A stretch of DNA of 64,000 bases from Thermodesulfomicrobium sp. WS (lineage in GTDB: Bacteria; Desulfobacterota; Desulfovibrionia; Desulfovibrionales; Desulfomicrobiaceae): positions 806,001 through 870,000 of the forward strand of contig NZ_AP027130.1 in the NCBI RefSeq assembly GCF_027925145.1. Reading direction: 5' to 3'. Position 1 is the stretch's first letter. Every line of letters starts with the position of its first letter. Under the pieces are notes generated by a model, which saw only the letters and a program-made list of their open reading frames with translations, was not told where the DNA came from and made no database searches. Below, in pieces: positions 1-64,000 of this stretch. Both the position numbers and the translations under genes were made by a program.

Positions 1-445
1 GTTTTGTCCCCTCGGGACGCACGCCGGGGGCGGTGGTCAGCTCCATGCGGTAGCCAAAGGAAACGGATAGGGGGCCTTCGGCGCCGACGCTCTTGGGCGC
101 GAGGTGGAACTCCAATGGCACCCCCTTGCGGATATCCAGGGGAAGGTAGAGGCGGAGATCACTGGCCAGTACTCGGCCGCTGGCATCACTGAGATAGACT
201 TGGATCCACAGGTCCTGGGCCCAGGTGGCCCAGGAAGGAATCTCGTCTTCCCGGGGCAGGGCCGCGCCCTGGAGCACGAGGCGGCCGTCCTGGTAGTCGC
301 CGCGGAAGACAAAGGTCCAATGCCGGGTGGAGAGGGTGGTTTCCGTCCCAGGCACCCATGGGGCCTTGCTGAGGTGGATGACGCTGAGGTGCGCACAGGC
401 TGCAGCGCAGAAGGCTAGGAAAAGGACGGCGATGGCGCGGGGCAT
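1..445 (-). CDS. Putative lipoprotein, 3' end outside window
   Basis: Reading leftwards from ATG at 443-445, the frame stays open to the window edge (148 codons seen). The first 20 residues form a hydrophobic export signal ending in AAAC, a plausible lipobox (Cys17), so an exported lipoprotein is likely. The rest is soluble, rich in beta-prone and aromatic residues, with no motif I recognise. A GAGG Shine-Dalgarno lies six bases before the ATG. It starts 25 bases after the Cys-cluster gene upstream, so it probably ends the liv-kinase transcript. Function unknown; the C-terminus is not visible. Confidence 0.6.
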   Translation of the reverse strand, partial: MPRAIAVLFLAFCAAACAHLSVIHLSKAPWVPGTETTLSTRHWTFVFRGDYQDGRLVLQGAALPREDEIPSWATWAQDLWIQVYLSDASGRVLASDLRLYLPLDIRKGVPLEFHLAPKSVGAEGPLSVSFGYRMELTTAPGVRPEGTK

Positions 446-470
446 GACGGACCTCAAATGTTGTTGCGAG

Positions 471-1052
471 TTACATCTCCGGAGGCCCTTGAACCATCAT
501 CTCCGCCAGGGTCAAGTCCACTTTGGGGAGTTTGCCGAAGCGCCGCGCGCCCACGAAGCTCCGCTCTATTTCGATGAGGCGCAGGTAGAACGGCGTGCGG
601 TCGAGAAGCGGCACGTCGCCCTTCGCGGCGGTGCAGATCTCCTGGCTGCGCCAGCACCCGGGAAAGGAGAGCACTCGGCCGTCAGGGCGGCGCAGCATAT
701 TGGGCACGCCGTGCAAACGGCAGATCATGAGGCGGTGGGCATAGAGGCTGCAGCGGCCGCCGTCGTTCACCGGGCACATGACTTCCGGGCGTTTGCCGTG
801 CATGCGGGCGGTCTGGGCCTCGGCCACGGCGCGGCGGGCCCGGCCCAAGTAGCGTTGACGTGCGTCTTCGGGAAGTTCCATGAGGCCCTGCCAGAAATAC
901 GCCCATTCCACGTAGGTGTGGTGCTGGAAGTAGCTGGTGCAGCAATTGTCGGTGCAGCCTTCGCAGGTAAGCCCCAGGCGGGCGGCGGCGTCGGCGTAGG
1001 CGGTTTCCATCTGGTGGTAGAGATCTGCAAGGCGGGCGAAGACGTGGGTCAT
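471..1052 (-). CDS. YkgJ-like Cys-cluster protein
   Basis: A 193-residue cytoplasmic protein with an N-terminal cysteine cluster (C30, C33, C37, C38, in CEGCTDNCC) and further cysteines in MCPVNDGGRC, MICRLHG and FPGCW. This matches the YkgJ/CxxCxxCC family of putative zinc- or iron-chelating proteins, whose biochemical role is not settled. The start ATG (1050-1052) overlaps the stop of the upstream kinase gene as ATGA, indicating translational coupling. The open frame extends further upstream but only through the kinase gene in another frame. Family placement is fairly firm, function is not. Confidence 0.75.
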   Translation of the reverse strand: MTHVFARLADLYHQMETAYADAAARLGLTCEGCTDNCCTSYFQHHTYVEWAYFWQGLMELPEDARQRYLGRARRAVAEAQTARMHGKRPEVMCPVNDGGRCSLYAHRLMICRLHGVPNMLRRPDGRVLSFPGCWRSQEICTAAKGDVPLLDRTPFYLRLIEIERSFVGARRFGKLPKVDLTLAEMMVQGPPEM

Positions 1053-1564
1053 GAGGCGTGCTCGGTCAGGGTGGAGAAGTGTTCCCAGATCCTGGCCGCG
1101 GCGGCCTGGGGATCGAGGGAGTCGGTGCACACGCGGAACTGGGCCCAGCGGGCGTAGAGGGGCGCGCGTTCGGCGTAGAGCTCGGCCACTGTTTGTCCTG
1201 GACGCATGGCGAGCCCTCGGCTGGTCACATTGTGCAGGCGGCCGGCGATGGTGGCGAGGCTTGCGTCCACGTGGACGATCCAGCCCTGTCGGACCAGATG
1301 CTCCATGGCGTTTTCCCGGTACACCACACTGCCGCCGGTGGCGATGATGGCCCGGCGCATGGACAGGCGCATGATGCCTTCGGCTTCGGCGTCGAGAAAG
1401 CCTTCCAGCCCCAAATGGTCGCGGATGGCCTGCAGCGGGGCCCCCCACCAGGCTTCCAGAAGGGCATCGGTGTCCACCATGGCCCAGCCTGAAAGGGCCG
1501 CCAAGGCGCGGGCCACGGTGGTTTTGCCCGCCGCCGCCATGCCGATGAGCACGATCGTGGTCAT
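1049..1564 (-). CDS. Shikimate-kinase-like P-loop kinase, substrate uncertain
   Basis: A 171-residue protein of shikimate-kinase length and fold: P-loop GMAAAGKT (8-15), Asp pair VDTD (31, 33), ATGGS (75-79), a lid-region RGLAMRPG and a late ERAPLY. Two positions that bind shikimate in true AroK enzymes differ. The FRxxE arginine is Leu57 (GFLDAEAE), and the GGG triplet is GGS (77-79). It is therefore safer to call it a small-molecule kinase of the AroK superfamily; another hydroxylated substrate such as homoserine is possible. It begins two bases after livF stops and is coupled to the next gene by ATGA. Confidence 0.7.
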   Translation of the reverse strand: MTTIVLIGMAAAGKTTVARALAALSGWAMVDTDALLEAWWGAPLQAIRDHLGLEGFLDAEAEGIMRLSMRRAIIATGGSVVYRENAMEHLVRQGWIVHVDASLATIAGRLHNVTSRGLAMRPGQTVAELYAERAPLYARWAQFRVCTDSLDPQAAAARIWEHFSTLTEHAS

Positions 1565-1566
1565 GG

Positions 1567-2289
1567 CTAACCGCCGAGGTAGGCCTTTTTCACGTCCGGA
1601 TTGGCCTTGAGCTCTTGCGCCGTGCCGTGGAGGGTGATCTCTCCGGTGTCGAGCACGTAGCCGCGGTGGGCGAAGGAAAGGGCCACGCGGGCGTTCTGTT
1701 CGATGAGGAGGATGGTCATGCCTTGGGCGTTGAGCTCCTTGAGGGCGCGGAACATGTCGTACATGAGCAGCGGCGCAAGCCCCATGCTCGGTTCATCGAG
1801 CATGAGGAAGGTGGCCCCGGTCATGAGCGCCCGGCCTACGGCGAGCATCTGCTGCTCGCCGCCGGAAAGGGACTCGCTGCGCTGGTGACGGCGCTCGGCG
1901 AGACGCGGAAAGAGGTGGTACACCAGCTCCAAATCCTGGGCCATGCGCCTCGTATCCTTGCGGGCGTAGGTGGCCAGGGCGAGGTTTTCCTCCACCGTGA
2001 GATTGCCGAAGATATGCCGGCCTTCAGGGGCCAGGGCGATGTGGAGGTCGCGCACCACCTGGTGGGCTTCCATGCCGAGGATGCTTTGGCCGTGGAACTG
2101 AATGTCGCCGGCCGTGACCCGTGGGCCTTCGGGGGGCGCCACGCGGGCGATGGTGTGCAGGGTCGTGGTCTTGCCCGCGCCGTTGGCACCGATCAAGGTC
2201 ACGATTTCGCCTTGGTTCACCGTGAAGGAGATGCCATGCAGGGCTTCGATATTGCCGTAGCGGACTACGAGGTTGGTGACTGTGAGCAT
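1567..2289 (-). CDS. livF: LivF, branched-chain amino acid ABC ATPase
   Basis: One of two ATPases driving the high-affinity branched-chain amino acid importer, on the cytoplasmic face of LivHM. The 240-residue protein shows Walker A GANGAGKT, the ABC signature LSGGEQQ, Walker B FLMLDEPS and the family's usual end (NPDVKKAYLGG). The start used is the ATG at 2287-2289, which overlaps the livG stop by one base. The open frame runs further upstream, but that part is livG in a different frame. It is the last canonical gene of the liv set. Confidence 0.93.
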   Translation of the reverse strand: MLTVTNLVVRYGNIEALHGISFTVNQGEIVTLIGANGAGKTTTLHTIARVAPPEGPRVTAGDIQFHGQSILGMEAHQVVRDLHIALAPEGRHIFGNLTVEENLALATYARKDTRRMAQDLELVYHLFPRLAERRHQRSESLSGGEQQMLAVGRALMTGATFLMLDEPSMGLAPLLMYDMFRALKELNAQGMTILLIEQNARVALSFAHRGYVLDTGEITLHGTAQELKANPDVKKAYLGG

Positions 2290-3056
2290 TAGATGTTCTC
2301 GTCTCCCAAGTAGGCTTTGATGACGTCGGGGTTGGTTTGGATCTGCTGGGGCGTGCCTTCGGCGATGGTGACGCCGAAATCGATGACTTTGATCCACGAG
2401 CACAGGGTCATGACCACGTCCATCTGGTGCTCGATCATCCAGATGGCGATGGGAAATTCGCGGTGGATCCAGCCGATGAGGTCGATGAGCTCGCGCACGT
2501 CGGCGGAGTTGAGGCCCGCGGCCGGCTCATCGAGGAGCAGCAGCGACGGCCGGGTGGACAGGGCGCGGGCGATCTCCACCCGGCGCTGGACGCCGTAGGG
2601 CAGGTTGCGCGGCCGCTCCCCGGCCAAATCGCGCAGCTTGAGCGCCTCGAGGATCTCCATGGACCACGCGGAAATGGCCGCTTCTCGGCTTCGGTAGTGG
2701 CTGGTGCGGGCAAAGGCGTCCCACAGGCCATACTGCAAGGCCCCGTGCTGCGCCAATTGGATGTTTTCGAGCACCGTCATGTCGTGCCAGAGACGGATGT
2801 TTTGGAAGGTACGGGCAATGCCGCGCAGGGTGATGGCGTGGGGGCGCAGGCCGTTGATGCGCTCGCCTTGGAAGACGATGTCTCCGGCCGTTGGCGTATA
2901 AAAGCCGGAGATGAGGTTGAACACCGTGGTCTTACCAGCGCCGTTGGGGCCGATGAGGGCGATGAGCTCGCGTCCTTCGAGGGTGATGGAAAAATCCGAC
3001 AAGGCGCACAGGCCGCCGAAGTATTGGGTGAGACCGGAAATCTGCAAAAGTGGCAT
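2289..3056 (-). CDS. livG: LivG, branched-chain amino acid ABC ATPase
   Basis: Second ATPase of the LivHMGF importer (255 residues). Walker A is GPNGAGKT, Walker B LLLLDEPA, and the signature is the degenerate LPYGVQRR normal for LivG. The segment around LRGIARTFQNIRLW is typical of LivG proteins. A GAGG ribosome-binding site precedes the ATG. It lies 16 bases after livM and overlaps livF by one base, so all four transporter genes are one transcription unit. Confidence 0.93.
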   Translation of the reverse strand: MPLLQISGLTQYFGGLCALSDFSITLEGRELIALIGPNGAGKTTVFNLISGFYTPTAGDIVFQGERINGLRPHAITLRGIARTFQNIRLWHDMTVLENIQLAQHGALQYGLWDAFARTSHYRSREAAISAWSMEILEALKLRDLAGERPRNLPYGVQRRVEIARALSTRPSLLLLDEPAAGLNSADVRELIDLIGWIHREFPIAIWMIEHQMDVVMTLCSWIKVIDFGVTIAEGTPQQIQTNPDVIKAYLGDENI

Positions 3057-3072
3057 GGCACCGCCTCAGGGT

Positions 3073-4149
3073 CTAGCTGAAGGAAAAGTAGCGTTTGAGC
3101 CGCGGGAAGACGTCGGAGAGCTCTCGGTCGCCCATGATGCCTTCCGGCCGGAACTGCATGAGCACAATGAGGAGCAAGGGGATGATGACCCACTTCCACA
3201 CCTGGGAAAGCTCATAGTCCGCAGGCAAGAGATGGACCCAATGCAGGGCTGTATCCACTGCGGGGATGATAAAACGCAGCGCCTCGAGGAGTATGGTGAA
3301 GATCACTGCAGAGATTACCGAGCCTGACAAAGATCCCATGCCGCCGAGATAGACCATCACCAAGCATTCGGTGGACTTGAGGATGCCGAAGGAGTTGGGG
3401 TTGATGTAGCCGAGGATATGGGCGAAAAGTCCGCCGGCGATCCCCGCAAGCCCACTGGAAAACATGAAGGCCACGAGTTTGATGCGGTTGGTATTCACGC
3501 TCATGATTTCGGCGGCCACTTCGTCCTGTTTGATGGCGATGATGGCCTTGCCATAGGTGGACGACATGAGCCTGCGGATGGCGGCGACGCAGAGCACGGT
3601 AAAGAGGGCCACCCAGAAGAGCATCCAGGGGGCGTCAAAAGTATCTTCCATGGCGAAGAGGATCTTCTTCATGCCCATGAACCCTCTTGGGCCGCCGATG
3701 CTTTCCATATTGATGACGGTGCTGATGATGATGTAGTTGGCCGCAATGGTGATAATGGCCAGGTAGTCGTCCCGGGTTTTGAAGGAGGGGATCGCCACCA
3801 AGAGGCCGGTGATGGCTGCGGCCAGGCCGCCGAGGAACAGCACCACGGGAAAGGCGATGATGGTCATCTGCGGCGGCAAAAGCTCCAGACCAAAATTTTT
3901 GGCATCGGTGAACAGAACGATGTTGAGGATGGAGGAGACGTAAGCGCCCACCGCCATGAACCCTGCATGGCCGCAGGCAAACTCTCCCATATACCCGTTG
4001 ACGATGTTGAGGCTGCTGGAAAGGATGATGTTGACCCCGATGAACATGAGCACGGTTTGAACATATCCATCGATAATGCCCAGATGGGCGAGCCCAAGGA
4101 CGACCGCAAGACCCAGGATCGTCAGGAGTGGGGCGGAAGCACGCTGCAT
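3073..4149 (-). CDS. livM: LivM, branched-chain amino acid permease
   Basis: Polytopic inner-membrane permease of 358 residues that pairs with LivH to form the channel. The LivM hallmark GEFACGHAGFMAVGAY lies near residue 55-70. Many hydrophobic helices follow, with the EAA-like cytoplasmic loop around IAIKQDEVAAEIMSVN. The C-terminus carries an extra hydrophilic stretch (FRPEGIMGDRELSDVF) as in other LivM proteins. AGGAG precedes the ATG. It sits 15 bases downstream of livH. Confidence 0.92.
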   Translation of the reverse strand: MQRASAPLLTILGLAVVLGLAHLGIIDGYVQTVLMFIGVNIILSSSLNIVNGYMGEFACGHAGFMAVGAYVSSILNIVLFTDAKNFGLELLPPQMTIIAFPVVLFLGGLAAAITGLLVAIPSFKTRDDYLAIITIAANYIIISTVINMESIGGPRGFMGMKKILFAMEDTFDAPWMLFWVALFTVLCVAAIRRLMSSTYGKAIIAIKQDEVAAEIMSVNTNRIKLVAFMFSSGLAGIAGGLFAHILGYINPNSFGILKSTECLVMVYLGGMGSLSGSVISAVIFTILLEALRFIIPAVDTALHWVHLLPADYELSQVWKWVIIPLLLIVLMQFRPEGIMGDRELSDVFPRLKRYFSFS

Positions 4150-4164
4150 GAAGGACTCCTGGCG

Positions 4165-5073
4165 TTAGATTTTGGTTGTACCGGCCACGCCGAAGATGCC
4201 GGTGGGTTTCTTGTACAGGATCACGAGGAGGATGGTAAAGGCGATGAGTTCCCGGTAAGTGGACGGGAAGAATGCGACCACCAAAATCTCCACGAATCCT
4301 AAGAGAAATCCTCCAACGAAAGCGCCGCGAATATCGCCAATGCCGCCGACCACTGCAGAAATGAATGCCTTCCATCCTACCATGGCGCCCATGTAGGGAT
4401 CCAAAACCGGATAGGAGAGGGCGAAGAGCAGACCCGCCAGCCCGGCAAAGGAAGAGCCCAGGATAAAGGTAAAGACGATGATGGTATCCAGCGGGATGCC
4501 CATGAGCGGCACCGCGAATTTATCATAGGAAATGGCGCGCATGGCCATGCCGATTTTGGTCTTGGTGACCACGAATTGGAGGAAGAGAAAGACGAGGACC
4601 GTACAGACGATGACCGCCACCTTTTGGTTGGTGAGGCTCACCGGGCCGAGGGCGTAGACCGTCTTGTCCAAGAGTTGGGGAAAGCTTTTGCGGCTGGCGC
4701 CAAGGAGCGCGAGGTTTCCATTTTCCAGAATAAGCCCGCACATGAGGGCGGTGATGACCACGTAGAGGCGGTTGGCGCCTTTGCGCCGCAAGGGGCGGTA
4801 CGCGATGCGCTCGATGGAGACGCCTACGGCGGCGGTGAGCAGCATGGTGAGCGGCACGGTCAGCGCAAGCGCCATGGGGGGGGAGATGGCGCTCCCCAGC
4901 AAGAACGTGGCCACGAAAAAGGCGATATACGCGCCCACCATGAAGATGTCGCCATGGGCGAAGTTGATGAGCCGCAGCACGCCGTACACCAGCGTGTAGC
5001 CCAAGGCGATGAGCGAGTAGAAACTCCCCCACTGCAATGCATTGAAGAAATTTTGCAAAATGGAATCGAACAC
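4165..5073 (-). CDS. livH: LivH, branched-chain amino acid permease
   Basis: Inner-membrane permease of 302 residues with about eight hydrophobic segments and the LivH signature INFAHGDIFMVGAY near residue 37-50. Translation starts at a GTG (5071-5073) with a strong AAGGAGG six bases before it; no ATG fits better. It is separated from livK by 104 bases holding a stable stem-loop, so binding-protein mRNA is probably more abundant than permease mRNA, as in other ABC operons. Confidence 0.92.
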   Translation of the reverse strand: MFDSILQNFFNALQWGSFYSLIALGYTLVYGVLRLINFAHGDIFMVGAYIAFFVATFLLGSAISPPMALALTVPLTMLLTAAVGVSIERIAYRPLRRKGANRLYVVITALMCGLILENGNLALLGASRKSFPQLLDKTVYALGPVSLTNQKVAVIVCTVLVFLFLQFVVTKTKIGMAMRAISYDKFAVPLMGIPLDTIIVFTFILGSSFAGLAGLLFALSYPVLDPYMGAMVGWKAFISAVVGGIGDIRGAFVGGFLLGFVEILVVAFFPSTYRELIAFTILLVILYKKPTGIFGVAGTTKI

Positions 5074-5139
5074 AGGGCCTCCTTGGGGCGTGAAGCGACG
5101 CGGGGGCCTTCGTTACGAGGAAGCGCCGCAAAAGGCAAC

Positions 5140-5167
5140 GTGGCCCGGAAGTGGTCTTCCGGGCCAC
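5140..5167 (-). terminator. Strong stem-loop between livK and livH
   Basis: Perfect 12-bp inverted repeat (GTGGCCCGGAAG / CTTCCGGGCCAC) with a four-base loop, ten bases after the livK stop on the transcribed strand. The sequence following it is only weakly T-rich, so it reads better as an mRNA-stabilising hairpin or leaky attenuator than as a full terminator. It would favour binding protein over permease. Confidence 0.6.
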
Positions 5168-5177
5168 ACGAGTCGTT

Positions 5178-6338
5178 TTACGGGCACACGGATTCGGCAA
5201 AGGTGAACTGGCCGTCTTCGGCGATTTTCACCACCACGGCGCACTTGATGGGATCGCCCTGGTCGTCGAACTTCATGTTGCCGGTGACCCCTTTGAATTC
5301 CTTGATGGCGGCCATGGCGTCGCGGATGGCCTTGCGGTCCTTGCGCACATTGCCGGTGAGCTTGCCCACATCCTGGATGGCGGTGAGCACGATGCGGGTG
5401 GCGTCCCAGGTGAGGGCGGCCACGTCGTCCGGGGCGTAGCCATACTTGGCGGTGTAGCGGTCGATGAAGACCTTGGTGTCTCCCTTGGCACCTGCAGCGG
5501 CGTAGTGGGTGGAGAAATAGTGGCCGACACAGTCCTTGCCGCACAGGGGCATGAGTTCGGCGCTTCCCCAGGCGTCGGAACCCATGAAGGGGCCTTTCCA
5601 GCCCAGGTCATGGGCCTGCTTCACGATGAGTGCCACTTCGTTGTAGTTGTCCGGCAGGAAGATCACGTCGGGCTTGGAGGCGATGATCTTGGTGAGCTGG
5701 GCGCTGAAGTCCTGGTCCTTGCTGGAGTAGGATTCAAAGGCGGTGATGCTCCCCTTGCCGTTCTTCTTCTCGAACTCGGCGCGGAAGATTTCGGCCAGCC
5801 CCTTGGAGTAGTCATTGTCCAAGGCAAAAAGCACGGCCGCGGACTTGGCGCCGAACTGCTTCTTCACGAAGTCCACGGCAATGGGCCCCTGGAACGGGTC
5901 CAGGAAGGCGGCGCGGAACACCCAGGGCCGGTTTTTGGTGGTGTCCGGATTGGTGGACCAGGGGGAGATCATGGGCGTTTCGTTGTCATTGGCCACTTGG
6001 CCGGCAGGGATGGCCTGCTTGCTGGAATTGGGGCCGACGATGGCGAGCACCTGGTTTTGCTCGATGAGCTTGAGGGAAGCTGCCACGGCGGATTCGGCTT
6101 TGGACTCGTTGTCTTCGTAGATGAATTCCAGCTGGTACTTTGTGCCACCCACCTCGAGGCCGCCTTTGCTGTTGATTTCCTCCTTGAGCATTTCGGCAGC
6201 GAACTTGGACGCCTCGCCCACCTTGGGGATGTCGCCGGTGAGCGGGAGGTTGAAGCCGATTTTGATGGTTTCCGCCAGGGCGCTGCCTGCAAGCAGCAAG
6301 ACACTGAGCATGGCTCCGAGCACGAAAGATCTTTTCAC
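5178..6338 (-). CDS. livK: LivK-type periplasmic branched-chain amino acid-binding protein
   Basis: Periplasmic substrate-binding protein (about 386 residues, type I fold) that delivers Leu/Ile/Val or related compounds to LivHM. It has a classical signal peptide (positively charged start, hydrophobic core, cleavage after GSALA), then TIKIGFNLPLTGDIPKVG, the typical opening of this family, and GPNSSKQAIP in the ligand cleft. The GTG at 6336-6338 is preferred because GGAGG lies five bases before it; the frame also opens at GTG 6348-6350, which would place the ribosome site inside the gene. First gene of the operon. Confidence 0.9.
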   Translation of the reverse strand: MKRSFVLGAMLSVLLLAGSALAETIKIGFNLPLTGDIPKVGEASKFAAEMLKEEINSKGGLEVGGTKYQLEFIYEDNESKAESAVAASLKLIEQNQVLAIVGPNSSKQAIPAGQVANDNETPMISPWSTNPDTTKNRPWVFRAAFLDPFQGPIAVDFVKKQFGAKSAAVLFALDNDYSKGLAEIFRAEFEKKNGKGSITAFESYSSKDQDFSAQLTKIIASKPDVIFLPDNYNEVALIVKQAHDLGWKGPFMGSDAWGSAELMPLCGKDCVGHYFSTHYAAAGAKGDTKVFIDRYTAKYGYAPDDVAALTWDATRIVLTAIQDVGKLTGNVRKDRKAIRDAMAAIKEFKGVTGNMKFDDQGDPIKCAVVVKIAEDGQFTFAESVCP

Positions 6339-6562
6339 AGAGACCTCCACTATGTTGAAAGGTTACGAGGATGGCGTGCTCGATAATCGACTCCTTGGCA
6401 AAAGAAAAGAGGGGGATTGCAGAATCGGTCGCGGTTGGCTGACCCCAAGGGGCGGCCAGAGAACTCCGGATTCCGGGCCTCGGCGGGACCGGAAGTACGG
6501 CCCTCTTCCTTGCCAAAGTCCCGCCGGCGCCCTACAGGATGCAGGCCGCCAGGAGGAGGAGC

Positions 6563-7165
6563 ATGGAATCGGATCTGCGTTGGATGCACGCTGTCATCGC
6601 CCGCCACGCCCAGGAAGGGGTTGTGCTGCGGGAGCGATACTTTGCCGCGGCTGCCGGCGAGGTGGCCCAGGCCGCGGCGGCGCTGGCGGCGATTCTGGCC
6701 GGCGGCGGCAAGGTGTTGGTGTGCGGCAATGGCGGCAGCGCTGCCGATGCCCAGCATTTGGCTGCAGAGCTGGTCAATCGTTTTCGCATGGATCGGCCTG
6801 CCTTGCCGGCCCTTGCCCTGACCGTAGACACCTCGGTGCTCACCGCTGTGGCCAATGACGTCGCCTTCGAGGCGGTGTTTGCCCGCCAGGTGGAGGCCTT
6901 GGGCCAGTCAGGGGACATGTTGGTGGCCATCTCCACCTCAGGACGGAGCCCCAATGTCTTGGCCGCGCTGCGGACGGCGCGCGCCCGCGGCATGACCTGC
7001 CTGGGCCTGTGCGGGGCGGACCCTCAGCCTATGGGGCCGCTGTGCCAGCACCTATTGGCCGTGCCCCATGGAAGCACCCCCCTGGTGCAGGAAATCCATA
7101 TCACCCTGATCCACATGCTGTGCGAGCTGGTGGAACAGGCGCTTTTTTCGCAATCTGCTCCATAA
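6563..7165 (+). CDS. gmhA: GmhA, phosphoheptose isomerase
   Basis: SIS-domain isomerase (200 residues) converting sedoheptulose 7-phosphate to D-glycero-D-manno-heptose 7-phosphate, the first step toward the heptose of LPS inner core. The sugar-phosphate loop is CGNGGSAADAQHLAAEL, followed by the second SIS motif AISTSGRSPNVL. Catalytic Glu in GSAAD..HLAAE and His in QEIHITLIH are present. The start at 6563 follows AGGAGGAG; an in-frame ATG at 6539 would absorb that site. Divergent from livK across 224 bases. Confidence 0.92.
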   Translation: MESDLRWMHAVIARHAQEGVVLRERYFAAAAGEVAQAAAALAAILAGGGKVLVCGNGGSAADAQHLAAELVNRFRMDRPALPALALTVDTSVLTAVANDVAFEAVFARQVEALGQSGDMLVAISTSGRSPNVLAALRTARARGMTCLGLCGADPQPMGPLCQHLLAVPHGSTPLVQEIHITLIHMLCELVEQALFSQSAP

Positions 7166-7180
7166 CCAAAGGAGGACTCT

Positions 7181-7423
7181 ATGCCCATCTATGAATATTG
7201 CTGCACGGATTGCGGCAAGGAATTCGAGGAGGTCGTTCTGGGTGAGGCGACGGTGGCGTGCCCGCATTGCGGCAGCACCAAGGTGACCAAGCTGCTCTCC
7301 TGCAGCCATTTTCGTACTGGCGGTCCCATCGTTCAGGGGAGCCCGAGCGCCAATGCCATCACCACCCGTGGGAAGAGCGGTTGCGCTTCCTGCTCGGGCG
7401 GCAGCTGCTCCACCTGCCACTAG
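7181..7423 (+). CDS. FmdB-family zinc ribbon protein
   Basis: An 80-residue protein of the FmdB/CxxC_CXXC_SSSS family: MPIYEYCCTDCGKEFE opening, a second CPHC knuckle, and a Ser/Gly/Cys-rich tail (CASCSGGSCSTCH). Members are suspected regulatory or metal-binding proteins; the precise job is unknown. An AAAGGAGG site precedes the ATG. It sits 15 bases after gmhA and 9 bases before hemC, so the three are probably co-transcribed. Confidence 0.85.
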   Translation: MPIYEYCCTDCGKEFEEVVLGEATVACPHCGSTKVTKLLSCSHFRTGGPIVQGSPSANAITTRGKSGCASCSGGSCSTCH

Positions 7424-7432
7424 GACCCGCCC

Positions 7433-8368
7433 ATGCAGACCATGCGTATTGCCACCCGCGGCAGCCAACTGGCCTTATGGCAGGCCCGGCATATCCAGGG
7501 CCGCTTGGAAGAGCGTTACCCCGGATTGCGGGTGGAGCTTGTGGTGATCAAGACCCGCGGGGACAAGATCTTGGATGTGCCGCTGGCCAAGGTCGGCGGC
7601 AAGGGCCTTTTCGTCAAAGAGATCGAAGACGCGCTCCTGGCAGGCGCGGCGGACATGGCCGTGCATTCGATGAAGGACGTGCCGGCCGAGCTGCCCCAAG
7701 GCCTGAAGATCGGCGTTATCCCGCAGCGGGAGCAGCCGACGGACACCTTGCTTTCCGTGCACTATGCCGGGCTGGACGCCCTGCCTTCCGGTGCCCGGGT
7801 GGGCACGAGCAGCTTGCGCCGCCAGACCCAGCTCTTGGCGGTGCGTCCGGACCTGAACGTGGTCTCCTTGCGGGGCAATCTCGATACCCGGGTGCGCAAA
7901 CTCCACGAGGGCGCCTTTGACGCCATCGTGGTGGCTACAGCGGGCTTGCGCCGCCTTGGCCTTTCCGCGCCACACGCCGAGGAGCTTGCCCCGCCGCGCT
8001 TCTACCCGGCAGTGGCCCAGGGGGCGCTCGGCATCGAGTACCGCACTGACCGCCCGGATTTGGACGAACTCTTGGGCTTTCTCGATCATCCTGCCTCCCG
8101 GGTGTGTGTGGAGGCGGAGCGGGCCTTTTTGTTCGCCCTCGACGGCGGCTGCCAGGTGCCCATCGCCGGCCATGCGCTGCTCGACGATGCGGGCCGGACA
8201 GTGCATCTCACCGGTCTGGTGGCGGACCTTTCTGGAGAAACCATCATTGTGCGCAGCGGCACGGCCAAACTCAAGGACGCCGCGGCGCTGGGCGCTTCGG
8301 TGGCCCAGGAAGTGCTCGGCGCCGGAGGGCGCGCCATCCTGGAGGCGGTATACCGCCAGGATGCGTGA
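7433..8368 (+). CDS. hemC: HemC, porphobilinogen deaminase
   Basis: Hydroxymethylbilane synthase (311 residues): polymerises four porphobilinogens into the linear tetrapyrrole used for heme, siroheme and cobalamin. Visible hallmarks are the N-terminal [21 protein letters not shown], the Arg-rich [12 protein letters not shown], and the cofactor-bearing cysteine in [14 protein letters not shown] near residue 240. Full length for the family. A second ATG two codons later is possible. A strong terminator follows 30 bases after the stop. Confidence 0.95.
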
Positions 8369-8398
8369 GATGGTGACATGTGAAATGGTGTATCGTCT

Positions 8399-8433
8399 CC
8401 GATGGCCCTCGTTTCCGGGGGCCATCGGTTTTT
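8399..8433 (+). terminator. Rho-independent terminator after hemC
   Basis: Nine-bp stem CCGATGGCC / GGCCATCGG closed by a C/G-rich loop and followed directly by five T (8429-8433). It closes the gmhA-fmdB-hemC unit. The opposite strand has no T tract, so it does not obviously serve the convergent efflux operon. Confidence 0.85.
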
Positions 8434-8461
8434 GAGGCCATTGCCAGAGGCGCGGATGCAA

Positions 8462-9883
8462 TCAGGAGCCTGGTTGCGACGTTGGTTCTGGAATACTGGG
8501 TGTGGTGGTCTCCTCCCAGCCTCCGCCGAGGGCGGCGTAGAGATCAATCATGGCCAGCTTGTGGCCCAGCCGGGCGGCAAGGAGGCTTTGGCTGGCTTCG
8601 AGGAAGGTGCGTTCTGCGTCGTGCACGGCAAAGGCGCTCTCCAGTCCTGTCTCGGCCCGAAAGGCCACAAGCTCTCGCAGTCGGGCGGTACTGGCTACGC
8701 GGTGGATCTGGGCCTGGATCTGGGCATGCGTGCTTTCCACGCTGGCGAGGGCATCGGCCACTTCTTGAAACGCTTTTTGGATGGCTTCTTCGTACTGCGC
8801 CAGGCGCAGGCGTTGCTCCGCCTCGGCGGCGGCAACCCCCGCTGCTGTGGCACCGGCATCGAAGATGGGAAGAGTCATCTGTGGGAGCACGGTCCAGGTC
8901 CGTTGGGCTCCACTCCACAATGCAGTGAGTTCGGTGCTGGCGAGCCCAAGGGCGCTGGTAAGACTGATTTTGGGGAAGAGGGCAGCGCGGGCGGCACCGA
9001 CACGTGCCCCTGCGGCCCAAAGCTGGTGTTCGGCCGCAAGGATGTCGGGGCGGCGAGTGAGGAGGTCCGAAGGCAGGCCCGGGGCGGGGCGTGTGGCCAT
9101 ATGGACATCCTCGATGCGCTGCGCAGGCAGGTGGAGTTCGTGCACCGGCACACCGACGAGCACGGCCAGGGCATTTTGGTCTTGTGCCACTTGGGCGTGG
9201 ATGCGCGCCACTTCGGCCTGGACCGCTGCCACGGATTCTTCGGCGAGCACCAGGTCCTGCTCTGTGGCGATGCCGTGCTCTACTTGGGATTGGGTAAGGC
9301 GCAGCGTGGCCTCGCGGTTGTGCAGGATGTCGGTGGTGAGGGCGAGTTCTTCCCGGTTGGCCGCCAGACGGAGATAGGTGCGGGCGATTTGTGCAATGAG
9401 GGCGATGTGGGCCGCACGGTGGGCTTCCTCGGTGGCCAGGTAGTCTTCCAATGCTGCTTCATGCAGATTGCGTACCCGGCCAAAGAAGTCCAGCTCGAAA
9501 GCGGTGATGCTCGTGGCCACACTCCAGGAGCGGTCTACACCACTGGCTCCTGCGCGCAGATCTGCGGGTCGGCGCGTGGTTTCGGTCTCTGCCGAGAGTT
9601 CGATGTGCGGGAGCCTATTCGCTTGGGTGATGTTCCATTGGGCCCGTGCTTGTTCCATGGCGGCAACGGTCTGGCGCAGACTTCGGCTGTTGGAGAGGGC
9701 CGTGCGGATGAGGATTTGCAGCGCCGGATCTGGAAAGAATTCGGCCCATCCTTGGAGTGGAGCATGGGAGTCGGCCTGCGGCCACACGTCCGGTCCAGGA
9801 AGCTGGGGCCGCTCCCGTTTGGGGGCCATGGAGATGCAGCTGGTCAGCAGGACCAGCATGACGGCGAGGGTTAGCGTTCGCAT
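8462..9883 (-). CDS. OprM/NodT-family outer-membrane efflux lipoprotein
   Basis: TolC-like outer-membrane channel of an RND tripartite pump (473 residues). The N-terminus is a lipoprotein signal with lipobox LLTSC (Cys16), then two OEP repeats with long amphipathic helices. [21 protein letters not shown] is the characteristic RPDI motif in each half of NodT/OprM proteins. Its start overlaps the RND pump stop by 13 bases. The 3' end is Ser/Pro-rich. It completes the MFP-RND-OMP operon. Confidence 0.92.
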
Positions 9884-12800
9884 GGGTCAGCTCCGGAAGC
9901 AGGATGGCGCACGAGGCCGTGCAATGAAGGCGGAGTGGTGCAGCGGCGCACTAGGACAAAGAAGACCGGGACCAGGAGGGAGCCCAGGACCGTGGAGGCA
10001 AGGGTGCCGCCGATGATGCCGGTGCCGATGGAGTTTTGGCCACCAGATCCAGCCCCAGTATTCAGGGCGAGGGGGAGGACTCCCAATACGAGGGCCAGAG
10101 AGGTCATCAGGATGGGGCGCAGGCGTTGCCGTGCGGCGTGGGCCACGGCAACGACGGGATCCATACCGGTTTCCACGAGGTTCTTGGCGAACTCCACGAT
10201 GAGGATGGCGTTCTTTGCCGCGAGCCCCATGGTGGTGAGTAGGCCCACCTGGAGGTAGACGTCATTGTGGAGACCGCGCAGCCAGACAGCGAACATGGCG
10301 CCGAATATGCCTATGGGGATGACAAGCATGACCGAGGCAGGCAGACTCCAGCTTTCGTAGAGGGCTGCCAGGCACAAGAACACCGCGGTGGCGGAGAGAG
10401 CGTACAGGAGGAGAGTTTGGGATCCGGCCTGGTGTTCCTGAAACGAGATGCCGGTCCAGGAGTATCCCAGCCCTGCAGGCAATTGCCGCACGAGGTTTTC
10501 CATGGCGGCCATGGCATCGCCGGAGCTTTTTCCTGGGGCAGAAGTACCGAGGATCTCCACGGAGGGGACGCCATTGTAGCGCTCCAATCGGGGGGAGCCC
10601 GTGGTCCATTGGGCCTGAGCGATGGTGGAGAGGGGGACCATGGAGCCGTTTGTCCCGCGCACATGCCAACGTTGCAGGTCTTCTGGGTGCATGCGGTAGG
10701 GGGCGTCGCCTTGGACGATGACTTTTTTCACACGGCCGTTGTCCAGAAAGTCGTTGGCGTAGGCGCTACCCCAGGCTGTGGAGATGAGGTTGGTGGTATC
10801 GCTGATCGCCACCCCAAGGGCGGAGGCTTTTTCCCAGTCTATGTGGATGCGGTATTGCGGCGTGTCTTCCAGGCCGTTGGGGCGCACCATGGCAAGGTCC
10901 GGATGTTGGCGGGCCAGCGCCAGGAGCTGGTTGCGGGCCTCGAGGAGCTTCGCATGGCCAAGCCCTGCCATGTCTTGAAGCTGGAAGTCGAAGCCTGCGG
11001 CGTTGCCCAGCTCCATGACAGCTGGCGGTGTGAAGGCGAAGACCTGGGCGTCACGGAAGCGGGAAAAGGTGGCCATGGCGCGTCCGGCGATGGCGGCGGC
11101 ATGCATGTCGGGCCGCTGCCGGAGCTGCCAATCCTTGAGGCGCACGAAGCACATGGCCGTGTTTTGGCCGCTGCCGGCAAAGCTAAAGCCTGCCACGGCA
11201 ATGAGGGAGGCAACGGATTCCTTTTCTGTTTCCAGAAAGTGCTGCTCAATGCGCTGGAGGACCTGGAGGGTGCGTTCTTGGGTGGCCCCTACAGGCAGCT
11301 GGGCTTGCACGAAGAGGAATCCCTGGTCTTCTTCGGGGAGAAATCCCGTGGGGAGATGCCGGGAGAGGAGCAGCGCCCCGGCGAGGATGGTCCCATAAAT
11401 GAGCATGGAGCGTCCCCAGCGCTGGATCAAGGCAAGTACCCAGCTATAATAGTTGTGGGTCGTGCGCTCTAGAGCACGGTTGAACCATCCGAGGAAGCCG
11501 CGGTGGGCATTGCCCTGTCCAGGCTTGAGGAGCGTGGCGCAGAGCGCTGGAGTTAGGATCAAGGCCACCAAAACCGAAAGGGCCATGGCCGAAACCAAAG
11601 TGATGGAAAATTGGCGGTAGATGACGCCGGTGGAACCAGGGAAGAAGGCCATGGGCACGAAGACTGCGCATAAGACCAAGGCGATGCCCACGAGAGCCCC
11701 GGAAATCTGGCCCATAGAGCGTTGGGTAGCCTCTTTGGGGCCGAGGTTTTCCTCGTGCATGATGCGTTCGACGTTTTCCACCACGACGATGGCGTCGTCC
11801 ACGAGTAGGCCGATGGCCAGGACCATGGCAAACATGGTGAGGGTGTTGATGGAGTAGCCGCACGCGGCCAGGACTCCAAAGGTACCCAGGAGGACCACGG
11901 GTACGGCGATGGTGGGGATAAGTGTTGCGCGGAAGTTTTGTAAAAACAAAAACATAACTGCGAAGACCAGCAAAATGGCTTCGCCGAGGGTATGGATCAC
12001 TTCCTCGATGGAGATGCGGACAAAAGGCGTGGTATCAAAAGCTTCTGTGACCCGCAGTCCCGCAGGAAAGGTGGGGCGGAGTCCTTCGATGTAGCGGGCC
12101 ACCGCCGCGACTGTGCTGAGGGCGTTGGCGCCCGAGGCCAGTTTGATGGCCACTGCCGTGGCTGGTTGGCCGTTGAATCGGGCAACGCTTTGGTAGTCTT
12201 CGGGACCGAGTTCCACGCGGGCTACGTCGCCGAGGCGGACCGTGGAGCCGTCCGCCTGGACCTTGAGGAGGATAGCGCGGAACTGTTCCGGGGTCTGGAG
12301 GCGCTCTTGCACCGTTACGGTGAAGTTGGTGCGCTGTCCGGGCGTTGCCGGGAGCCCTCCCAACTGTCCTGCCGAAACCTGAGCGTTTTGGGCTTTGACG
12401 GCGGCGACCACGTCCGCAGGGGTCAGACCATAGGCGTGTAAAGCATCCGGGTTGAGCCAGATGCGCATGGCGTGCTGTGCGCCGAACAGCGTGGCTTCGC
12501 CCACCCCGTCCACACGGCTGAGTCCATCAAGGACGTTGGCGGCCACGTAGTCTGCCAGCTCTCCTTGGTTCATGGACCCATCTTCCGAAATGAACGCCAG
12601 CACCTGGACAAAGTTGCGTACGGCCTTAGTGACCCGAACTCCCTGGGCCTGGACCTCTTGCGGCAACAGGGCCATGGCCAACTGGAGTTTGTTTTGCACT
12701 TGCACTTGAGCGATATCCGGGTCGGTTCCTGTCTTGAAAGTAAGGGTGATGGTCGCCCGGCCGGAGGCCTCGCTGGTGGATGTCATGTAGTCGAGGTTGT

Positions 12801-13017
12801 CGATCCCTTGCAGCTTCTGTTCGATGACCTGGGTAACAGCATCCTCGACGGTTTTGGCGGATGCTCCAGGATACGTGGCACTGATGCTGACTGCAGGGGG
12901 AGCGATGGGAGGATATTGTGACACCGGGAGCACAGTGATGGCGATGGCGCCTGCCATCATGGTTACGATGGCTAGTACCCATGCAAATATCGGTCGGTTG
13001 ATAAAAAATTGCGACAT
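9871..13017 (-). CDS. RND efflux pump, AcrB/HAE-1 type
   Basis: Proton-driven inner-membrane multidrug exporter (about 1048 residues, the normal AcrB length). N-terminus [17 protein letters not shown] is typical. The proton-relay aspartates are in [16 protein letters not shown] in TM4, and the second-half [16 protein letters not shown] is also classic. The ATG at 13015-13017 follows GGGAG; an in-frame start four codons upstream lacks a site. Twelve transmembrane segments and two large periplasmic loops can be followed. Substrates are unknown; TetR control points to toxic hydrophobic compounds. Confidence 0.95.
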
Positions 13018-13047
13018 GATAACTCCCAAACGATCACTGTTCCGGTG

Positions 13048-14235
13048 CTATTTCGATGAAGAAATTGGTGCCTGTACAGTGTTTGTTGCGTTATATTCGG
13101 AATTTGCGATGCGGACTTCCATTCCTGGACGGATTTTTTGGACTCCTTGCACGATGACCCTGTCTCCAGATGTGAGTCCGCTGCGTACGACCCATTGGTT
13201 CCCGATGCTCCTATCAAGTTCTACAGGACGCATTTCCACCCGATCGTCGGCGTCCACGATCAGGACTGTTGCCGCACCACGGGCGTCACGCAGCACTGCT
13301 TCCTCAGGGATGCACAGGGCATGGGGGATGGTCCCGTACTCCACGATGGCCCGCACGTACATGCCGGGCAAAACCATCCGGTGGGGATTGGGAAAAACCG
13401 CCCGAAGCGTCACGGTGCCGGTGGAGGTATCGACCATAGTCTCCGTGAGTTCCAGAGTGCCTGGCAGGGGGTAGGCGTATCCGTCCTCCAAGATCAGATG
13501 GACGGAAGCAGTGTCCGCAGCCTGAATCGCACCGGATGCTATGGCTTGCCGGAGGCGCAACAGTTCCACATGGGATTGGGTGAGGTCCACATAGATGGGG
13601 TCCATGCTGTGGATGATGGCCATGGATTGCGCTTGGTTGGCGGTGACGAGGGCCCCCGGAGTGGCCAGGGCGCGGCTGATGCGCCCGGAGATAGGTGCGG
13701 TTACGGTGGTTCGCGCCAGGTCGATACGTGCGGCTTCGAGATTGGCCTCGGCTGCTTTCACCTCGGCCCTGGCGAGAGCGAGGGCGGCCTGGGCATCGTC
13801 GTTGTCTTGCTGACTTACCGCCTTGCTGCGGACCATGGCCGCATACCGTGTGGCCTTGAGGCGTATGGGTTCCAATTCCGCTTTGGCTTTGGCTAGGGCT
13901 GCTGCGGCGCTTGCAACGGCCACACGGTAGCTGGCTGGATCGATCTGGTAGAGGGGCTGGCCCGCGCGCACCTCAGTGCCTTCGGCGAATAGTCGTTTCT
14001 GAATGATTCCAGTGACTTGGGGTCGGATTTCCGCCACTGCATAGGCCGTGGCGCGGCCGGGAAGTTCTGCGGTGAGACGGACTTCCTGCTCGCGGAGCAC
14101 AACGACGGCCACTTCAGGCGGCGGGCTGGAGGCTGCGCTGGCACTGGGCGCTTGGTTCCCAGACTTCCAGAAAATAACGAATCCGATGACGGCGCTGATC
14201 ACAAGCACAACGGCAAGGCTGCGGCGAGCGTTCAT
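13048..14235 (-). CDS. RND membrane-fusion (periplasmic adaptor) protein
   Basis: AcrA/MexA-type adaptor (395 residues) linking pump and outer-membrane channel. It has an N-terminal membrane anchor (residues 7-24) without a lipobox cysteine, and the biotinyl-lipoyl half-motifs IRPQVTGIIQKRLFAEGTEVRAGQPLYQIDP and TTVTAPISGRISRALATPGALVT (split by a coiled coil of about 70 residues). A beta-barrel and membrane-proximal domain follow. First structural gene of the efflux operon, 30 bases before the pump, and directly downstream of an operator-like dyad. Confidence 0.93.
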   Translation of the reverse strand: MNARRSLAVVLVISAVIGFVIFWKSGNQAPSASAASSPPPEVAVVVLREQEVRLTAELPGRATAYAVAEIRPQVTGIIQKRLFAEGTEVRAGQPLYQIDPASYRVAVASAAAALAKAKAELEPIRLKATRYAAMVRSKAVSQQDNDDAQAALALARAEVKAAEANLEAARIDLARTTVTAPISGRISRALATPGALVTANQAQSMAIIHSMDPIYVDLTQSHVELLRLRQAIASGAIQAADTASVHLILEDGYAYPLPGTLELTETMVDTSTGTVTLRAVFPNPHRMVLPGMYVRAIVEYGTIPHALCIPEEAVLRDARGAATVLIVDADDRVEMRPVELDRSIGNQWVVRSGLTSGDRVIVQGVQKIRPGMEVRIANSEYNATNTVQAPISSSK

Positions 14236-14252
14236 GATGCTTCCTTATGAAG

Positions 14253-14266
14253 TAAACATTTGTTTA
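14253..14266. promoter_or_regulatory. TetR operator-like dyad before efflux genes
   Basis: Perfect inverted repeat TAAACA-TT-TGTTTA in the 35-base gap between tetR and the adaptor gene. A related site lies before tetR (10 of 14 positions agree). The position suggests a repressor site that also separates expression of the pump from that of its regulator. Confidence 0.55.
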
Positions 14267-14270
14267 TGAG

Positions 14271-14864
14271 TTATGGGCAGACAGAACGGACGAAAAGGCG
14301 CCAGCTGGATTCGGCCTGGGCGACGGGATCGAAGTCCGGGGCGGGCATGCGGCTGGAGAGCACGGCAATGGAAAGGATTTGCCCCAAAAACTGGATGAAG
14401 ATGTGCTGGGCAGGGATGTCGTTCCGGATTTCGTCAAGCTCCTGGCCGCGTTGGATGATGGCGCAGAGGGCGGCTTCCTGTCGGGCATGACTGGCCATGA
14501 GACGGTGGCGGAAATGGGAATCGTTCCTCCACATGGAATCGGAAAGAATGAGGATAGGGAGGGCTCGGTAGCGCTGGATCGCTGCCAGGTGGACGTTAAA
14601 GCATCGGCGCAGTCGATGGAGGGTCGTGCCGCTGGCCTCCTGGGCCTGCCGGATGCCCTCGGTCTTGATGGCGTCCAAAAGATCAAGGATGCTGTCCAGG
14701 ATGTCCGTCATGCCGCCGGGAAAGTGCCGGTACAGGGCCGGAGCGGTAATCCCGATGGCCTGCGCCACGTTACGGGTGGTGAATCCCGTGATGCCCTGTT
14801 CCGCCACTAGGGTGAGGGCGGCTTCCGCAATCTGGTCTCGCCGGATGACTGTGGGCTGTCGCAT
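14271..14864 (-). CDS. TetR/AcrR-family repressor of the RND operon
   Basis: A 197-residue regulator. The N-terminal helix-turn-helix is clear: IAEAALTLVAEQGITGFTTRNVAQAIGI..ALYRHFPGG. The C-terminal 140 residues form the variable ligand and dimerisation domain. It lies immediately upstream of the adaptor-pump-channel genes on the same strand, so local autoregulation is very likely. The start ATG (14862-14864) has no visible Shine-Dalgarno, and the predicted promoter places the transcript start only a few bases upstream, suggesting near-leaderless, weak translation. Confidence 0.9.
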   Translation of the reverse strand: MRQPTVIRRDQIAEAALTLVAEQGITGFTTRNVAQAIGITAPALYRHFPGGMTDILDSILDLLDAIKTEGIRQAQEASGTTLHRLRRCFNVHLAAIQRYRALPILILSDSMWRNDSHFRHRLMASHARQEAALCAIIQRGQELDEIRNDIPAQHIFIQFLGQILSIAVLSSRMPAPDFDPVAQAESSWRLFVRSVCP

Positions 14865-14872
14865 GGGTACGC

Positions 14873-14901
14873 AAGTTAACTATTGTTCATTTAAGGGTCA
14901 A
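14873..14901 (-). promoter_or_regulatory. Candidate tetR promoter with operator in spacer
   Basis: On the minus strand TTGACC (14901-14896) and TAACTT (14878-14873) are 17 bases apart, a fair sigma-70-type pair. The dyad half-sites AAC....GTT at 14876-14889 lie in the spacer and overlap the -10, and match the 14253 dyad at 10 of 14 positions. Repressor bound here would block RNA polymerase. Confidence 0.45.
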
Positions 14902-14906
14902 GAACC

Positions 14907-14935
14907 AAAAAAAGGCGCCCGGAAGAGGACGCCTT
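14907..14935 (-). terminator. Terminator of the hydrolase gene
   Basis: On the minus strand, nine-bp stem AAGGCGTCC / GGGCGCCTT (one G-T pair), six-base loop, then seven T. It sits 27 bases after the stop of the metallo-beta-lactamase-fold gene and insulates it from tetR. Confidence 0.8.
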
Positions 14936-14961
14936 GGGTGAGGACAAGGGCTGGGGGGCGG

Positions 14962-15708
14962 CTACGCCGGCACTTCGGCCAGCGCGGCGAAACGGGGCTC
15001 GTGCAGCGGCAGGATGTGATCGGCCAAGGTCTTGGCCCGCACCAAGGTGGCATAGGCCTCTTCCACGTGGACGTGGGTGCCTGGGGGGATGACTTCCATC
15101 TCCATGGCGCGGACGGGCGCCGGTGGGTAGAGATTTTCGAGGATGGTGCAGAAGCCGCAGATCAAGGCGCTGCCGTGCGGGGTCTCCACCCGAATGGACA
15201 TCCCCCCTTGAGTGTGGGCCGGAGTATGGATCATGGTGATGCCCGGCACAATTTCCGTATCTTCGGTCAACGCAACGATTTGGCCGTTGGCTTCCACCTC
15301 TTCGATGTAGTCTTCCAGGTAGCGGAAATCCAGTGGATGTGGATTGTGGATGCGTTCCAACTCATGAGCATGCACGTAAAATGTCGCATTGATGCATTTA
15401 CTATCATTTTCACAATGATCGTTGTGCAGATGCGTGTGCAAGACAATATCGATGTCTTCCGGTTTGAGACCATAGAGCGCGAGTCCAGACTCGAAGGTAT
15501 GAATTGGACCTCCGATGGCCTGCATGCGATCATCGGAAATGATGGGATGCATCTCCCCGGTATCCACGAGGGTGGTGCGGTCACCTCCTTCGAGATACCA
15601 GCAGTAGATGGGGATGGTGTAGGGCGTCCCATAGTCGTGCTGGTAGGTCATCATGCCTTTGTCGAAGACTTTGGTGCCCATGACAATGGGGTGGATTCGG
15701 TAGGTCAT
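14962..15708 (-). CDS. Metallo-beta-lactamase-fold hydrolase, AHL-lactonase-like
   Basis: A 248-residue protein with the metal-binding HTHLHNDHCEN motif (HxHxDH), a further His in HTPAHTQGGM, and the CWYLEGGDRTTLVDTGEM opening seen in N-acyl homoserine lactonase-like members. GAGGAGC precedes the ATG at 15706-15708; the longer open frame has no comparable site. The substrate cannot be read from sequence; lactone or another ester hydrolysis is plausible. It has its own terminator and about 130 bases of upstream space, so it appears monocistronic. Confidence 0.8.
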   Translation of the reverse strand: MTYRIHPIVMGTKVFDKGMMTYQHDYGTPYTIPIYCWYLEGGDRTTLVDTGEMHPIISDDRMQAIGGPIHTFESGLALYGLKPEDIDIVLHTHLHNDHCENDSKCINATFYVHAHELERIHNPHPLDFRYLEDYIEEVEANGQIVALTEDTEIVPGITMIHTPAHTQGGMSIRVETPHGSALICGFCTILENLYPPAPVRAMEMEVIPPGTHVHVEEAYATLVRAKTLADHILPLHEPRFAALAEVPA

Positions 15709-15842
15709 GATCGTGCTCCTCGGGGTAGAGGTTGGGTGCTGCCTTGGCGGTGCGCACCGCATATCCGTCCGAGCGCTGTGGTTGTCCCGCATGGCGCAGA
15801 GCATACTAGTCATGCCTTGGCTGCAGGCATCGTCAAGAGTGG

Positions 15843-16919
15843 TCAGCCTCGGCCGTCCTGGTGCTCATCCGTGGCGCGGGCAACGCCAGCGCTCGCAAAG
15901 GTCGCCATGTCCGTGAAGATGGCTGCGGCGCAGCGCAGGATAAAGACGGCCATGGCCGCGCCCGTACCTTCGCCGAGGCGCAGACCGAGCTGGATGAGCC
16001 CCTGGTCCCCCACGGCTGCGAGCACGGCGCGGTGTCCCGGCTCTGCCGAGGCATGGGCGAAGAAGGCGTAGTCTTGTACCGTCGGGGCCATGGCCCGGGC
16101 CGCCACAAAGGCCGCGGTGGCGATGAATCCGTCCACGACCACGTTCATCCGCCGGCTGGCGGCGCCGAGGATGAGTCCGGTGAGGGTGGCGATCTCCAGA
16201 CCGCCCAAGGCGGCGAGAATGGCCACAGGGTCTCCGCCGGCGACGACTTCCCGGTGGCGGGCAAGGCCTGCGGCGATCACCGCCATTTTGTGCTGCACGC
16301 GCTGGGGGGAAAGCCCGGTCCCCGGTCCGGTGATGGCTTCGGGGGCAAGACCGAGATAGGCGCAGTACAGGGCCGTGGCCGGGGTGGTGTTGCCGATGCC
16401 CATCTCGCCCGTGCCCACGGTGACAAAACCCTCGGCATGCGCGATCTTGGCCAGTTCCAGGCCGTTTTCCAGGGCCTTTTCGCATTGGGCGCGGGTCATG
16501 GCCGGGCCTTGGGTGAAGTCTGCAGTCCCCGACGCCACCTTGCACTGGATGAGGTGCGGATGTTCGGGAAAGGGACCTCCGGCGCAGCCTGCGTCCACCA
16601 CCCGCAAATCCACGTTCGCTTCACGGGTGAGCACGTTGATGGCCGCCCCGCCAGCAAGGAAATTGTGTACCATCTGCCGGGTCACGGCCTGGGGAAAGAG
16701 GCTTACGCCGTGGGCGGCGACGCCGTGGTCACCGGCGCAGGTATAGATGCGCGCCGGGTCCACCTTGGGCGTACCACCGTGGATGGCCGCCAGCCGGGCG
16801 GCCAGGGTCTCCAGGCGGCCGAGGCTGCCTTGGGGTTTGGTGAGGTTATCGAGGTGCTGCTGGGCGAGGGTGATCTGGTGCGGGTCGATGGGATCGACAC
16901 TGGGAATGGTCCAGGACAT
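15843..16919 (-). CDS. cobT: CobT, nicotinate-nucleotide:DMB phosphoribosyltransferase
   Basis: Makes alpha-ribazole phosphate for the lower ligand of cobalamin. The 358-residue protein has the family's conserved blocks: LDNLTKPQGSLGRLE, AGDHGVAAHGVS, FLAGGAAIN, TVGTGEMGIGNTTPA, and LRLGEGTGAAMA with the catalytic glutamate. A GAGG site precedes the ATG. It is the last gene of an apparent SDR39U1-pfkA-unknown-cobT unit. No cobalamin riboswitch was seen nearby. Confidence 0.95.
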   Translation of the reverse strand: MSWTIPSVDPIDPHQITLAQQHLDNLTKPQGSLGRLETLAARLAAIHGGTPKVDPARIYTCAGDHGVAAHGVSLFPQAVTRQMVHNFLAGGAAINVLTREANVDLRVVDAGCAGGPFPEHPHLIQCKVASGTADFTQGPAMTRAQCEKALENGLELAKIAHAEGFVTVGTGEMGIGNTTPATALYCAYLGLAPEAITGPGTGLSPQRVQHKMAVIAAGLARHREVVAGGDPVAILAALGGLEIATLTGLILGAASRRMNVVVDGFIATAAFVAARAMAPTVQDYAFFAHASAEPGHRAVLAAVGDQGLIQLGLRLGEGTGAAMAVFILRCAAAIFTDMATFASAGVARATDEHQDGRG

Positions 16920-16942
16920 GAATTCCTCAGGAACGTGTGATG

Positions 16943-17956
16943 CTATTGGGGGTTGGCCGCGCTTTCCACGGCATCTGCGGCGCGGCGCAGGGCCTCGGCC
17001 AAAGGCAAGAGGGCCGGGAGCTCCATGCCGTGCCGGGCGCGGCGGGCGCTCCAGGCCGCCAGGTACAGGGCGTTGTCTTCACTGAGCGGCAGACGCTTGA
17101 GGTTTTCCACCAGGCGCTGCCGGGCTTGGGCCGCCTGGCGCAAGGCATTGTCCACGGCCTGAGTGGCGCTGGCCAAGGCAGGCATGTTTCCCTGCACCTG
17201 GACGTTCCATACCTGCATCTGCGCCGTGGTCACCGCCTGCTGCTGCGTGTGCCAGGCGGCCACCAGGGGTAGATGACTTTGATCTTGGGCCAGCGAGGCG
17301 ATGGCCTGGGCGAGGTTGCGCAGTTCGCGCGCCACCAACACCATGGCCTCGGCGCGCTGGGTCGCGGAAAGGGGGGCCACCCGTTCTGCGCCGTCCACGA
17401 GAAATGTCCGCGTGCTGCCGGCCAACGCCTCCTTGAGGGCGCTGACAAACACCGGAAGGTAGGCCTGCTCCAGTGCCCCCAGCACCTCAGGCCGCAGGGC
17501 GTAGGCGATGACCGCCTGGCGCGCCTGGAGGATGTCGTTTTTCTCCACCGTCACGTCGGGCAGGTCCGCCAGGCGTATCCCCAGGGATTGGATGCGCAGG
17601 TCCAAGCGGCCAGTACCGGCGAGGTTTTGGGTGGTGCGCCCTGGCTGGTAGCGGTCTGCCATGGCCTGGGCCAGGGTACGCACCAGGGAGCGGGGCAGCA
17701 TGGGGTCGTCCGCCACGGCCAGCGTGGTGTTGGTGGCGTTGGCGGAGGCGTTTTCCGCAGTGACGTTGGCGGCCGTTGCATTGGAAGCGGTGGTGGCGTT
17801 GGCGGGGACCACGGCCTCGGAGGCATTGCCCACGCGCCAGCGTTGCGGTGCCACTTCCGTGATGGGCGCTGGCGGCGGGGTTTGCGGCCGCTGGGTCCAC
17901 CACCATGCCGCCCCAAGACCGCAGGCCACCACCAGGAGGATGATCGCTGTACGCAT
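16943..17956 (-). CDS. Unknown membrane-anchored protein with N/A/T-rich linker
   Basis: A 337-residue protein I do not recognise. It starts with a single hydrophobic anchor (IILLVVACGLGAAWWW), then a Pro-rich and then Asn-Ala-Thr-rich linker (residues ~43-80, repeated NAT/NVT/NAS triplets), and finally a helical, Gln/Ala/Arg-rich globular part. The topology implies a periplasmic domain tethered to the inner membrane. AAGGA precedes the ATG. It lies 9 bases after pfkA and 23 before cobT. A role cannot be inferred from those neighbours. Confidence 0.7.
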   Translation of the reverse strand: MRTAIILLVVACGLGAAWWWTQRPQTPPPAPITEVAPQRWRVGNASEAVVPANATTASNATAANVTAENASANATNTTLAVADDPMLPRSLVRTLAQAMADRYQPGRTTQNLAGTGRLDLRIQSLGIRLADLPDVTVEKNDILQARQAVIAYALRPEVLGALEQAYLPVFVSALKEALAGSTRTFLVDGAERVAPLSATQRAEAMVLVARELRNLAQAIASLAQDQSHLPLVAAWHTQQQAVTTAQMQVWNVQVQGNMPALASATQAVDNALRQAAQARQRLVENLKRLPLSEDNALYLAAWSARRARHGMELPALLPLAEALRRAADAVESAANPQ

Positions 17957-17965
17957 GGGCGTCCT

Positions 17966-19261
17966 TTAGGGATTGCAGGTAAACATGTCGAGGGGTTGTC
18001 CGGTGGTTTCCAGCACCGAGCGCCAGTAGTTGGAGGTGATGTCCAGTTTCCGGCGCTTGGCGGTCACCAGATGCAGCGGCAGGTAGAGGTAGCGCTCCTG
18101 GAGTTTGGAGACCACCATGCCGGTCTTTCCCGCCATGGCCGCATGCACGGCGTGCTGGCCGAGGAACCCGCAGTAGATGCGATCGTTGGAGTTGGCCGGC
18201 ACCGAGCGGATGATGTAGCTGGGGTCGATGTACTTGAGGGTATACGGGAACCCCAAGGAGTCGAAGTAGGTTTTGATCTCCTGGCGCAGCAGGGCGCAGA
18301 TGTCGCCGAGGATGGGGTTGCCGGAGGCATCCTTGCGGCCGTCGGTCTGGCAGAGGTCCTGGCCGGCGCCTTCGGCCACCACGATGACCGCGTGCCCCCG
18401 GCGCTTCAAGCGCTCGTGGAGCAGGGTGAGCAGGCCGTTGGGGCCGTGCAGGGCAAAGGGGGCCTCGGGCACGAGCACGAAGTTGACCTCCTTGAGGGCC
18501 AGGCTGGCCTGCGCGGCGATGAACCCGGATTCGCGGCCCATGAGCTTGACCATGCCGATGCCGTTGGGCGCGCCTATGGCCTCCACATGGGCGCAGCGGA
18601 TGGCCTCGGTGGCCTTGTCCACGGCGGTGTCGAAGCCGAAGGACTTGGTGACGAAGTTGATGTCGTTGTCGATGGTCTTGGGAATGCCCACCACCGCGAT
18701 CTTGAGGTTCCGCTTGGCTACCTCCTCGGTGACTCCTCGGGCGGCCTTCATGGTGCCGTCGCCACCGATCATGAAGAGCACCGAGACGTTCATACGCTCC
18801 AGGGCGTCCACGATCTCCTCGGGCGGTTGGTGTCCCCGGGACGAAGCCAGGATGGTACCGCCGAATTCGTGGATTTCACTGACACTGTCCGGGGTGAGTT
18901 CCATGAGGTCGTGGTGGTACTTGGGGATGAAACCCTGCAGCCCGTAGCGGATGCCCAGTACGCTGGAGACCTTGTAGTTGTGGTGGGCGCTCATGACGAT
19001 GGCGCGGATGACGTCGTTGATGCCCGGACACAGCCCGCCGCAGGTAACGATGGCGCACTTGGTCTTGGGCGGGTCGAAATAGATCTTCTGCCGCGGCCCG
19101 GCGGCCTCAAACTCGCAGAGCACTTCTTCCGTGGCATCGTCGATGATCTCCCTAGACAGGTAGATGCGAACCCGGTCGCTGTCGTCCACAAAATGGCAAT
19201 AGGGCAGCGGACTGTCCACTTTGCACGGGCCAAGGGAAGGGATGGTGGTGTCGATGGGCAT
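17966..19261 (-). CDS. pfkA: 6-phosphofructokinase
   Basis: Glycolytic phosphofructokinase of the long (431-residue) PfkA family. It shows CGGLCPGINDVIR, phosphoryl-donor loop IGGDGTMKAA, PKTIDNDI with the catalytic aspartates, and GRESGFIAAQA. Gly in GGDGT argues for ATP, while the Lys in PKTIDND is shared with PPi enzymes; this G/K combination is known in plant and trypanosome ATP-PFKs. About 70 extra N-terminal residues precede the core. The ATG at 19261 follows AAGGAG. ATP dependence is therefore likely but inferred. Confidence 0.88.
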   Translation of the reverse strand: MPIDTTIPSLGPCKVDSPLPYCHFVDDSDRVRIYLSREIIDDATEEVLCEFEAAGPRQKIYFDPPKTKCAIVTCGGLCPGINDVIRAIVMSAHHNYKVSSVLGIRYGLQGFIPKYHHDLMELTPDSVSEIHEFGGTILASSRGHQPPEEIVDALERMNVSVLFMIGGDGTMKAARGVTEEVAKRNLKIAVVGIPKTIDNDINFVTKSFGFDTAVDKATEAIRCAHVEAIGAPNGIGMVKLMGRESGFIAAQASLALKEVNFVLVPEAPFALHGPNGLLTLLHERLKRRGHAVIVVAEGAGQDLCQTDGRKDASGNPILGDICALLRQEIKTYFDSLGFPYTLKYIDPSYIIRSVPANSNDRIYCGFLGQHAVHAAMAGKTGMVVSKLQERYLYLPLHLVTAKRRKLDITSNYWRSVLETTGQPLDMFTCNP

Positions 19262-19274
19262 GGGGGCTTTCTCC

Positions 19275-20201
19275 TTAGGCACGGGTTGGATGGGAGTACT
19301 TGGGCATGCGGACCGCATGGCGCAGGGCAGTGGCGATATCCGGGTAGGCGAAGGAAAACCCTGCCGCCTGGAGGCGCCGGGGTTCGCAGCGCTGACTGGT
19401 GAGGAGCATGCTTGCCGCCTCCCCCAAGACGAGGTGGAGCACCCATGCGGGCACGGCAAACACCGCAGGCCGGTTCAGGGCCGCGGCCAGGGCGCGGGTG
19501 AATTCGGCGTTGGTGATGGTCTCTGGGGCCACGAAGTTGATGGGCCCAGAGAGATCGTCGTGCTCCAGGACGAAACGGATGCCGTGGGCGACGTCTTCGA
19601 TGTGGATCCACGGAAACCACTGCCGTCCGGAGCCGAGCCGGCCTCCAAGCCCCAGGCGGAAGACCGGCAGCATGGCCTTCAGGGCCCCGCCGCCAGGACC
19701 CAGCACCACCCCGAAGCGGGGGATGATCACTCGGTGGCCGCAGGCTTGGGCGGTCAGGGCGGCCTCCTGCCAGGCCTGGGCCACCTCGGCGAGAAAACCG
19801 GTGCCCGCCGGGGCGTCGTCTCCCAGTGGGGTGTCGCCCTGATCGCCGAAATAGCCCACCGCGTTGGCGCAGACAAAGACCTTGGGCGGCGCAGCGCGCA
19901 GGGCCTCCACCACCATTTCCGTGGTGCGCACCCGCGAGAGGCGGATGCGTTCCTTGGTGGCGCTGTCCCAGCGGGTGGCGATGGGGGCCCCGGCCAGGTT
20001 GACGACCGCGTCGTGGCTTGCGGCGGCCGCTTGCCAGGGGCCGGGGAGCATGGGGTCGCCGGATATGGTCTGGATGCGCGGATGCGGGGCAAAGGGGGAC
20101 TTGGTGCGTACGAGCACCGTGACTTCATGGCCGGCGTCGGCCAGCACCGGCACCAAGGTGCGCCCTACAAATCCCGTCGCGCCCACGGCAAAGATCCGCA
20201 T
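19275..20201 (-). CDS. SDR39U1/TIGR01777-family NAD(P)-dependent epimerase-like protein
   Basis: Extended short-chain dehydrogenase of 308 residues. The nucleotide-binding GATGFVGRTLVPVL is at the N-terminus, VVNLAGAPIATRWD is diagnostic of the family, and the active-site-like YFG appears in NAVGYFGDQGD. The C-terminal part has the DUF1731 look (LLTSQRCEPRRLQAAGFSFAYP). Catalytic role in bacteria is not established. The ATG at 20201 follows AGGGGG; the upstream open frame is unrelated. 13 bases before pfkA. Confidence 0.87.
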   Translation of the reverse strand: MRIFAVGATGFVGRTLVPVLADAGHEVTVLVRTKSPFAPHPRIQTISGDPMLPGPWQAAAASHDAVVNLAGAPIATRWDSATKERIRLSRVRTTEMVVEALRAAPPKVFVCANAVGYFGDQGDTPLGDDAPAGTGFLAEVAQAWQEAALTAQACGHRVIIPRFGVVLGPGGGALKAMLPVFRLGLGGRLGSGRQWFPWIHIEDVAHGIRFVLEHDDLSGPINFVAPETITNAEFTRALAAALNRPAVFAVPAWVLHLVLGEAASMLLTSQRCEPRRLQAAGFSFAYPDIATALRHAVRMPKYSHPTRA

Positions 20202-20226
20202 ACATCCCCCTGTTGCTAGAGGTCTT

Positions 20227-20268
20227 GGGTGGAGCGCAGGACTGCGTCCGGCGAACCTCGCTCCACCC
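20227..20268. terminator. Ten-bp inverted repeat after the scaffold gene
   Basis: GGGTGGAGCG and CGCTCCACCC form a perfect stem with a 22-base loop, located 17-58 bases past the stop of the NifU-type gene on the minus strand. It lacks a T run, so a terminator role is only possible; it may be an mRNA 3'-end hairpin. Confidence 0.4.
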
Positions 20269-20284
20269 CCCACAGAGATCCGCC

Positions 20285-20887
20285 TTAGAGCCCGAAGTGC
20301 TTTTCGATGAAGGAGGAGAGCACCCGCTGTGCCTCCTCCTGGCATTCTCCGCACCCGGTGCCAATCTTGGTGCGTTCTTGCAACTCTTCGAAACTGCGCG
20401 CGCCTTCGAGGACTGCGTGCTCGATATCCTCTTCGGTGACGTTCAGGCAGTGGCAGACTACGCGCGGCCCCAAAGCCTGGATGCGGTCTTCCATACCATG
20501 ACGGCGGTAGTAGTCGTCAATGGCGGCGCGCAGGGCCTTGTCGCCCAGCACCGAGCAATGGACTTTATTGTCCGGAAGCCCTCCCAGGGCAGCAAGGATG
20601 TCTTTGGAGGTGATGCGGGCGGCGGCGTCCAGGGTCATGCCGCGCACCATTTCCGAGAGCATGGAGGTGCTGGCGATGGCGCTGGCGCAGCCGTAGGTCT
20701 GCCATTTGCAGTCCGTGATGGTGAGGGTCTCGGGATCCACCTTGAGGTACACGACCATCTCATCGCCGCACTTGACGTTACCGGTGCGGCCTACGGCGTC
20801 GAAATCCTCGGGGTTTTCGTCGCGCAGCACGTTGCGGGGATTGAGAAAATGGTCGCGGACGGTGTCGGAATATACCCACTGGGTCAT
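20285..20887 (-). CDS. NifU-type Fe-S scaffold, two-domain (IscU + [2Fe-2S])
   Basis: A 200-residue scaffold. The N-terminal IscU domain has the three assembly cysteines: NVKCGDEM with the usual Asp, YGCASAIAS, and VHCSVLGDKAL. The second domain has the NifU central/BFD-like [2Fe-2S] spacing, CHCLNVTEEDIEHAV and GTGCGECQEEA. The C-terminal Nfu domain of classical NifU is missing. The ATG overlaps the desulfurase stop as ATGA, so the pair is coupled. It lies 27 kb from the nitrogenase genes and probably serves general Fe-S assembly as well. Confidence 0.9.
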   Translation of the reverse strand: MTQWVYSDTVRDHFLNPRNVLRDENPEDFDAVGRTGNVKCGDEMVVYLKVDPETLTITDCKWQTYGCASAIASTSMLSEMVRGMTLDAAARITSKDILAALGGLPDNKVHCSVLGDKALRAAIDDYYRRHGMEDRIQALGPRVVCHCLNVTEEDIEHAVLEGARSFEELQERTKIGTGCGECQEEAQRVLSSFIEKHFGL

Positions 20888-22068
20888 GACTTCCTCCGGT
20901 AGGCGCTGGAGATGGCGCGCAGGTTGGCGATGATGGGGGGCAGTTCCCGCAGCATGGTGTCGATGTGCTCTTCCGTGGTCTCCCGACCAAGGGAAATGCG
21001 GATGGAACCGTGGGCGTACTCCACGGGTACGCCCAGGGCCATGATCACATGGGAAGGATCCAGGGATCCGGACGCACAGGCCGAACCGGTGGAGACCGCG
21101 ATGCCCACGGCGTCCAGATAGAGGAGGATGGCCTCGCCTTCCACCCCCATGAAGGAGACGTTGAGGGTGCTCGGCAGGGTGTGCTCGGGATGGCCATTGA
21201 AGGTGACATCTGGGATGGTACCTTCGATGCCCTGGCGCAGGCGGTCCCGCAGGGCCGCAAGGCGGGGGGCCTCGGTGTCCATTTCCGCCAGGCGCATGCG
21301 CGCCGCCTCGCCCATGGCCGCAATACCGATGGTGTTTTCTGTGCCCGCACGCCGGCCGGCCTCTTGGTGGCCGCCTAAGATGAGCGGGCACAGGGGCGTG
21401 CCGCGGCGCGCCACCAAGGCGCCCACGCCCTTGGGGCCGTAGATCTTGTGGGCGGAGAGCGTGAGGAAATCCACGTCCCAGGCGCGCACATCCACGGGGA
21501 TCTTGCCGGCGGCCTGTACGGCGTCGGTGTGGAACAGGGCGCCGGCCTCATGGGCGATGCGCGCAGCTTCCGGGATGTCCTGGATGGTGCCGGTCTCGTT
21601 GTTGGCGGTCATGATGGACACGAGCCCCACTTCCGGGGTGATGGCGGCACGCAGCTCGTCCAAGTCGATGCGGCCGGAGCGGTCCACCCCGAGGATGGTG
21701 ACCGGGTGCCCCAGACGGCGCAGGTATTTGGCCGTCTCCAGGACGCACGGGTGCTCGATGGCCGTGGTCACCAGCCCTTTGCGCGTGCCCAGATCGCAGC
21801 GGCAGGCGGTCTTGGTGCAGCGCACCAGTGAGAGTACGGTGTTGTTGGCTTCCGAGCCGCTGCCGGTGAACACCACTTCCGCAGGGTCGGCGTGCACCAG
21901 GGCCGCTACCTGGGCGCGGGCGGCCTCCACGCGGGCACGGGCCTCACGGCCGAAGGCGTGGAGACTCGATGGGTTCCCAAAGACATCCAGCATCTCCACC
22001 ATCACCCGTTTGACCTCCGGGTGGAGGGGGGTGGTGGCATTGTGGTCGAGATAGATAGGCTGGGGCAT
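20884..22068 (-). CDS. Cysteine desulfurase, NifS/IscS type
   Basis: PLP enzyme (394 residues) taking sulfur from cysteine for Fe-S clusters. Visible: YLDHNATTPLHPEV start, EHPCVL, the PLP lysine in LSAHKIYGPKG, GGHQEAGRRAGTEN, and the mobile-loop persulfide cysteine in STGSACASGS. A short Cys-rich insertion (RCTKTACRCDLGT) near residue 83 is typical of NifS-like enzymes in this group. AAGGAG precedes the ATG. It is translated together with the scaffold gene. Confidence 0.92.
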   Translation of the reverse strand: MPQPIYLDHNATTPLHPEVKRVMVEMLDVFGNPSSLHAFGREARARVEAARAQVAALVHADPAEVVFTGSGSEANNTVLSLVRCTKTACRCDLGTRKGLVTTAIEHPCVLETAKYLRRLGHPVTILGVDRSGRIDLDELRAAITPEVGLVSIMTANNETGTIQDIPEAARIAHEAGALFHTDAVQAAGKIPVDVRAWDVDFLTLSAHKIYGPKGVGALVARRGTPLCPLILGGHQEAGRRAGTENTIGIAAMGEAARMRLAEMDTEAPRLAALRDRLRQGIEGTIPDVTFNGHPEHTLPSTLNVSFMGVEGEAILLYLDAVGIAVSTGSACASGSLDPSHVIMALGVPVEYAHGSIRISLGRETTEEHIDTMLRELPPIIANLRAISSAYRRKS

Positions 22069-22167
22069 AATGACTCCTTATGCGCGGTATTCCCCACCAG
22101 GGACACGCATGCTTCTTTGCGCATTGTCCGGGTGATTGTCTACCGATCGTGATGTTTTTGGGGATAC

Positions 22168-22875
22168 CTATGCTCCACGCGGACGTCCCGTCCTTTCCCA
22201 TGCCTTGTGTTCCCACGAGTAGCGCTCCTGGGGCCGGAAGCGTTCCTTGTAGGCCATGCGTGCACATCCTGGCACCACGAAGCCCAGGTAGTAGAAGGCA
22301 AGACCGAGGTTCCGGGCCAGGTCGATCTCCCGCAGGATGCTGAGGTTCCCCAGGCTCAGCGCCGCATAGTCGGGGTCGAAGACGAAGTACACGGAGCTTA
22401 GGCTCTCTTCGCCGATGTCGAGATAGCTCACCCCTACCAGACGCTCGCCGAGGTGATAGAGCGCGAGCATGGACGGACAGGAGGGGCTGTGCAGGTGCAC
22501 GAGAAAGTCCTCGGCATCGGCGCTCTGCCCAAAGCGCGCAAGGCTGTGGCGGGCGTAGAGTTCGAAAAACTCCGGCCGGTAGTGGAGGGGGTCTAGGCGC
22601 ATGGTCACTTGGTGCCCCAGGCGCAGCACGCGGCGTTGGCTTTTGCTCGGCTGGAAGTGGTGCACCGGGACGCGCACGGGCTGGCAGGCGCGGCACCCCT
22701 GGCAGGCGGGGCGGAAATAATAGGCCCCGAACTTGCGCCATCCCTGGGTGAGGAGCCAGTCGAGCTCCTCGGGCCGCACTTCACCGGCGAAGAAGTGCTC
22801 GTAGGTGAGGCGGCGGTCCGGGAGGTACGGGCAAGGGACCGGGGGAGAGGGCTCCGGGGCCTGGTAGAGAATCAT
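22168..22875 (-). CDS. bpt: Aspartate/glutamate leucyltransferase (Bpt/Ate family)
   Basis: Transfers leucine or a similar residue from aminoacyl-tRNA to N-terminal Asp/Glu, marking proteins for ClpAP (N-degron pathway). The 235-residue protein has the N-terminal YLPDRRLTYEHFF, the CQGCRACQPVRVPV cysteine motif, SLSSVYFVFDPDY, and YYLGFVVPGCARMAYKERF. The ATG overlaps the glnS stop (ATGA). It is the last gene of the nitroreductase-Nudix-glnS chain. Whether Leu or Arg is used is not visible from sequence. Confidence 0.9.
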   Translation of the reverse strand: MILYQAPEPSPPVPCPYLPDRRLTYEHFFAGEVRPEELDWLLTQGWRKFGAYYFRPACQGCRACQPVRVPVHHFQPSKSQRRVLRLGHQVTMRLDPLHYRPEFFELYARHSLARFGQSADAEDFLVHLHSPSCPSMLALYHLGERLVGVSYLDIGEESLSSVYFVFDPDYAALSLGNLSILREIDLARNLGLAFYYLGFVVPGCARMAYKERFRPQERYSWEHKAWERTGRPRGA

Positions 22876-24545
22876 GGGCGGCGGGAGGCCTCCTTGCTCC
22901 AGGAGTCGCGCAGCCCCACGATGCGGTTGAACACGGGCTGCGCTGGGGTGTGGTCGAAACGGTCCGCGCAGAAATATCCCAGTCGTTCCAGTTGGAATCG
23001 GGCCTCGGCCGGGCAGGCGGCGAGCATCGGCTCTCCCCATCCCTGGCAGATGGTCAGGGAATCGGCGTTGACGTCCGCAAGGAAGTCTCCATCGGCGCCG
23101 GGGTGCTCGGTGGTGAACAGGCGGTCGTAGAGCCGGGCCGTGAGGGGCACGGCGTGGCGGGCCGACACCCAGTGGATGGTCCCCTGGACCTTGCGGCCGT
23201 CCGGGGCGTTGCCGCCGCGGCTCTCTGGATCGTGGGTGCAGAAGACCGTGGTCACGGCGCCGTGTGCGTCCTGTTCCACCCCGGTGCAGGTGACGAGATA
23301 GGCCCCGCGCAGGCGCACCTCCGCCCCGATGGTGAGCCGCCGGAAGCCCTTGGGCGGCGCAAGGGCGAAGTCGTCGGCCTCGATCCACAGTTCCCGGCAG
23401 AAAGGGACCTGGCGGCTGCCCAGGGATGGATCCTTGGGATGGTTGGCCAGGGTGAAGAATTCTTCGGCCTCTTCCGCATACGAGGTGATGACGAGGCGTA
23501 CAGGCCGCAGCACCGCCATGGCCCGCGGCGCGGTGCGGTCGAGCTCCTCGCGGATGCAGCTCTCCAGCAGGGCCATGTCCACGCAGCTCTCGGAGCGGCT
23601 CACCCCCACGCGCTCGACAAACTGATGGATGGCCGCCGGCGGCACGCCCCGGCGTCGGAGGCCCGAGAGGGTGGGCATGCGCGGGTCGTCCCAGCCGTCC
23701 ACGATGCCGCGCTCCACCAAGGTCTTGAGCTTACGCTTGCTGGTGACCGTGAAGGTGAGGTTGAGGCGGTTGAACTCGATCTGCTGCGGGTGGCAGGGGA
23801 CGTCGAGCTGCTCCAAAAACCAATCGTAGAGCGGCTTGTGGTCGGCGAATTCCAGGGTGCAGATGGAGTGGGTGATGCCTTCTAGGGCGTCGGAGAGACC
23901 GTGGGCGAAATCGTAGGTGGGGTAGATGCACCAGGCATCGCCGGTATTCTGGTGCGGCCGTTTGAGGATGCGGTAGATGACCGGATCGCGCAGGTTGATG
24001 TTGGGCGAGGCCATGTCGATCTTGGCGCGCAGGGTGCATTCCCCTTCGGCGAACTCGCCGGCGCGCATGCGGGCGAAGAGATCCAGATTTTCGGCCACGG
24101 AGCGGTTGCGGTAGGGGCTTTCGACGCCCGGTTCGGTGAGGGTGCCGCGGGTGGCGCGCAGGTCGTCGGCGGAGAGATGGCACACGTAGGCCTTGCCTTT
24201 GTGGATGAGCTCCACGGCGAATTGGTAGAGGCGTTCGAAGTAGTCCGAGGCGTGGTAGAGATGCGGTCCCCAGTCGAACCCCAGCCAGCGTACGTCCTCC
24301 TTGATGGCGGCGACGAAGGCCGGGTCTTCTTTTTCCGGGTTGGTGTCGTCGAAGCGCAGATGGCAGCGGCCGCCGAATTCCCGGGCCAGGCCGAAGTTGA
24401 TGCAGATGGACTTGGCGTGGCCGATGTGGAGAAACCCGTTGGGCTCCGGGGGAAAGCGGGTGACCACTTCGCGGACGGCGCCGCGGGCCAGGTCTTCGGC
24501 GATGTGCTCACGCAGGAAATGGGATGGCGGTGTGGTGGTATTCAT
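22872..24545 (-). CDS. glnS: GlnS, glutaminyl-tRNA synthetase
   Basis: Class I aminoacyl-tRNA synthetase charging tRNA-Gln (557 residues, E. coli-like length). Class I motifs are PNGFLHIGHAKSI and the KMSKS equivalent VTSKRKL, and FRFDDTNP-like RFDDTNPEKED is present. The C-terminal beta-barrel anticodon domain follows (VLRPVRLVITSY). Both its start and stop overlap neighbours by four bases, so expression is coupled with the Nudix and transferase genes. Confidence 0.95.
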   Translation of the reverse strand: MNTTTPPSHFLREHIAEDLARGAVREVVTRFPPEPNGFLHIGHAKSICINFGLAREFGGRCHLRFDDTNPEKEDPAFVAAIKEDVRWLGFDWGPHLYHASDYFERLYQFAVELIHKGKAYVCHLSADDLRATRGTLTEPGVESPYRNRSVAENLDLFARMRAGEFAEGECTLRAKIDMASPNINLRDPVIYRILKRPHQNTGDAWCIYPTYDFAHGLSDALEGITHSICTLEFADHKPLYDWFLEQLDVPCHPQQIEFNRLNLTFTVTSKRKLKTLVERGIVDGWDDPRMPTLSGLRRRGVPPAAIHQFVERVGVSRSESCVDMALLESCIREELDRTAPRAMAVLRPVRLVITSYAEEAEEFFTLANHPKDPSLGSRQVPFCRELWIEADDFALAPPKGFRRLTIGAEVRLRGAYLVTCTGVEQDAHGAVTTVFCTHDPESRGGNAPDGRKVQGTIHWVSARHAVPLTARLYDRLFTTEHPGADGDFLADVNADSLTICQGWGEPMLAACPAEARFQLERLGYFCADRFDHTPAQPVFNRIVGLRDSWSKEASRRP

Positions 24546-25117
24546 ACGTGCTCCTTGGAGACGGAAAGAGTCGGCGAAGCGGCGGGCATAGGGAGGGCCG
24601 GCGGCCTTGGCAAGCCTAGGGCAGCGGCCAGGGCCATGGCCGTGGCGCGGAAGGCGAGCTCCTGCCAGGGGATTGCCGAGGGGGCGAAGACCGCGGCGCT
24701 TCGAGTCTCCCCCTGGGGCTTGGGGGTACCGTGAGCCTGGGCGGTGTAGGCCACCACCACCATGGTCTCGCCCGGATGGGAAAAGACGCCCACCAGGCCG
24801 GTGATGGCGGCCGCAAGTCCGGTTTCTTCGGCGATTTCCCGAAGCAGTGCACCTTCCACTCTCTCGCCTTGATTCACGTGGCCGCCGGGCAGCATCCAGC
24901 CGTGGTCCTTGAAGGCACGGCGCACGAGCACGATGCCCGCTTCCACTTGGAGCACCGCGCAGGCCACGAGCTTGGGGTCAGGGTACAGGGCGCGGCCGCA
25001 CGTCCCGCATACCCGAGGGCTTACCAGGGGCAGGGGGTAGGGAGCGCCGCAGCCCGGGCAAAAGCGGAGCTCTTCCCAGGAGAGGGTTTTCGATCGGTGG
25101 CAGACGGATGCAGTCAT
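24542..25117 (-). CDS. Nudix hydrolase with N-terminal zinc ribbon
   Basis: A 191-residue protein. N-terminal zinc ribbon FCPGCGAP..VCGTCGRALYPDP is followed by a Nudix domain with the complete box GGHVNQGERVEGALLREIAEETGL. The ribbon plus box resembles NudC/ADP-ribose pyrophosphatase-like proteins, but at this length the substrate (NADH, ADP-ribose or another nucleotide) is open. Coupled by ATGA overlaps to the nitroreductase upstream and to glnS downstream. Confidence 0.87.
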   Translation of the reverse strand: MTASVCHRSKTLSWEELRFCPGCGAPYPLPLVSPRVCGTCGRALYPDPKLVACAVLQVEAGIVLVRRAFKDHGWMLPGGHVNQGERVEGALLREIAEETGLAAAITGLVGVFSHPGETMVVVAYTAQAHGTPKPQGETRSAAVFAPSAIPWQELAFRATAMALAAALGLPRPPALPMPAASPTLSVSKEHV

Positions 25118-25635
25118 GGCGCAGGGATGTGGCGGATCTTGTCCCAGGGGAGGCTTTCCCGGGCGTGGCCGCGTTTGCGGCGCTCCGGATGGCCGATGGC
25201 GATGATGCACAGCACCCGGACGTTTCCCGGAAGGCCTACGACATCCCGGACGAAGTCTTCGGCGCTACCGCCTGCAGCGTGCTGCCGCAGCCGCACCTGC
25301 ACCCAGCAACTCCCCAGGCCCAGGCTTTCGGCCGCGAGCTGGAGGATGATGGCGGCGATGGAGCAGTCCTCGATCCAGGTGTCAGCGCGCTCGGGATCTG
25401 CCCAGATCACCACGCCGAGGGGCGCCTGGGCCAGAAACTCGGCGCCGTGCGGCTTGCAGGTAGCCAGTTTTTTGAGCAAGGTCCGGTCCGTGACAAAGAC
25501 GAAGGCCCAGGGATTGAGCCCCCGGGAGGATGGGGCCCGGAGTACTGCCTCTTTGAGGGCGTCCAGGGTGGCGTCGTCCACGGGAGCTTCGGTATAGGCG
25601 CGGATGCTGCGTCGCTGGCGGAGGATATCGAGCAT
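25114..25635 (-). CDS. Nitroreductase-family flavoprotein
   Basis: FMN-dependent oxidoreductase of about 173 residues: RRSIRAYTEAPVDD N-terminus, APSSRGLNPWAFVFV flavin-contact segment, and LGLGSCWVQVR near the C-terminal third. Substrates of this family vary (quinones, nitro compounds, dehalogenation) and cannot be told from sequence. I place the start at 25635 because GGAG lies eight bases before that ATG; the ATG at 25647 is possible. First gene of a four-gene coupled operon. Confidence 0.83.
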   Translation of the reverse strand: MLDILRQRRSIRAYTEAPVDDATLDALKEAVLRAPSSRGLNPWAFVFVTDRTLLKKLATCKPHGAEFLAQAPLGVVIWADPERADTWIEDCSIAAIILQLAAESLGLGSCWVQVRLRQHAAGGSAEDFVRDVVGLPGNVRVLCIIAIGHPERRKRGHARESLPWDKIRHIPAP

Positions 25636-25710
25636 ACGGATCTCCATAATGTTGGGATAAGCGTTCGTCTAGCGAGGGATTTTTGGACTGGCAACGGCCC
25701 GGGAGGATAC

Positions 25711-26148
25711 ATGGAACTGTGGGTATGGGCGGTGGTGATGGTGGCGGGCTGCCTCATGCCGGTACAGCCGGTGCTCAACGCCTGGGCAGCCCACGCCTTG
25801 GAGAGTCCGTGGTGGGCGGCGTTTCTCTCCTTTGCCGGCGGCACCGGGGTGCTTTTGGTCTTGGCCCTGGCCTTTTCCGGGCTGCCTTCGGCAAAGGCCG
25901 TGGCCGCGCTGCCGCCCGTGGTGCTGTGGGCCGGGCCCTTGGGGGCGCTTTTTGTCACCGCCACCTTGGTGGCTGTCCCCCGCTTGGGGGTGTTCCCGGT
26001 GATGGTGCTGGTGGTGGCTGGCCAGCTGCTCACCGCTGTAGTGATGGATCACTACGGCTGGATGGGGGTGCCGCGGGTGCCCCTTTCCTGGTCGCGGGTG
26101 CTGGGGGGGATTCTGGTGCTGGTGGGCGTCCTTTTGGTGCGGCGATAA
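25711..26148 (+). CDS. YdcZ-type (DMT) small membrane protein
   Basis: A 145-residue protein with four to five hydrophobic helices, matching the YdcZ half-size members of the drug/metabolite transporter superfamily: the family-typical PVQPVLNAWAA and GPLGALFVTATLVAVPRLG segments are present. Half-size members probably dimerise. GGGAGG precedes the ATG at 25711; the long open frame upstream is a shadow of the divergent nitroreductase. Substrate unknown. Confidence 0.78.
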   Translation: MELWVWAVVMVAGCLMPVQPVLNAWAAHALESPWWAAFLSFAGGTGVLLVLALAFSGLPSAKAVAALPPVVLWAGPLGALFVTATLVAVPRLGVFPVMVLVVAGQLLTAVVMDHYGWMGVPRVPLSWSRVLGGILVLVGVLLVRR

Positions 26149-26158
26149 GGAGATGGAT

Positions 26159-26503
26159 ATGCGTACGGTGCTTTTTGTGTTCAATGGGGACCCCATGTGT
26201 TTCATCCACGTGCTGCTCAACGCCTTGGATATGCATGGGAGGGGCCATGCGGTGTCCGTAGTCTTGGAAGGTAAGGCGGTAACCCTGGTGCCGGAGGTGG
26301 TGGCACTGGAGCATCCGCTCCATGCGCTCTTTGTGCAGGTGCACCGCGCGGGACTTCTGGACGGTGCATGCCGGGCGTGTTCGAAGAAGTTGGGCGTGGA
26401 CGGCGCTATCGAGGCGGCAAACGTGCCTCTTATCGGTGAGATGCAAGGTCACCCCTCCATGGCCGCCTACATGGAACGTGGATATACGGTGATTTCATTC
26501 TGA
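26159..26503 (+). CDS. DsrE-like small protein
   Basis: About 114 residues with a DsrE/F-like alpha/beta pattern: TVLFVFNGDPMCFIHVLLNA at the start, AVSVVLEGKAV, then CRACSKKLG (CxxC) and a terminal GYTVISF. DsrE-type proteins bind or relay sulfur or act in peroxiredoxin-like folds; no partner is encoded next door, so the function is open. The ATG at 26159 is spaced six bases from AAGGAG; the ATG at 26153 is too close to it. Confidence 0.68.
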   Translation: MRTVLFVFNGDPMCFIHVLLNALDMHGRGHAVSVVLEGKAVTLVPEVVALEHPLHALFVQVHRAGLLDGACRACSKKLGVDGAIEAANVPLIGEMQGHPSMAAYMERGYTVISF

Positions 26504-26523
26504 TTTGTTGAAGGAGATCCTCA

Positions 26524-26931
26524 ATGCTTCCTTTTTTGGTGTACCGGTGTCGCGAGAACGATCCCATCAAGCAGCCGGAGGCGGTGATTTCCCTCTGGCC
26601 GGAAGACGTGCCGCGTTTTGCGCAGATCCTTGACGAAGCCGCCAGCCAGCGGCCGGGGAAGGAGCGCAAGCCTGGCGAATACTGGGAGATTGTGGCCAAG
26701 GACGATGCAGATCCGTATGACTGGGAAAAGGTCACCGGGAGCCTCAAGCGCCGGGAGCACGATCCCTTGGGGGATATGTGGCGGGAGCGGGCGCGCATAG
26801 AGCGCCTGGTGGAGCAGGGCGTCCCTCTGGAGGAGGCCCTGGCGGTGATGACGCCCCTTGCCCATACCCTGCGCTACGAATCCACGCCGCCCAAGGAGCT
26901 CTTGCCGCGCATGGGGGACGCTTCGGAGTGA
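26524..26931 (+). CDS. Conserved-looking hypothetical cytoplasmic protein
   Basis: 135 residues, charged (Glu/Arg/Lys-rich), no membrane segment or metal motif. The N-terminus LPFLVYRCRENDPIK is followed by a helix-rich, acidic middle (VIAKDD-like VAKDDADPYDWEKVTG) and an amphipathic C-terminal helix. A good GGAG site precedes the ATG. It lies 20 bases after the DsrE-like gene and 14 before the next. I do not recognise a family. Confidence 0.6.
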   Translation: MLPFLVYRCRENDPIKQPEAVISLWPEDVPRFAQILDEAASQRPGKERKPGEYWEIVAKDDADPYDWEKVTGSLKRREHDPLGDMWRERARIERLVEQGVPLEEALAVMTPLAHTLRYESTPPKELLPRMGDASE

Positions 26932-26945
26932 TACGGAGGTGCGCC

Positions 26946-27398
26946 ATGCTGCGTGTGCTCTGGGTGCTGGGGGTGGTGCTGGCGGCCCAAGCCGCCTGGG
27001 CTGGTCCGGTGCGCGAACAGACGGTGTATGTGCCGGTCTATTCCCACGTGTACCACGGCGACCGGGAGCGGCCTTTTCTTTTGGCGGCCACGGTGGCGGT
27101 GCGCAATGTGGACCGCGCCATTTCCATTACCGTGGTCTCTATAGACTATTACGACAGCGACGGTCGCCTGCTGCGGCGCCTGGTGGCCGAGCCTCGCGTC
27201 ATTGCGCCGTTGGCCTCCTTGCGTGTGGTCATCCCGGAGTCGGATGCCGCGGGGGGCAGCGGGGCGTCGTGCGTGGTGCGCTGGCAGGCCGAGCGGCCAG
27301 CGGCGCCGCCGGTGGTGGAGGCCGTCATGATCGGCACCCGTTCGTCTCAGGGGATTTCTTTTGTCACCCAGGGGCGGGTGCTGGAGGAAACGCCGTAG
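26946..27398 (+). CDS. Exported DUF3124-like protein
   Basis: A 150-residue secreted protein with a signal peptide (LRVLWVLGVVLAAQAAWA). The body matches the DUF3124 pattern as I recall it: TVYVPVYSHVYHGDRERPFLLAATVAVRNVD, SIDYYDSDGRLLRR, and RSSQGISFVTQGRVL. Function of that family is unknown. The start at ATG 26946 follows GGAGGTGC; the frame extends upstream only as a shadow. Periplasmic location is likely. Confidence 0.72.
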   Translation: MLRVLWVLGVVLAAQAAWAGPVREQTVYVPVYSHVYHGDRERPFLLAATVAVRNVDRAISITVVSIDYYDSDGRLLRRLVAEPRVIAPLASLRVVIPESDAAGGSGASCVVRWQAERPAAPPVVEAVMIGTRSSQGISFVTQGRVLEETP

Positions 27399-27431
27399 CG
27401 GCTGCGGAAGTGTACCGGAGGAATACTGACG

Positions 27432-27833
27432 ATGGAGACGCTCGAACAATTCGTGGAGTCCTGGGAGGACTGTGCGGCCAAGGAGGCCTTTGGCATTTTA
27501 CGGGAGGCGCTTGCCGCAGTGCCCGGGGTAGTGCTTTCCACCAAACTGCGCCCAGGGGTGAGCATTTCCCTGCGCGGCGGCCATCCCCATCAACAGGGGC
27601 GGGAGCTTTTCGTCATGGTGGACATCATCGACGATGACCCGGAAAATCGCTGGTTGTCGGTGTGTTTTTACGACGACCTGGTGAGCGACCCGGAAGAGCG
27701 CGGTGACTTCGTGCCCAAGGGCCTCTTGGGCGAGGACGCCCGGTGTTTCGACCTCGACGAGGCCGATGCGGATGCCGTGGACTACGTGGTGCAGCGCATC
27801 CGTGAAGCCGGCGAGCGGGCAGCCCGGTCATGA
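27432..27833 (+). CDS. Hypothetical protein coupled to the M48 protease
   Basis: 133 residues, soluble, strongly acidic in its C-terminal half (DDPENRW, EDARCFDLDEADADAVDY). No known domain recognised. The stop overlaps the protease start as ATGA, which suggests the two are made together, perhaps as accessory or substrate-related protein, but this is inference only. GGAGG lies 10 bases before the ATG. Confidence 0.62.
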   Translation: METLEQFVESWEDCAAKEAFGILREALAAVPGVVLSTKLRPGVSISLRGGHPHQQGRELFVMVDIIDDDPENRWLSVCFYDDLVSDPEERGDFVPKGLLGEDARCFDLDEADADAVDYVVQRIREAGERAARS

Positions 27834-28738
27834 TCCGTCTTGGCCTCGACGCTCGGGCCCTGCAGCGCCACCGCCTGCGCAACCTGCTGCAGTCCGTGCT
27901 GCTCCTTGCCTTCATGGCGGTCCATGCGAGCCTCGTGGGCTACTTGATGTGGGGGGCGCAGGGGCTGTGGCTCATGGTCTTCTGGTTGGGGTTTGCCGTG
28001 CTTCTGGGCGGCGGCCGCGCCTGGCGCTGGCAGCTGCGCCTCATGGGCGCCCGTCCGGTGTCCGTGGCCGCAGCGCCGCGCATGTACGCCGTGCTGCGCA
28101 CCTTGGCGCAGCGCGCCGGGCTTGCCGCAGTCCCCGCCCTCTGGTGGATCCCTGCTGCCGTGGCCAACGCCTTTGCCATCGGCAGCCGCCAGGATGCGGC
28201 GGTGGTGGTCACCCAGGGGCTCGTGGACACCCTGAGCGAGGAGGAATGCATCGCGGTCTTGGCCCATGAAACCGCCCACGTGGCCCACGGGGATCTGTTC
28301 GTCATGGGCCTGGCGGACGGCATCTCGCGCCTGACCGCAGTGCTCGGATGGATGGGCTGGATGACCTTGGTGCTCGCCTTGCCGTACTGGCTTTCGGGGG
28401 CGGATGGGCCGTGGGGGGCGCTTCTCCTCATTGCCCTTGCCCCGCAGGTGAGCCTCCTTGCCCAGCTGGGGCTTTCGCGCACCCGGGAGTTCGATGCAGA
28501 CCTCACGGCCGCCATGCTCATGGGCCGGCCCGAAGCCCTGGCCTCGGCCCTGGTGAAGCTCGAGCAGGCGCAGCGCGGCTGGCGTCGGATCGTTTTCCCA
28601 CGCCGCTCCACCCCGGAGCCCTCGTGGCTGCGCACCCACCCGTCCACCGAAGAGCGCGTGGCGCGCCTCATGTCCTTGCGCGTACCGGAGCGTGACCCCT
28701 GGGATCTGGCCCTGGGGGTTGTCCCCTGGCAATGGTAA
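27830..28738 (+). CDS. M48-family membrane metalloprotease (HtpX-like)
   Basis: A 302-residue inner-membrane zinc protease. Two N-terminal hydrophobic segments (residues ~20-60), the zinc-binding HETAHVAHGD, two further hydrophobic helices, then the third ligand in SRTREFDADLTAA and a substrate-binding His in RTHPSTEERVARL. This is the HtpX/Ste24 layout used in membrane-protein quality control. Coupled to the gene upstream and overlapping the first possible start of the regulator downstream. Confidence 0.85.
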   Translation: MIRLGLDARALQRHRLRNLLQSVLLLAFMAVHASLVGYLMWGAQGLWLMVFWLGFAVLLGGGRAWRWQLRLMGARPVSVAAAPRMYAVLRTLAQRAGLAAVPALWWIPAAVANAFAIGSRQDAAVVVTQGLVDTLSEEECIAVLAHETAHVAHGDLFVMGLADGISRLTAVLGWMGWMTLVLALPYWLSGADGPWGALLLIALAPQVSLLAQLGLSRTREFDADLTAAMLMGRPEALASALVKLEQAQRGWRRIVFPRRSTPEPSWLRTHPSTEERVARLMSLRVPERDPWDLALGVVPWQW

Positions 28739-28755
28739 CCATCGCGGAGAACGCT

Positions 28756-30135
28756 GTGGCCAATCACATCCTCGTCATCGACGACGAACGCAATTATCTT
28801 TTGGTGCTGCAGGCCATCCTCGAGGAAGAAGGCTATCAGGTGACCGCCTTGGCCGATCCTGTCCTGGCCGTGGCCTTTCTCGATGAGTCCGAGGTGGACG
28901 TGGTCATCACGGACATGAAGATGCCTGGCATGAGCGGCCAGGAAGTCCTGGAGACGGTGCGCCACCGTTTTCCCCACATCCCGGTGCTCATCATGACCGC
29001 CTTCGGCAGCATCGACCATGCCGTGGAGGCCATGAAGGCCGGGGCCTTTGACTACATCACCAAGCCCTTTGCCAATGACGAGATCTTGCGCTCCGTGCGT
29101 CGGGCCATGCAGCTGGCCCAGGCCCAGCGCCACAACCGCCTGCTCCAGGAGCACCTGGCCCAGCGCTTTGGCGAAGGGGCCATCGTGGGGCAATCCCGGG
29201 CCATCCGCGAGGTGCTCGCCCTGGCCGCCAGGGTGGCCCCGTCCCGCAGCACGGTGCTCATCACCGGGGAGTCGGGTACCGGCAAGGAGCTGGTGGCCCG
29301 GGCCATCCATTTGGGCTCCGACCGGCGGGACATGCCGTTTGTGTCCGTGAACTGCGCCTCCCTCAACCCCGGGGTCCTGGAGAGCGAGCTCTTTGGCCAC
29401 GAAAAAGGTTCGTTTACCGGGGCCGTGGCCATGCGCCGCGGCCGGTTCGAACTGGCCCAGGGCGGCACGCTTTTCCTCGATGAAATCGGCGAGATCAGCG
29501 CCGAGACTCAGGTGAAGCTCTTGCGGGTGCTTCAGGAACGGGTGGTGGAGCGGGTGGGGGGCGCCGAGCCCATTGCCGTGGACTTCCGGCTCATCACCGC
29601 CACCAACAAGGACCTCACCGCGGAAGTGGCCGCCGGCCGCTTTCGGGAGGACCTGTTCTATCGTCTCAACGTCATCAATATCCACGTGCCGCCCCTGCGC
29701 GAGCGCCGTGAGGACATTCCGCTCTTGGCCACCCATTTTCTGCGCCGTTTTGCCGAAGCCAATGCCCGCCAGGATCTGCGCGGGTTTACCCCCCAGGCTA
29801 TGGATTACCTGTCCGCCTTCGACTGGCCGGGCAATGTGCGCCAATTGGAGAACGTCATCGAGCGGTGCGCGGTGCTGGCCCCAGGTCCGGACATCGATGT
29901 GCCGGACCTGCCGCCGGAGCTGCGCGACGAAGAGACGCAGTACAAGAGCGCGGTGGATCTCTTGCCCCTGCAACTCAATCTCTCCGAGACGCTGGAGAAG
30001 ATCGAAGCGGCCTTGATCCGGCGCGCCCTTGTGCGCTCGGACTTCGTGCAGGTGAAGGCCGCGGAGCTTTTGGGCGTCTCCAAGAGCCTTTTGCAGTACA
30101 AACTCAAGAAGTATAATATCAGCCTGCGCGGCTAA
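28756..30135 (+). CDS. NtrC-family sigma-54 response regulator
   Basis: Three domains in about 459 residues. An N-terminal receiver has phosphoacceptor Asp in VDVVITDMKMPGMSG and Lys in YITKPF. A central AAA+ domain has Walker A GESGTGKE, sigma-54 contact loop GSFTGA and FLDEIGE. A C-terminal Fis-type HTH reads VKAAELLGVSKSLLQYKLKKY. The GTG at 28756 follows GGAG by seven bases; an ATG at 28732 overlaps the protease stop but has no site. No histidine kinase is adjacent, so the signal and targets are unknown. Confidence 0.88.
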   Translation: MANHILVIDDERNYLLVLQAILEEEGYQVTALADPVLAVAFLDESEVDVVITDMKMPGMSGQEVLETVRHRFPHIPVLIMTAFGSIDHAVEAMKAGAFDYITKPFANDEILRSVRRAMQLAQAQRHNRLLQEHLAQRFGEGAIVGQSRAIREVLALAARVAPSRSTVLITGESGTGKELVARAIHLGSDRRDMPFVSVNCASLNPGVLESELFGHEKGSFTGAVAMRRGRFELAQGGTLFLDEIGEISAETQVKLLRVLQERVVERVGGAEPIAVDFRLITATNKDLTAEVAAGRFREDLFYRLNVINIHVPPLRERREDIPLLATHFLRRFAEANARQDLRGFTPQAMDYLSAFDWPGNVRQLENVIERCAVLAPGPDIDVPDLPPELRDEETQYKSAVDLLPLQLNLSETLEKIEAALIRRALVRSDFVQVKAAELLGVSKSLLQYKLKKYNISLRG

Positions 30136-30211
30136 GACAGGACCGCGGCGAGGGCCCACGGCGTCACTTGAGGATGCTTGCGCCGAAGCGGCCTGCGGAC
30201 AAGGGGAAGGT

Positions 30212-31564
30212 ATGGGGATGCTGCTGCCGCTCTGTTTGGCCAACTTCGCCGTGCTGCTCATGATTTCTGCCGTGGGCGTGGCCCTCCCCGCCATGCAGCA
30301 GGACTTGGGCGGGTCGGCGGTGCTTTTGGGCTGGGTGGAGGGGGCCTATACCCTGTCCTTGGCCATGGCCTTCGTGCCCGTGGCCCGGGTGGTGGACATT
30401 TGGGGCTTTCGCCGCATGTTCCGCCTGGCGCTTGTGGTCTTTGTGGCTGCAGGCATCGCCTCGGCCGTGAGCCCGAGCCTGGAGTGGATCATCGCGGTGC
30501 GCAGTGTACAGGCCGTGGCTGGGGCGACCCTCAACACCGCGGCCTTGTCCATGCTGGCGGTAGGGGTGCCCCAGGAGCAGCGCGGGGCGGCCATGGGCTG
30601 GTTCGTGGCTTCCATCTATGCCGGTATCGCCGTGGGACCGCTTCTTGGTGGCTTTTTGGTCCAGGCGTGGGGGTGGCGCAGTGTCTTTGCTGTGAGCGTG
30701 CCCTTGGTGGTTGCGGCCTGGGGTGTTTCCTGGCGTATCGACGGGGAATGGCGGCCCCGGGCCGGGCAGGGCGTGGACGGCCTGGGGGTCGTGCTCTATG
30801 CGGGGAGCGTGGGGACTTGGCTTGTGCTTCTGGCCTCGGTGGATAACGTCCACCGGGCAGGCCCATTGACCGTGGCTGCAGTGCTCCTTTCCTGGTGGTT
30901 TGTGCGCCGCATGCGAACGGTCCCCCGGCCGCTGGTGGATCTTCGGGCGCTTATGGGTAACCGCACCTTGATCTTTTCGCTGCTCGCCACAGGCATCAAC
31001 TACGCCAGTGTGTTTTGCGTGGGGTTTCTGCTCAGTCTCTTTACCCAGATTGTCTGGCATTTTTCGCCCATGCAGGCCGGGCTTGTCTTGATCATCCCGG
31101 CGGTGGTGCAGTCCTTGGGCTCTCCGTGGGCCGGTCGTTTTGCGGACCGCGCCTCGGCGCCGCTTTTGGCCTCGGCGGGCATGGCGGTGTGCGCGGCAGT
31201 GCTGGCGGCCTTGGCCTTCGGCGTGCCTACGCTTCCGGTGGCAGGGCTGGTGGGGATTCTGGTGGTCCAGGGCGTGGGTTTTGCCCTGTTTTCCTCCCCC
31301 AATATGACGGTCATCTTGGGCTCGGTGCGGCCGCAGGATTACTCCATCGCCTCCAGCCTCACCGGTGCGTTTCGCACCTTTGGCATGGCGGTATCCATGG
31401 CGGGGGTTACCGTGGTCTTCCGGCTGGTCATGGGAGAGGCGTCGGTGCACGCTGCAGGTCCGCAGGCCTTGGTCACGAGCATGCGCATAGTGCTGAGCAT
31501 GGCGGCTATGCTGTCCGTGGTGGGCGTCGGGCTGTCGCTTGGGAGGGTGCCGTGGCGGCGTTAG
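30212..31564 (+). CDS. MFS transporter, DHA2-like exporter
   Basis: A 450-residue polytopic permease with 12-14 hydrophobic segments and the MFS motif region GFRRMFRLALV between helices 2 and 3, and motif-C-like GPLLGGFLVQAWGWRSVF. This resembles DHA2 drug exporters. No regulator is coupled, so the substrate is open. Its last codons overlap the start of the following zinc-ribbon gene, with the Shine-Dalgarno for that gene inside this one. Confidence 0.82.
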   Translation: MGMLLPLCLANFAVLLMISAVGVALPAMQQDLGGSAVLLGWVEGAYTLSLAMAFVPVARVVDIWGFRRMFRLALVVFVAAGIASAVSPSLEWIIAVRSVQAVAGATLNTAALSMLAVGVPQEQRGAAMGWFVASIYAGIAVGPLLGGFLVQAWGWRSVFAVSVPLVVAAWGVSWRIDGEWRPRAGQGVDGLGVVLYAGSVGTWLVLLASVDNVHRAGPLTVAAVLLSWWFVRRMRTVPRPLVDLRALMGNRTLIFSLLATGINYASVFCVGFLLSLFTQIVWHFSPMQAGLVLIIPAVVQSLGSPWAGRFADRASAPLLASAGMAVCAAVLAALAFGVPTLPVAGLVGILVVQGVGFALFSSPNMTVILGSVRPQDYSIASSLTGAFRTFGMAVSMAGVTVVFRLVMGEASVHAAGPQALVTSMRIVLSMAAMLSVVGVGLSLGRVPWRR

Positions 31565-31827
31565 GCGGGATGCGGTGGCTTGTGGCCGCAGGGGTGGTGC
31601 TGGGTGTGTGCCGCATGCTCGTATGGGGCGTTGATGGGCTCACTGCGATCGGTGTGGCCCTGCTGCTCGTGCTGTGGCTGGTGCGGCCCAAGCCGCGGCC
31701 GTGGCGGGAGGCCTATTATTGCCAAACCTGCGGGGCGGTGTATCCCCTTGAGCCCCCTTTGCGCTGCACCTGCGGGTGTGTGCGGTTTTTCCGCGAAGAC
31801 TCCTCTAGCCCATCCACCAAATCTTGA
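31552..31827 (+). CDS. Small membrane protein with C-terminal zinc ribbon
   Basis: About 91 residues. Two hydrophobic helices (WLVAAGVVLGVCRMLVWG and GVALLLVLWLV) lead to a cytoplasmic zinc ribbon YYCQTCGAVYPLEPPLRCTCGC. The GTG at 31552 is chosen because GGGAGG lies five bases before it and gives 12-base overlap with the transporter stop; the ATG at 31570 is an alternative. Its 3' end overlaps mntP convergently by 23 bases. Function unknown. Confidence 0.62.
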   Translation: MAALGGMRWLVAAGVVLGVCRMLVWGVDGLTAIGVALLLVLWLVRPKPRPWREAYYCQTCGAVYPLEPPLRCTCGCVRFFREDSSSPSTKS

Positions 31828-32362
31828 AACCCAAGAGTACGAGCACGCTGCCCCCCAGGCGTTCGGCCCATGCCCCAAGGGGGATTCGGCAGCCCACCTG
31901 GGCGCCGAGAAAGAGCCCCAGCGCGGTGAGCAGTGCCGCGGTGACCCCAATCACCCCACAGGGCACCAGGATGGGGACCCCAAGCAGGGCCAAGGACACA
32001 CCTACGGCCAAGGCGTCGATGCTGGTGGCAATGGCCAGGGCGATGAGGCGCATGCCTTGGGTGGGGTCGCTGCAGGCATCGTCCGCCGCATGGCGGAAGC
32101 TTTCCCAGATCATGTGCAAGCCAATGCCTGCCAGGAGGAGAAAGGCGAGAAGCGGGGCGTAGGCCGCGAGAAACTTTCGGGCCAGGCTTCCGCCCATCCA
32201 GCCGACCACGGGCATGAAGGCCTGGAAGAGGCCAAAGTGGCTGCAGAGGCGAACGTAGTGTCCCCGGTCGGGGTGCTTGAGGGCGGCGCCCGTGGCCACG
32301 GCCACGGCAAAGGCGTCCATGGCGAGGCTTACGGCAAGAAACAGGAGCGCGAGTGGCGGCAT
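31805..32362 (-). CDS. mntP: MntP, manganese efflux pump
   Basis: Six-helix exporter of 185 residues in the MntP/YebN family, expelling excess Mn(II). The paired Asp motifs in helices 1 and 4, LAMDAFAVAVATG and TSIDALAVGVSLA, are diagnostic. GAGG precedes the ATG at 32360-32362. It is divergent from speA across about 140 bases. In many bacteria a Mn-sensing yybP-ykoY riboswitch precedes mntP; I looked and could not find its conserved core here. Confidence 0.9.
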   Translation of the reverse strand: MPPLALLFLAVSLAMDAFAVAVATGAALKHPDRGHYVRLCSHFGLFQAFMPVVGWMGGSLARKFLAAYAPLLAFLLLAGIGLHMIWESFRHAADDACSDPTQGMRLIALAIATSIDALAVGVSLALLGVPILVPCGVIGVTAALLTALGLFLGAQVGCRIPLGAWAERLGGSVLVLLGFKIWWMG

Positions 32363-32504
32363 GCAGACCTCGGAATATTGAAAAAAGTGTCTTTTACGCC
32401 GCGCTCTTGGGGTTTGGCAAGAGAACATTGACGGGGAGGCCGGGGCCGTCTACAGGGGGCAAGACGCGGGCTTGCGTCAATTTTTCTTTGGTGAAGGAGG
32501 GGGC

Positions 32505-34466
32505 ATGCGGTCGCGGAGTTTGGAAAAATGGACGGCGGCGCGCTCGGCCGAGCTGTATGGCGTGGACAATTGGGGCGGAGGGTATTTTCGGGTCACTTCG
32601 GACGGACTCTTGGGCATTACGCCCTTTCCAGGTTCCGAAACCTGTGTGCCCATCATGGACATCATTGGTGGTCTGCAGGAGCGCGGTCTGGGTTTGCCGG
32701 TGCTCCTGCGGGTGGAGAACTTACTCGATGCCCAGATTACCTTGCTCCACGAATCCTTTGCCGCGGCCATTGCAACCTTAGGTTACGGCGGTGAGTTCCG
32801 AGGCGTGTACCCGGTCAAAGTCAACCAGCAGCAGCAGGTACTTGAGGAGATCGCCAAAGTGGGCGGTCGCTTCAACCACGGCTTCGAGGTGGGGAGCAAG
32901 GCAGAACTCATCGCGGCACTTTCCTTTCTCAACAATCCCCGCGCCTGTCTGGTCTGCAACGGCTACAAAGACAAAGACTACATCGATTTGGCCTTGTATG
33001 CCTGCAAGATGGGATTTTTGTCCTTTCTCGTCTTGGAGATGCCAAGTGAACTCCCGCTCATCTTGGAGCGCTCTCGGGTCTTGGGCATCGAGCCGCGCAT
33101 CGGCGTGCGCATCAAGGTGTCTTCCCAAGCCGGCGGGCATTGGGCGGAGTCTGCCGGGGATCTTTCCATCTTCGGCCTGTCTACGGCTGAAGTGGTGGAC
33201 GCCGTGGATCTTTTGCGGGAGCAGAATATGCTCCACTGTATGCAGTTTTTGCATTTTCATCTGGGCTCGCAGATTCCCAACATCCGCGATATCCGTATGG
33301 CAGTGCGCGAAGCCACGCGCATGTATGCGGAGCTCGTGGCCGAAGGTTGTCCCATGGGATTTTTGGATCTCGGTGGCGGCCTTGCCGTGGACTACGATGG
33401 ATCGCACACCAACTATCCGTCGAGCCGCAACTACACTCTGCAGGAATACTGCATGGATATCGTGGAGTCCGTGATGTCCACGTTAGATGAACGCGGCGTT
33501 GCGCATCCTCATATCATCACCGAATCTGGGCGCGCCACCGTAGCCTACTACTCGGTGCTGCTCTTCAATGTCCTCGACATCAGCCGCCTTGAAGATCGTC
33601 CTGTGCCGGAGAAGCTCGATAGCGATGCGCCCGAAGCCATCCACAATTTGCTTGAAGTGTATAATTCCCTCTCCCTCAAGAATCTTCAGGAATGCTATAA
33701 CGACGCCATCTACTACCGCGACGAAGTCCGGCAGCTCTTTCGTCTCGGCCAGTGTAGCCTGCGACAGCGGGCCTTGAGTGATACCATCTTCTGGGCTGTC
33801 ATTCGCAGCATTGCCGAACGTCTGCCAGGCATGAAGAATCCGCCCTCGGCCCTCAAGGATATTGATCTCGCGTTGGCGAGCATCTACTACTGCAACATGA
33901 GCGTGTTCCAGTCTCTTCCTGACGCCTGGGCCATTGGGCACCTCTTTCCCATCATGCCGGTGCATCGTTTGAGCGAAGAGCCTACCGAGACCGCGATCCT
34001 TGCGGACATCACCTGTGATAGCGACGGTAAGCTGGACCGTTTCATCGACATCCACGGGGAGAAGCGGGTGCTCGAGCTCCACAGTCTCACCTGTGGTGAG
34101 CCCTACTATTTAGGCGCGTTTTTGGTGGGCGCGTATCAGGAAACATTGGGGGATCTGCACAACCTCTTTGGCGACACCAATGTGGTGAGTGTGCGCATCA
34201 ATGAAGATGGGACGTATGACCTCACTCGAGAGCTGGAAGGCGACAGTGTGGCGGACGTGCTCTCCTACGTGGAGTTCGACCCCAAACAGGTTTTAGAGAA
34301 TTTTCGCAAGGTAGCCGAAGCCGGGGTACGCGAAGGTAAAATCAGCCCGCAGGAGCGTTTTCTCATCATGCGTGCCTATGAGCGGGGGCTCAGGGGCTAC
34401 ACCTATTTGCATGAAGGTCGCGGCGGCTGCGCCGTGGAGTCTGTGGAATCATCCCAAGGGAGGTAA
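32505..34466 (+). CDS. speA: SpeA, biosynthetic arginine decarboxylase
   Basis: PLP-dependent, fold III decarboxylase (653 residues) converting arginine to agmatine, the first polyamine step. Seen: YGVDNWGGGYF at the N-terminus, the PLP lysine in GVYPVKVNQQQ, LHFHLGSQI, FLDLGGGLAVDYDGS, and PHIITESGRATVAYYSVLLF. ADITCDSDGKLDRF carries the active-site Cys-Asp. AAGGAGG precedes the ATG. First gene of a polyamine unit with the next two genes. Confidence 0.95.
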   Translation: MRSRSLEKWTAARSAELYGVDNWGGGYFRVTSDGLLGITPFPGSETCVPIMDIIGGLQERGLGLPVLLRVENLLDAQITLLHESFAAAIATLGYGGEFRGVYPVKVNQQQQVLEEIAKVGGRFNHGFEVGSKAELIAALSFLNNPRACLVCNGYKDKDYIDLALYACKMGFLSFLVLEMPSELPLILERSRVLGIEPRIGVRIKVSSQAGGHWAESAGDLSIFGLSTAEVVDAVDLLREQNMLHCMQFLHFHLGSQIPNIRDIRMAVREATRMYAELVAEGCPMGFLDLGGGLAVDYDGSHTNYPSSRNYTLQEYCMDIVESVMSTLDERGVAHPHIITESGRATVAYYSVLLFNVLDISRLEDRPVPEKLDSDAPEAIHNLLEVYNSLSLKNLQECYNDAIYYRDEVRQLFRLGQCSLRQRALSDTIFWAVIRSIAERLPGMKNPPSALKDIDLALASIYYCNMSVFQSLPDAWAIGHLFPIMPVHRLSEEPTETAILADITCDSDGKLDRFIDIHGEKRVLELHSLTCGEPYYLGAFLVGAYQETLGDLHNLFGDTNVVSVRINEDGTYDLTRELEGDSVADVLSYVEFDPKQVLENFRKVAEAGVREGKISPQERFLIMRAYERGLRGYTYLHEGRGGCAVESVESSQGR

Positions 34467-34468
34467 CC

Positions 34469-35659
34469 ATGTCGCGAGTGCTTATTGTGGGGGCCGGTGG
34501 TGTGGGCAGCGTGGTGGCGCACAAATGCGCCCAGGTGCCCGAGGTCTTTTCGGAAATCATGCTGGCCAGCCGCACCGTATCCAAGTGCGAGGCCATTGCC
34601 GCCTCGGTGCGGGAGCGTGTCGGCCGCACCATCGCCGTGGAGCGGCTCGACGCGGACAACGTGGCGGAGACTGTGGCCCTGCTGCGTCGCTTTCAGCCGC
34701 AGGTGCTCATCAATGTGGCCCTGCCCTATCAGGATCTTCCCCTCATGGACGCCTGCCTCGAGGCCGGGGTGGATTACTTGGACACCGCCAACTACGAGCC
34801 GCCCCATGAGGCCAAGTTCGAGTACAAGTGGCAATGGGCCTACGATGAGCGCTATCGCAAGGCAGGCCGCATGGCCCTCTTGGGATCGGGCTTCGATCCG
34901 GGGGTGACCAATGTGTACTGCGCCTACGCGCAAAAGCATCTGCTCGACGAGATCCATGAGCTCGACATTATCGACTGCAACGCCGGTGATCACGGCCAGC
35001 CCTTTGCCACCAATTTCAATCCAGAGATCAACATCCGCGAGATCACCCAACGGGGCCGCTATTGGGAGCGGGGCGAGTGGGTGGAGACCGATCCCTTGTC
35101 CTGGTCCATGACCTTCGATTTTCCAGGCGGCATCGGACCCAAGAAATGCTACCTCATGTACCACGAGGAACTGGAGTCCCTTGTCCAGAACCTGCGCGGC
35201 CTCAAACGGGCGCGGTTTTGGATGACCTTTTCGGACAACTATTTGAACCACCTGCGGGTACTGCAGAACATCGGCATGACCTCCATCGAGCCTGTGGAAT
35301 TTCAGGGCCAGAAGATCGTCCCCTTGCAATTCCTCAAGGCAGTGCTGCCGGAGCCCGCTTCCCTGGGGCCCCTCACCAAGGGGAAGACCTGCATCGGTTG
35401 CCTCATGAAAGGGGTGAAGGACGGTAAACCACGCACCGTGTACATCTACAACGTCTGCTCCCACGAAGATGCCTACAAGGAAGTGGGCTCTCAGGCTATT
35501 TCCTACACCACGGGTGTGCCGGCCATGATCGGCGCCATGCTTATGGTAACTGGGGTATGGCATGCGCCCGGAGTCTATAACATGGAGCAATTGGACCCGG
35601 ATCCGTTCATGGAAAAGCTCAACAAACATGGCCTGCCCTGGGTGGTGCGGGAACTGTGA
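34469..35659 (+). CDS. Carboxynorspermidine/carboxyspermidine synthase
   Basis: A 396-residue saccharopine-dehydrogenase-fold enzyme with N-terminal Rossmann motif VLIVGAGGVGSVVAHKC and the family-typical NYEPPHEAKFEYKWQWAYDERY. It reductively condenses a diamine with aspartate semialdehyde to give carboxy(nor)spermidine. The adjacent speA and nspC make this assignment strong. It starts two bases after speA stops and ends overlapping nspC (TGATG). Confidence 0.9.
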   Translation: MSRVLIVGAGGVGSVVAHKCAQVPEVFSEIMLASRTVSKCEAIAASVRERVGRTIAVERLDADNVAETVALLRRFQPQVLINVALPYQDLPLMDACLEAGVDYLDTANYEPPHEAKFEYKWQWAYDERYRKAGRMALLGSGFDPGVTNVYCAYAQKHLLDEIHELDIIDCNAGDHGQPFATNFNPEINIREITQRGRYWERGEWVETDPLSWSMTFDFPGGIGPKKCYLMYHEELESLVQNLRGLKRARFWMTFSDNYLNHLRVLQNIGMTSIEPVEFQGQKIVPLQFLKAVLPEPASLGPLTKGKTCIGCLMKGVKDGKPRTVYIYNVCSHEDAYKEVGSQAISYTTGVPAMIGAMLMVTGVWHAPGVYNMEQLDPDPFMEKLNKHGLPWVVREL

Positions 35660-36825
35660 TGGACGGCCGTACCCAGTTTCGCTTCGATGCGACGGCAGTG
35701 GAGACCCCGTGTTTCGTGGTGGACACGGGGCTCCTTGCCCGCAATCTGGAGATCTTGGGCGCAGTGAAGGCCCGTACTGGCTGCAAGATTTTGCTGGCCC
35801 TCAAAGGTTTTGCCATGTGGAGCGTGTTTGCCCAGCTGCGGGAGGTCCTCGATGGCGTCTGCGCCAGCTCTCCCCATGAAGCGCGCCTGGGGTGGGAGGA
35901 GTTCGGCGGCGAGGTGCACGCCTTTGCCGCTGCCTATTCCGAGGCCCATGTGCGTGCGCTCTGCGCCACGGCCGACCATGTGGTGTTCAACTCCTTTGGC
36001 CAGCTCACGCGGCTTAGGCCTGTGGTGGAGGCGGAGTGTGCACGCCTGGGCCGGCAGGTGCGGCTGGGCATCCGCATCAACCCCGAGCACTCCGAAGGCA
36101 CGGTGCCCATCTATGATCCGTGCAGTCCAGGCTCCCGTCTGGGGGTGCGGCGGCGGCATTTTCAGCCGGAACTCTTGGGTGGGGTGTCGGGCCTGCATTG
36201 GCACACGCTGTGCGAGCAGAACGCCGACAGCCTCGAGCGCACCGTGGCCGCAGCTGAGGCCGCCTTTGGGGAGTTTTTCTCCCGCATGGAGTACGTCAAC
36301 TTCGGCGGCGGACACCACATCACCCGCGTGGACTACGATGTGGCGTTGCTGTGCCGCATCGTCTCCTCCTTTCAGGATCGCTACGGGGTGCAGGTGTACT
36401 TGGAGCCCGGGGAGGCGGTGGCCCTCAATGCGGGCTATCTCGTGACCACCGTGCTCGACCTCATTGAGGCGGATATGCCCATGGCCATCCTCGACACCGC
36501 GGTGCCGGCGCACATGCCCGACGTCTTGGAGATGCCCTACCGGCCGCACATCGTGGGCTCGGGGGAGCCTTTCGAAAAACCGTACACCTATCGCCTGGGG
36601 GGGCTTTCGTGCCTTGCCGGTGACGTGGCTGGGGAATATTCCTTCGATGCGCCGTTAAAGCTGGGTCAGCGTCTGGTGTTCACGGACATGGCCCATTATT
36701 CCATGGTGAAGACCAACACCTTCAACGGCGTGGGCCTGCCCAGCATCTACACCTTCCATCCAGACCACGGCTTGCAATTAGTGCGGCGCTTCGGCTATGC
36801 AGACTTCAAGTGTCGCCTTTCGTAG
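35659..36825 (+). CDS. nspC: NspC, carboxynorspermidine decarboxylase
   Basis: Fold III PLP decarboxylase of 388 residues that completes the alternative route to spermidine or norspermidine. Hallmarks: ETPCFVVDTGLLARN, PLP lysine in LLALKGFAMWS, SGLHWHTLCEQN, NFGGGHHITRVDYD, and YLEPGEAVAL. The ATG at 35659 shares its A with the upstream stop; a GTG one codon earlier could also serve. Translationally coupled to the synthase. Confidence 0.93.
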   Translation: MDGRTQFRFDATAVETPCFVVDTGLLARNLEILGAVKARTGCKILLALKGFAMWSVFAQLREVLDGVCASSPHEARLGWEEFGGEVHAFAAAYSEAHVRALCATADHVVFNSFGQLTRLRPVVEAECARLGRQVRLGIRINPEHSEGTVPIYDPCSPGSRLGVRRRHFQPELLGGVSGLHWHTLCEQNADSLERTVAAAEAAFGEFFSRMEYVNFGGGHHITRVDYDVALLCRIVSSFQDRYGVQVYLEPGEAVALNAGYLVTTVLDLIEADMPMAILDTAVPAHMPDVLEMPYRPHIVGSGEPFEKPYTYRLGGLSCLAGDVAGEYSFDAPLKLGQRLVFTDMAHYSMVKTNTFNGVGLPSIYTFHPDHGLQLVRRFGYADFKCRLS

Positions 36826-36897
36826 CCGGCTTTATGTGGGGCAGCGTCTCAAGAGGCGCAGAGAATCTGGCATCGGCAACGTGTCATGGAGGGGCTT

Positions 36898-37419
36898 ATG
36901 GAACTCATCGGAAAGAAGGTCATGATCTTCGTGGAAGAGATGTACAACGATTACGAATACATCTATCCCTACTACCGGTTGCTGGAAGCCGGGGCCGAGG
37001 TGGCGGTGGTGGGCCCAGCGGCTGGGGCCAAATACACGGGTAAGGCCGGGACCACGGCGGTGAGCACCCTGGCGGCGGCCGAGGCCAAGACCGCGGAGTT
37101 CGTCGGCCTGGTCATCCCGGGCGGCTACGCCCCGGACATGATGCGTCGGCACCCGGCCATGGTGGACGTGGTGCGGCAGATGGACGCCGCGGGCAAGGTG
37201 ATCGCCGCCATCTGCCATGCGGGGTGGATGCTTGCTTCGGCCAAGATCCTGCGCGGCCGCACGGTGACTTCCTTTTTCGCCATTCGGGACGATTTGGAGC
37301 ACGCTGGCGCCACCTGGATCGATCAGGAGGTGGTGCAGGATGGTAATCTCATCACCAGCCGCACCCCGGCGGATCTGCCGGCCTTCATGCGTGCGGTGGT
37401 AGCGGCGTTGCGGGGATGA
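36898..37419 (+). CDS. DJ-1/PfpI-family protein
   Basis: A 173-residue class I glutamine-amidotransferase-like protein. Nucleophilic cysteine elbow VIAAICHAGWML, GLVIPGGYAPD before it, and an acidic Glu in FVEEMYNDYE as in PfpI. Such proteins include chaperone, glyoxalase or stress enzymes; the exact role is unclear. The ATG at 36898 follows GGAGGGG; an ATG at 36886 would bury it. 72 bases after nspC, so perhaps the same transcript. Confidence 0.85.
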   Translation: MELIGKKVMIFVEEMYNDYEYIYPYYRLLEAGAEVAVVGPAAGAKYTGKAGTTAVSTLAAAEAKTAEFVGLVIPGGYAPDMMRRHPAMVDVVRQMDAAGKVIAAICHAGWMLASAKILRGRTVTSFFAIRDDLEHAGATWIDQEVVQDGNLITSRTPADLPAFMRAVVAALRG

Positions 37420-37496
37420 TGATCGGGCGCGGCCTGGGCGTCGTCCGTGGCCGCGCTGGTGGGGCGATTTCGATGCAGACACGGCAAGGAGCAGGC

Positions 37497-38642
37497 ATGG
37501 AGTGTAATCCCTGGTGCGCGGAGCTCACCTCCTTCAAGGTCATGGACGTGCTCGAGCGGGCCGGCGAATTGGAGCGGATGGGCCGCAGCATCATTCATCT
37601 GGAGATCGGGGAGCCTGATTTCCCCACCCCCGAGGCAGTACGCCGGGCGGCCATTGCAGCCATCGAGCGCGGGGAGACCCATTATACCCACTCCCAGGGG
37701 ATTTTGCCGCTGCGCGAGGCCATTGCCGAGCATTACCGCGCTACGTACGGGGTCGTCGTGGACCCGGACCAGATCGTGGTGACCCCGGGCACCTCACCGG
37801 CCATGCTCCTTGTATTTTCGCTGCTCTTGCGACCTGGACAGAAGGTCGTGCTGACCGACCCGTCCTACGCCTGTTACCCGAATTTCTTGCGTTTTGCCGG
37901 TGCGTCTCCACTTTTTGTGCCGGTGCGCGCAGAGGACGGCTTTCAGATCGATGTGGACGCCGTGCGCCGGGTGCTGGGGCCGGACGTGGCCGGGGTGCTC
38001 ATCAATTCTCCGGCCAATCCTACGGGCGCGGTCCTCGAAGACCGGGTGCTGGAAGGCCTGGCCGGTTTGGGAGTCCCCATCTTTTCCGACGAGATCTACC
38101 AGGGGCTCGTGTACGCCGGTCGGGCGCGCAGCATGCTGGAGTTCACGGACAACTGCTTTGTCTTCAACGGGTTTTCCAAACTCTACGCCATGACCGGCTG
38201 GCGCTTGGGCTACGTCATCGCGCCCAAGCGGTTCGTGGAGCGGCTGCGCACCATGCAGCAGAACTTCTTTCTCTGCACCAGTTCCATCGCCCAATGGGCG
38301 GGGCTTGCAGCCCTCACCCAGACCGCGGCGGATGTGGCGCACATGCGGGCGGTGTATGACCAGCGCCGCCGTTTTCTCATCCAAGAGCTCCGGGCCTTGG
38401 GGTTGGGCGTGGCCGTGGAGCCCACCGGCGCCTTTTACGTGTTCGCCGATGCCCGGCACCTGACCGGCGACTCCTTGGGCTTTGCCTTCGACCTCTTGGA
38501 GAACGCGGGCGTCGGGGTGGCGCCGGGCATTGATTTCGGGCCGGGCGGCGAAGGGTTTTTGCGCTTCTCCTACGCCAACTCGTTGGAAAATATCGCGGAA
38601 GGTATGCGGCGTCTCCAAGGATATCTCGCGGGTCGTATGTAA
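37497..38642 (+). CDS. Class I/II PLP aminotransferase
   Basis: Aspartate-aminotransferase-superfamily enzyme of 381 residues. IHLEIGEPDFPTPEAV, VTPGTSPAM, NSPANPTGAV, SDEIYQGLVY, the PLP lysine in FNGFSKLYAMTGWRLGY and the late Arg in GFLRFSYANS are all present. Substrate cannot be assigned; alanine, aromatic or diaminopimelate-type are possible. The ATG at 37497 follows AAGGAG; the frame opens 27 codons earlier, overlapping the preceding stop, but without a site. Confidence 0.88.
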   Translation: MECNPWCAELTSFKVMDVLERAGELERMGRSIIHLEIGEPDFPTPEAVRRAAIAAIERGETHYTHSQGILPLREAIAEHYRATYGVVVDPDQIVVTPGTSPAMLLVFSLLLRPGQKVVLTDPSYACYPNFLRFAGASPLFVPVRAEDGFQIDVDAVRRVLGPDVAGVLINSPANPTGAVLEDRVLEGLAGLGVPIFSDEIYQGLVYAGRARSMLEFTDNCFVFNGFSKLYAMTGWRLGYVIAPKRFVERLRTMQQNFFLCTSSIAQWAGLAALTQTAADVAHMRAVYDQRRRFLIQELRALGLGVAVEPTGAFYVFADARHLTGDSLGFAFDLLENAGVGVAPGIDFGPGGEGFLRFSYANSLENIAEGMRRLQGYLAGRM

Positions 38643-38712
38643 GATTGTGTGCGGGCGGTTTTGCTCCATGCACAAACCCAAGTGTGCTCGCATCACTTCA
38701 GGGGAGCGATGT

Positions 38713-38949
38713 ATGGACGTGGAAGTGGCGGTCAATGGACCGTGCTGTTCGGGATGCGGGGCTTGCGTGGAGCTTGCCCCGGAGGTCTTCGCCCTTGATG
38801 CCGGTGGTACGGCGCAGGTGATCTGCAGTCGCTGTCCGCAAGAAGTGGCCTGCAAGGCGGCACAGTACTGTCCCGAAGACTGTATCGAGGTTATGGTTCC
38901 GGGAACCAGCGCAGAGTCGGCATGCCACGAAGCAGACCGAACTCGGTAG
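38713..38949 (+). CDS. [4Fe-4S] ferredoxin, single-cluster type
   Basis: A 78-residue acidic ferredoxin: CSGCGACVELAPEVFALD gives CxxCxxC, and a remote CPEDCIEV supplies the fourth ligand, the pattern of Desulfovibrio-type monocluster ferredoxins. Additional cysteines (CSRCPQEVAC) could bind a second centre or form a disulfide. GGGGAG precedes the ATG. Its last 59 bases overlap the convergent mqnA coding region, an unusually long overlap. Redox partner unknown. Confidence 0.82.
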   Translation: MDVEVAVNGPCCSGCGACVELAPEVFALDAGGTAQVICSRCPQEVACKAAQYCPEDCIEVMVPGTSAESACHEADRTR

Positions 38950-39745
38950 CATACGCCCCAAAGCAGGTGAGTGCCGCCTGCTCTTCCGGCCCAAGATCGG
39001 AATGCATGGTGCGCCAGTAGGCGAGTACGGCCTCGGCAGGGATGCCGTGCAGGGTGGCGGCCAGGGGCGCGAGCTCGGGGAGGCGTTGGGGGAGGGTGCG
39101 GGAGATGGCGGTCAGGGCCTCGTGGAGTTGGGTAATGGCTTCGCGGTGCTCGGCAATGCTTGCCGCGCGCACGATCCACACCGCAAAAACAAAGGGCAGC
39201 CCAGTGAAATGGTGCCAGGCCGTGGCCAGGTCGATGACCTGCCAGCCCGGCGGTGGATTCAGCCACCGCTCCAGGGCGATGTTGCCGATCTCCAGATGCG
39301 GCCGGCCTGTGTCCAGTCCGTGGCCCGGGGGGCACGGCTGCCATTGGGGCTCCGGCAGCCGCCATGCCCGGTGCCAGAGGATGCGCAGCAAGGCCGACGA
39401 GGTGGCTGAGGCTGTGGATACCAGCACCGGCCCGGGATGGTGTTCCATCCATCGCCCCAGCTCTTCCAGGGGGGTCGGGGAAAGCATGAGCACGCTTTGC
39501 ACCTGGTGGCGGGCGCAGATACCGTGGCCGGCGAGCAGGCGGTAGTGTTCCGCCCCTTGCAAGTACTCGAAGGAACTGGAGGGAGAAACGTCCAGCCGGC
39601 CTTCGCGCAGGGCGCGGTTGAGTTCGCTGGGGTGCCCGGGCAGATGGACGCAGCCCCTGCCTTCCGGCAGCAGCCGGGCGAGCAGTTGGAACACGTGCCA
39701 GACGTTGAGATAATCGATGCGCCCGAGGCGCAAGGGAAGCGGCAT
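38891..39745 (-). CDS. mqnA: MqnA, chorismate dehydratase (futalosine pathway)
   Basis: First committed enzyme of the futalosine route to menaquinone, removing water from chorismate (about 284 residues). LRLGRIDYLNVWHVF opens the protein as in MqnA; SPSSSFEYLQ and LEIGNIALERW are in the right places, and the two-lobed periplasmic-binding-like fold fits. The ATG at 39745 is preferred; a TTG at 39757 lies in the T tract of the preceding terminator. It is downstream of adk and may depend on read-through. Confidence 0.82.
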   Translation of the reverse strand: MPLPLRLGRIDYLNVWHVFQLLARLLPEGRGCVHLPGHPSELNRALREGRLDVSPSSSFEYLQGAEHYRLLAGHGICARHQVQSVLMLSPTPLEELGRWMEHHPGPVLVSTASATSSALLRILWHRAWRLPEPQWQPCPPGHGLDTGRPHLEIGNIALERWLNPPPGWQVIDLATAWHHFTGLPFVFAVWIVRAASIAEHREAITQLHEALTAISRTLPQRLPELAPLAATLHGIPAEAVLAYWRTMHSDLGPEEQAALTCFGAYATEFGLLRGMPTLRWFPEP

Positions 39746-39757
39746 GGCGGAAAACAA

Positions 39758-39783
39758 CGCGCCTGGAGACCTCTCCAGGCGCG
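39758..39783 (-). terminator. Palindromic terminator between adk and mqnA
   Basis: Perfect 12-bp arms CGCGCCTGGAGA / TCTCCAGGCGCG with a two-base spacer, 15 bases past the adk stop and followed on the minus strand by a T-rich GTTGTTTT. A strong intrinsic terminator placed immediately before mqnA. Confidence 0.75.
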
Positions 39784-39798
39784 CGTCGTTGGCACGTC

Positions 39799-40470
39799 TT
39801 AGCTCAGCTGGGCGAGCAGGGTTTCCTTGATCTCGGTGATGGAGCCTTCGCCGTTGAGCTCAATGTATTTGAATCCGGCCTCGTTGGCCAGGTTCTTGAA
39901 GTAGTAGCAGGCGGCCAGGGTGCCGGTTTCGGTGTTGTAGTAGATGTCGTGACGTTTGTTGATGGCCTCTTCGTCCTGGTCATCACTGCGGGCCGAGAGC
40001 TCACCGCCGCACACCCGGCACTTGCCGTCCACCGGCTTGATGGCGTCGATAAAAATGTTGTTGGGGTGGTTGGGATCGTTCTTGCAAAGACGGCGGCCCA
40101 TGATGCGGTTTTTGGCCACCTCGCGCGGCAGCAGGATCTCGATGACGTAGTTGAGCTTCACGCCGTCGGCCTTGAGGGCCTCCCACAGCTTCTGGGCCTG
40201 GACGATGGAGCGGGGAAAGCCGTCCAGCAGCCAGCCGTTGGGGCCGGCCTTCTTGAGCACGTCGAGCACCATGGGGATGGTGATGTCGTCGGGCACCAGC
40301 TCGCCGCGGTCGATGTACTCCTTGGCCTTTTTGCCCAGTTCCGTGCCGCCGCCGATGTGCTGGCGGAAGATGGCGCCGGATTCGATGTGGTCCAGATTGT
40401 ACTTCTGTTTGACCAGCGACCCCTGGGTGCCTTTGCCGCTGCCATTGGGTCCGAAAATCAGGATGTTCAC
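39799..40470 (-). CDS. adk: Adk, adenylate kinase (zinc-lid form)
   Basis: ATP:AMP phosphotransferase of 223 residues. P-loop GPNGSGKGTQ at residues 7-16, NMP-binding IESGAIFRQHI, DGFPRSIVQAQ and the lid with CKNDP..KCRVCGGELSARSDDQ. The lid is enlarged and holds Cys residues consistent with a structural zinc. The start is GTG (40468-40470) with AAAGGAGGG before it. It is transcribed alone or with mqnA; a strong hairpin follows. Confidence 0.92.
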   Translation of the reverse strand: MNILIFGPNGSGKGTQGSLVKQKYNLDHIESGAIFRQHIGGGTELGKKAKEYIDRGELVPDDITIPMVLDVLKKAGPNGWLLDGFPRSIVQAQKLWEALKADGVKLNYVIEILLPREVAKNRIMGRRLCKNDPNHPNNIFIDAIKPVDGKCRVCGGELSARSDDQDEEAINKRHDIYYNTETGTLAACYYFKNLANEAGFKYIELNGEGSITEIKETLLAQLS

Positions 40471-40574
40471 GATGAGCCCTCCTTTGCAAAAAATTTCACA
40501 ACCGCCTATCCCTCGGCGTGGGGGCTGTCAACGTCGGACCACGGAGCCGTGTCGTTGCGTGCGTGAAGGTTGCC

Positions 40575-42584
40575 TTACTCCAAGCGGAACCGGCCCACCA
40601 AGGACTGCAGCTCCGCCGCCAACTCGGCCAGGCGTTGGGCGCTGGCCAAGGTCTCGCGGCTTACCGCGCCCATTTGTGCCCCGGCATCGTTGACCTTGGC
40701 GATCTCGCTCGTGATGCTTGCCACAACACCTGCGTTCTGTTCCGCCAATCCTCCGGCCTCAGTCACCCCGTCCAGGGTCTTGGCGATGTTCGCCGCCATC
40801 TCCTGCATGGCCTGGGCCTGTTCGTCGATGACCAGGGCAATGCGCTCCACGATCTCTCCCACTTGATGGAATACCTGGGCAAAGCGTTCCACCGCGGCGT
40901 TGACCGAGGTGGTCGCCCCCTGCACCCCGTCGATGCGCTGGCGGATCTGTCCGGTGGCTTGGGCGGTCTGGTTGGCGAGCTCCTTGATTTCATTGGCCAC
41001 TACCGCGAATCCCCGGCCTGCCTCGCCGGCTCGGGCGGCCTCGATGGTGGCGTTCAAGGCGAGCAAGTTGGTCTGCGAGGAGATCCCTGCAATGGCCTCG
41101 CTCACGGTGCCGATCTCCTGCGCTGCTGCCACCAGTCCGGTGAGGATGCGCTGGACCTCAGCCACCTGGCCGGCCGCTTCCTGACTGATGTGTCGGGCTT
41201 GGGTCGTCTGGCCGGCCACCTCCCGTACCGTGGTGCTCATCTCTTCGGCCGCGGCGGCCACGCCTTCCAGATTGCGGCTGGCCTCCTGCATGCGCCTCGC
41301 CACGGAAGCCGTGTTGATGCTCATTTCTTCGGCGGCCACGGCCACGGTATTGGCGCGATTCGATGTCTCGCGCACGGCGGCGTCCATCTGCTGCGCCCGG
41401 GCGCTGGTGGAGGTGGCGGTATGGTCCAATTGGCGGGAGACCTCGCGCACCGCCTGCACCAGCTTGGCCATGGAGCCCACAAAGCAGTTGAAGTCCCGGG
41501 CGATCTGCCCCAGTTCGTCCTTGCCCTCGGCAAGACGCATGGACAAATCGCCTTCGCCCTGGGCAATTTCCGACAGCGCGCGGTTGACCTGGCGCATGCT
41601 GCGCACGATGGTGACGGCAAAAAAGATCGATATGCCGATGGCCAAGACCGCGATGGCGACCACAAAGCCGATGGTGCTCCAAAAACTCCGCTGTCCTTCG
41701 GCGCTGATCGTGACCAGGCGTGCTTGCACATCAGCCGTCTCGGCGGCGATGATCTCGGCCATATCGTTGATTTTCTGGGAAATACTACGGAAATAATCGG
41801 CAGGAACAACCCCGAACCTGCCTTCCGATGTCTTCTGGATGATCCGGTTGAGGATCTGATTGGTTTCCTGCCAATGGGGCGAGGAGCGGTAGCTCGTCAG
41901 CTTTTCCTTGCTCGCCTTGGTGAGCACGAGGGCGGGAGAGGTGAGCCCGGCGTCTGCCTCGGCCTTGAGGGAGAGCAGGGTGATGAATTGCGCCTCGGTC
42001 AGAGGCTTGTCCTGGGCCAGGATCTCGGCGCCGAGGGCTCGCAGCCGCCCTACGCTCTCCTTGGCGTGCTCGAGGACGATGAGCCCGCCGAGGACTTTGC
42101 CGAGCCCCTTGGTGGTCCGGGAATTGACGATGGCCCCCTGAAGCTTGAGGAGATCCGTGATCATGGCGGTGTAGGTCTCGACGATGGCCGGGCCGAGGTC
42201 AGGAGATGGGGCGGCAAAGCGTGTTCGCGCCGCGCGCAGCCGCTCGCTCAGCCCACGCACGGGCTCCAGGGAAAAGCTGCCCACTGCAGCGCGTGCAAGC
42301 AGCCCGTCCACGGTGCGCAGGGCATTGTCCGTGGCGGTTCGGGCTGCGTCAAGACTCCCTTGGTCCGTGGCCTGACTCATCCACAGTATGGTGGTGCCGC
42401 GTTCTTTTTGGAGACGGTCCACCAGGGTCGAGGAGGCGGCAAAGAGCGGGATATTGCCGTGCATTTCCTCGACGATGGCCTGTTCTTCGAGCAGACCACG
42501 GATGGTGAGCGTCTCGGCCACGAGAAAGGCGACGAGCGGCAATGCGGCGACAAGGATGATGCGGTGCAAGACGGTAAGATGCAT
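40575..42584 (-). CDS. Methyl-accepting chemotaxis protein, NIT sensor domain
   Basis: A 669-residue transmembrane chemoreceptor. N-terminal helix (HRIILVAALPLVAFLVAE), a periplasmic all-helical region resembling the NIT (nitrate/nitrite-sensing) domain with LVDRLQKERGTTILWMSQ, and a second TM (TIGFVVAIAVLAIGISIFFAV). HAMP and a signalling hairpin follow, whose tip reads [26 protein letters not shown]. No C-terminal methylation-enzyme-docking pentapeptide is seen. Ligand not proven. TTGAGGAGG precedes the ATG. Confidence 0.9.
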   Translation of the reverse strand: MHLTVLHRIILVAALPLVAFLVAETLTIRGLLEEQAIVEEMHGNIPLFAASSTLVDRLQKERGTTILWMSQATDQGSLDAARTATDNALRTVDGLLARAAVGSFSLEPVRGLSERLRAARTRFAAPSPDLGPAIVETYTAMITDLLKLQGAIVNSRTTKGLGKVLGGLIVLEHAKESVGRLRALGAEILAQDKPLTEAQFITLLSLKAEADAGLTSPALVLTKASKEKLTSYRSSPHWQETNQILNRIIQKTSEGRFGVVPADYFRSISQKINDMAEIIAAETADVQARLVTISAEGQRSFWSTIGFVVAIAVLAIGISIFFAVTIVRSMRQVNRALSEIAQGEGDLSMRLAEGKDELGQIARDFNCFVGSMAKLVQAVREVSRQLDHTATSTSARAQQMDAAVRETSNRANTVAVAAEEMSINTASVARRMQEASRNLEGVAAAAEEMSTTVREVAGQTTQARHISQEAAGQVAEVQRILTGLVAAAQEIGTVSEAIAGISSQTNLLALNATIEAARAGEAGRGFAVVANEIKELANQTAQATGQIRQRIDGVQGATTSVNAAVERFAQVFHQVGEIVERIALVIDEQAQAMQEMAANIAKTLDGVTEAGGLAEQNAGVVASITSEIAKVNDAGAQMGAVSRETLASAQRLAELAAELQSLVGRFRLE

Positions 42585-43230
42585 GAAGTCCTCCTCAAGA
42601 CATGTCCGGGATGCCTGCGGTCGCGTGCGTATCCCGTGGTCGAAGGCTGGGAATGCTCAATGGTTCCTCGATGCGCGTTTCCCGACTGCCGTTGCGAGTG
42701 GCCACGGCGCCTGGGTGAGACAAGGGGTGCAGTTCCTCCTGCCCTACGCTTAAGCCGTGGTGCGGCCACGCTCACGGTGCCGACCACGGGCAGAGAGGTC
42801 TTCGGTGCACGACGCATGGACGCCTCCGTCTCAATGGCGCACAATACACCAAGGGGCGACCCTAATTTGCGCCAAGATGGCCCGTCGGTCAATGGGGGGC
42901 GTCTTCTTGGGGCGATTGTGCGTCACGGCACGAAGTCGTTGGGGCCATGGCGGGTGGCAGGCCATGGATATGTTCGGCAAGGAACAATCGTCTTGGAGGG
43001 TCAATCCTCCCGCAATTGCGCTCCGCTGCGTAACCGCGCCCTCCTGCGCCCGGACCGCCCATTTCCCAACCGCGGCCTGCGCTCCCGCTGCGCAACCGCG
43101 CTTCATTGCTGGGGCGAGGGCCGAGAGGCTCGATGCGATTGCCCTGAAGGAGTGGGGGGCGCTGCGCAATACTTATGCTTCGGCTCGGTTGGGGCCGTGA
43201 GACGACGGCCTCTGCGGGGGGCGGAGGGAC
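42585..43230. other. 646-base gap without a recognisable gene
   Basis: Several frames stay open here, mostly because of high GC, but none has a credible start, ribosome site or family resemblance. It contains two imperfect direct copies of GCTGCGyAACCGCGC (about 43025 and 43088). It sits between a chemoreceptor and an AT-rich cyclase gene and may be degraded sequence. Confidence 0.5.
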
Positions 43231-44547
43231 TCAAGCATGTCCGGTGTCCATCGGAGGGGAAATCTGTAGGGGAGAAAGTGAGGTGGCGAACTCGAGAGGA
43301 TATACCGCCAATGGATTGTCTTTTCCTTTGATACGGATTTCTCGCCGAGGACCAGTAGCCACTGTCTCTTCCATCATCCCCTGAACATCTTCCGACAGCA
43401 GTACTTCTCCCGGTTGTGCCGCACTCTCGATGCGCTTGGCGGTATTTACGGTGTCTCCAATGACGTCGTAGAATTTAACCCCCATGCTTCCTAAAAGTCC
43501 TTCAACGACCGGACCAATGTGGATGCCAATTCCGGCACTGATATGTTTTTTCGCGAGAGCATGGTTGACGTAGGTCCGCAGATCCATGGCCGCGCGAACC
43601 GCTGAATTTGCAGTGGGAAAAACGGCCATCACTTCATCTGCAGACAGTTTGAATTTGATTGTTTTGTGGCGAGAAAGAACAGATTCTGCGATTTGATAAT
43701 ATTCTGTTATGAGGTTTACAACAGATTCTGGAGATTGTGATTCACTCCAATGGGTAAAACCACGAATATCCATAAACAATACGGCACGTTCACGCCTCTC
43801 AAGGTTCAACGTGGATGGATCTAGGAATGTTTTTCCGAGCAAATCACGACCGAACAGCCATTCTGAATAGGTTCGAAGTTGCAGAGAAGTTTCTTTCAAA
43901 AGGCTAAGGTAGCGTTGTGCAGTCAAATTTGCAATTCCTGTGCTGATACCGAGAAATAGAACTACCAATCCAATGAATTGGTGGCTTGGGTCTCGGAAAA
44001 AAGCATCCAAAGAAAGTACTTGTTGAGGATTGGTGTATTTTTCAAAAAGACCGTACATTATAAAAAATATGATAGATGTGCGGGTCACATTCTCAATGAC
44101 GATGATGGCTGCGCTGAATACTGAAGACATCCAATGCTGGATGGTTTGGAGTGATCCGATGGTAAATGCAAAAATCCAATAGATGAGGTGATGTGGAGAG
44201 GAAAAAAAGCCGGGCCCTTCCAGGAGACTTTCTACCAAGGTGTAGAGCGCTGGCCCGATCAAATTTCCCCAAAAGCGGCGCGGATGAGCAGTCGTCTGCC
44301 AGCGTGTCAGCCAATAGGCCTGCATCATGCTCGCAGTGAGGATCACGTACAGATCAGGGGCGCGGAGATACTCTTGAGGGCGTTCGATGAGGATTTCCAG
44401 CAGGATGTTGACAATGGGAAAGTGGGCGGAATTACTGCAGAGTTCCAGCCAGAAACGTGTAGCAAACGAACCAGTGATTCTTGTTTCGAGAGGGGAAGGG
44501 CTTGGAGAATCCATGGGTTGGACCACCCTGATGGCGCTTTTGAACAT
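43231..44547 (-). CDS. Class III adenylate/guanylate cyclase, membrane-bound
   Basis: A 438-residue protein: about six hydrophobic helices in residues 40-215, a linker, then a class III cyclase domain. Metal-binding aspartates are in VLFMDIRGFTHW and KFKLSADEVMAVF, nucleotide contacts in YDVIGDTVNTAKRIESAA (with the transition-state Asn/Arg pair). The product, cAMP or cGMP, cannot be decided with certainty. The gene is clearly more AT-rich than its neighbours, a sign of transfer. The start is uncertain: 44547 or 44514. Confidence 0.85.
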   Translation of the reverse strand: MFKSAIRVVQPMDSPSPSPLETRITGSFATRFWLELCSNSAHFPIVNILLEILIERPQEYLRAPDLYVILTASMMQAYWLTRWQTTAHPRRFWGNLIGPALYTLVESLLEGPGFFSSPHHLIYWIFAFTIGSLQTIQHWMSSVFSAAIIVIENVTRTSIIFFIMYGLFEKYTNPQQVLSLDAFFRDPSHQFIGLVVLFLGISTGIANLTAQRYLSLLKETSLQLRTYSEWLFGRDLLGKTFLDPSTLNLERRERAVLFMDIRGFTHWSESQSPESVVNLITEYYQIAESVLSRHKTIKFKLSADEVMAVFPTANSAVRAAMDLRTYVNHALAKKHISAGIGIHIGPVVEGLLGSMGVKFYDVIGDTVNTAKRIESAAQPGEVLLSEDVQGMMEETVATGPRREIRIKGKDNPLAVYPLEFATSLSPLQISPPMDTGHA

Positions 44548-44960
44548 CCACTCGTGGAGCTGTCCTCGACGTCCTTGCCTCCAGTCGTCGTCGGCGAGGC
44601 CGGTTGCCTCCTGACCCGCCGCAACTCAGGACGCCGGAGGGGAGAGAAAAAACGGATCAACGGGGTTCCGCCACAGGAGATTTCCTCAAACCCTCGAAGG
44701 GTCTTCGTTGGCGCTGGAAGAGTACTGCTCCTGGCGGATCTTGGCAAAGGTCTGGATGCCGATGGGCAGTTTCTTGCGCACCATGGGAGCCTCCTGTCGG
44801 TCAGGATGCACGAAAGGCTAGTCCGGGGCGCGCGGGAAGTCAAAAGCGTGGATCCGTCCTGTTGCCGGACCACGATATTGTCGCCCTTGGGTCGGACAAT
44901 ACCAATGTTCCTCGATGAAGGTTCGGGCTTTTTTGGAGGGATGTGTGGAATGTGGAGGTG
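44548..44960. other. 413-base gap, largely non-coding
   Basis: No complete gene fits. The only recognisable piece is a short remnant at 44686-44784 described separately. The rest shows neither a promoter nor an RNA I can identify. Confidence 0.5.
44686..44784 (-). pseudogene. N-terminal remnant of an AAA-ATPase/PD-(D/E)XK (DUF1703-like) protein
   Basis: An ATG at 44784 behind a perfect AGGAGG reads MVRKKLPIGIQTFAKIRQEQY and stops after 32 codons. KKLPIGIQTF.KIRE..Y is the conserved opening of AAA-ATPase-like proteins with a C-terminal PD-(D/E)XK nuclease (DUF1703), in which YVDKT normally follows. Here the match ends at Tyr and a stop comes soon after, so about 500 codons are missing. Based on my memory of the family motif; a peptide gene is less likely. 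Confidence 0.5.
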
Positions 44961-45161
44961 CTAGCGCCGCAAGACCCAGAAGATGAGGCTCAGGACCAGG
45001 CTCACCACGATGCAGGTGGTGATGGGAAAGGCGAAGGTGAACCCCGGTCGCTCGATGAGGATGTCTCCAGGAAGTCTCCCCCAAGGGAAGCGGCGCAGTA
45101 CCGGCCACAGAAGCCCTACCGCCACCAAGATCATGCCCAGGATAATGAAGAGGCGATGCAT
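44961..45161 (-). CDS. DUF2905 small membrane protein
   Basis: A 66-residue protein with two transmembrane helices (LFIILGMILVAVGLLWPVL and ITTCIVVSLVLSLIFWVL) around GRLPGDILIERPGFTFAFP, the diagnostic centre of DUF2905. Function is unknown. The ATG at 45161 matches the family length; the long open frame upstream is not part of it. It lies 76 bases after the chemoreceptor gene on the same strand. Confidence 0.85.
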   Translation of the reverse strand: MHRLFIILGMILVAVGLLWPVLRRFPWGRLPGDILIERPGFTFAFPITTCIVVSLVLSLIFWVLRR

Positions 45162-45237
45162 GCGCCCAAAATAGTTCGGACCATGCCTGCTGGCAAGGGT
45201 GCGGGAAATGGTGCTGCGGGTGTCGGCTCCCCTGGAG

Positions 45238-47436
45238 TCATTGCATCGCGTCATGCCGGCGTGCCGCAGGCGGCGGTGGGGTTTGGGCGCCGTGGCGGCG
45301 CAAAAAGCGGGAGAGCGGGGAGGCTTGGGGCGCTTGTTCCGAAGTCTTGGGGGGGCAGGGCGGGCTTTGCCGAGGATGCGTTTGTGGTGCGTCACTGGTT
45401 GCAACCGATTGGGGCCTTTGGGCTTTGTCGTGGAGGATAAGCCTGAGCAACCGTTGGGCCAGGAGTTCGAGGTCGTGGGCCTTGGCGCGGATGGTCTCGC
45501 CTTCGGCGTGCAGGGTGTCGGTGGCGTGGTGGACTGCGGTCATGTCCTGGGTGGTGTCCTGGCATAGGGCCGCGATGGTCGTGGTTTTGGCGGAGATCTC
45601 CTGCAGGCCGAGGAAGAGATGGCTGATGGCGGTGGAGGATTCCTGCACGCTGTGTGCTTGGATGCTGACGGCTTCGGCCACGGCGGTCATGGAGGTGAGG
45701 GTGGTGGCCAACATGGTCTGGACCTGATCATTGTGTTCTCGGGCCGCATGGGCCTTCTCGCGGATACTGGAGAGGGCGGCCTCCACCTCCGCGGTGGCTT
45801 CGGCGGTCTTTTGCGCGAGGTCTTTGATCTCCCGGGCAACGACGGCGAAACTTCGACCAGCCTCGCCGGCGCGGGCGGCCTCAATGGTGGCGTTGAGGGC
45901 GAGGATTTGGGTGCGGGTGGCAATGGAATGAATGAGGCCCGTGATCTCGTCGATGCGCCGGGAGGCGGCTTCCAATTGCCGGGTCGTGTCTGCGGCGGCG
46001 CTGGCATGGCCCATGGCGGCGTCGGCCGTGGCGCGGCTGGCGGCGGCGTCATCGCGCATGCGGTTCATGTGGGCGGAAATCTCTTCCACGCTTTGGGTCA
46101 GGACCTGGGCATTGGCGCTGGCCTCTTCCATGGCTGCGGCCACAGCGTCGAGGTTGGTCTCCATGGTGTGGGTGGATGCGGTGACGTGCTCGCTGCGGCT
46201 GACCGTGGCCGCGACTTGGGTGAGCAGTCCATGGGAACTGCTGGAGAGATCGGTGGCGGCGTCGGTGATCTGTCCGGCGGCCTGGTGGATTTCGGCGAAC
46301 AGTCCTTCCAGGCGGGCAAGGAGGACATTCATGGCGTGGCTGAGCTGGCCGATGGCGTCCGGGTGGGAGGCGTCCAGACGGCGGGAATAGTCGCCGGCAG
46401 CCGCACAGGTCGCAGCCTCGGCCATGCGCGCCACAGGCCGAAGGAGGAGGTGGCTGCCGCCGATGCCCACAAGCAGGGCCAGGGCCAAGGGCACGGGCAG
46501 GCTGGTGAGAACCCCTTGGAGGATGCGTGCCTGAAGGCCGGAGAGGAGATGGGCTTGCGGCACCCAGAGTACTGCGCGCATGCCCCAGGGGAGGTCGGAG
46601 ACCTGCTGCCACACGAGAGTCTCTCCGTCGCTGGCAAACTCCCCTTGGCGGGTATGGGTGGTGCGCACGTGGGAGAGCAGTTTGGGGGGCGCTTGCGGGG
46701 TGAGGGGGCGCCCTTGGGCGTCCAGGAGACAGGCGCTGCCTGCCCCGCCTACGCCGGTTGCGTGCACGAATCGTCCAAATTCCAGCCGGATGAGGGGGCG
46801 CACCACTTCCACGGCACCGATAACCTGATCGCCAAGGTCTTTGACCGGGCTATAGGCCGCAAGCCACGGGCTGCCGTCGTGCTCCACGATGCCCATCCAC
46901 GGGCGCTGCTCGTGCGTCAGGCTCCGCGTGGCCGGGTGGTCCGGGGCAAGCCAGGAACCTTGGGGCCAGGGCTGCTTTCCTTCTGGGGCCCCGCCGGCGA
47001 TACGCACCAGCCGGTTTTGGTGAAGTTGCAGGAAGTGCACCTGGGCGCGGGTGAGGCTTGCGGCCTTGGAGAGGGCCGGGGCGGACTCGTGCAGATAGCT
47101 CCCCCCGACTTTGATGGACGGGAGGATGGAGGGGGTCGCCTCTCCGTCGAGCAGGATTTCGGCCTCAGCCAGGGGTTCTACTACCGGGAAGCCCGCGAGC
47201 TCCACGGTGGTGCGGGCGATGTCGAGATCCGCCCGGATGCCTTCTTCTTCCAGACGGGATTGGAGGATGATGGCCTGAGCGAGGGTGGCGGCCACGTGCT
47301 CGAGGGCGGCACGGCCGTTTTCCACAAAGCCTTGGCGGGCGGCGCGGCTTTGGCCCAGGGTGGTGGCAAGGATGGCGGCCAGGGCCGTGCCGATGACCAA
47401 GAGGGTGAGACGGACAGGAAAAGACACGTGGCGCAC
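45238..47436 (-). CDS. Methyl-accepting chemotaxis protein, Cache-type sensor
   Basis: A 732-residue chemoreceptor. First TM at residues 7-25, a large periplasmic Cache-like sensor (residues ~30-290), second TM ([23 protein letters not shown]), HAMP, and a signalling domain with [24 protein letters not shown]. The C-terminal 60 residues are Pro/Arg-rich and disordered-looking. The start is GTG (47434-47436) after AAGGAGG. The first 14 codons and upstream region are duplicated at the right edge of the nif island (62804-62983). Confidence 0.9.
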
Positions 47437-47574
47437 ACAAGCCTCCTTGGCGTTGGGTGCGCCGATGCTGCCGCAGGACGGTGGTGGTTTGGTGACGGAA
47501 AGGTGTCGGGATGGTTACCGGCGTCCTGTGTGCTCCAGGCGTTTTTCCCAGAGCGCCGCTGCCGCGAGGGCGAG
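47395..47574. repeat. Left copy of 180-bp direct repeat flanking the nif island
   Basis: Aligns without gaps to 62804-62983 with about ten mismatches (near 94% identity by eye). It holds the 5' end of the intact chemoreceptor gene, the spacer and the last codons of an MFS gene. Agreement stops sharply at 47574/62983 and at 47395/62804. Confidence 0.9.
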
Positions 47575-47720
47575 AAGCGGGGGACAGCCATTGCCATGGC
47601 GGTCGCTGACGCGCCTAAGGCCGGGGACGCCACGACGCAGCAAGGCCGAGGCCGGCGACGAGAGGACGCACCCCAACGCGATGGGCGGGTTGACAGGTGA
47701 AATCCCCAGGCGGCCCAAGG
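47515..47720 (-). pseudogene. Remnant of MFS transporter gene, internally deleted
   Basis: The end (ALAAAALWEKRLEHTGRR then stop) is identical to the MFS gene at 62924. About 80 bases upstream the match resumes at a different place: PLGRL..PPIALGCVLS corresponds to VFGRLADSLPIKPLITLGCVFV of the intact gene, and 47650-47719 aligns with about 63836-63906. Roughly 0.8 kb of the middle has been lost and the frame has drifted. It lies directly upstream of the intact chemoreceptor gene, as the intact MFS copy does at the other junction. Confidence 0.75.
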
Positions 47721-47810
47721 GGGGAAGAACATTGCGCTTCCATGCCAGGCGAGAGGTCATCGCTGGCCGCGGTCAGCCTTTGAGTCGCTGTCCTGAACGA
47801 GGCGGTGATT

Positions 47811-48938
47811 TCAATTTGTTGTTGGCAGAGGAGCTGCTTTTGGGGTGTTGAGGAGTTGTTGGGCCAAATGGAGCACTTCCTCGGCTTCCAATGGCTGTTG
47901 AGCGCCGTGTTTGCGCACATGGGCGAGTACCTGCTCCACGTCGACACCTTGTCCAAGTAGGCCGTGACGAGACAGGAGCTGCACAACGGCTCCTCGTCCG
48001 CTTTTGGCCCCCCACAAAAGATGCCGCTGCATCCCCAAGCGTTCTGGTGGACAAGGCTCGAACAGCCCAGGGTCTTTGAGCAGCCCATCCACATGGAGTC
48101 CGGATTCGCTCGTGAAGATGTGTTTGCCTGCGATGGCCTTGCGGGGGTCCAATGAGAGCCCGGTGCTGTGGGCCACTTCGTGGCAGAGTTGGCGCAGAGA
48201 ACACATGTCGTCCTTGCGGGACGCGCGGATGAGGGTGAGGTATCCCGCTACTTCCTCCAAGGCACTGATTCCCGCCCGTTCCCCAAGCCCGAGGAGACTG
48301 ACGTCGGCCCAGTGGCCCCCGGCATCCAGAGCGCATAGGGCATTGGCTGTGGCCATGCCAAAGTCGTCGTGACAGTGCACGCCCACGGGCAGGCGGGTTA
48401 TGCTTTGCGCCCAGCGGACGGTTTCGGCGCAGGTCTGGGGCGTCCAGATTCCTCGTGTATCGGCCAAACGCACACCATGGGCGCCAGCACGTTCTGCGGT
48501 GCGCAGGAAGGGCTCTATGGCATGCAACGGAGCACTGCTGGCGTCTTCCAGACCCACCCGGATGGTGAGGCCTAGGCTTCGGGCATTACCAATGGTGGCC
48601 ACGAGCCGCTGGAGTGCTTCGGTTACGGAGATCTTGAGGCGGCGGGCAAGATGCTGCGGCGACACCGGTATGCCAACGTGGACGGCATGAAGCCCGAGCT
48701 TGGCGACCGTGCCTAGGATCTCCGGCCGACATGGGGCCCAAATGGCGCATCGGGAGGCAAGGCCATGGCGCTGTGCCGCCGCGGCGATATCCTCAATGCC
48801 GTCCTTTCCCAACCAGCCGATTTCCACCATTTCGACCCCTGCACGGACCACGTCTCGCAGTATCCGTACCTGAAGTTCTTTGGGGAACTGGACTCCTACT
48901 GCCTGGGCCCCTTCACGTAGTGTAGTATCCAGAAGCAT
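47811..48938 (-). CDS. nifV: NifV, homocitrate synthase
   Basis: Condenses acetyl-CoA and 2-oxoglutarate to homocitrate, the organic ligand of FeMo-cofactor. The 375-residue protein has LLDTTLREGAQAVGV (DTTLRDGEQ-type substrate motif), metal and substrate residues in VGVHCHDDFGMATANAL, and GLGERAGISALEEV (GxGERxG). Conserved His in GKHIFTSESGLHVDG is present. It runs divergently from nifH across 301 bases that contain the nif promoter. First gene inside the left repeat. Confidence 0.92.
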   Translation of the reverse strand: MLLDTTLREGAQAVGVQFPKELQVRILRDVVRAGVEMVEIGWLGKDGIEDIAAAAQRHGLASRCAIWAPCRPEILGTVAKLGLHAVHVGIPVSPQHLARRLKISVTEALQRLVATIGNARSLGLTIRVGLEDASSAPLHAIEPFLRTAERAGAHGVRLADTRGIWTPQTCAETVRWAQSITRLPVGVHCHDDFGMATANALCALDAGGHWADVSLLGLGERAGISALEEVAGYLTLIRASRKDDMCSLRQLCHEVAHSTGLSLDPRKAIAGKHIFTSESGLHVDGLLKDPGLFEPCPPERLGMQRHLLWGAKSGRGAVVQLLSRHGLLGQGVDVEQVLAHVRKHGAQQPLEAEEVLHLAQQLLNTPKAAPLPTTN

Positions 48939-48977
48939 ACGCCCCTCCCTATCTAAACAGGCTTTCAGATTTCATGC

Positions 48978-48992
48978 CGGATCCGAGATCCG
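48978..48992. promoter_or_regulatory. Dyad-symmetric site between nifV and nifH
   Basis: CGGATC-CGA-GATCCG, a perfect six-bp inverted repeat with three-base centre, 40 bases from the nifV start. It is a candidate protein-binding site or small hairpin in the nifV leader; no known consensus matches. Confidence 0.3.
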
Positions 48993-49117
48993 TGCGGTTT
49001 TCCTTGATGAGAACAGGGGGGGACCACCCTTCCAAAATGTTGGATCCTTCAAAATGGAAGGGGACGACAGGAACAAGGCCAGGAAAGGGGTGCGGCGCAC
49101 TTTATAGACAAATATTT

Positions 49118-49130
49118 GAAATTATTGATT
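49118..49130 (-). promoter_or_regulatory. IHF-like site upstream of nifH promoter
   Basis: AA-N4-TTGATT with only the outer pyrimidine missing from the IHF consensus, inside a 40-base AT-rich tract (49101-49142), centred about 30 bases upstream of the -24 element. That is the usual place for IHF to bend DNA so that NifA can contact sigma-54 polymerase. Confidence 0.5.
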
Positions 49131-49150
49131 ATTATTTGATTGGGTCCCGA

Positions 49151-49166
49151 TGGCATGCCCCTTGCC
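49151..49166 (+). promoter_or_regulatory. Sigma-54 promoter of the nifH operon
   Basis: TGGCATGCCCCTTGCC: -24 GG at 49152-49153 and -12 GC at 49164-49165 with exactly ten bases between, very near the TGGCACG-N4-TTGC consensus. Transcription should begin near 49177, about 63 bases before nifH. It needs an activator of the NifA type, encoded at 61098-62669. Confidence 0.87.
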
Positions 49167-49224
49167 CCAAGGTAGGACATTCTTGCGGGAGATCCCTGCA
49201 GGAGATTGGATATGCGCTTGTTAA

Positions 49225-50067
<843 letters not shown>

Positions 50068-50091
50068 TTTACAGAAAAAGGAGGTATTTTT

Positions 50092-50436
50092 ATGATTATG
50101 ATTCGTGCTATCGTTCGCCCTGAAAAGGCTGATGATGTTCTCGCTGCCCTTATGGAAGCCGGATTTCCTGCAGTGACCAGATACTCCGTAGCTGGGCGTG
50201 GTAAGCAGCGAGGTATCAAAATTGGTGAAGTGACGTATGACGAGATCCCTAAGACAATGCTTATGAGTGTTGTTCCGAGCGCTGATAAGGATTTTGTTGT
50301 AAGTGTTATTATGAAATCTGCTAGAAGCGGGGCAAAGGGTGCTTTTGGTGACGGAAAGATTTTTATTTCTCCATTGGATGCTGTGTATACTGTGAGTTCT
50401 GGAGTGTGTGATTCGGATATGGAGGCCAGACAATGA
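50092..50436 (+). CDS. nifI1: NifI1, PII-like nitrogenase regulator
   Basis: GlnB-family protein of 114 residues between nifH and nifD. In methanogens and other anaerobes NifI1-NifI2 complexes bind dinitrogenase and switch it off when ammonium is present, relieved by 2-oxoglutarate and ATP. Visible: MIMIRAIVRPEKADDVLAAL, T-loop with GEVTYDEIPK, and the ligand motif GAFGDGKIFISP. GGAGG precedes the ATG. Overlaps nifI2 as ATGA, indicating balanced synthesis of the two subunits. Confidence 0.93.
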   Translation: MIMIRAIVRPEKADDVLAALMEAGFPAVTRYSVAGRGKQRGIKIGEVTYDEIPKTMLMSVVPSADKDFVVSVIMKSARSGAKGAFGDGKIFISPLDAVYTVSSGVCDSDMEARQ

Positions 50437-50807
50437 AAGAAGTGATCGCCGTGATTCGTATGAATAAGATGAATGCTACAAAAAAGGCGCTCACCGACGC
50501 AGGTATTGCGGCCTTTTTTGCCCATGAATGCTTTGGCCGAGGAAAAGGACTGGTAGACCCGAGTGCTTTGGATGGGGTCAAAAGGGGAGTGGAAGAGGCC
50601 GTAGCGGCCGTTGCGGACCCGATCAAGCTGTATCCCAAGCGGATGCTCACTGTGGTCGTTCCGGACGAGATGGTGGATGATGTGGTGTCCACCATCATGG
50701 AAGCCAACCGCACAGGCCAGCCTGGAGACGGCAAGATCTTTGTGCTCCCTGTTTCGGACTCAGTGCGGGTGCGTACGGGCGAAAGCGGCACTAAGGCTAT
50801 TGTTTGA
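50433..50807 (+). CDS. nifI2: NifI2, PII-like nitrogenase regulator
   Basis: Second PII-type subunit, 124 residues: MKEVIAVIRMNKMNATKKAL, FGRGKGLVDP, an extended T-loop region (ALDGVKRGVEEAVAAVADPIKLYPKRM) and GQPGDGKIFVLPV. The longer T-loop is typical of NifI2. It likely pairs with NifI1 to inhibit NifDK post-translationally. It is followed after 14 bases by nifD. Confidence 0.93.
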   Translation: MKEVIAVIRMNKMNATKKALTDAGIAAFFAHECFGRGKGLVDPSALDGVKRGVEEAVAAVADPIKLYPKRMLTVVVPDEMVDDVVSTIMEANRTGQPGDGKIFVLPVSDSVRVRTGESGTKAIV

Positions 50808-50821
50808 AGGAGGAGGAAAGT

Positions 50822-52459
50822 ATGAGCGCGCCTGTCAAGAAATTTAAAGCGTTGGATCCAGAAGAAGTCAAAAAACAGCTGGTTTCCCGCTATCCTGCCA
50901 AGGTGGCCCGAAAGCGGGCAAGTCAGATCGTCGTCAATGAGCCTGGTGACGTGCCGCCGGAGATTCTCGCCAATGTGCGCACCATTCCCGGCATCATCAC
51001 GATGCGCGGTTGCAGCTATGCGGGGTGCAAAGGGGTCATCCTGGGCCCGACTCGGGACATTGTGAACATCACTCATGGCCCCATTGGGTGCGGTTTTTAT
51101 TCATGGCTTACCCGTCGCAATCAGACCGACGCCTCGGCAGAGGGTGCTGAAAATTATATGACTTACTGCTTTTCTACGGACATGCAGGAGCAGGATATTG
51201 TCTTTGGCGGCGAGAAAAAGCTCGAAGCAGCAATTCAGGAAGCTTATGACATATTTCATCCAAAGGCGATTGCTGTGTTTGCTACTTGTCCGGTTGGACT
51301 TATCGGAGACGATATCCATGCAGTTGCAAGAAGGATGAAAGCAAAATTTGGAGATTGTAACGTTTTTGCTTTTAGCTGTGAGGGATATAAGGGAGTAAGT
51401 CAGTCTGCTGGTCATCATATCGCCAACAACCAGATTTTTACTCATGTCGTTGGAGAAATTGATGAACCACGCAAAGGGAAGTATACTATCAATCTATTAG
51501 GAGAATACAATATCGGCGGTGATGCATTTGAGATTGAGCGTATTCTTGATAAGTGTGGAATTACTCTTTTAGCGACATTTTCTGGAAATTCCACGTATGA
51601 ACAATTCGCAACGGCGCATCAGGCGGATCTCGACTGCGTCATGTGTCATCGCTCTATCAATTATGTCGCCGATATGCTGGAGGAAAAGTACGGAATTCCT
51701 TGGATTAAAGTGAACTTCATTGGGGCCCAGGCAACGGCCAAGAGTCTTCGGAAGATTGCCGAGTACTTCCAGGACCCTGAGCTTCTTGCTCGGGTAGAGG
51801 AGGTCATCGCCGAGGAACTCCCCGAAGTGGAGGCTGTGGCCAATGCGGTGCGTCCGCGCACCCAGGGTAAGACGGCCATGCTTTTTGTCGGCGGGTCTCG
51901 CGCCCATCACTATCAAGAGCTTTTCAAGGAAATTGGCATGAAGATCTTGGCCGCGGGGTATGAATTCGCTCACCGCGATGACTACGAAGGCCGCCAGGCT
52001 CTGCCCCGGATCAAAGTGGACGCCGATAGCCGCAACATCGAGGAGATTGAGGTCACGGCCGATCCCAAACGCTATCGCCCCCGCAAGACCGAGGAACAAC
52101 AAGCCGCCCTTGAGGCGCAGGGATTCACCTTCAAAGACTATACCGGCATGATGGCAGAGATGGAGAAGGACACATTGGTCATCGACGACCTCAATCAGTT
52201 TGAGGCGGACCGGCTCATCGAACTCTACCGCCCCGATATCTTCTGCGCAGGTATCAAAGAAAAGTATGCAGTGCAGAAGTATGGCATCCCCCTCAAGCAG
52301 CTCCATAGCTATGACTATGGTGGTCCTTATGCCGGATTCCGTGGAGCCATCAACTTCTACAAAGAGATCGACCGCATGGTGAACAGCCGGGTGTGGACCT
52401 ATCTCAAGGCTCCATGGCAGCAAAATCCGGAACTCTCAGCGACCTACGTGCATCAATAA
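50822..52459 (+). CDS. nifD: NifD, nitrogenase MoFe protein alpha chain
   Basis: Catalytic subunit holding FeMo-cofactor (545 residues). P-cluster cysteines are in RGCSYAGCKG, GPIGCGFYSW and ATCPVGLIGDD; the substrate-channel His in QSAGHHIANNQ; the cofactor ligands in VMCHRSINYV (Cys) and LHSYDYGGPYAGF (His). The length, with an insertion after about residue 385, matches the clostridial/Desulfovibrio type rather than the shorter Azotobacter chain. GGAGGAGG precedes the ATG. An AT-rich block covers about 51140-51700. Confidence 0.97.
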   Translation: MSAPVKKFKALDPEEVKKQLVSRYPAKVARKRASQIVVNEPGDVPPEILANVRTIPGIITMRGCSYAGCKGVILGPTRDIVNITHGPIGCGFYSWLTRRNQTDASAEGAENYMTYCFSTDMQEQDIVFGGEKKLEAAIQEAYDIFHPKAIAVFATCPVGLIGDDIHAVARRMKAKFGDCNVFAFSCEGYKGVSQSAGHHIANNQIFTHVVGEIDEPRKGKYTINLLGEYNIGGDAFEIERILDKCGITLLATFSGNSTYEQFATAHQADLDCVMCHRSINYVADMLEEKYGIPWIKVNFIGAQATAKSLRKIAEYFQDPELLARVEEVIAEELPEVEAVANAVRPRTQGKTAMLFVGGSRAHHYQELFKEIGMKILAAGYEFAHRDDYEGRQALPRIKVDADSRNIEEIEVTADPKRYRPRKTEEQQAALEAQGFTFKDYTGMMAEMEKDTLVIDDLNQFEADRLIELYRPDIFCAGIKEKYAVQKYGIPLKQLHSYDYGGPYAGFRGAINFYKEIDRMVNSRVWTYLKAPWQQNPELSATYVHQ

Positions 52460-52473
52460 AAAAGGAGCAACTC

Positions 52474-53850
52474 ATGCTGCTACGTCATACACCACAAGAA
52501 ATCATCGAACGCAAGGCGCTCACCATCAATCCGGCCAAGACCTGCCAGCCTATTGGGGCCATGTACGCTGCGTTGGGCGTCCACGGGTGCTTGCCTCATA
52601 GCCATGGGTCCCAAGGCTGTTGTGCCTACCATCGCAGCACCTTGGTACGCCACTACAAAGAACCTGTGTCCGCTGCCACGAGTTCTTTTACGGAAGGCGC
52701 TTCGGTTTTCGGCGGCGGCGCAAACCTCACCCAGGCCATCGAGAACATTTTTACAGTATATGATCCAGAAGTTATTGCTGTACACACGACTTGTCTCTCT
52801 GAGACCATTGGAGACGATCTCAATCAGATCATCGATAAAGCTAAAAAGAGCGGCAAGGTACCTGAAGGAAAGAATGTAATTTTTGCGAATACTCCAAGCT
52901 ACGTCGGTTCTCATGTCACAGGATTCTCTTCAATGGTGAAGAGTATTGTTTCAAGTTTTGCAAAAACAGATGGATCGCCTTCAGGAAATGTTAATATAAT
53001 ACCTGGTTGGTTGGAACCTTCCGATATGGAAGAGATAAAACGGCTCGCTTCTCTCATGGGCGTTCCAATTACAATGGTTCCAGACACATCTGGAGTTCTC
53101 AACGCTCCGCTGACGGGTCAGTTTACTCTGTTTCCCAAAGGCGGTGTGACGGTGGAGGAACTGCAGGCCACAGGCAGGGCCAAGGCCACAGTGGCCTTGG
53201 GTGAGTGGTGCTCGGCAGAAGCGGCCCGTTGGCTGGATGCTCAGTGTAAGGTGCCGTGTACCATCATCGAGATGCCCTATGGACTTCTCGGAACGGATCG
53301 TTTCATTGATGCATTGCGGGTTGCAGGCGGTGTTGCGGTTCCAGAATCCATTGAATTCGAGCGGGGACAGCTCGTGGATTTCATCGCCGACATGCATCAG
53401 TATTTCTACGGAAAGAAGGTCGCATTGGTAGGTGATCCTGATCAGCTTATCGCTATGACCGATTTCCTGGTGAGTATCGATATGCATCCAGTACATATCG
53501 TTACAGGGACTCCAGGATCACGTTTTGAGAAACGAATCCAGGAAATCGTTGCGCCCCTCGGCTATACACCAAACGTTCGTGCCGGTGGTGATATGTTTTT
53601 GTTTCATCAGTGGATCAAAAATGATCCGGTCGATGTTATCATTGGCAATACGTACTGTAAGTACATCTCCCGTGATGAGGATATCCCTTTGCTCCGGTTT
53701 GGATTCCCTATCTTGGATCGAGTGGGACACCAGTACTTTCCTACGGTTGGGTATAAGGGCGGACTTCTGTTTCTTACCCGCTTGCTGGACGTGCTTTTGA
53801 CCCGCAAGGACCGCGATGAACCTGAATCGAGCTTTGAGCTGGTGTATTAA
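52474..53850 (+). CDS. nifK: NifK, nitrogenase MoFe protein beta chain
   Basis: Forms the alpha2-beta2 core with NifD and shares the P-cluster (458 residues). Its P-cluster cysteines appear in KTCQPIGAMYAALGV, GSQGCCAYHRS and HTTCLSETIGDD. It is shorter than proteobacterial NifK because the N-terminal extension is absent, as expected for this nitrogenase group. AAAGGAG precedes the ATG, 14 bases after nifD. Contains two AT-rich blocks near 52740-53110 and 53390-53760. Confidence 0.97.
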   Translation: MLLRHTPQEIIERKALTINPAKTCQPIGAMYAALGVHGCLPHSHGSQGCCAYHRSTLVRHYKEPVSAATSSFTEGASVFGGGANLTQAIENIFTVYDPEVIAVHTTCLSETIGDDLNQIIDKAKKSGKVPEGKNVIFANTPSYVGSHVTGFSSMVKSIVSSFAKTDGSPSGNVNIIPGWLEPSDMEEIKRLASLMGVPITMVPDTSGVLNAPLTGQFTLFPKGGVTVEELQATGRAKATVALGEWCSAEAARWLDAQCKVPCTIIEMPYGLLGTDRFIDALRVAGGVAVPESIEFERGQLVDFIADMHQYFYGKKVALVGDPDQLIAMTDFLVSIDMHPVHIVTGTPGSRFEKRIQEIVAPLGYTPNVRAGGDMFLFHQWIKNDPVDVIIGNTYCKYISRDEDIPLLRFGFPILDRVGHQYFPTVGYKGGLLFLTRLLDVLLTRKDRDEPESSFELVY

Positions 53851-53860
53851 GGGGGCTATG

Positions 53861-54160
53861 ATGGCGATTCCTGAACGCGTTGTCTTGGTGTGTCAGAGCT
53901 TCCGTACTGCTGGTGAGCCCAAAGGGGTGTGTCATCGGCACAATGATGGCCTGGCGCAGTATCTGGAAGAGGAGATCCTTGCCCGCGGCTTGGACATGCA
54001 AGTGATCACGACGGGGTGTCTGAAGCGCTGCGAGCGAGGACCAGTCGTTGCCATCATGCCGGAGAATTGGTGGTTCGGCGCAGTGGACAGCGAGGAAGCG
54101 GTGGACGCCATCCTTGATGGTCTCGAAAACGGCGAACCGGCTGCCAATCGTTTGGAGTAG
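53861..54160 (+). CDS. Thioredoxin-like [2Fe-2S] ferredoxin
   Basis: About 99 residues with the pattern C-x12-C...C-x3-C of Shethna/NuoE-like [2Fe-2S] proteins: VCQSFRTAGEPKGVCHR and TTGCLKRCERGPVV. It probably moves electrons to nitrogenase or serves cofactor assembly; similar genes sit in other Desulfovibrio-type nif operons. An ATG three bases earlier (53858) could be used; GGGGG spacing favours 53861. Eleven bases from nifK. Confidence 0.85.
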   Translation: MAIPERVVLVCQSFRTAGEPKGVCHRHNDGLAQYLEEEILARGLDMQVITTGCLKRCERGPVVAIMPENWWFGAVDSEEAVDAILDGLENGEPAANRLE

Positions 54161-54162
54161 TT

Positions 54163-54603
54163 ATGTGTATCCGCCCTGCCACCCATGCCGACCTTGCTGC
54201 CATGACGGGACTCTTGGAGCAACTCTTTGGTATCGAGACAGAATTTGCCGTGGACAAAGCCAAACAAATGCGAGGGCTGGCCCTCCTGCTGGAAACCCCC
54301 AAGGCCGTGGTCCTCGTGGCGGATGTAGGTGGCAAGGTGGTGGGGATGGTAACCATGCAGACCGTGGTTTCCACTGCGGAAGGCGGTCCAGTGGGTTGGG
54401 TGGAGGACCTTGTCGTGGATGAGGCCTGGCGGGGCAAGGGCATCGGTTCGGCTTTGTTGCGGGCCATCCTCGGACTGGCCTTTGCCCGTGGTCTTTCTCG
54501 CGTCCAGCTCCTCGCCGATGCTGAGAATGCCGCTGCCTTGCTTTTTTACCACCGGCATGGGCTTCGGCGGACGCGTATGGTGTGTGTGCGCGCCGTGCCC
54601 TGA
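54163..54603 (+). CDS. GNAT-family N-acetyltransferase in nif operon
   Basis: A 146-residue acetyltransferase with the acetyl-CoA loop WRGKGIGSALLRAIL (Q/RxxGxG/A), preceded by VEDLVVDEA and followed by ADAENAAALLFYHRHGL. Substrate unknown; the placement between the ferredoxin and nifE with only two bases of spacing suggests a nitrogen-fixation-related target, perhaps a protein or cofactor intermediate, but this is speculative. Confidence 0.87.
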   Translation: MCIRPATHADLAAMTGLLEQLFGIETEFAVDKAKQMRGLALLLETPKAVVLVADVGGKVVGMVTMQTVVSTAEGGPVGWVEDLVVDEAWRGKGIGSALLRAILGLAFARGLSRVQLLADAENAAALLFYHRHGLRRTRMVCVRAVP

Positions 54604-54616
54604 CGAGGAGGTCATT

Positions 54617-55999
54617 ATGAACGCGGTACTCGAAGAACGGGCGTCTCAAGTTTGTCGCCTGGGAGAAGAGCCCTTTGCTATGGTTTGCAACCGCCCGAGT
54701 CTTGCAGGGGCCGTGAGCCAGCGGGCTTGCGTGTTTTGCGGTTCGCGGGTGGTCCTTTATCCCATCGCCGATGCCTTGCATCTGGTGCATGGGCCCATTG
54801 GTTGTGCGGTGTATACCTGGGATATTCGGGGGGCACTCTCTTCGGGCCCGCAACTCCATCGCATGAGCTTTTCCACGGATCTCAAAGAAAAGGATGTCAT
54901 TTTTGGGGGCGAGAACAAACTCGCCGCAAGTCTCGATGAGCTCATCCCCCAATATACCCCCAAGGCCGTGTTCGTGTACTCCACCTGTATTGTGGGACTC
55001 ATCGGCGACGACGTGGATGCCGTGTGTCGCAAGGCGGAGGAGCGTTTTGGCATTCCAGTCATTCCTGTGCACAGCGAAGGCTTCAAGGGGAACAAGCGCG
55101 CAGGGTATTCCGCAGCCTGCCAGGCTCTCATGCGTCTCGTGGGTAAGGGGTCCACTGAAGGAATCGGACCTCTGAGCGTCAATATCCTCGGTGACTTCAA
55201 TCTCGCCGGTGAGATTTGGATCGTGCGGGGCTATTTGGAGAAGATGGGGATCCAGGTGGTGGCGAACGTCACGGGGGATGGACGCGTGGAGGACATCCAA
55301 CGCTGCCACGGGGCGCGGCTCAATCTGGTGCAATGCTCGGGGGCGACCATGGAATTCGCCCGCATGCTTCAAGAGCGCTATGGTATTCCTTGTATCCGGG
55401 TGTCCTACCTGGGCATCGAAGACATGGCCGACTCTCTGTACAAGGTGGCAGACTTCTTTGCCGCGCAGGATCCTTCTTTGCGCGAGCGCACGGCCCAGCT
55501 GGTACGGACCGAATTGGAGTGGCTGCTGCCGCGGCTTGCAGAGCTGCGCCGCGATCTCGAAGGCAAGCGGGCAGCCCTCTACGTGGGAGGATCGTTCAAG
55601 GCCTTCTCGTTGGTCAAGGCGTTCCGTCACCTGGGCATGCAGTCGGTAGTCGTGGGTTCGCAGACGGGTACCACTGAAGAGTACGAGGAACTCGCCGGCA
55701 TCTGTGATCCGGGAACCATCCTCGTGGATGATGCCAATCCTTTGGAGCTCGCCGCGTTTCTCGAGGAGAAAAAGGTAGATGTATTCGTTGGAGGGGTCAA
55801 AGAGCGACCCATCGCCTACAAGTTGGGAATTGGCTTTTGCGATCACAACCATGAGCGTAAAATCGCTCTGGAAGGATTCGTTGGTATGTATAACTTTGCA
55901 AAGGAAGTACATGCATCTACCATGAGTTCTGTTTGGAAAATTATGCCACGCAAAGGATATAAACCTCCTTTTCTCGATAAGGAGGGTTGCCATGTCTGA
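54617..55999 (+). CDS. nifE: NifE, FeMo-cofactor scaffold alpha-like subunit
   Basis: NifD paralogue forming the NifEN scaffold where NifB-co becomes FeMo-co (460 residues). Conserved cysteines in QRACVFCGSR, GPIGCAVYTWD and STCIVGLIGDD; the Cys corresponding to the NifD cofactor ligand is in NLVQCSGATMEFARM. GAGGAGG precedes the ATG. Its 3' part (from about 55790) turns abruptly AT-rich. The nifN start overlaps its end by eight bases. Confidence 0.95.
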   Translation: MNAVLEERASQVCRLGEEPFAMVCNRPSLAGAVSQRACVFCGSRVVLYPIADALHLVHGPIGCAVYTWDIRGALSSGPQLHRMSFSTDLKEKDVIFGGENKLAASLDELIPQYTPKAVFVYSTCIVGLIGDDVDAVCRKAEERFGIPVIPVHSEGFKGNKRAGYSAACQALMRLVGKGSTEGIGPLSVNILGDFNLAGEIWIVRGYLEKMGIQVVANVTGDGRVEDIQRCHGARLNLVQCSGATMEFARMLQERYGIPCIRVSYLGIEDMADSLYKVADFFAAQDPSLRERTAQLVRTELEWLLPRLAELRRDLEGKRAALYVGGSFKAFSLVKAFRHLGMQSVVVGSQTGTTEEYEELAGICDPGTILVDDANPLELAAFLEEKKVDVFVGGVKERPIAYKLGIGFCDHNHERKIALEGFVGMYNFAKEVHASTMSSVWKIMPRKGYKPPFLDKEGCHV

Positions 56000-57326
56000 G
56001 TATGTGTCTACAATAAATGCATGCAAAATGTGTATGCCGATTGGTGCTGCTCTGGCATTCCGTGGTATCGATGGATGTATTCCATATATTCATGGTTCTC
56101 AAGGATGTGCCACATATATGCGACGGTATATCATCAGCCATTTTCGAGAGCCAATCGACATTGCGTCTTCTTCGATGGACGAGAAAGCTGCTGTGCATGG
56201 TGGAGGTCCGAATTTCAAGAAGGGCATCCTCAATGTCATGCGCAAATATAATCCTCAATTGGTAGGGGTAGCCACCACCTGTCTGACAGAAACCATTGGC
56301 GAAGATGTTCCTCGTCTGGTGCAGGAGTTTCGGGAGGAGTTTGCAGATCTTCCCTTGCCAGAGATCGTGACCGCCTCCACCCCCAGCTATTCCGGGACCC
56401 ATATCGATGGCTGGCATGCGGCCTTGCAGGCGGTGGTGAATGGCGTGGCCCAGCCCGTCGATTCCCATGGGGGAGTGACGCTTATGCCGGGATTTCTCTC
56501 TCCTGCGGATCATCGTTGGTTCAAGGAGTTGGGCGCGCGCATGGGGCTTGCGCTGACCCTCCTGCCCGACTTCAGTGACGTGCTCGACGGCCCGACCTGG
56601 GAGACCTATCAGCCCCTGGCTCCGGGAGGGACTCCCATGGAGGCCATTCGGCGCATGGCGGGGGCCTGCGCTACGGTGGAGCTTGGTGTGCCGCACCGTC
56701 TTTCTCCAGCCCAGTCTCTGGAGCAGCGTTTGGGCACGCCTGCACGCTTTACGGACACGCCCATCGGCCTTCGGGCCACCGACCGCTTTCTCGGCGTGCT
56801 CACGGAGTTGGGCGGGTGCGTGGCCCCGCGGGAGGTAGCTGCCCGGGGCCGGCTTTTGGACGCCCTGGTGGACGGCCATAAGTATGTCTTCGGCAAGCGG
56901 GTTGTGGTCTACGGCGAGGAGGAACTGGCCGTGGGAGTAACGGCATTCTTGGCCGAGATGGGAGCTCGACCGGTGCTCGTGGCCACGGGTGGCGCGAGCG
57001 CTACCCTGGCCGATCGTGTCCGTGCCGTCGTAGACGGGCTGTGTCCTTTGCCCGAAGTGCGCACCGAGGCCGACTTCCATCAAATCGAGGAAGAAGCCAA
57101 TTCCATGGAGCCGGATTTTCTCGTGGGCCACAGCAAAGGATACAAGCTTGCGCGTTCTCGTGGCATCCCGTTGATCCGTCTTGGATTTCCCATTCACGAT
57201 CGGTTTGGAGGACAGCGTCTTTTGTGCGTGGGCTATGATGGTGCCCTGGAGCTTTATGATCGTATCGTCAACGCCCTGCTGGCCCAGAGTCAAGATGCAT
57301 CTCCGGTAGGATATTGGTATCTTTAG
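55992..57326 (+). CDS. nifN: NifN, FeMo-cofactor scaffold beta-like subunit
   Basis: NifK paralogue, partner of NifE (444 residues). NACKMCMPIGAALAFRGID, HGSQGCATYMRR and ATTCLTETIGED mark the cluster-binding region. It is a free-standing protein, not fused to NifB. AAGGAGG lies inside the end of nifE, giving tight coupling. The first 250 bases are AT-rich, the rest GC-rich like the surrounding genome. Confidence 0.94.
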   Translation: MSEYVSTINACKMCMPIGAALAFRGIDGCIPYIHGSQGCATYMRRYIISHFREPIDIASSSMDEKAAVHGGGPNFKKGILNVMRKYNPQLVGVATTCLTETIGEDVPRLVQEFREEFADLPLPEIVTASTPSYSGTHIDGWHAALQAVVNGVAQPVDSHGGVTLMPGFLSPADHRWFKELGARMGLALTLLPDFSDVLDGPTWETYQPLAPGGTPMEAIRRMAGACATVELGVPHRLSPAQSLEQRLGTPARFTDTPIGLRATDRFLGVLTELGGCVAPREVAARGRLLDALVDGHKYVFGKRVVVYGEEELAVGVTAFLAEMGARPVLVATGGASATLADRVRAVVDGLCPLPEVRTEADFHQIEEEANSMEPDFLVGHSKGYKLARSRGIPLIRLGFPIHDRFGGQRLLCVGYDGALELYDRIVNALLAQSQDASPVGYWYL

Positions 57327-57345
57327 CCCATAAGGAACGGTCATC

Positions 57346-58608
57346 ATGTGCAGGCAAAAAGATCGTAGCGTACATCCATGCTTTGAAAAAAAATCCGCAT
57401 GCTCTGTTGGGCGCGTCCATTTGCCAGTGGCTCCCACATGTAACATTCAGTGTAATTACTGCGATAGGAAGCATGATTGCATCAATGAATCCCGTCCAGG
57501 AGTGACGAGTGCGGTGCTCTCCCCCACGCAAGCCAGTGCCTATTTGGACATGGTTCTTGAACGGGAGCCGCGTATCCGGGTGGTGGGGATTGCGGGTCCG
57601 GGGGATCCGCTGGCCGAGCCTTCCCGAACGCTGGAGACCATCCGTCTCGTGGCGCAGGCCCATCCTGAGTTGTTGTTCTGCCTTTCCACCAATGGGCTGG
57701 GGCTTCCTGATGTCGTGGATGACTTGGCGGATTTGGGCGTGACCCACGCGACCGTGACCGTCAATGCCGTGGACCCGAAAGTGGGAAGCCAGATCTACCG
57801 GTGGGTGCGTTTTGCCAAGCGTGTCTACCGCGGTGAGGAAGGGGCCCGGCTGCTTTTCTCCCGGCAGGAAGAGGGGATCCGCCGTCTCAAGGAGCGGGGG
57901 ATGACCGTGAAAGTGAACACCATCGTTATCCCTACGGTCAATGAGAACCATGTGCTCGAGGTCTCGCGCTGGGCCGCGGGCCTTGGTGTCGACATCCAGA
58001 ATTTGCTCCCGCTGTGTCCAGCTGCCCAGACCCCCTTTGCTGCCTTGGGCGAGCCCGAGGAGCATTTGGTGGAGGCGTTGCGGAACGAGGCCTCGGCCTT
58101 GCTGCCTCAGATGCGCCATTGCCAGCGCTGTCGTGCAGATGCCGTGGGGCTTCTCCATGCGGATCAGTCTCGGGACTTGGCCCCGGTACTGCGGCAAGTG
58201 GCTCATGGCCCAGCCGTGTCGCGCCCATACGTAGCCGTGGCCAGCCGGGAGGGGCTTTTGGTCAATCAGCATTTGGGCGAAGCAGCTGCCTTTCAGATTT
58301 GGCAGCCAGGACAATCGCCGCGCCTGGTGGCGACACGGCCCGCGCCGGAACCCGGCGGGGGCGATGGCCGGTGGCGGCAGATGGCGCAGGTTTTGGGTGA
58401 TTGCAGTGCGGTGTTGGTCCGGGCCGCAGGGGCGCGCCCCAAGGAAGTTCTCAGCCAGCAAGGCATCACCGTGTATGAGGTGGAGGGGCTGGTGCGGGAC
58501 GTACTTGCGGCCTATGCCGAAGGCCAAGACATGGGCGCATTCCGGCCCTGTTCCGGTACGGGATGTCGTGGCGCGTTGGGGGGAGGAGGCGTTGGATGCG
58601 GGGCCTAA
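57346..58608 (+). CDS. nifB: NifB, radical SAM FeMo-co precursor synthase with NifX-like tail
   Basis: Builds NifB-co, the 8Fe-9S-C precursor. Radical-SAM cysteines are in PTCNIQCNYCDRKHDC; GIAGPGDPLAEP and the extra cluster ligands (HRCRQC-like RHCQRCRADAVG) follow. From about residue 285 a C-terminal NifX/NafY-like domain begins (RPYVAVASREGLLVNQHLGEAAAFQIW), which may carry the precursor to NifEN; no separate nifX is present. AAGGAAC precedes the ATG. The tail is Gly/Cys-rich. Confidence 0.95.
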   Translation: MCRQKDRSVHPCFEKKSACSVGRVHLPVAPTCNIQCNYCDRKHDCINESRPGVTSAVLSPTQASAYLDMVLEREPRIRVVGIAGPGDPLAEPSRTLETIRLVAQAHPELLFCLSTNGLGLPDVVDDLADLGVTHATVTVNAVDPKVGSQIYRWVRFAKRVYRGEEGARLLFSRQEEGIRRLKERGMTVKVNTIVIPTVNENHVLEVSRWAAGLGVDIQNLLPLCPAAQTPFAALGEPEEHLVEALRNEASALLPQMRHCQRCRADAVGLLHADQSRDLAPVLRQVAHGPAVSRPYVAVASREGLLVNQHLGEAAAFQIWQPGQSPRLVATRPAPEPGGGDGRWRQMAQVLGDCSAVLVRAAGARPKEVLSQQGITVYEVEGLVRDVLAAYAEGQDMGAFRPCSGTGCRGALGGGGVGCGA

Positions 58609-58631
58609 CACACGTTTTTTGGGGCGGAATC

Positions 58632-59402
58632 ATGAGGACGTTGATGGTGGCCGGCATGGTGATGGGGTTTGCGTGGGTATGCGCGGCTGAGGAAAGGCCT
58701 ATGGTGGCGGCCGCAGCGAGCCTCAAGTTTGCGTTCAGCGAAGTGGCGGAAGAGTTCCAGCGGCAAACGGGGATGTCGGTGCGTCTGAATTTTGGTTCTT
58801 CAGGGAATTTCCGCCGGCAGATTCTTCAGGGGGCCCCGTATGAGGTCTTTTTTTCGGCCGATGAGGAAAACGTCCTGGCGCTCCACGCACAAGGCTTTGC
58901 CGTGGATGCGGGCAGAACCTATGCCCGGGGGCGGGTGGTCCTCTTGGGGCATTCGTTGGGCCTTTTGGGTGTGGGGGCAGACCTTTCCGGCATGGTCGAG
59001 GCGGTTAGGAGTCACAAAATCACGCATTTTGCCATCGCCAATCCCGAACATGTCCCATACGGCATGCGCGCGCAGGAGATCTTGCGCCGCTTGGGAGTGT
59101 GGGAGGAAATTCAGCCCCGGTTGGTCGTTGGAGAAAATGTGGGGCAGGCCGCCCAATTCATCCTCGAGGGTGGCGCTGACGCTGGTCTTGTCCCTCTTGC
59201 TTTGGTGCTTTCTCCTTCTCTGGCGGGTAAGGGTGAGTACGTCTTGGTGCCGGAGCAGTGGCATACGCCGCTCCTCCAACGCGGTGTGCTGCTCAAGGGG
59301 GCAGGGCCTGTCGCCCAAGCGTTCTACCAGTTTGTCTTTTCCGCCAAGGCGCGGGAGATCCTGGAGCGTTACGGCTTCGTGCCCTTGGGGGGTGGATCTT
59401 GA
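58632..59402 (+). CDS. modA: ModA, molybdate-binding protein
   Basis: Periplasmic molybdate receptor of 256 residues. Signal peptide MRTLMVAGMVMGFAWVCAAEE, then VAAAASLKFAFSEVAEEF, FGSSGNFRRQI and FFSADEENVLAL, the Ser-rich oxyanion-binding pattern of ModA; IANPEHVPYG is another family block. It starts 23 bases after nifB and overlaps modB by one base, tying Mo uptake to nitrogen-fixation expression. Confidence 0.93.
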   Translation: MRTLMVAGMVMGFAWVCAAEERPMVAAAASLKFAFSEVAEEFQRQTGMSVRLNFGSSGNFRRQILQGAPYEVFFSADEENVLALHAQGFAVDAGRTYARGRVVLLGHSLGLLGVGADLSGMVEAVRSHKITHFAIANPEHVPYGMRAQEILRRLGVWEEIQPRLVVGENVGQAAQFILEGGADAGLVPLALVLSPSLAGKGEYVLVPEQWHTPLLQRGVLLKGAGPVAQAFYQFVFSAKAREILERYGFVPLGGGS

Positions 59403-60067
59403 TGGATTGGTCGGCCCTTGTCCTTTCGTTGGAGATCGCTGGGAGCACGGTACTGATACTTGTGCCGGTGGGAATGGTCTTTGGACGGCTTTTGGCGTGG
59501 CGCTCGTTTCCTGGCAAGAGCCTGGTACTGGCGGCGATCAACCTCCCGTTGCTCCTGCCCCCTACGGTGATGGGGTTTTACCTCCTTCAGACGTTGGGGC
59601 GGAATACGCCCGTGGGCCGCATGGCGGAACAGATCCTCGGCCATCCTTTAGTGTTTCATTTTTCGGGGCTGGTATTGGCGTCGTGCCTGACCAACATCCC
59701 TTTTGCCATCCAGCCGGTGCAGCGGGCCTTGATGGCGATCCCCCGCGAGGTGCTCGAGGCGGCGGCGTGCTGCGGCATGGGTCCGTGGCAACGAGTGTGG
59801 CGGGTGGAGCTCCCTTTGGCATGGCCAGGGCTTGTCTCGGCCGTGGCCTTGGTGGCGGCGCACTGCCTTGGTGAGTTTGGCGTGGTGCTTATGATGGGAG
59901 GCAACATCCCGGGGCAGACGCGCACCATGTCCATTGCCATCTATGAACGTATTCAGGCCTTTGACGAGGCTGGGGCCGCCTTGCTGGCGGCGACGCTTTT
60001 GGGGATGTCGCTTGTTGTTCTTGCCATTCTCTTTGGAGTGGATCGTGGACGAGCAACAAGGCCTTGA
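59402..60067 (+). CDS. modB: ModB, molybdate ABC permease
   Basis: Inner-membrane permease of 221 residues with five to six helices. NLPLLLPPTVMGFYLL and the EAA loop VLEAAACCGMGPWQRVWRVELPLAWPGLVSA are typical ModB segments, as is GEFGVVLMMGGNIPGQTRT. It begins at the ATG inside the modA stop (TGATG) and ends 23 bases inside modC. Confidence 0.93.
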   Translation: MDWSALVLSLEIAGSTVLILVPVGMVFGRLLAWRSFPGKSLVLAAINLPLLLPPTVMGFYLLQTLGRNTPVGRMAEQILGHPLVFHFSGLVLASCLTNIPFAIQPVQRALMAIPREVLEAAACCGMGPWQRVWRVELPLAWPGLVSAVALVAAHCLGEFGVVLMMGGNIPGQTRTMSIAIYERIQAFDEAGAALLAATLLGMSLVVLAILFGVDRGRATRP

Positions 60068-61127
60068 GGTGCGGGTTCGTTGCAGCGCGCCGATCCCGCT
60101 GGCGGTGGAGCTGCGGTGCCCTGCAGGACAGACCATGGCAGTGGTGGGACCTTCAGGGTGCGGCAAGACGAGCTTATTGCGGGTGGTTGCCGGCTTTTTC
60201 CGGGTGTCTGGAGCTCGCGTGGTGTGTCTGGGGGAGGTGTGGCAGGACGGTCGCCGCTGGCTGCCGACCCACCAGCGCGCTGTGGGTATGGTCTTTCAGT
60301 CCTATGCCCTCTTCCCCCATCGGAGTGTGCTGGAAAACGTGCTCGCGGCCCAAGGCGTTGGGGGAAAGGCGGGGGCGCTGGAGTATCTTGCCCAGGTGGG
60401 GCTTGCGGGCTTGGAGGATCGGTATCCCCATCAGCTCTCGGGTGGCCAGCGCCAGCGGGTAGCCCTGGCGCGCGCTTTGGCCCGGAGGCCTCGGGTGCTT
60501 TTGCTCGACGAGCCGTTTTCTGCCGTGGATGGGCCCATGCGGCGCAGCCTGCACGACTTGATGCGTACTTTGGGGAGCATGGTGCGTGTCCCGTGCCTTC
60601 TCGTCACGCATGATGTCGAGGAGGCCCGTCGGTTGGCCCAGCAGATGCTGGTTATGGATCAAGGGCAAGCGCTCCAGGTGGGCCCCCCGGAGGAGGTCCT
60701 GCGGGCTCCGGCCTCGTTGCAGGTGGCGCGGGTGTTGGGTCTTGCCAATGTATTGCCTGCGGAAGTGGCTGGGAGCGAGGCGGCGGGACTTGTGCTTCGC
60801 GCCGGGGCGATCACGGTGGTTTCCGGAACGAAGCGGCGGTTTCGGCATGGGGCGCCTGTCTTGTGGCACGTCCCTCCTGCCGAGGTATCCGTGGTGCCTG
60901 AAGGCGAGCCGGCGTGCCGCTACCACCGCGGTCCCTTGGTGGCATTGGAGGTGTGTGCCGTGGATGTGCTTCCTCCGGTGGTACGGGTGCTGCTGCGTTG
61001 GCCAGGAGGAGGCGTCGTGGAATCCGAATCCACTCATCCGGCCCTGCGCCAGCGGCCGCCGCAGCCCGGGACCACGGTGCGTGTGTGTCTGCCGCCCTCA
61101 GCGATCCACGTGTTCCCCGCCCCGTGA
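60045..61127 (+). CDS. modC: ModC, molybdate ABC ATPase
   Basis: ATPase of the Mo importer, 360 residues. Walker A GPSGCGKTSLL, Q-loop FQSYALFPHRSV, signature LSGGQRQRVALARAL and Walker B LLLDEPFSAVD. The C-terminal 130 residues resemble a MOP/TOBE oxyanion-sensing domain. The GTG at 60045 follows GGAG; it overlaps modB by 23 bases. Its 3' end overlaps nifA convergently by 30 bases, so the operon and its activator meet tail-to-tail. Confidence 0.9.
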   Translation: MDEQQGLEVRVRCSAPIPLAVELRCPAGQTMAVVGPSGCGKTSLLRVVAGFFRVSGARVVCLGEVWQDGRRWLPTHQRAVGMVFQSYALFPHRSVLENVLAAQGVGGKAGALEYLAQVGLAGLEDRYPHQLSGGQRQRVALARALARRPRVLLLDEPFSAVDGPMRRSLHDLMRTLGSMVRVPCLLVTHDVEEARRLAQQMLVMDQGQALQVGPPEEVLRAPASLQVARVLGLANVLPAEVAGSEAAGLVLRAGAITVVSGTKRRFRHGAPVLWHVPPAEVSVVPEGEPACRYHRGPLVALEVCAVDVLPPVVRVLLRWPGGGVVESESTHPALRQRPPQPGTTVRVCLPPSAIHVFPAP

Positions 61128-62669
61128 GGCAATGGCTTCGAGCCGCTTGCGGGCCACGAACGTTTCCAGACCATATTTGCGCAGGCGATATCCCAGCTGC
61201 CTGGGCGTGATCCCGAGTTCTCGGGCTGCCTGCTGCTGAATCCAATGGCAGCGTTCCAAGGCGGCCAAGAGTTCCCGCTGCTCCATCTCCTGGAGCGAAC
61301 CCGGCGTGGGGGAAGGAGCCGGACTGGAAACCACTTGCTCTGGGGCGAGGCGGAGCAATGGCCGCAGGCGTGCTGCCGTCACCGGGGTGCCGTCATTGAG
61401 GATGATCAGCCGCTCCACGAGGTTTTCCATCTCCCGCACGTTCCCTGGCCAGAAGTAGCCTTCGAGGAGGTGGAGGGCTTCGGCCGTGAAGGACAGAGAC
61501 CGTCCATATTCTTGCTCTGCCCGGTGCTGGAAATGGGCAAGCAGGGGCAGGATGTCTTCCGGGCGTTCGCGCAAGGCGGGCACGTGGATGGGGAAGACGT
61601 TGATGCGGTAGAAGAGGTCGTTGCGAAACTGGCCGGCGCGGACCAATTCTTCCAAGTCGCGGTTGGTGGCGCTGATGATACGGACATCCACCTTGCGGGT
61701 AGCATTACTCCCGAGACGCTCCATCTCTCGCTCCTGGAGGACGCGCAGCAGCTTGGATTGCAGTGGCAGCGGGAGTTCTCCAATTTCGTCCAGAAAGATG
61801 GTCCCTCCGTGGGCTTCCTCAAATCGCCCCGGTCGGGATGCCGTGGCGCCGGTAAAAGCCCCTTTCTCGTGCCCGAAGAGTTCCGATTCCAAGAGGTTCT
61901 CCGGGATGGCGGCGCAATTCACCTTGACGAACGGCCGTTGGGCTCGATCCGAGAGATCATGGATGATGCGCGCCACGAGGGTTTTTCCCGTGCCGGATTC
62001 TCCTAAGAGGAGCACTGTGGCCCGCGTGGGGGCTACGCGCTCGATCATGTCTTCGACCTCACGCAGACGGGAGCTCTTGCCGATGAGGCTTGGACCTCCG
62101 GTCTCTCGGGACAGTTGAGAGCGCAGCCGGAGATTTTCTTGCTCGAGAGTGTGGAGCTTTTTTTGTACATTTTTGTGAAGAGCAAGGATGCGGGAAAGGA
62201 GGGTGGCGACGATGGAAAGGGTGCGGGCGTCGGCCTCCAGGCGTTCCGGGTCGGGGTAGGCTCGGTCCGCACTCAGGACTCCTATGGGCTCGCCATGCAG
62301 GAGGATGGGGACTCCAATGAAGGCGAGAGGGATGTCCTGGGGCCGCCGGGATCCGGTCTTGTCTAAAAACAGCGGTTCGGTGGTGATGTCCGGTACCACG
62401 AAGGCTTGGCGCTGGCGAAAGATGGCGCCGGTAACGCCTTCGTCGAGGCGGTAGATGCCCCGTTGGCGTTCTTCTGGGGTGAGACCGTGGGATCGGGAAA
62501 TGGCGAGACGGCGAGTGCGCTCATCGTAGAGGGTGATGGTGATACGCAAAAGCCCCAAGGTGGTCGCCAGGGTTTCCAGGACCGCCTCCAGGGTGTTTCC
62601 CAGATCCATGGCCTGGTCGATGTGGGTGGCGATGCGCAGAAGCACATCGAGGTCTTGGTTGGCATCCAT
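61098..62669 (-). CDS. nifA: NifA, sigma-54 activator of nitrogen fixation
   Basis: About 523 residues. N-terminal GAF domain (DLDVLLRIATHIDQAMD to about residue 160), AAA+ domain with Walker A GESGTGKT, sigma-54 loop GAFTGATAS and FLDEIGELP, then a Fis-type HTH (QQAARELGITPRQLGYRLRKYG). This is the NifA layout; it should drive the 49151 promoter. The start at ATG 62669 gives the expected GAF length; a GTG two codons earlier is equally possible and no clear ribosome site is seen. Its 5' flank is the right-hand repeat. Confidence 0.9.
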   Translation of the reverse strand: MDANQDLDVLLRIATHIDQAMDLGNTLEAVLETLATTLGLLRITITLYDERTRRLAISRSHGLTPEERQRGIYRLDEGVTGAIFRQRQAFVVPDITTEPLFLDKTGSRRPQDIPLAFIGVPILLHGEPIGVLSADRAYPDPERLEADARTLSIVATLLSRILALHKNVQKKLHTLEQENLRLRSQLSRETGGPSLIGKSSRLREVEDMIERVAPTRATVLLLGESGTGKTLVARIIHDLSDRAQRPFVKVNCAAIPENLLESELFGHEKGAFTGATASRPGRFEEAHGGTIFLDEIGELPLPLQSKLLRVLQEREMERLGSNATRKVDVRIISATNRDLEELVRAGQFRNDLFYRINVFPIHVPALRERPEDILPLLAHFQHRAEQEYGRSLSFTAEALHLLEGYFWPGNVREMENLVERLIILNDGTPVTAARLRPLLRLAPEQVVSSPAPSPTPGSLQEMEQRELLAALERCHWIQQQAARELGITPRQLGYRLRKYGLETFVARKRLEAIASRGGEHVDR

Positions 62670-62803
62670 GTCCACGGCAAAGCAAAGCGAGTGCCAGGAG
62701 GTGAAGGTATCGGTGGCGTCAGGAGCGATGCTGGAGACGGATATTTTTTTACAAAAATGAATAAATTTATGCGGCGTGTTGCGGGAAGTGGGGTGTTCCG
62801 GCC
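62670..62803. other. nifA leader region, AT-rich in part
   Basis: Between nifA and the repeat copy. Contains an AT-rich block (62745-62770) that could hold the nifA promoter; I could not pick a convincing -35/-10 pair or a -24/-12 element. Confidence 0.35.
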
Positions 62804-62845
62804 GACCAAGAGGGCGAGACGGACAGGAAAAGACACGTGGCGCAC
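62804..62845 (-). pseudogene. First codons of a chemoreceptor gene (remnant)
   Basis: GTG at 62845 behind GGAGG reads [14 protein letters not shown], 13 of 14 residues equal to the intact chemoreceptor at 47436. Homology then stops and an unrelated reading frame continues toward nifA. It is the broken partner of the intact gene at the left end of the island. Confidence 0.75.
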
Positions 62846-62983
62846 GCAGGCCTCCGTGACGTTGGGTGCGCCGATGCTGCCGCAGGGCGGTGGTGGTTTG
62901 GTGGCGGCAAGATGTCGGGGTGGTTACCGGCGTCCTGTGTGCTCCAGGCGTTTTTCCCAGAGCGCCGCTGCCGCGAGGGCGAG
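62804..62983. repeat. Right copy of 180-bp direct repeat flanking the nif island
   Basis: Counterpart of 47395-47574 in the same orientation, 15409 bases away. It spans the 3' end of the intact MFS gene, the spacer and the start of the lost chemoreceptor gene. Confidence 0.9.
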
Positions 62984-64000
62984 GAGCATGGCAAAGCCCA
63001 CGGCCAGCACGCCGTTCCAGGCCGCGTGCTGCCACGCCCAGCCCATGACCGTGATGCCGCAGCTTCCTCCCAGGTAATACCAGAGGATGTACAAGGAATT
63101 GGCCCGGCCGCGGCTTTCGGTGAGGCTGCGGTTCATGGCCCCTACCGCCGCGGTGTGCACGGCGAAAAAGCCGGCGCACAGCAGGCAGAGTCCCAAAACC
63201 ACTGCCGCCATCCATGGGGCGCGGGAGATGCCAAGGCCAAGGCCCATGAGCCCGAGGCCAAGGAGCATGGTGAAGCCATTGCCGCGGCGGTTACTGATGC
63301 GCCCCGAGGCCGGGGCCACCACCACGCCGATGAGGTAGGTGAAATAGACGGTGGTGATGGTGTTGGTGGATGCGGAAAACGGCGGGGCCGCCAGGTAGTA
63401 GGGGAGGTAGTTGAAGGTGGCGCCGTAGATGAAAAGGGAGCCGAAGCCTACGAGAAAGAGCGGCAGGAGCCGGGCGGAGGTCGCAAGCTCGCGGTATCCG
63501 GGCCCGGAAGCCGTGTGGGCCTTCGTGCGGTTTTCCGGCGGCAAAACCATGAGGGCCGCGGCGGTGGTCACGAAGACGAGCAGTGCGGACGTTACGAAGG
63601 CATAGCGCCAATGCAGGGGCGGATGGATCCAGCCGCCCAGAAGACGGCCGCCCAAGCCCCCGGCCACCGTGGCGGCCACGTAGGCGCCCATGACGGTATT
63701 GAGGCGCTCCACCGGAAGCGTCCGGGCGAGATAGGCGGCAAGGCAGGTGGTGAGGGCCGGGATGAACAGTCCTTGGAGAAAGCGCAGGGCAAGAAAGAGC
63801 GGCATGGAATGCACCGCGGCGCAGGCAAGACCGGACCCGGCGACGAAGACGCACCCCAAGGTGATGAGCGGCTTGATGGGCAGGGAGTCGGCCAGGCGGC
63901 CGAAGACCAGAGTGGACAGCGCCACCCCCAGGATGACCATGGAGACGCTTTGGGATGCCTGGGTGAGGGAAACGCCGAACTCCGCCTGCAGGATGGGGAG
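62924..64000 (-). CDS. MFS transporter, 5' end outside window
   Basis: At least 358 residues of a 12-helix permease. VFGRLADSLPIKPLITLGCVFVA carries the loop 2-3 MFS motif; LRFLQGLFIPALTTCLAAYLA and SGRISNRRGN are in the expected places. It resembles YnfM-type inner-membrane exporters. An ATG at 63940 is in frame, but coding character continues to the edge (FGVSLTQASQSVS), so the true start lies beyond 64000. The same gene end is found as a remnant at 47515-47720. Confidence 0.85.
   Translation of the reverse strand, partial: LPILQAEFGVSLTQASQSVSMVILGVALSTLVFGRLADSLPIKPLITLGCVFVAGSGLACAAVHSMPLFLALRFLQGLFIPALTTCLAAYLARTLPVERLNTVMGAYVAATVAGGLGGRLLGGWIHPPLHWRYAFVTSALLVFVTTAAALMVLPPENRTKAHTASGPGYRELATSARLLPLFLVGFGSLFIYGATFNYLPYYLAAPPFSASTNTITTVYFTYLIGVVVAPASGRISNRRGNGFTMLLGLGLMGLGLGISRAPWMAAVVLGLCLLCAGFFAVHTAAVGAMNRSLTESRGRANSLYILWYYLGGSCGITVMGWAWQHAAWNGVLAVGFAMLLALAAAALWEKRLEHTGRR

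Follow-up and report, generated by a model that had tools for sequence, protein, structure and literature searches.

Nitrogenase accessory genes, such as nifX/nafY, nifW, nifZ, and those for nif-associated ferredoxins, are patchily distributed and in many phyla lie alongside the core nif genes. To our knowledge, nearly all of the known ones encode Fe-S, scaffold, or electron-transfer proteins; we found no GNAT acetyltransferase among the accessory genes described in the papers retrieved, and no description of a GNAT family of nif operons in a search that left most subscription papers outside its coverage. NifA-dependent GNAT genes are reported in rhizobia (Bphy_7268 and bll1906; PMC8305402 and PMC6515984) but were not placed in the family described here, for which the plasmid search listed only Sulfuricurvum and Nostoc. 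In Zymomonas fixing N2, acetylated forms of NifA (at K45), NifH (K12), and NifK (K395) are reported, and the nif island includes a SIR2 deacetylase gene (available part of PMC8600466). Acetylation of a Nif protein, which the initial annotation of the locus studied here had offered as new biology, is thus not wholly new.

Here, we describe a GNAT gene located within the nif cluster of Thermodesulfomicrobium sp. WS, in a 64,000-nucleotide stretch of the genome (the window). The gene represents what appears, judged by its sequence, to be a distinct and undescribed family. GNATs are an already known kind of enzyme, and the new aspect is apparently the recurrence of one GNAT family in nif operons.

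The forward-strand run of genes in the window is nifH-nifI1-nifI2-nifD-nifK-fdx-GNAT-nifE-nifN-nifB-mod, with the nifV-like and NifA-like genes transcribed in the opposite direction (Table 1); the true start of the NifA-like gene is probably internal to its reading frame. The GNAT gene encodes 146 amino acids from an ATG start, with GGAG five bases 5′ of it. The open reading frames bear out its reported position two bases from the ferredoxin gene (stop codon 54158-54160) and 13 bases from nifE (GNAT stop codon 54601-54603, nifE ATG at 54617), the latter gap containing GAGGAGG, and ribosome-binding sites are good at both junctions. We take the ferredoxin to be of the thioredoxin-like type. The canonical sigma-54 pattern (TGGCAC-N5-TTGCW, one mismatch allowed) gave nothing near nifH, and the sole site came from a looser pattern (TGGCAYG-N4-TTGC), picked after the sequence was read and assumed by us to follow the sigma-54 consensus. 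Because the gaps are short, the forward strand has no terminator-like site in the stretch from the end of nifK to the nifE start, and a sigma-54-type site precedes nifH, the GNAT gene is likely to be co-expressed with the nitrogenase genes.

Table 1. Features of the nif region, with positions in the window.
Feature	Position	Strand	Evidence or remark
Direct repeat, left copy, 195 nt	47395..47589	+	Flanks nif block
nifV-like homocitrate synthase	47811..48938	-	TIGR02660 278 bits, below cut-off 462.9
Sigma-54-type promoter-like site TGGCATGCCCCTTGC	49151..49165	+	75 bases before nifH; 1 match in the window, 0.14 expected, with a pattern picked after reading
nifH	49240..50067	+	TIGR01287 444 bits, over NCBIfam cut-off
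nifI1 (PII-like)	50092..50436	+	Named from ORF reading alone
nifI2 (PII-like)	50433..50807	+	Named from ORF reading alone
nifD	50822..52459	+	TIGR01282 687.7 bits, over NCBIfam cut-off
nifK	52474..53850	+	TIGR01286 452.7 bits, over NCBIfam cut-off
2Fe-2S ferredoxin gene (fdx), directly upstream of GNAT	53861..54160	+	NF041612 E 4e-14, NF041613 E 4.9e-11, both under cut-off
GNAT acetyltransferase gene	54163..54603	+	PF00583 E 3.4e-19; AF2 pLDDT 93.7; top PDB fold 8a9n, Z 21.4
nifE, directly downstream of GNAT	54617..55999	+	TIGR01283 602.3 bits, cut-off 505
nifN	55992..57326	+	TIGR01285 294.3 bits, below cut-off 326.8
nifB (radical SAM and FeMo-co binding domain)	57346..58608	+	TIGR01290 366.7 bits, over cut-off; PF02579
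modA-modB-modC (molybdate transport)	58563..61127	+	Named by reading; ORF starts approximate
NifA-like sigma-54 activator	61098..63215	-	TIGR01817 522.7 bits from residue 188, just below cut-off 528.85
Direct repeat, right copy, 195 nt	62804..62998	+	92% identical to left copy, 15,409 bases apart

The nif block is a genomic island. The copies of the 195-nt repeat overlap two genes named by reading, an MFS-type gene at its end and a chemoreceptor-type gene at its start. In G002, which is of the same genus and has no nifE, the homologues of these flanking genes are adjacent (8474-9472 and 9852-11960 of locus L234), about 380 bases apart. Because repeats flank the block and its flanking genes adjoin one another in the nif-less relative, the GNAT gene belongs to an island that came into this genome, or disappeared from the sister, as one unit. 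At 47-52%, the G+C content of the nifHDK part (49000-53500) lies below the 62-68% found over most of the flanks, as would be expected if part of the island were of foreign origin. A search of viral contigs gave no relative of the GNAT gene, so that nothing points to a phage origin, and a toxin-antitoxin or defence role was rejected, the neighbours being fdx and nifE and PADLOC giving no match at E 0.01.

The protein matches the Pfam profile Acetyltransf_1 at 69.7 bits (gathering cut-off 20.7), and scores above the cut-off of no NCBIfam model; the best E-value among the NCBIfam matches listed across family members is 1.4e-15. Alignment with 60 relatives, 43-60% identical to the window protein, shows fourteen residues to be invariant in all 61 sequences (L21, F22, E25, F28, S70, T71, A72, G74, G75, E81, D82, R113, Q115, and L117), giving the motifs LF..E..F, STA.GG, and ED. 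The acetyl-CoA loop of GNATs has the pattern R/Q-x-x-G-x-G/A, and the corresponding stretch here is R90-G-K-G-I-G95, with R90, G93, and G95 conserved in at least 90% of the 61. Acidic residues are conserved at E25, D27 (E in the window protein), E73, E81, and D82. The AF2 model is of a complete GNAT, and the profile match, the model, and the relatives together rule out an artefact or a chance reading frame. In a tree the family separates from most paralogues in the same genomes (support 97/94, the bootstrap not having settled), two partial outgroup rows falling within it and the branching of the window gene not being resolved; one side branch is marked by R-T, F, and S instead of R-Q, W, and T. 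A member of that side branch on a plasmid of Nostoc sp. HK-01 (L182, 1911-7395) adjoins genes annotated as a nitrogenase MoFe alpha subunit and a C26 peptidase.

A fold search of the PDB gave Z of at least 8 for 993 of 999 aligned chains, the top ones being GNATs. The closest is DpA, a polyamine acetyltransferase with bound 1,3-diaminopropane (rmsd 1.7 over 145 residues, 17% identity). DpA and SSAT (Z about 18) resemble the window protein over the whole length of the fold and share with it a Glu-Asp pair, E81-D82 presumably being equivalent to the general base E92/D93 of SSAT, and an STxxG loop. They differ in sequence (17-26% identity), and the GNAT gene sits in a nif operon. Furthermore, the family has STAEGG where the SSAT-like weak hits alone have S-T-W-x-G, alongside an E-D at the corresponding place, and so lacks the SSAT tryptophan. 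Other fold matches are HPA2 (Z 20.2), the aminoglycoside acetyltransferases AAC(6′)-Iy and AAC(3)-XI (about 20), which are likewise short single-domain GNATs, thialysine and spermidine acetyltransferases and the ornithine acetyltransferase NATA1 (18-19), and RimI-like proteins (17.7). Three weak hits to the family profile (L226, L227, and L228; E 8e-16 to 3e-19) lie in loci read as phosphonate uptake and recall PhnO; an assignment as PhnO aminoalkylphosphonate acetyltransferase was rejected (NF007530 30.2 bits, cut-off 142). The window's nif block has no phosphonate gene.

The family is strongly associated with nif genes. In a set of 61 genomes, made up of the window's own and those of 60 relatives, seven gave strong GNAT matches (E <1e-30; the next best was 4.7e-6), all within the 29 that match nifE and none within the 32 that do not. 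Scanning genome contigs with five aligned copies confirmed 261 relatives, and the 80 kept fall in ten phyla by their tree labels: Pseudomonadota, Thermodesulfobacteriota, Myxococcota, Nitrospirota, Bacillota, Chloroflexota, Acidobacteriota, Lentisphaerota, Kiritimatiellota, and Planctomycetota. A core nif gene (nifH, D, K, E, N, or B) is present within 6 kb on either side in 59 of these 80 loci. The genomes of 32 of the 80, where linkage was absent or unclear, were checked for nifE: 25 match (23 over the cut-off) and seven do not, namely Thioalkalivibrio ALJ17, four Ghiorsea, Mariprofundus PV-1, and an unclassified member of the Pseudomonadota.

Of 345 genomes evenly sampled from the window's phylum, 37 match the profile of the family at E 1e-15, and 34 still do so at E 1e-30. 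In this sample, nifE occurs in 33 of the 34 strong carriers and in 98 genomes overall (Fisher p 3e-19, in a test that takes no account of phylogeny and treats species that are not independent; the carriers with nifE span 19 families). The one exception is G392, which belongs to the side branch. Within 1.5 kb flanks, 24 of 28 loci from this sample (30 less the window's own genome and G025, already included as L062) have a nif-type gene, which in one case is a NifA-type activator only, as compared with none of 32 generic GNAT loci, save for one generic sigma-54 activator match. The ferredoxin gene is directly upstream in 11 of the 28, and among all 114 loci examined the GNAT gene directly follows a 2Fe-2S ferredoxin gene in 38. 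Its position otherwise varies, including after nifV, between nifA and nifH, before modA, and after nifI2, and NifI or GlnK is encoded nearby in several loci. Since the gene lies in a nif run and the family is nif-linked across phyla, its role is likely to have to do with diazotrophy or with nitrogen limitation. Exceptions to the linkage occur even within the same order. G027, a genome with nifE, has its GNAT gene in a contig stretch where nif genes are absent over 19 kb (L060, C5:69000-88000).

The initial annotation foresaw a survey of nif operons in which sporadic presence without co-evolution would count against its proposal. Presence is indeed sporadic – 65 of the 98 nifE-positive genomes in the phylum sample give no strong match, and 33 do – but the lack of association is contradicted by the carriers in that sample, nearly all of which have nifE. 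The gene is optional in diazotrophs, as illustrated by G009 and G012, whose nif genes run in the same order and whose Nif proteins are 95-99% identical (NifH 99.3%, NifE 98.2%, with ferredoxin at 98.9%), but of which only G009 has the GNAT gene; in G012 the fdx-nifE gap, of about 200 bases, contains no remnant of it. The fdx-nifE gaps of five GNAT-less clusters contain no remnants beyond chance. In some such clusters (L063 9755-9957, L064, and L071) a long stem-loop spacer takes the place of the gene, with similar sequence in three genomes, and that of L063 folds at -78 kcal/mol (z -2.8). A gamma-proteobacterial symbiont of Ctena has a copy with an in-frame stop (L082, 6001-6438), which is perhaps decaying.

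Neither is the family confined to diazotrophs. In 348 Pseudomonadota genomes there are 17 strong carriers, seven with nifE and ten without, nifE being present in 40 overall (Fisher p 0.001); in the window's phylum, one of the 34 carriers has no nifE. Copies in nif-less genomes retain the motif residues, with exceptions in L191 (the copy in L222), which differs at G75 and R143, and in L143 and L191, which have Q for E73; a substrate outside nitrogenase is therefore to be expected. The link to nitrogenase that was first proposed thus holds as regards location and association across phyla, but a target dedicated to nitrogenase fits poorly with the patchy presence, the G009/G012 pair, and the motifs kept without nif. 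Four nif-less copies have neighbours related to nitrogen (ten neighbouring proteins were Pfam-tested and the remainder named by reading): glnK and amtB on either side (L216); glutamine synthetase (GS)-like, GATase, GXGXG, and glutamate synthase-like genes with an XRE-cupin regulator gene (L073); an FAD oxidase-like gene, XRE-cupin, and amtB-glnK (L143); and amtB, XRE-cupin, and a class I amidotransferase (L222). The GNAT gene follows the XRE-cupin gene in GS-like, glutamate synthase-like, or oxidase-like operons (L073 1033-6432, L143 4028-6444, L222 6449-8450), and this setting is a second recurrent context. In many other nif-less carriers, including Ghiorsea and Mariprofundus, the neighbours are housekeeping genes, metG-ribD or polA for example.

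We infer activity, substrate class, and physiological role from these fold matches, motifs, and nitrogen-related contexts outside nif clusters, and tentatively favour, at somewhat below even chances, a reading in which the enzyme acetylates a small amine during nitrogen limitation. It would be an accessory member of the nif operon, a soluble enzyme using acetyl-CoA bound by the RGKGIG loop (90-95), and its acceptor would be a small primary, cationic amine handled in the manner of the SSAT/DpA polyamine acetyltransferases, with Glu81-Asp82 as the general-base site and the LF.IE.DF segment and STAEGG loop lining the acceptor pocket, which the conserved acidic residues would suit to such a substrate. 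The acceptor could be a polyamine, an ammonium analogue, or a compound resembling lysine or ornithine, and production alongside nitrogenase would answer a need of the nitrogen-starved cell and not one for nitrogenase modification. Several observations weigh against this: a fold match does not identify the substrate, and protein acetyltransferases (HPA2 and RimI-like) match as well; alanine replaces the tryptophan found in the STW.G loop of SSAT; the window's nif cluster has no amine-metabolism gene; the neighbours in many nif-less carriers are housekeeping and not nitrogen genes; and a position in a nif operon most simply suggests a nitrogenase-related role.

The main alternative, which we regard as unlikely but by no means negligible, is a protein acetyltransferase modifying a Nif protein, the neighbouring ferredoxin, NifA, or a PII protein (NifI/GlnK) at a lysine or at the N-terminus and so tuning nitrogenase or nitrogen sensing. 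Operon position, just behind a ferredoxin gene in 38 of the 114 loci and at times close to NifI or GlnK, argues for it, as do the HPA2 and RimI-like fold matches and the Zymomonas modifications and SIR2 gene (available part of PMC8600466). The G009/G012 comparison argues the other way, the Nif proteins and ferredoxin being near-identical with and without the enzyme and thus showing no obvious compensating change, as do the many nifE-positive genomes of the phylum without a strong match and the conservation of the motifs in nif-less genomes; the match to the RimI ribosomal protein acetyltransferase model (TIGR01575, E 2.6e-11) reaches 43.8 bits, below the cut-off of 86.4, and membership of that family was rejected. 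A broader proposal – an unrecognised nif accessory enzyme that acetylates either one particular protein (Nif, ferredoxin, or PII) or a cofactor-assembly metabolite, constituting an acetyl-CoA-dependent nitrogenase switch in ten phyla – seems to us doubtful, at roughly one chance in five.

It is quite improbable that the enzyme detoxifies, acetylating a toxic amine or amino-acid analogue such as an ammonium analogue imported by AmtB or an inhibitor of glutamine synthetase, in the way that ArsN1, phosphinothricin, or aminoglycoside acetyltransferases do. The amtB or GS-like neighbours in L073, L143, L216, and L222, the patchy presence, and similarity to the AAC and ArsN1 models would fit, but the scores fall far short (AAC(3)-I 38.8 bits against 200, ArsN1 34.5 against 170), and a resistance gene would not usually keep a stable nif linkage over so many phyla. 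There is no resistance context, and on the NCBIfam cut-offs membership of the aminoglycoside or arsinothricin resistance acetyltransferases was rejected.

A generic GNAT travelling with nif islands and having no function in nitrogen metabolism is very unlikely, even though the gene is optional between near-identical clusters, the window's nif block is an island, and most nif-less carriers have the gene in unrelated contexts. Purifying selection in the G005/G009 pair (dN/dS 0.29) is weaker than at the neighbouring ferredoxin (0.05) and nifE (0.09) genes, which also favours a passenger, but linkage recurs in many phyla and at differing positions, against its absence from the generic GNAT control loci. 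Least probable of all, with only a slim chance, is an N-acetylglutamate synthase-like enzyme acetylating glutamate or a related amino acid and tying nitrogen status to arginine synthesis, for although 13 of 61 members match NF049894 (N-acetylglutamate synthase; best E 9e-10) and glutamate-metabolism genes adjoin the nif-less copy in L073, the acidic pocket motifs suit a cationic substrate and the window protein has no NF049894 match at E 1e-6.

Acetylation of a small amine in nitrogen-limited cells is thus the reading we retain, and the near-identical G009 and G012 clusters with and without the gene, together with the nif-less carriers, make the question testable. Accessory genes decide what must be transferred for engineered nitrogen fixation. 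If it is borne out, a recurrent acetyl-CoA-using nif enzyme would mean either that carbon status is tied to nitrogen fixation or that an amine is important in nitrogen-starved cells.
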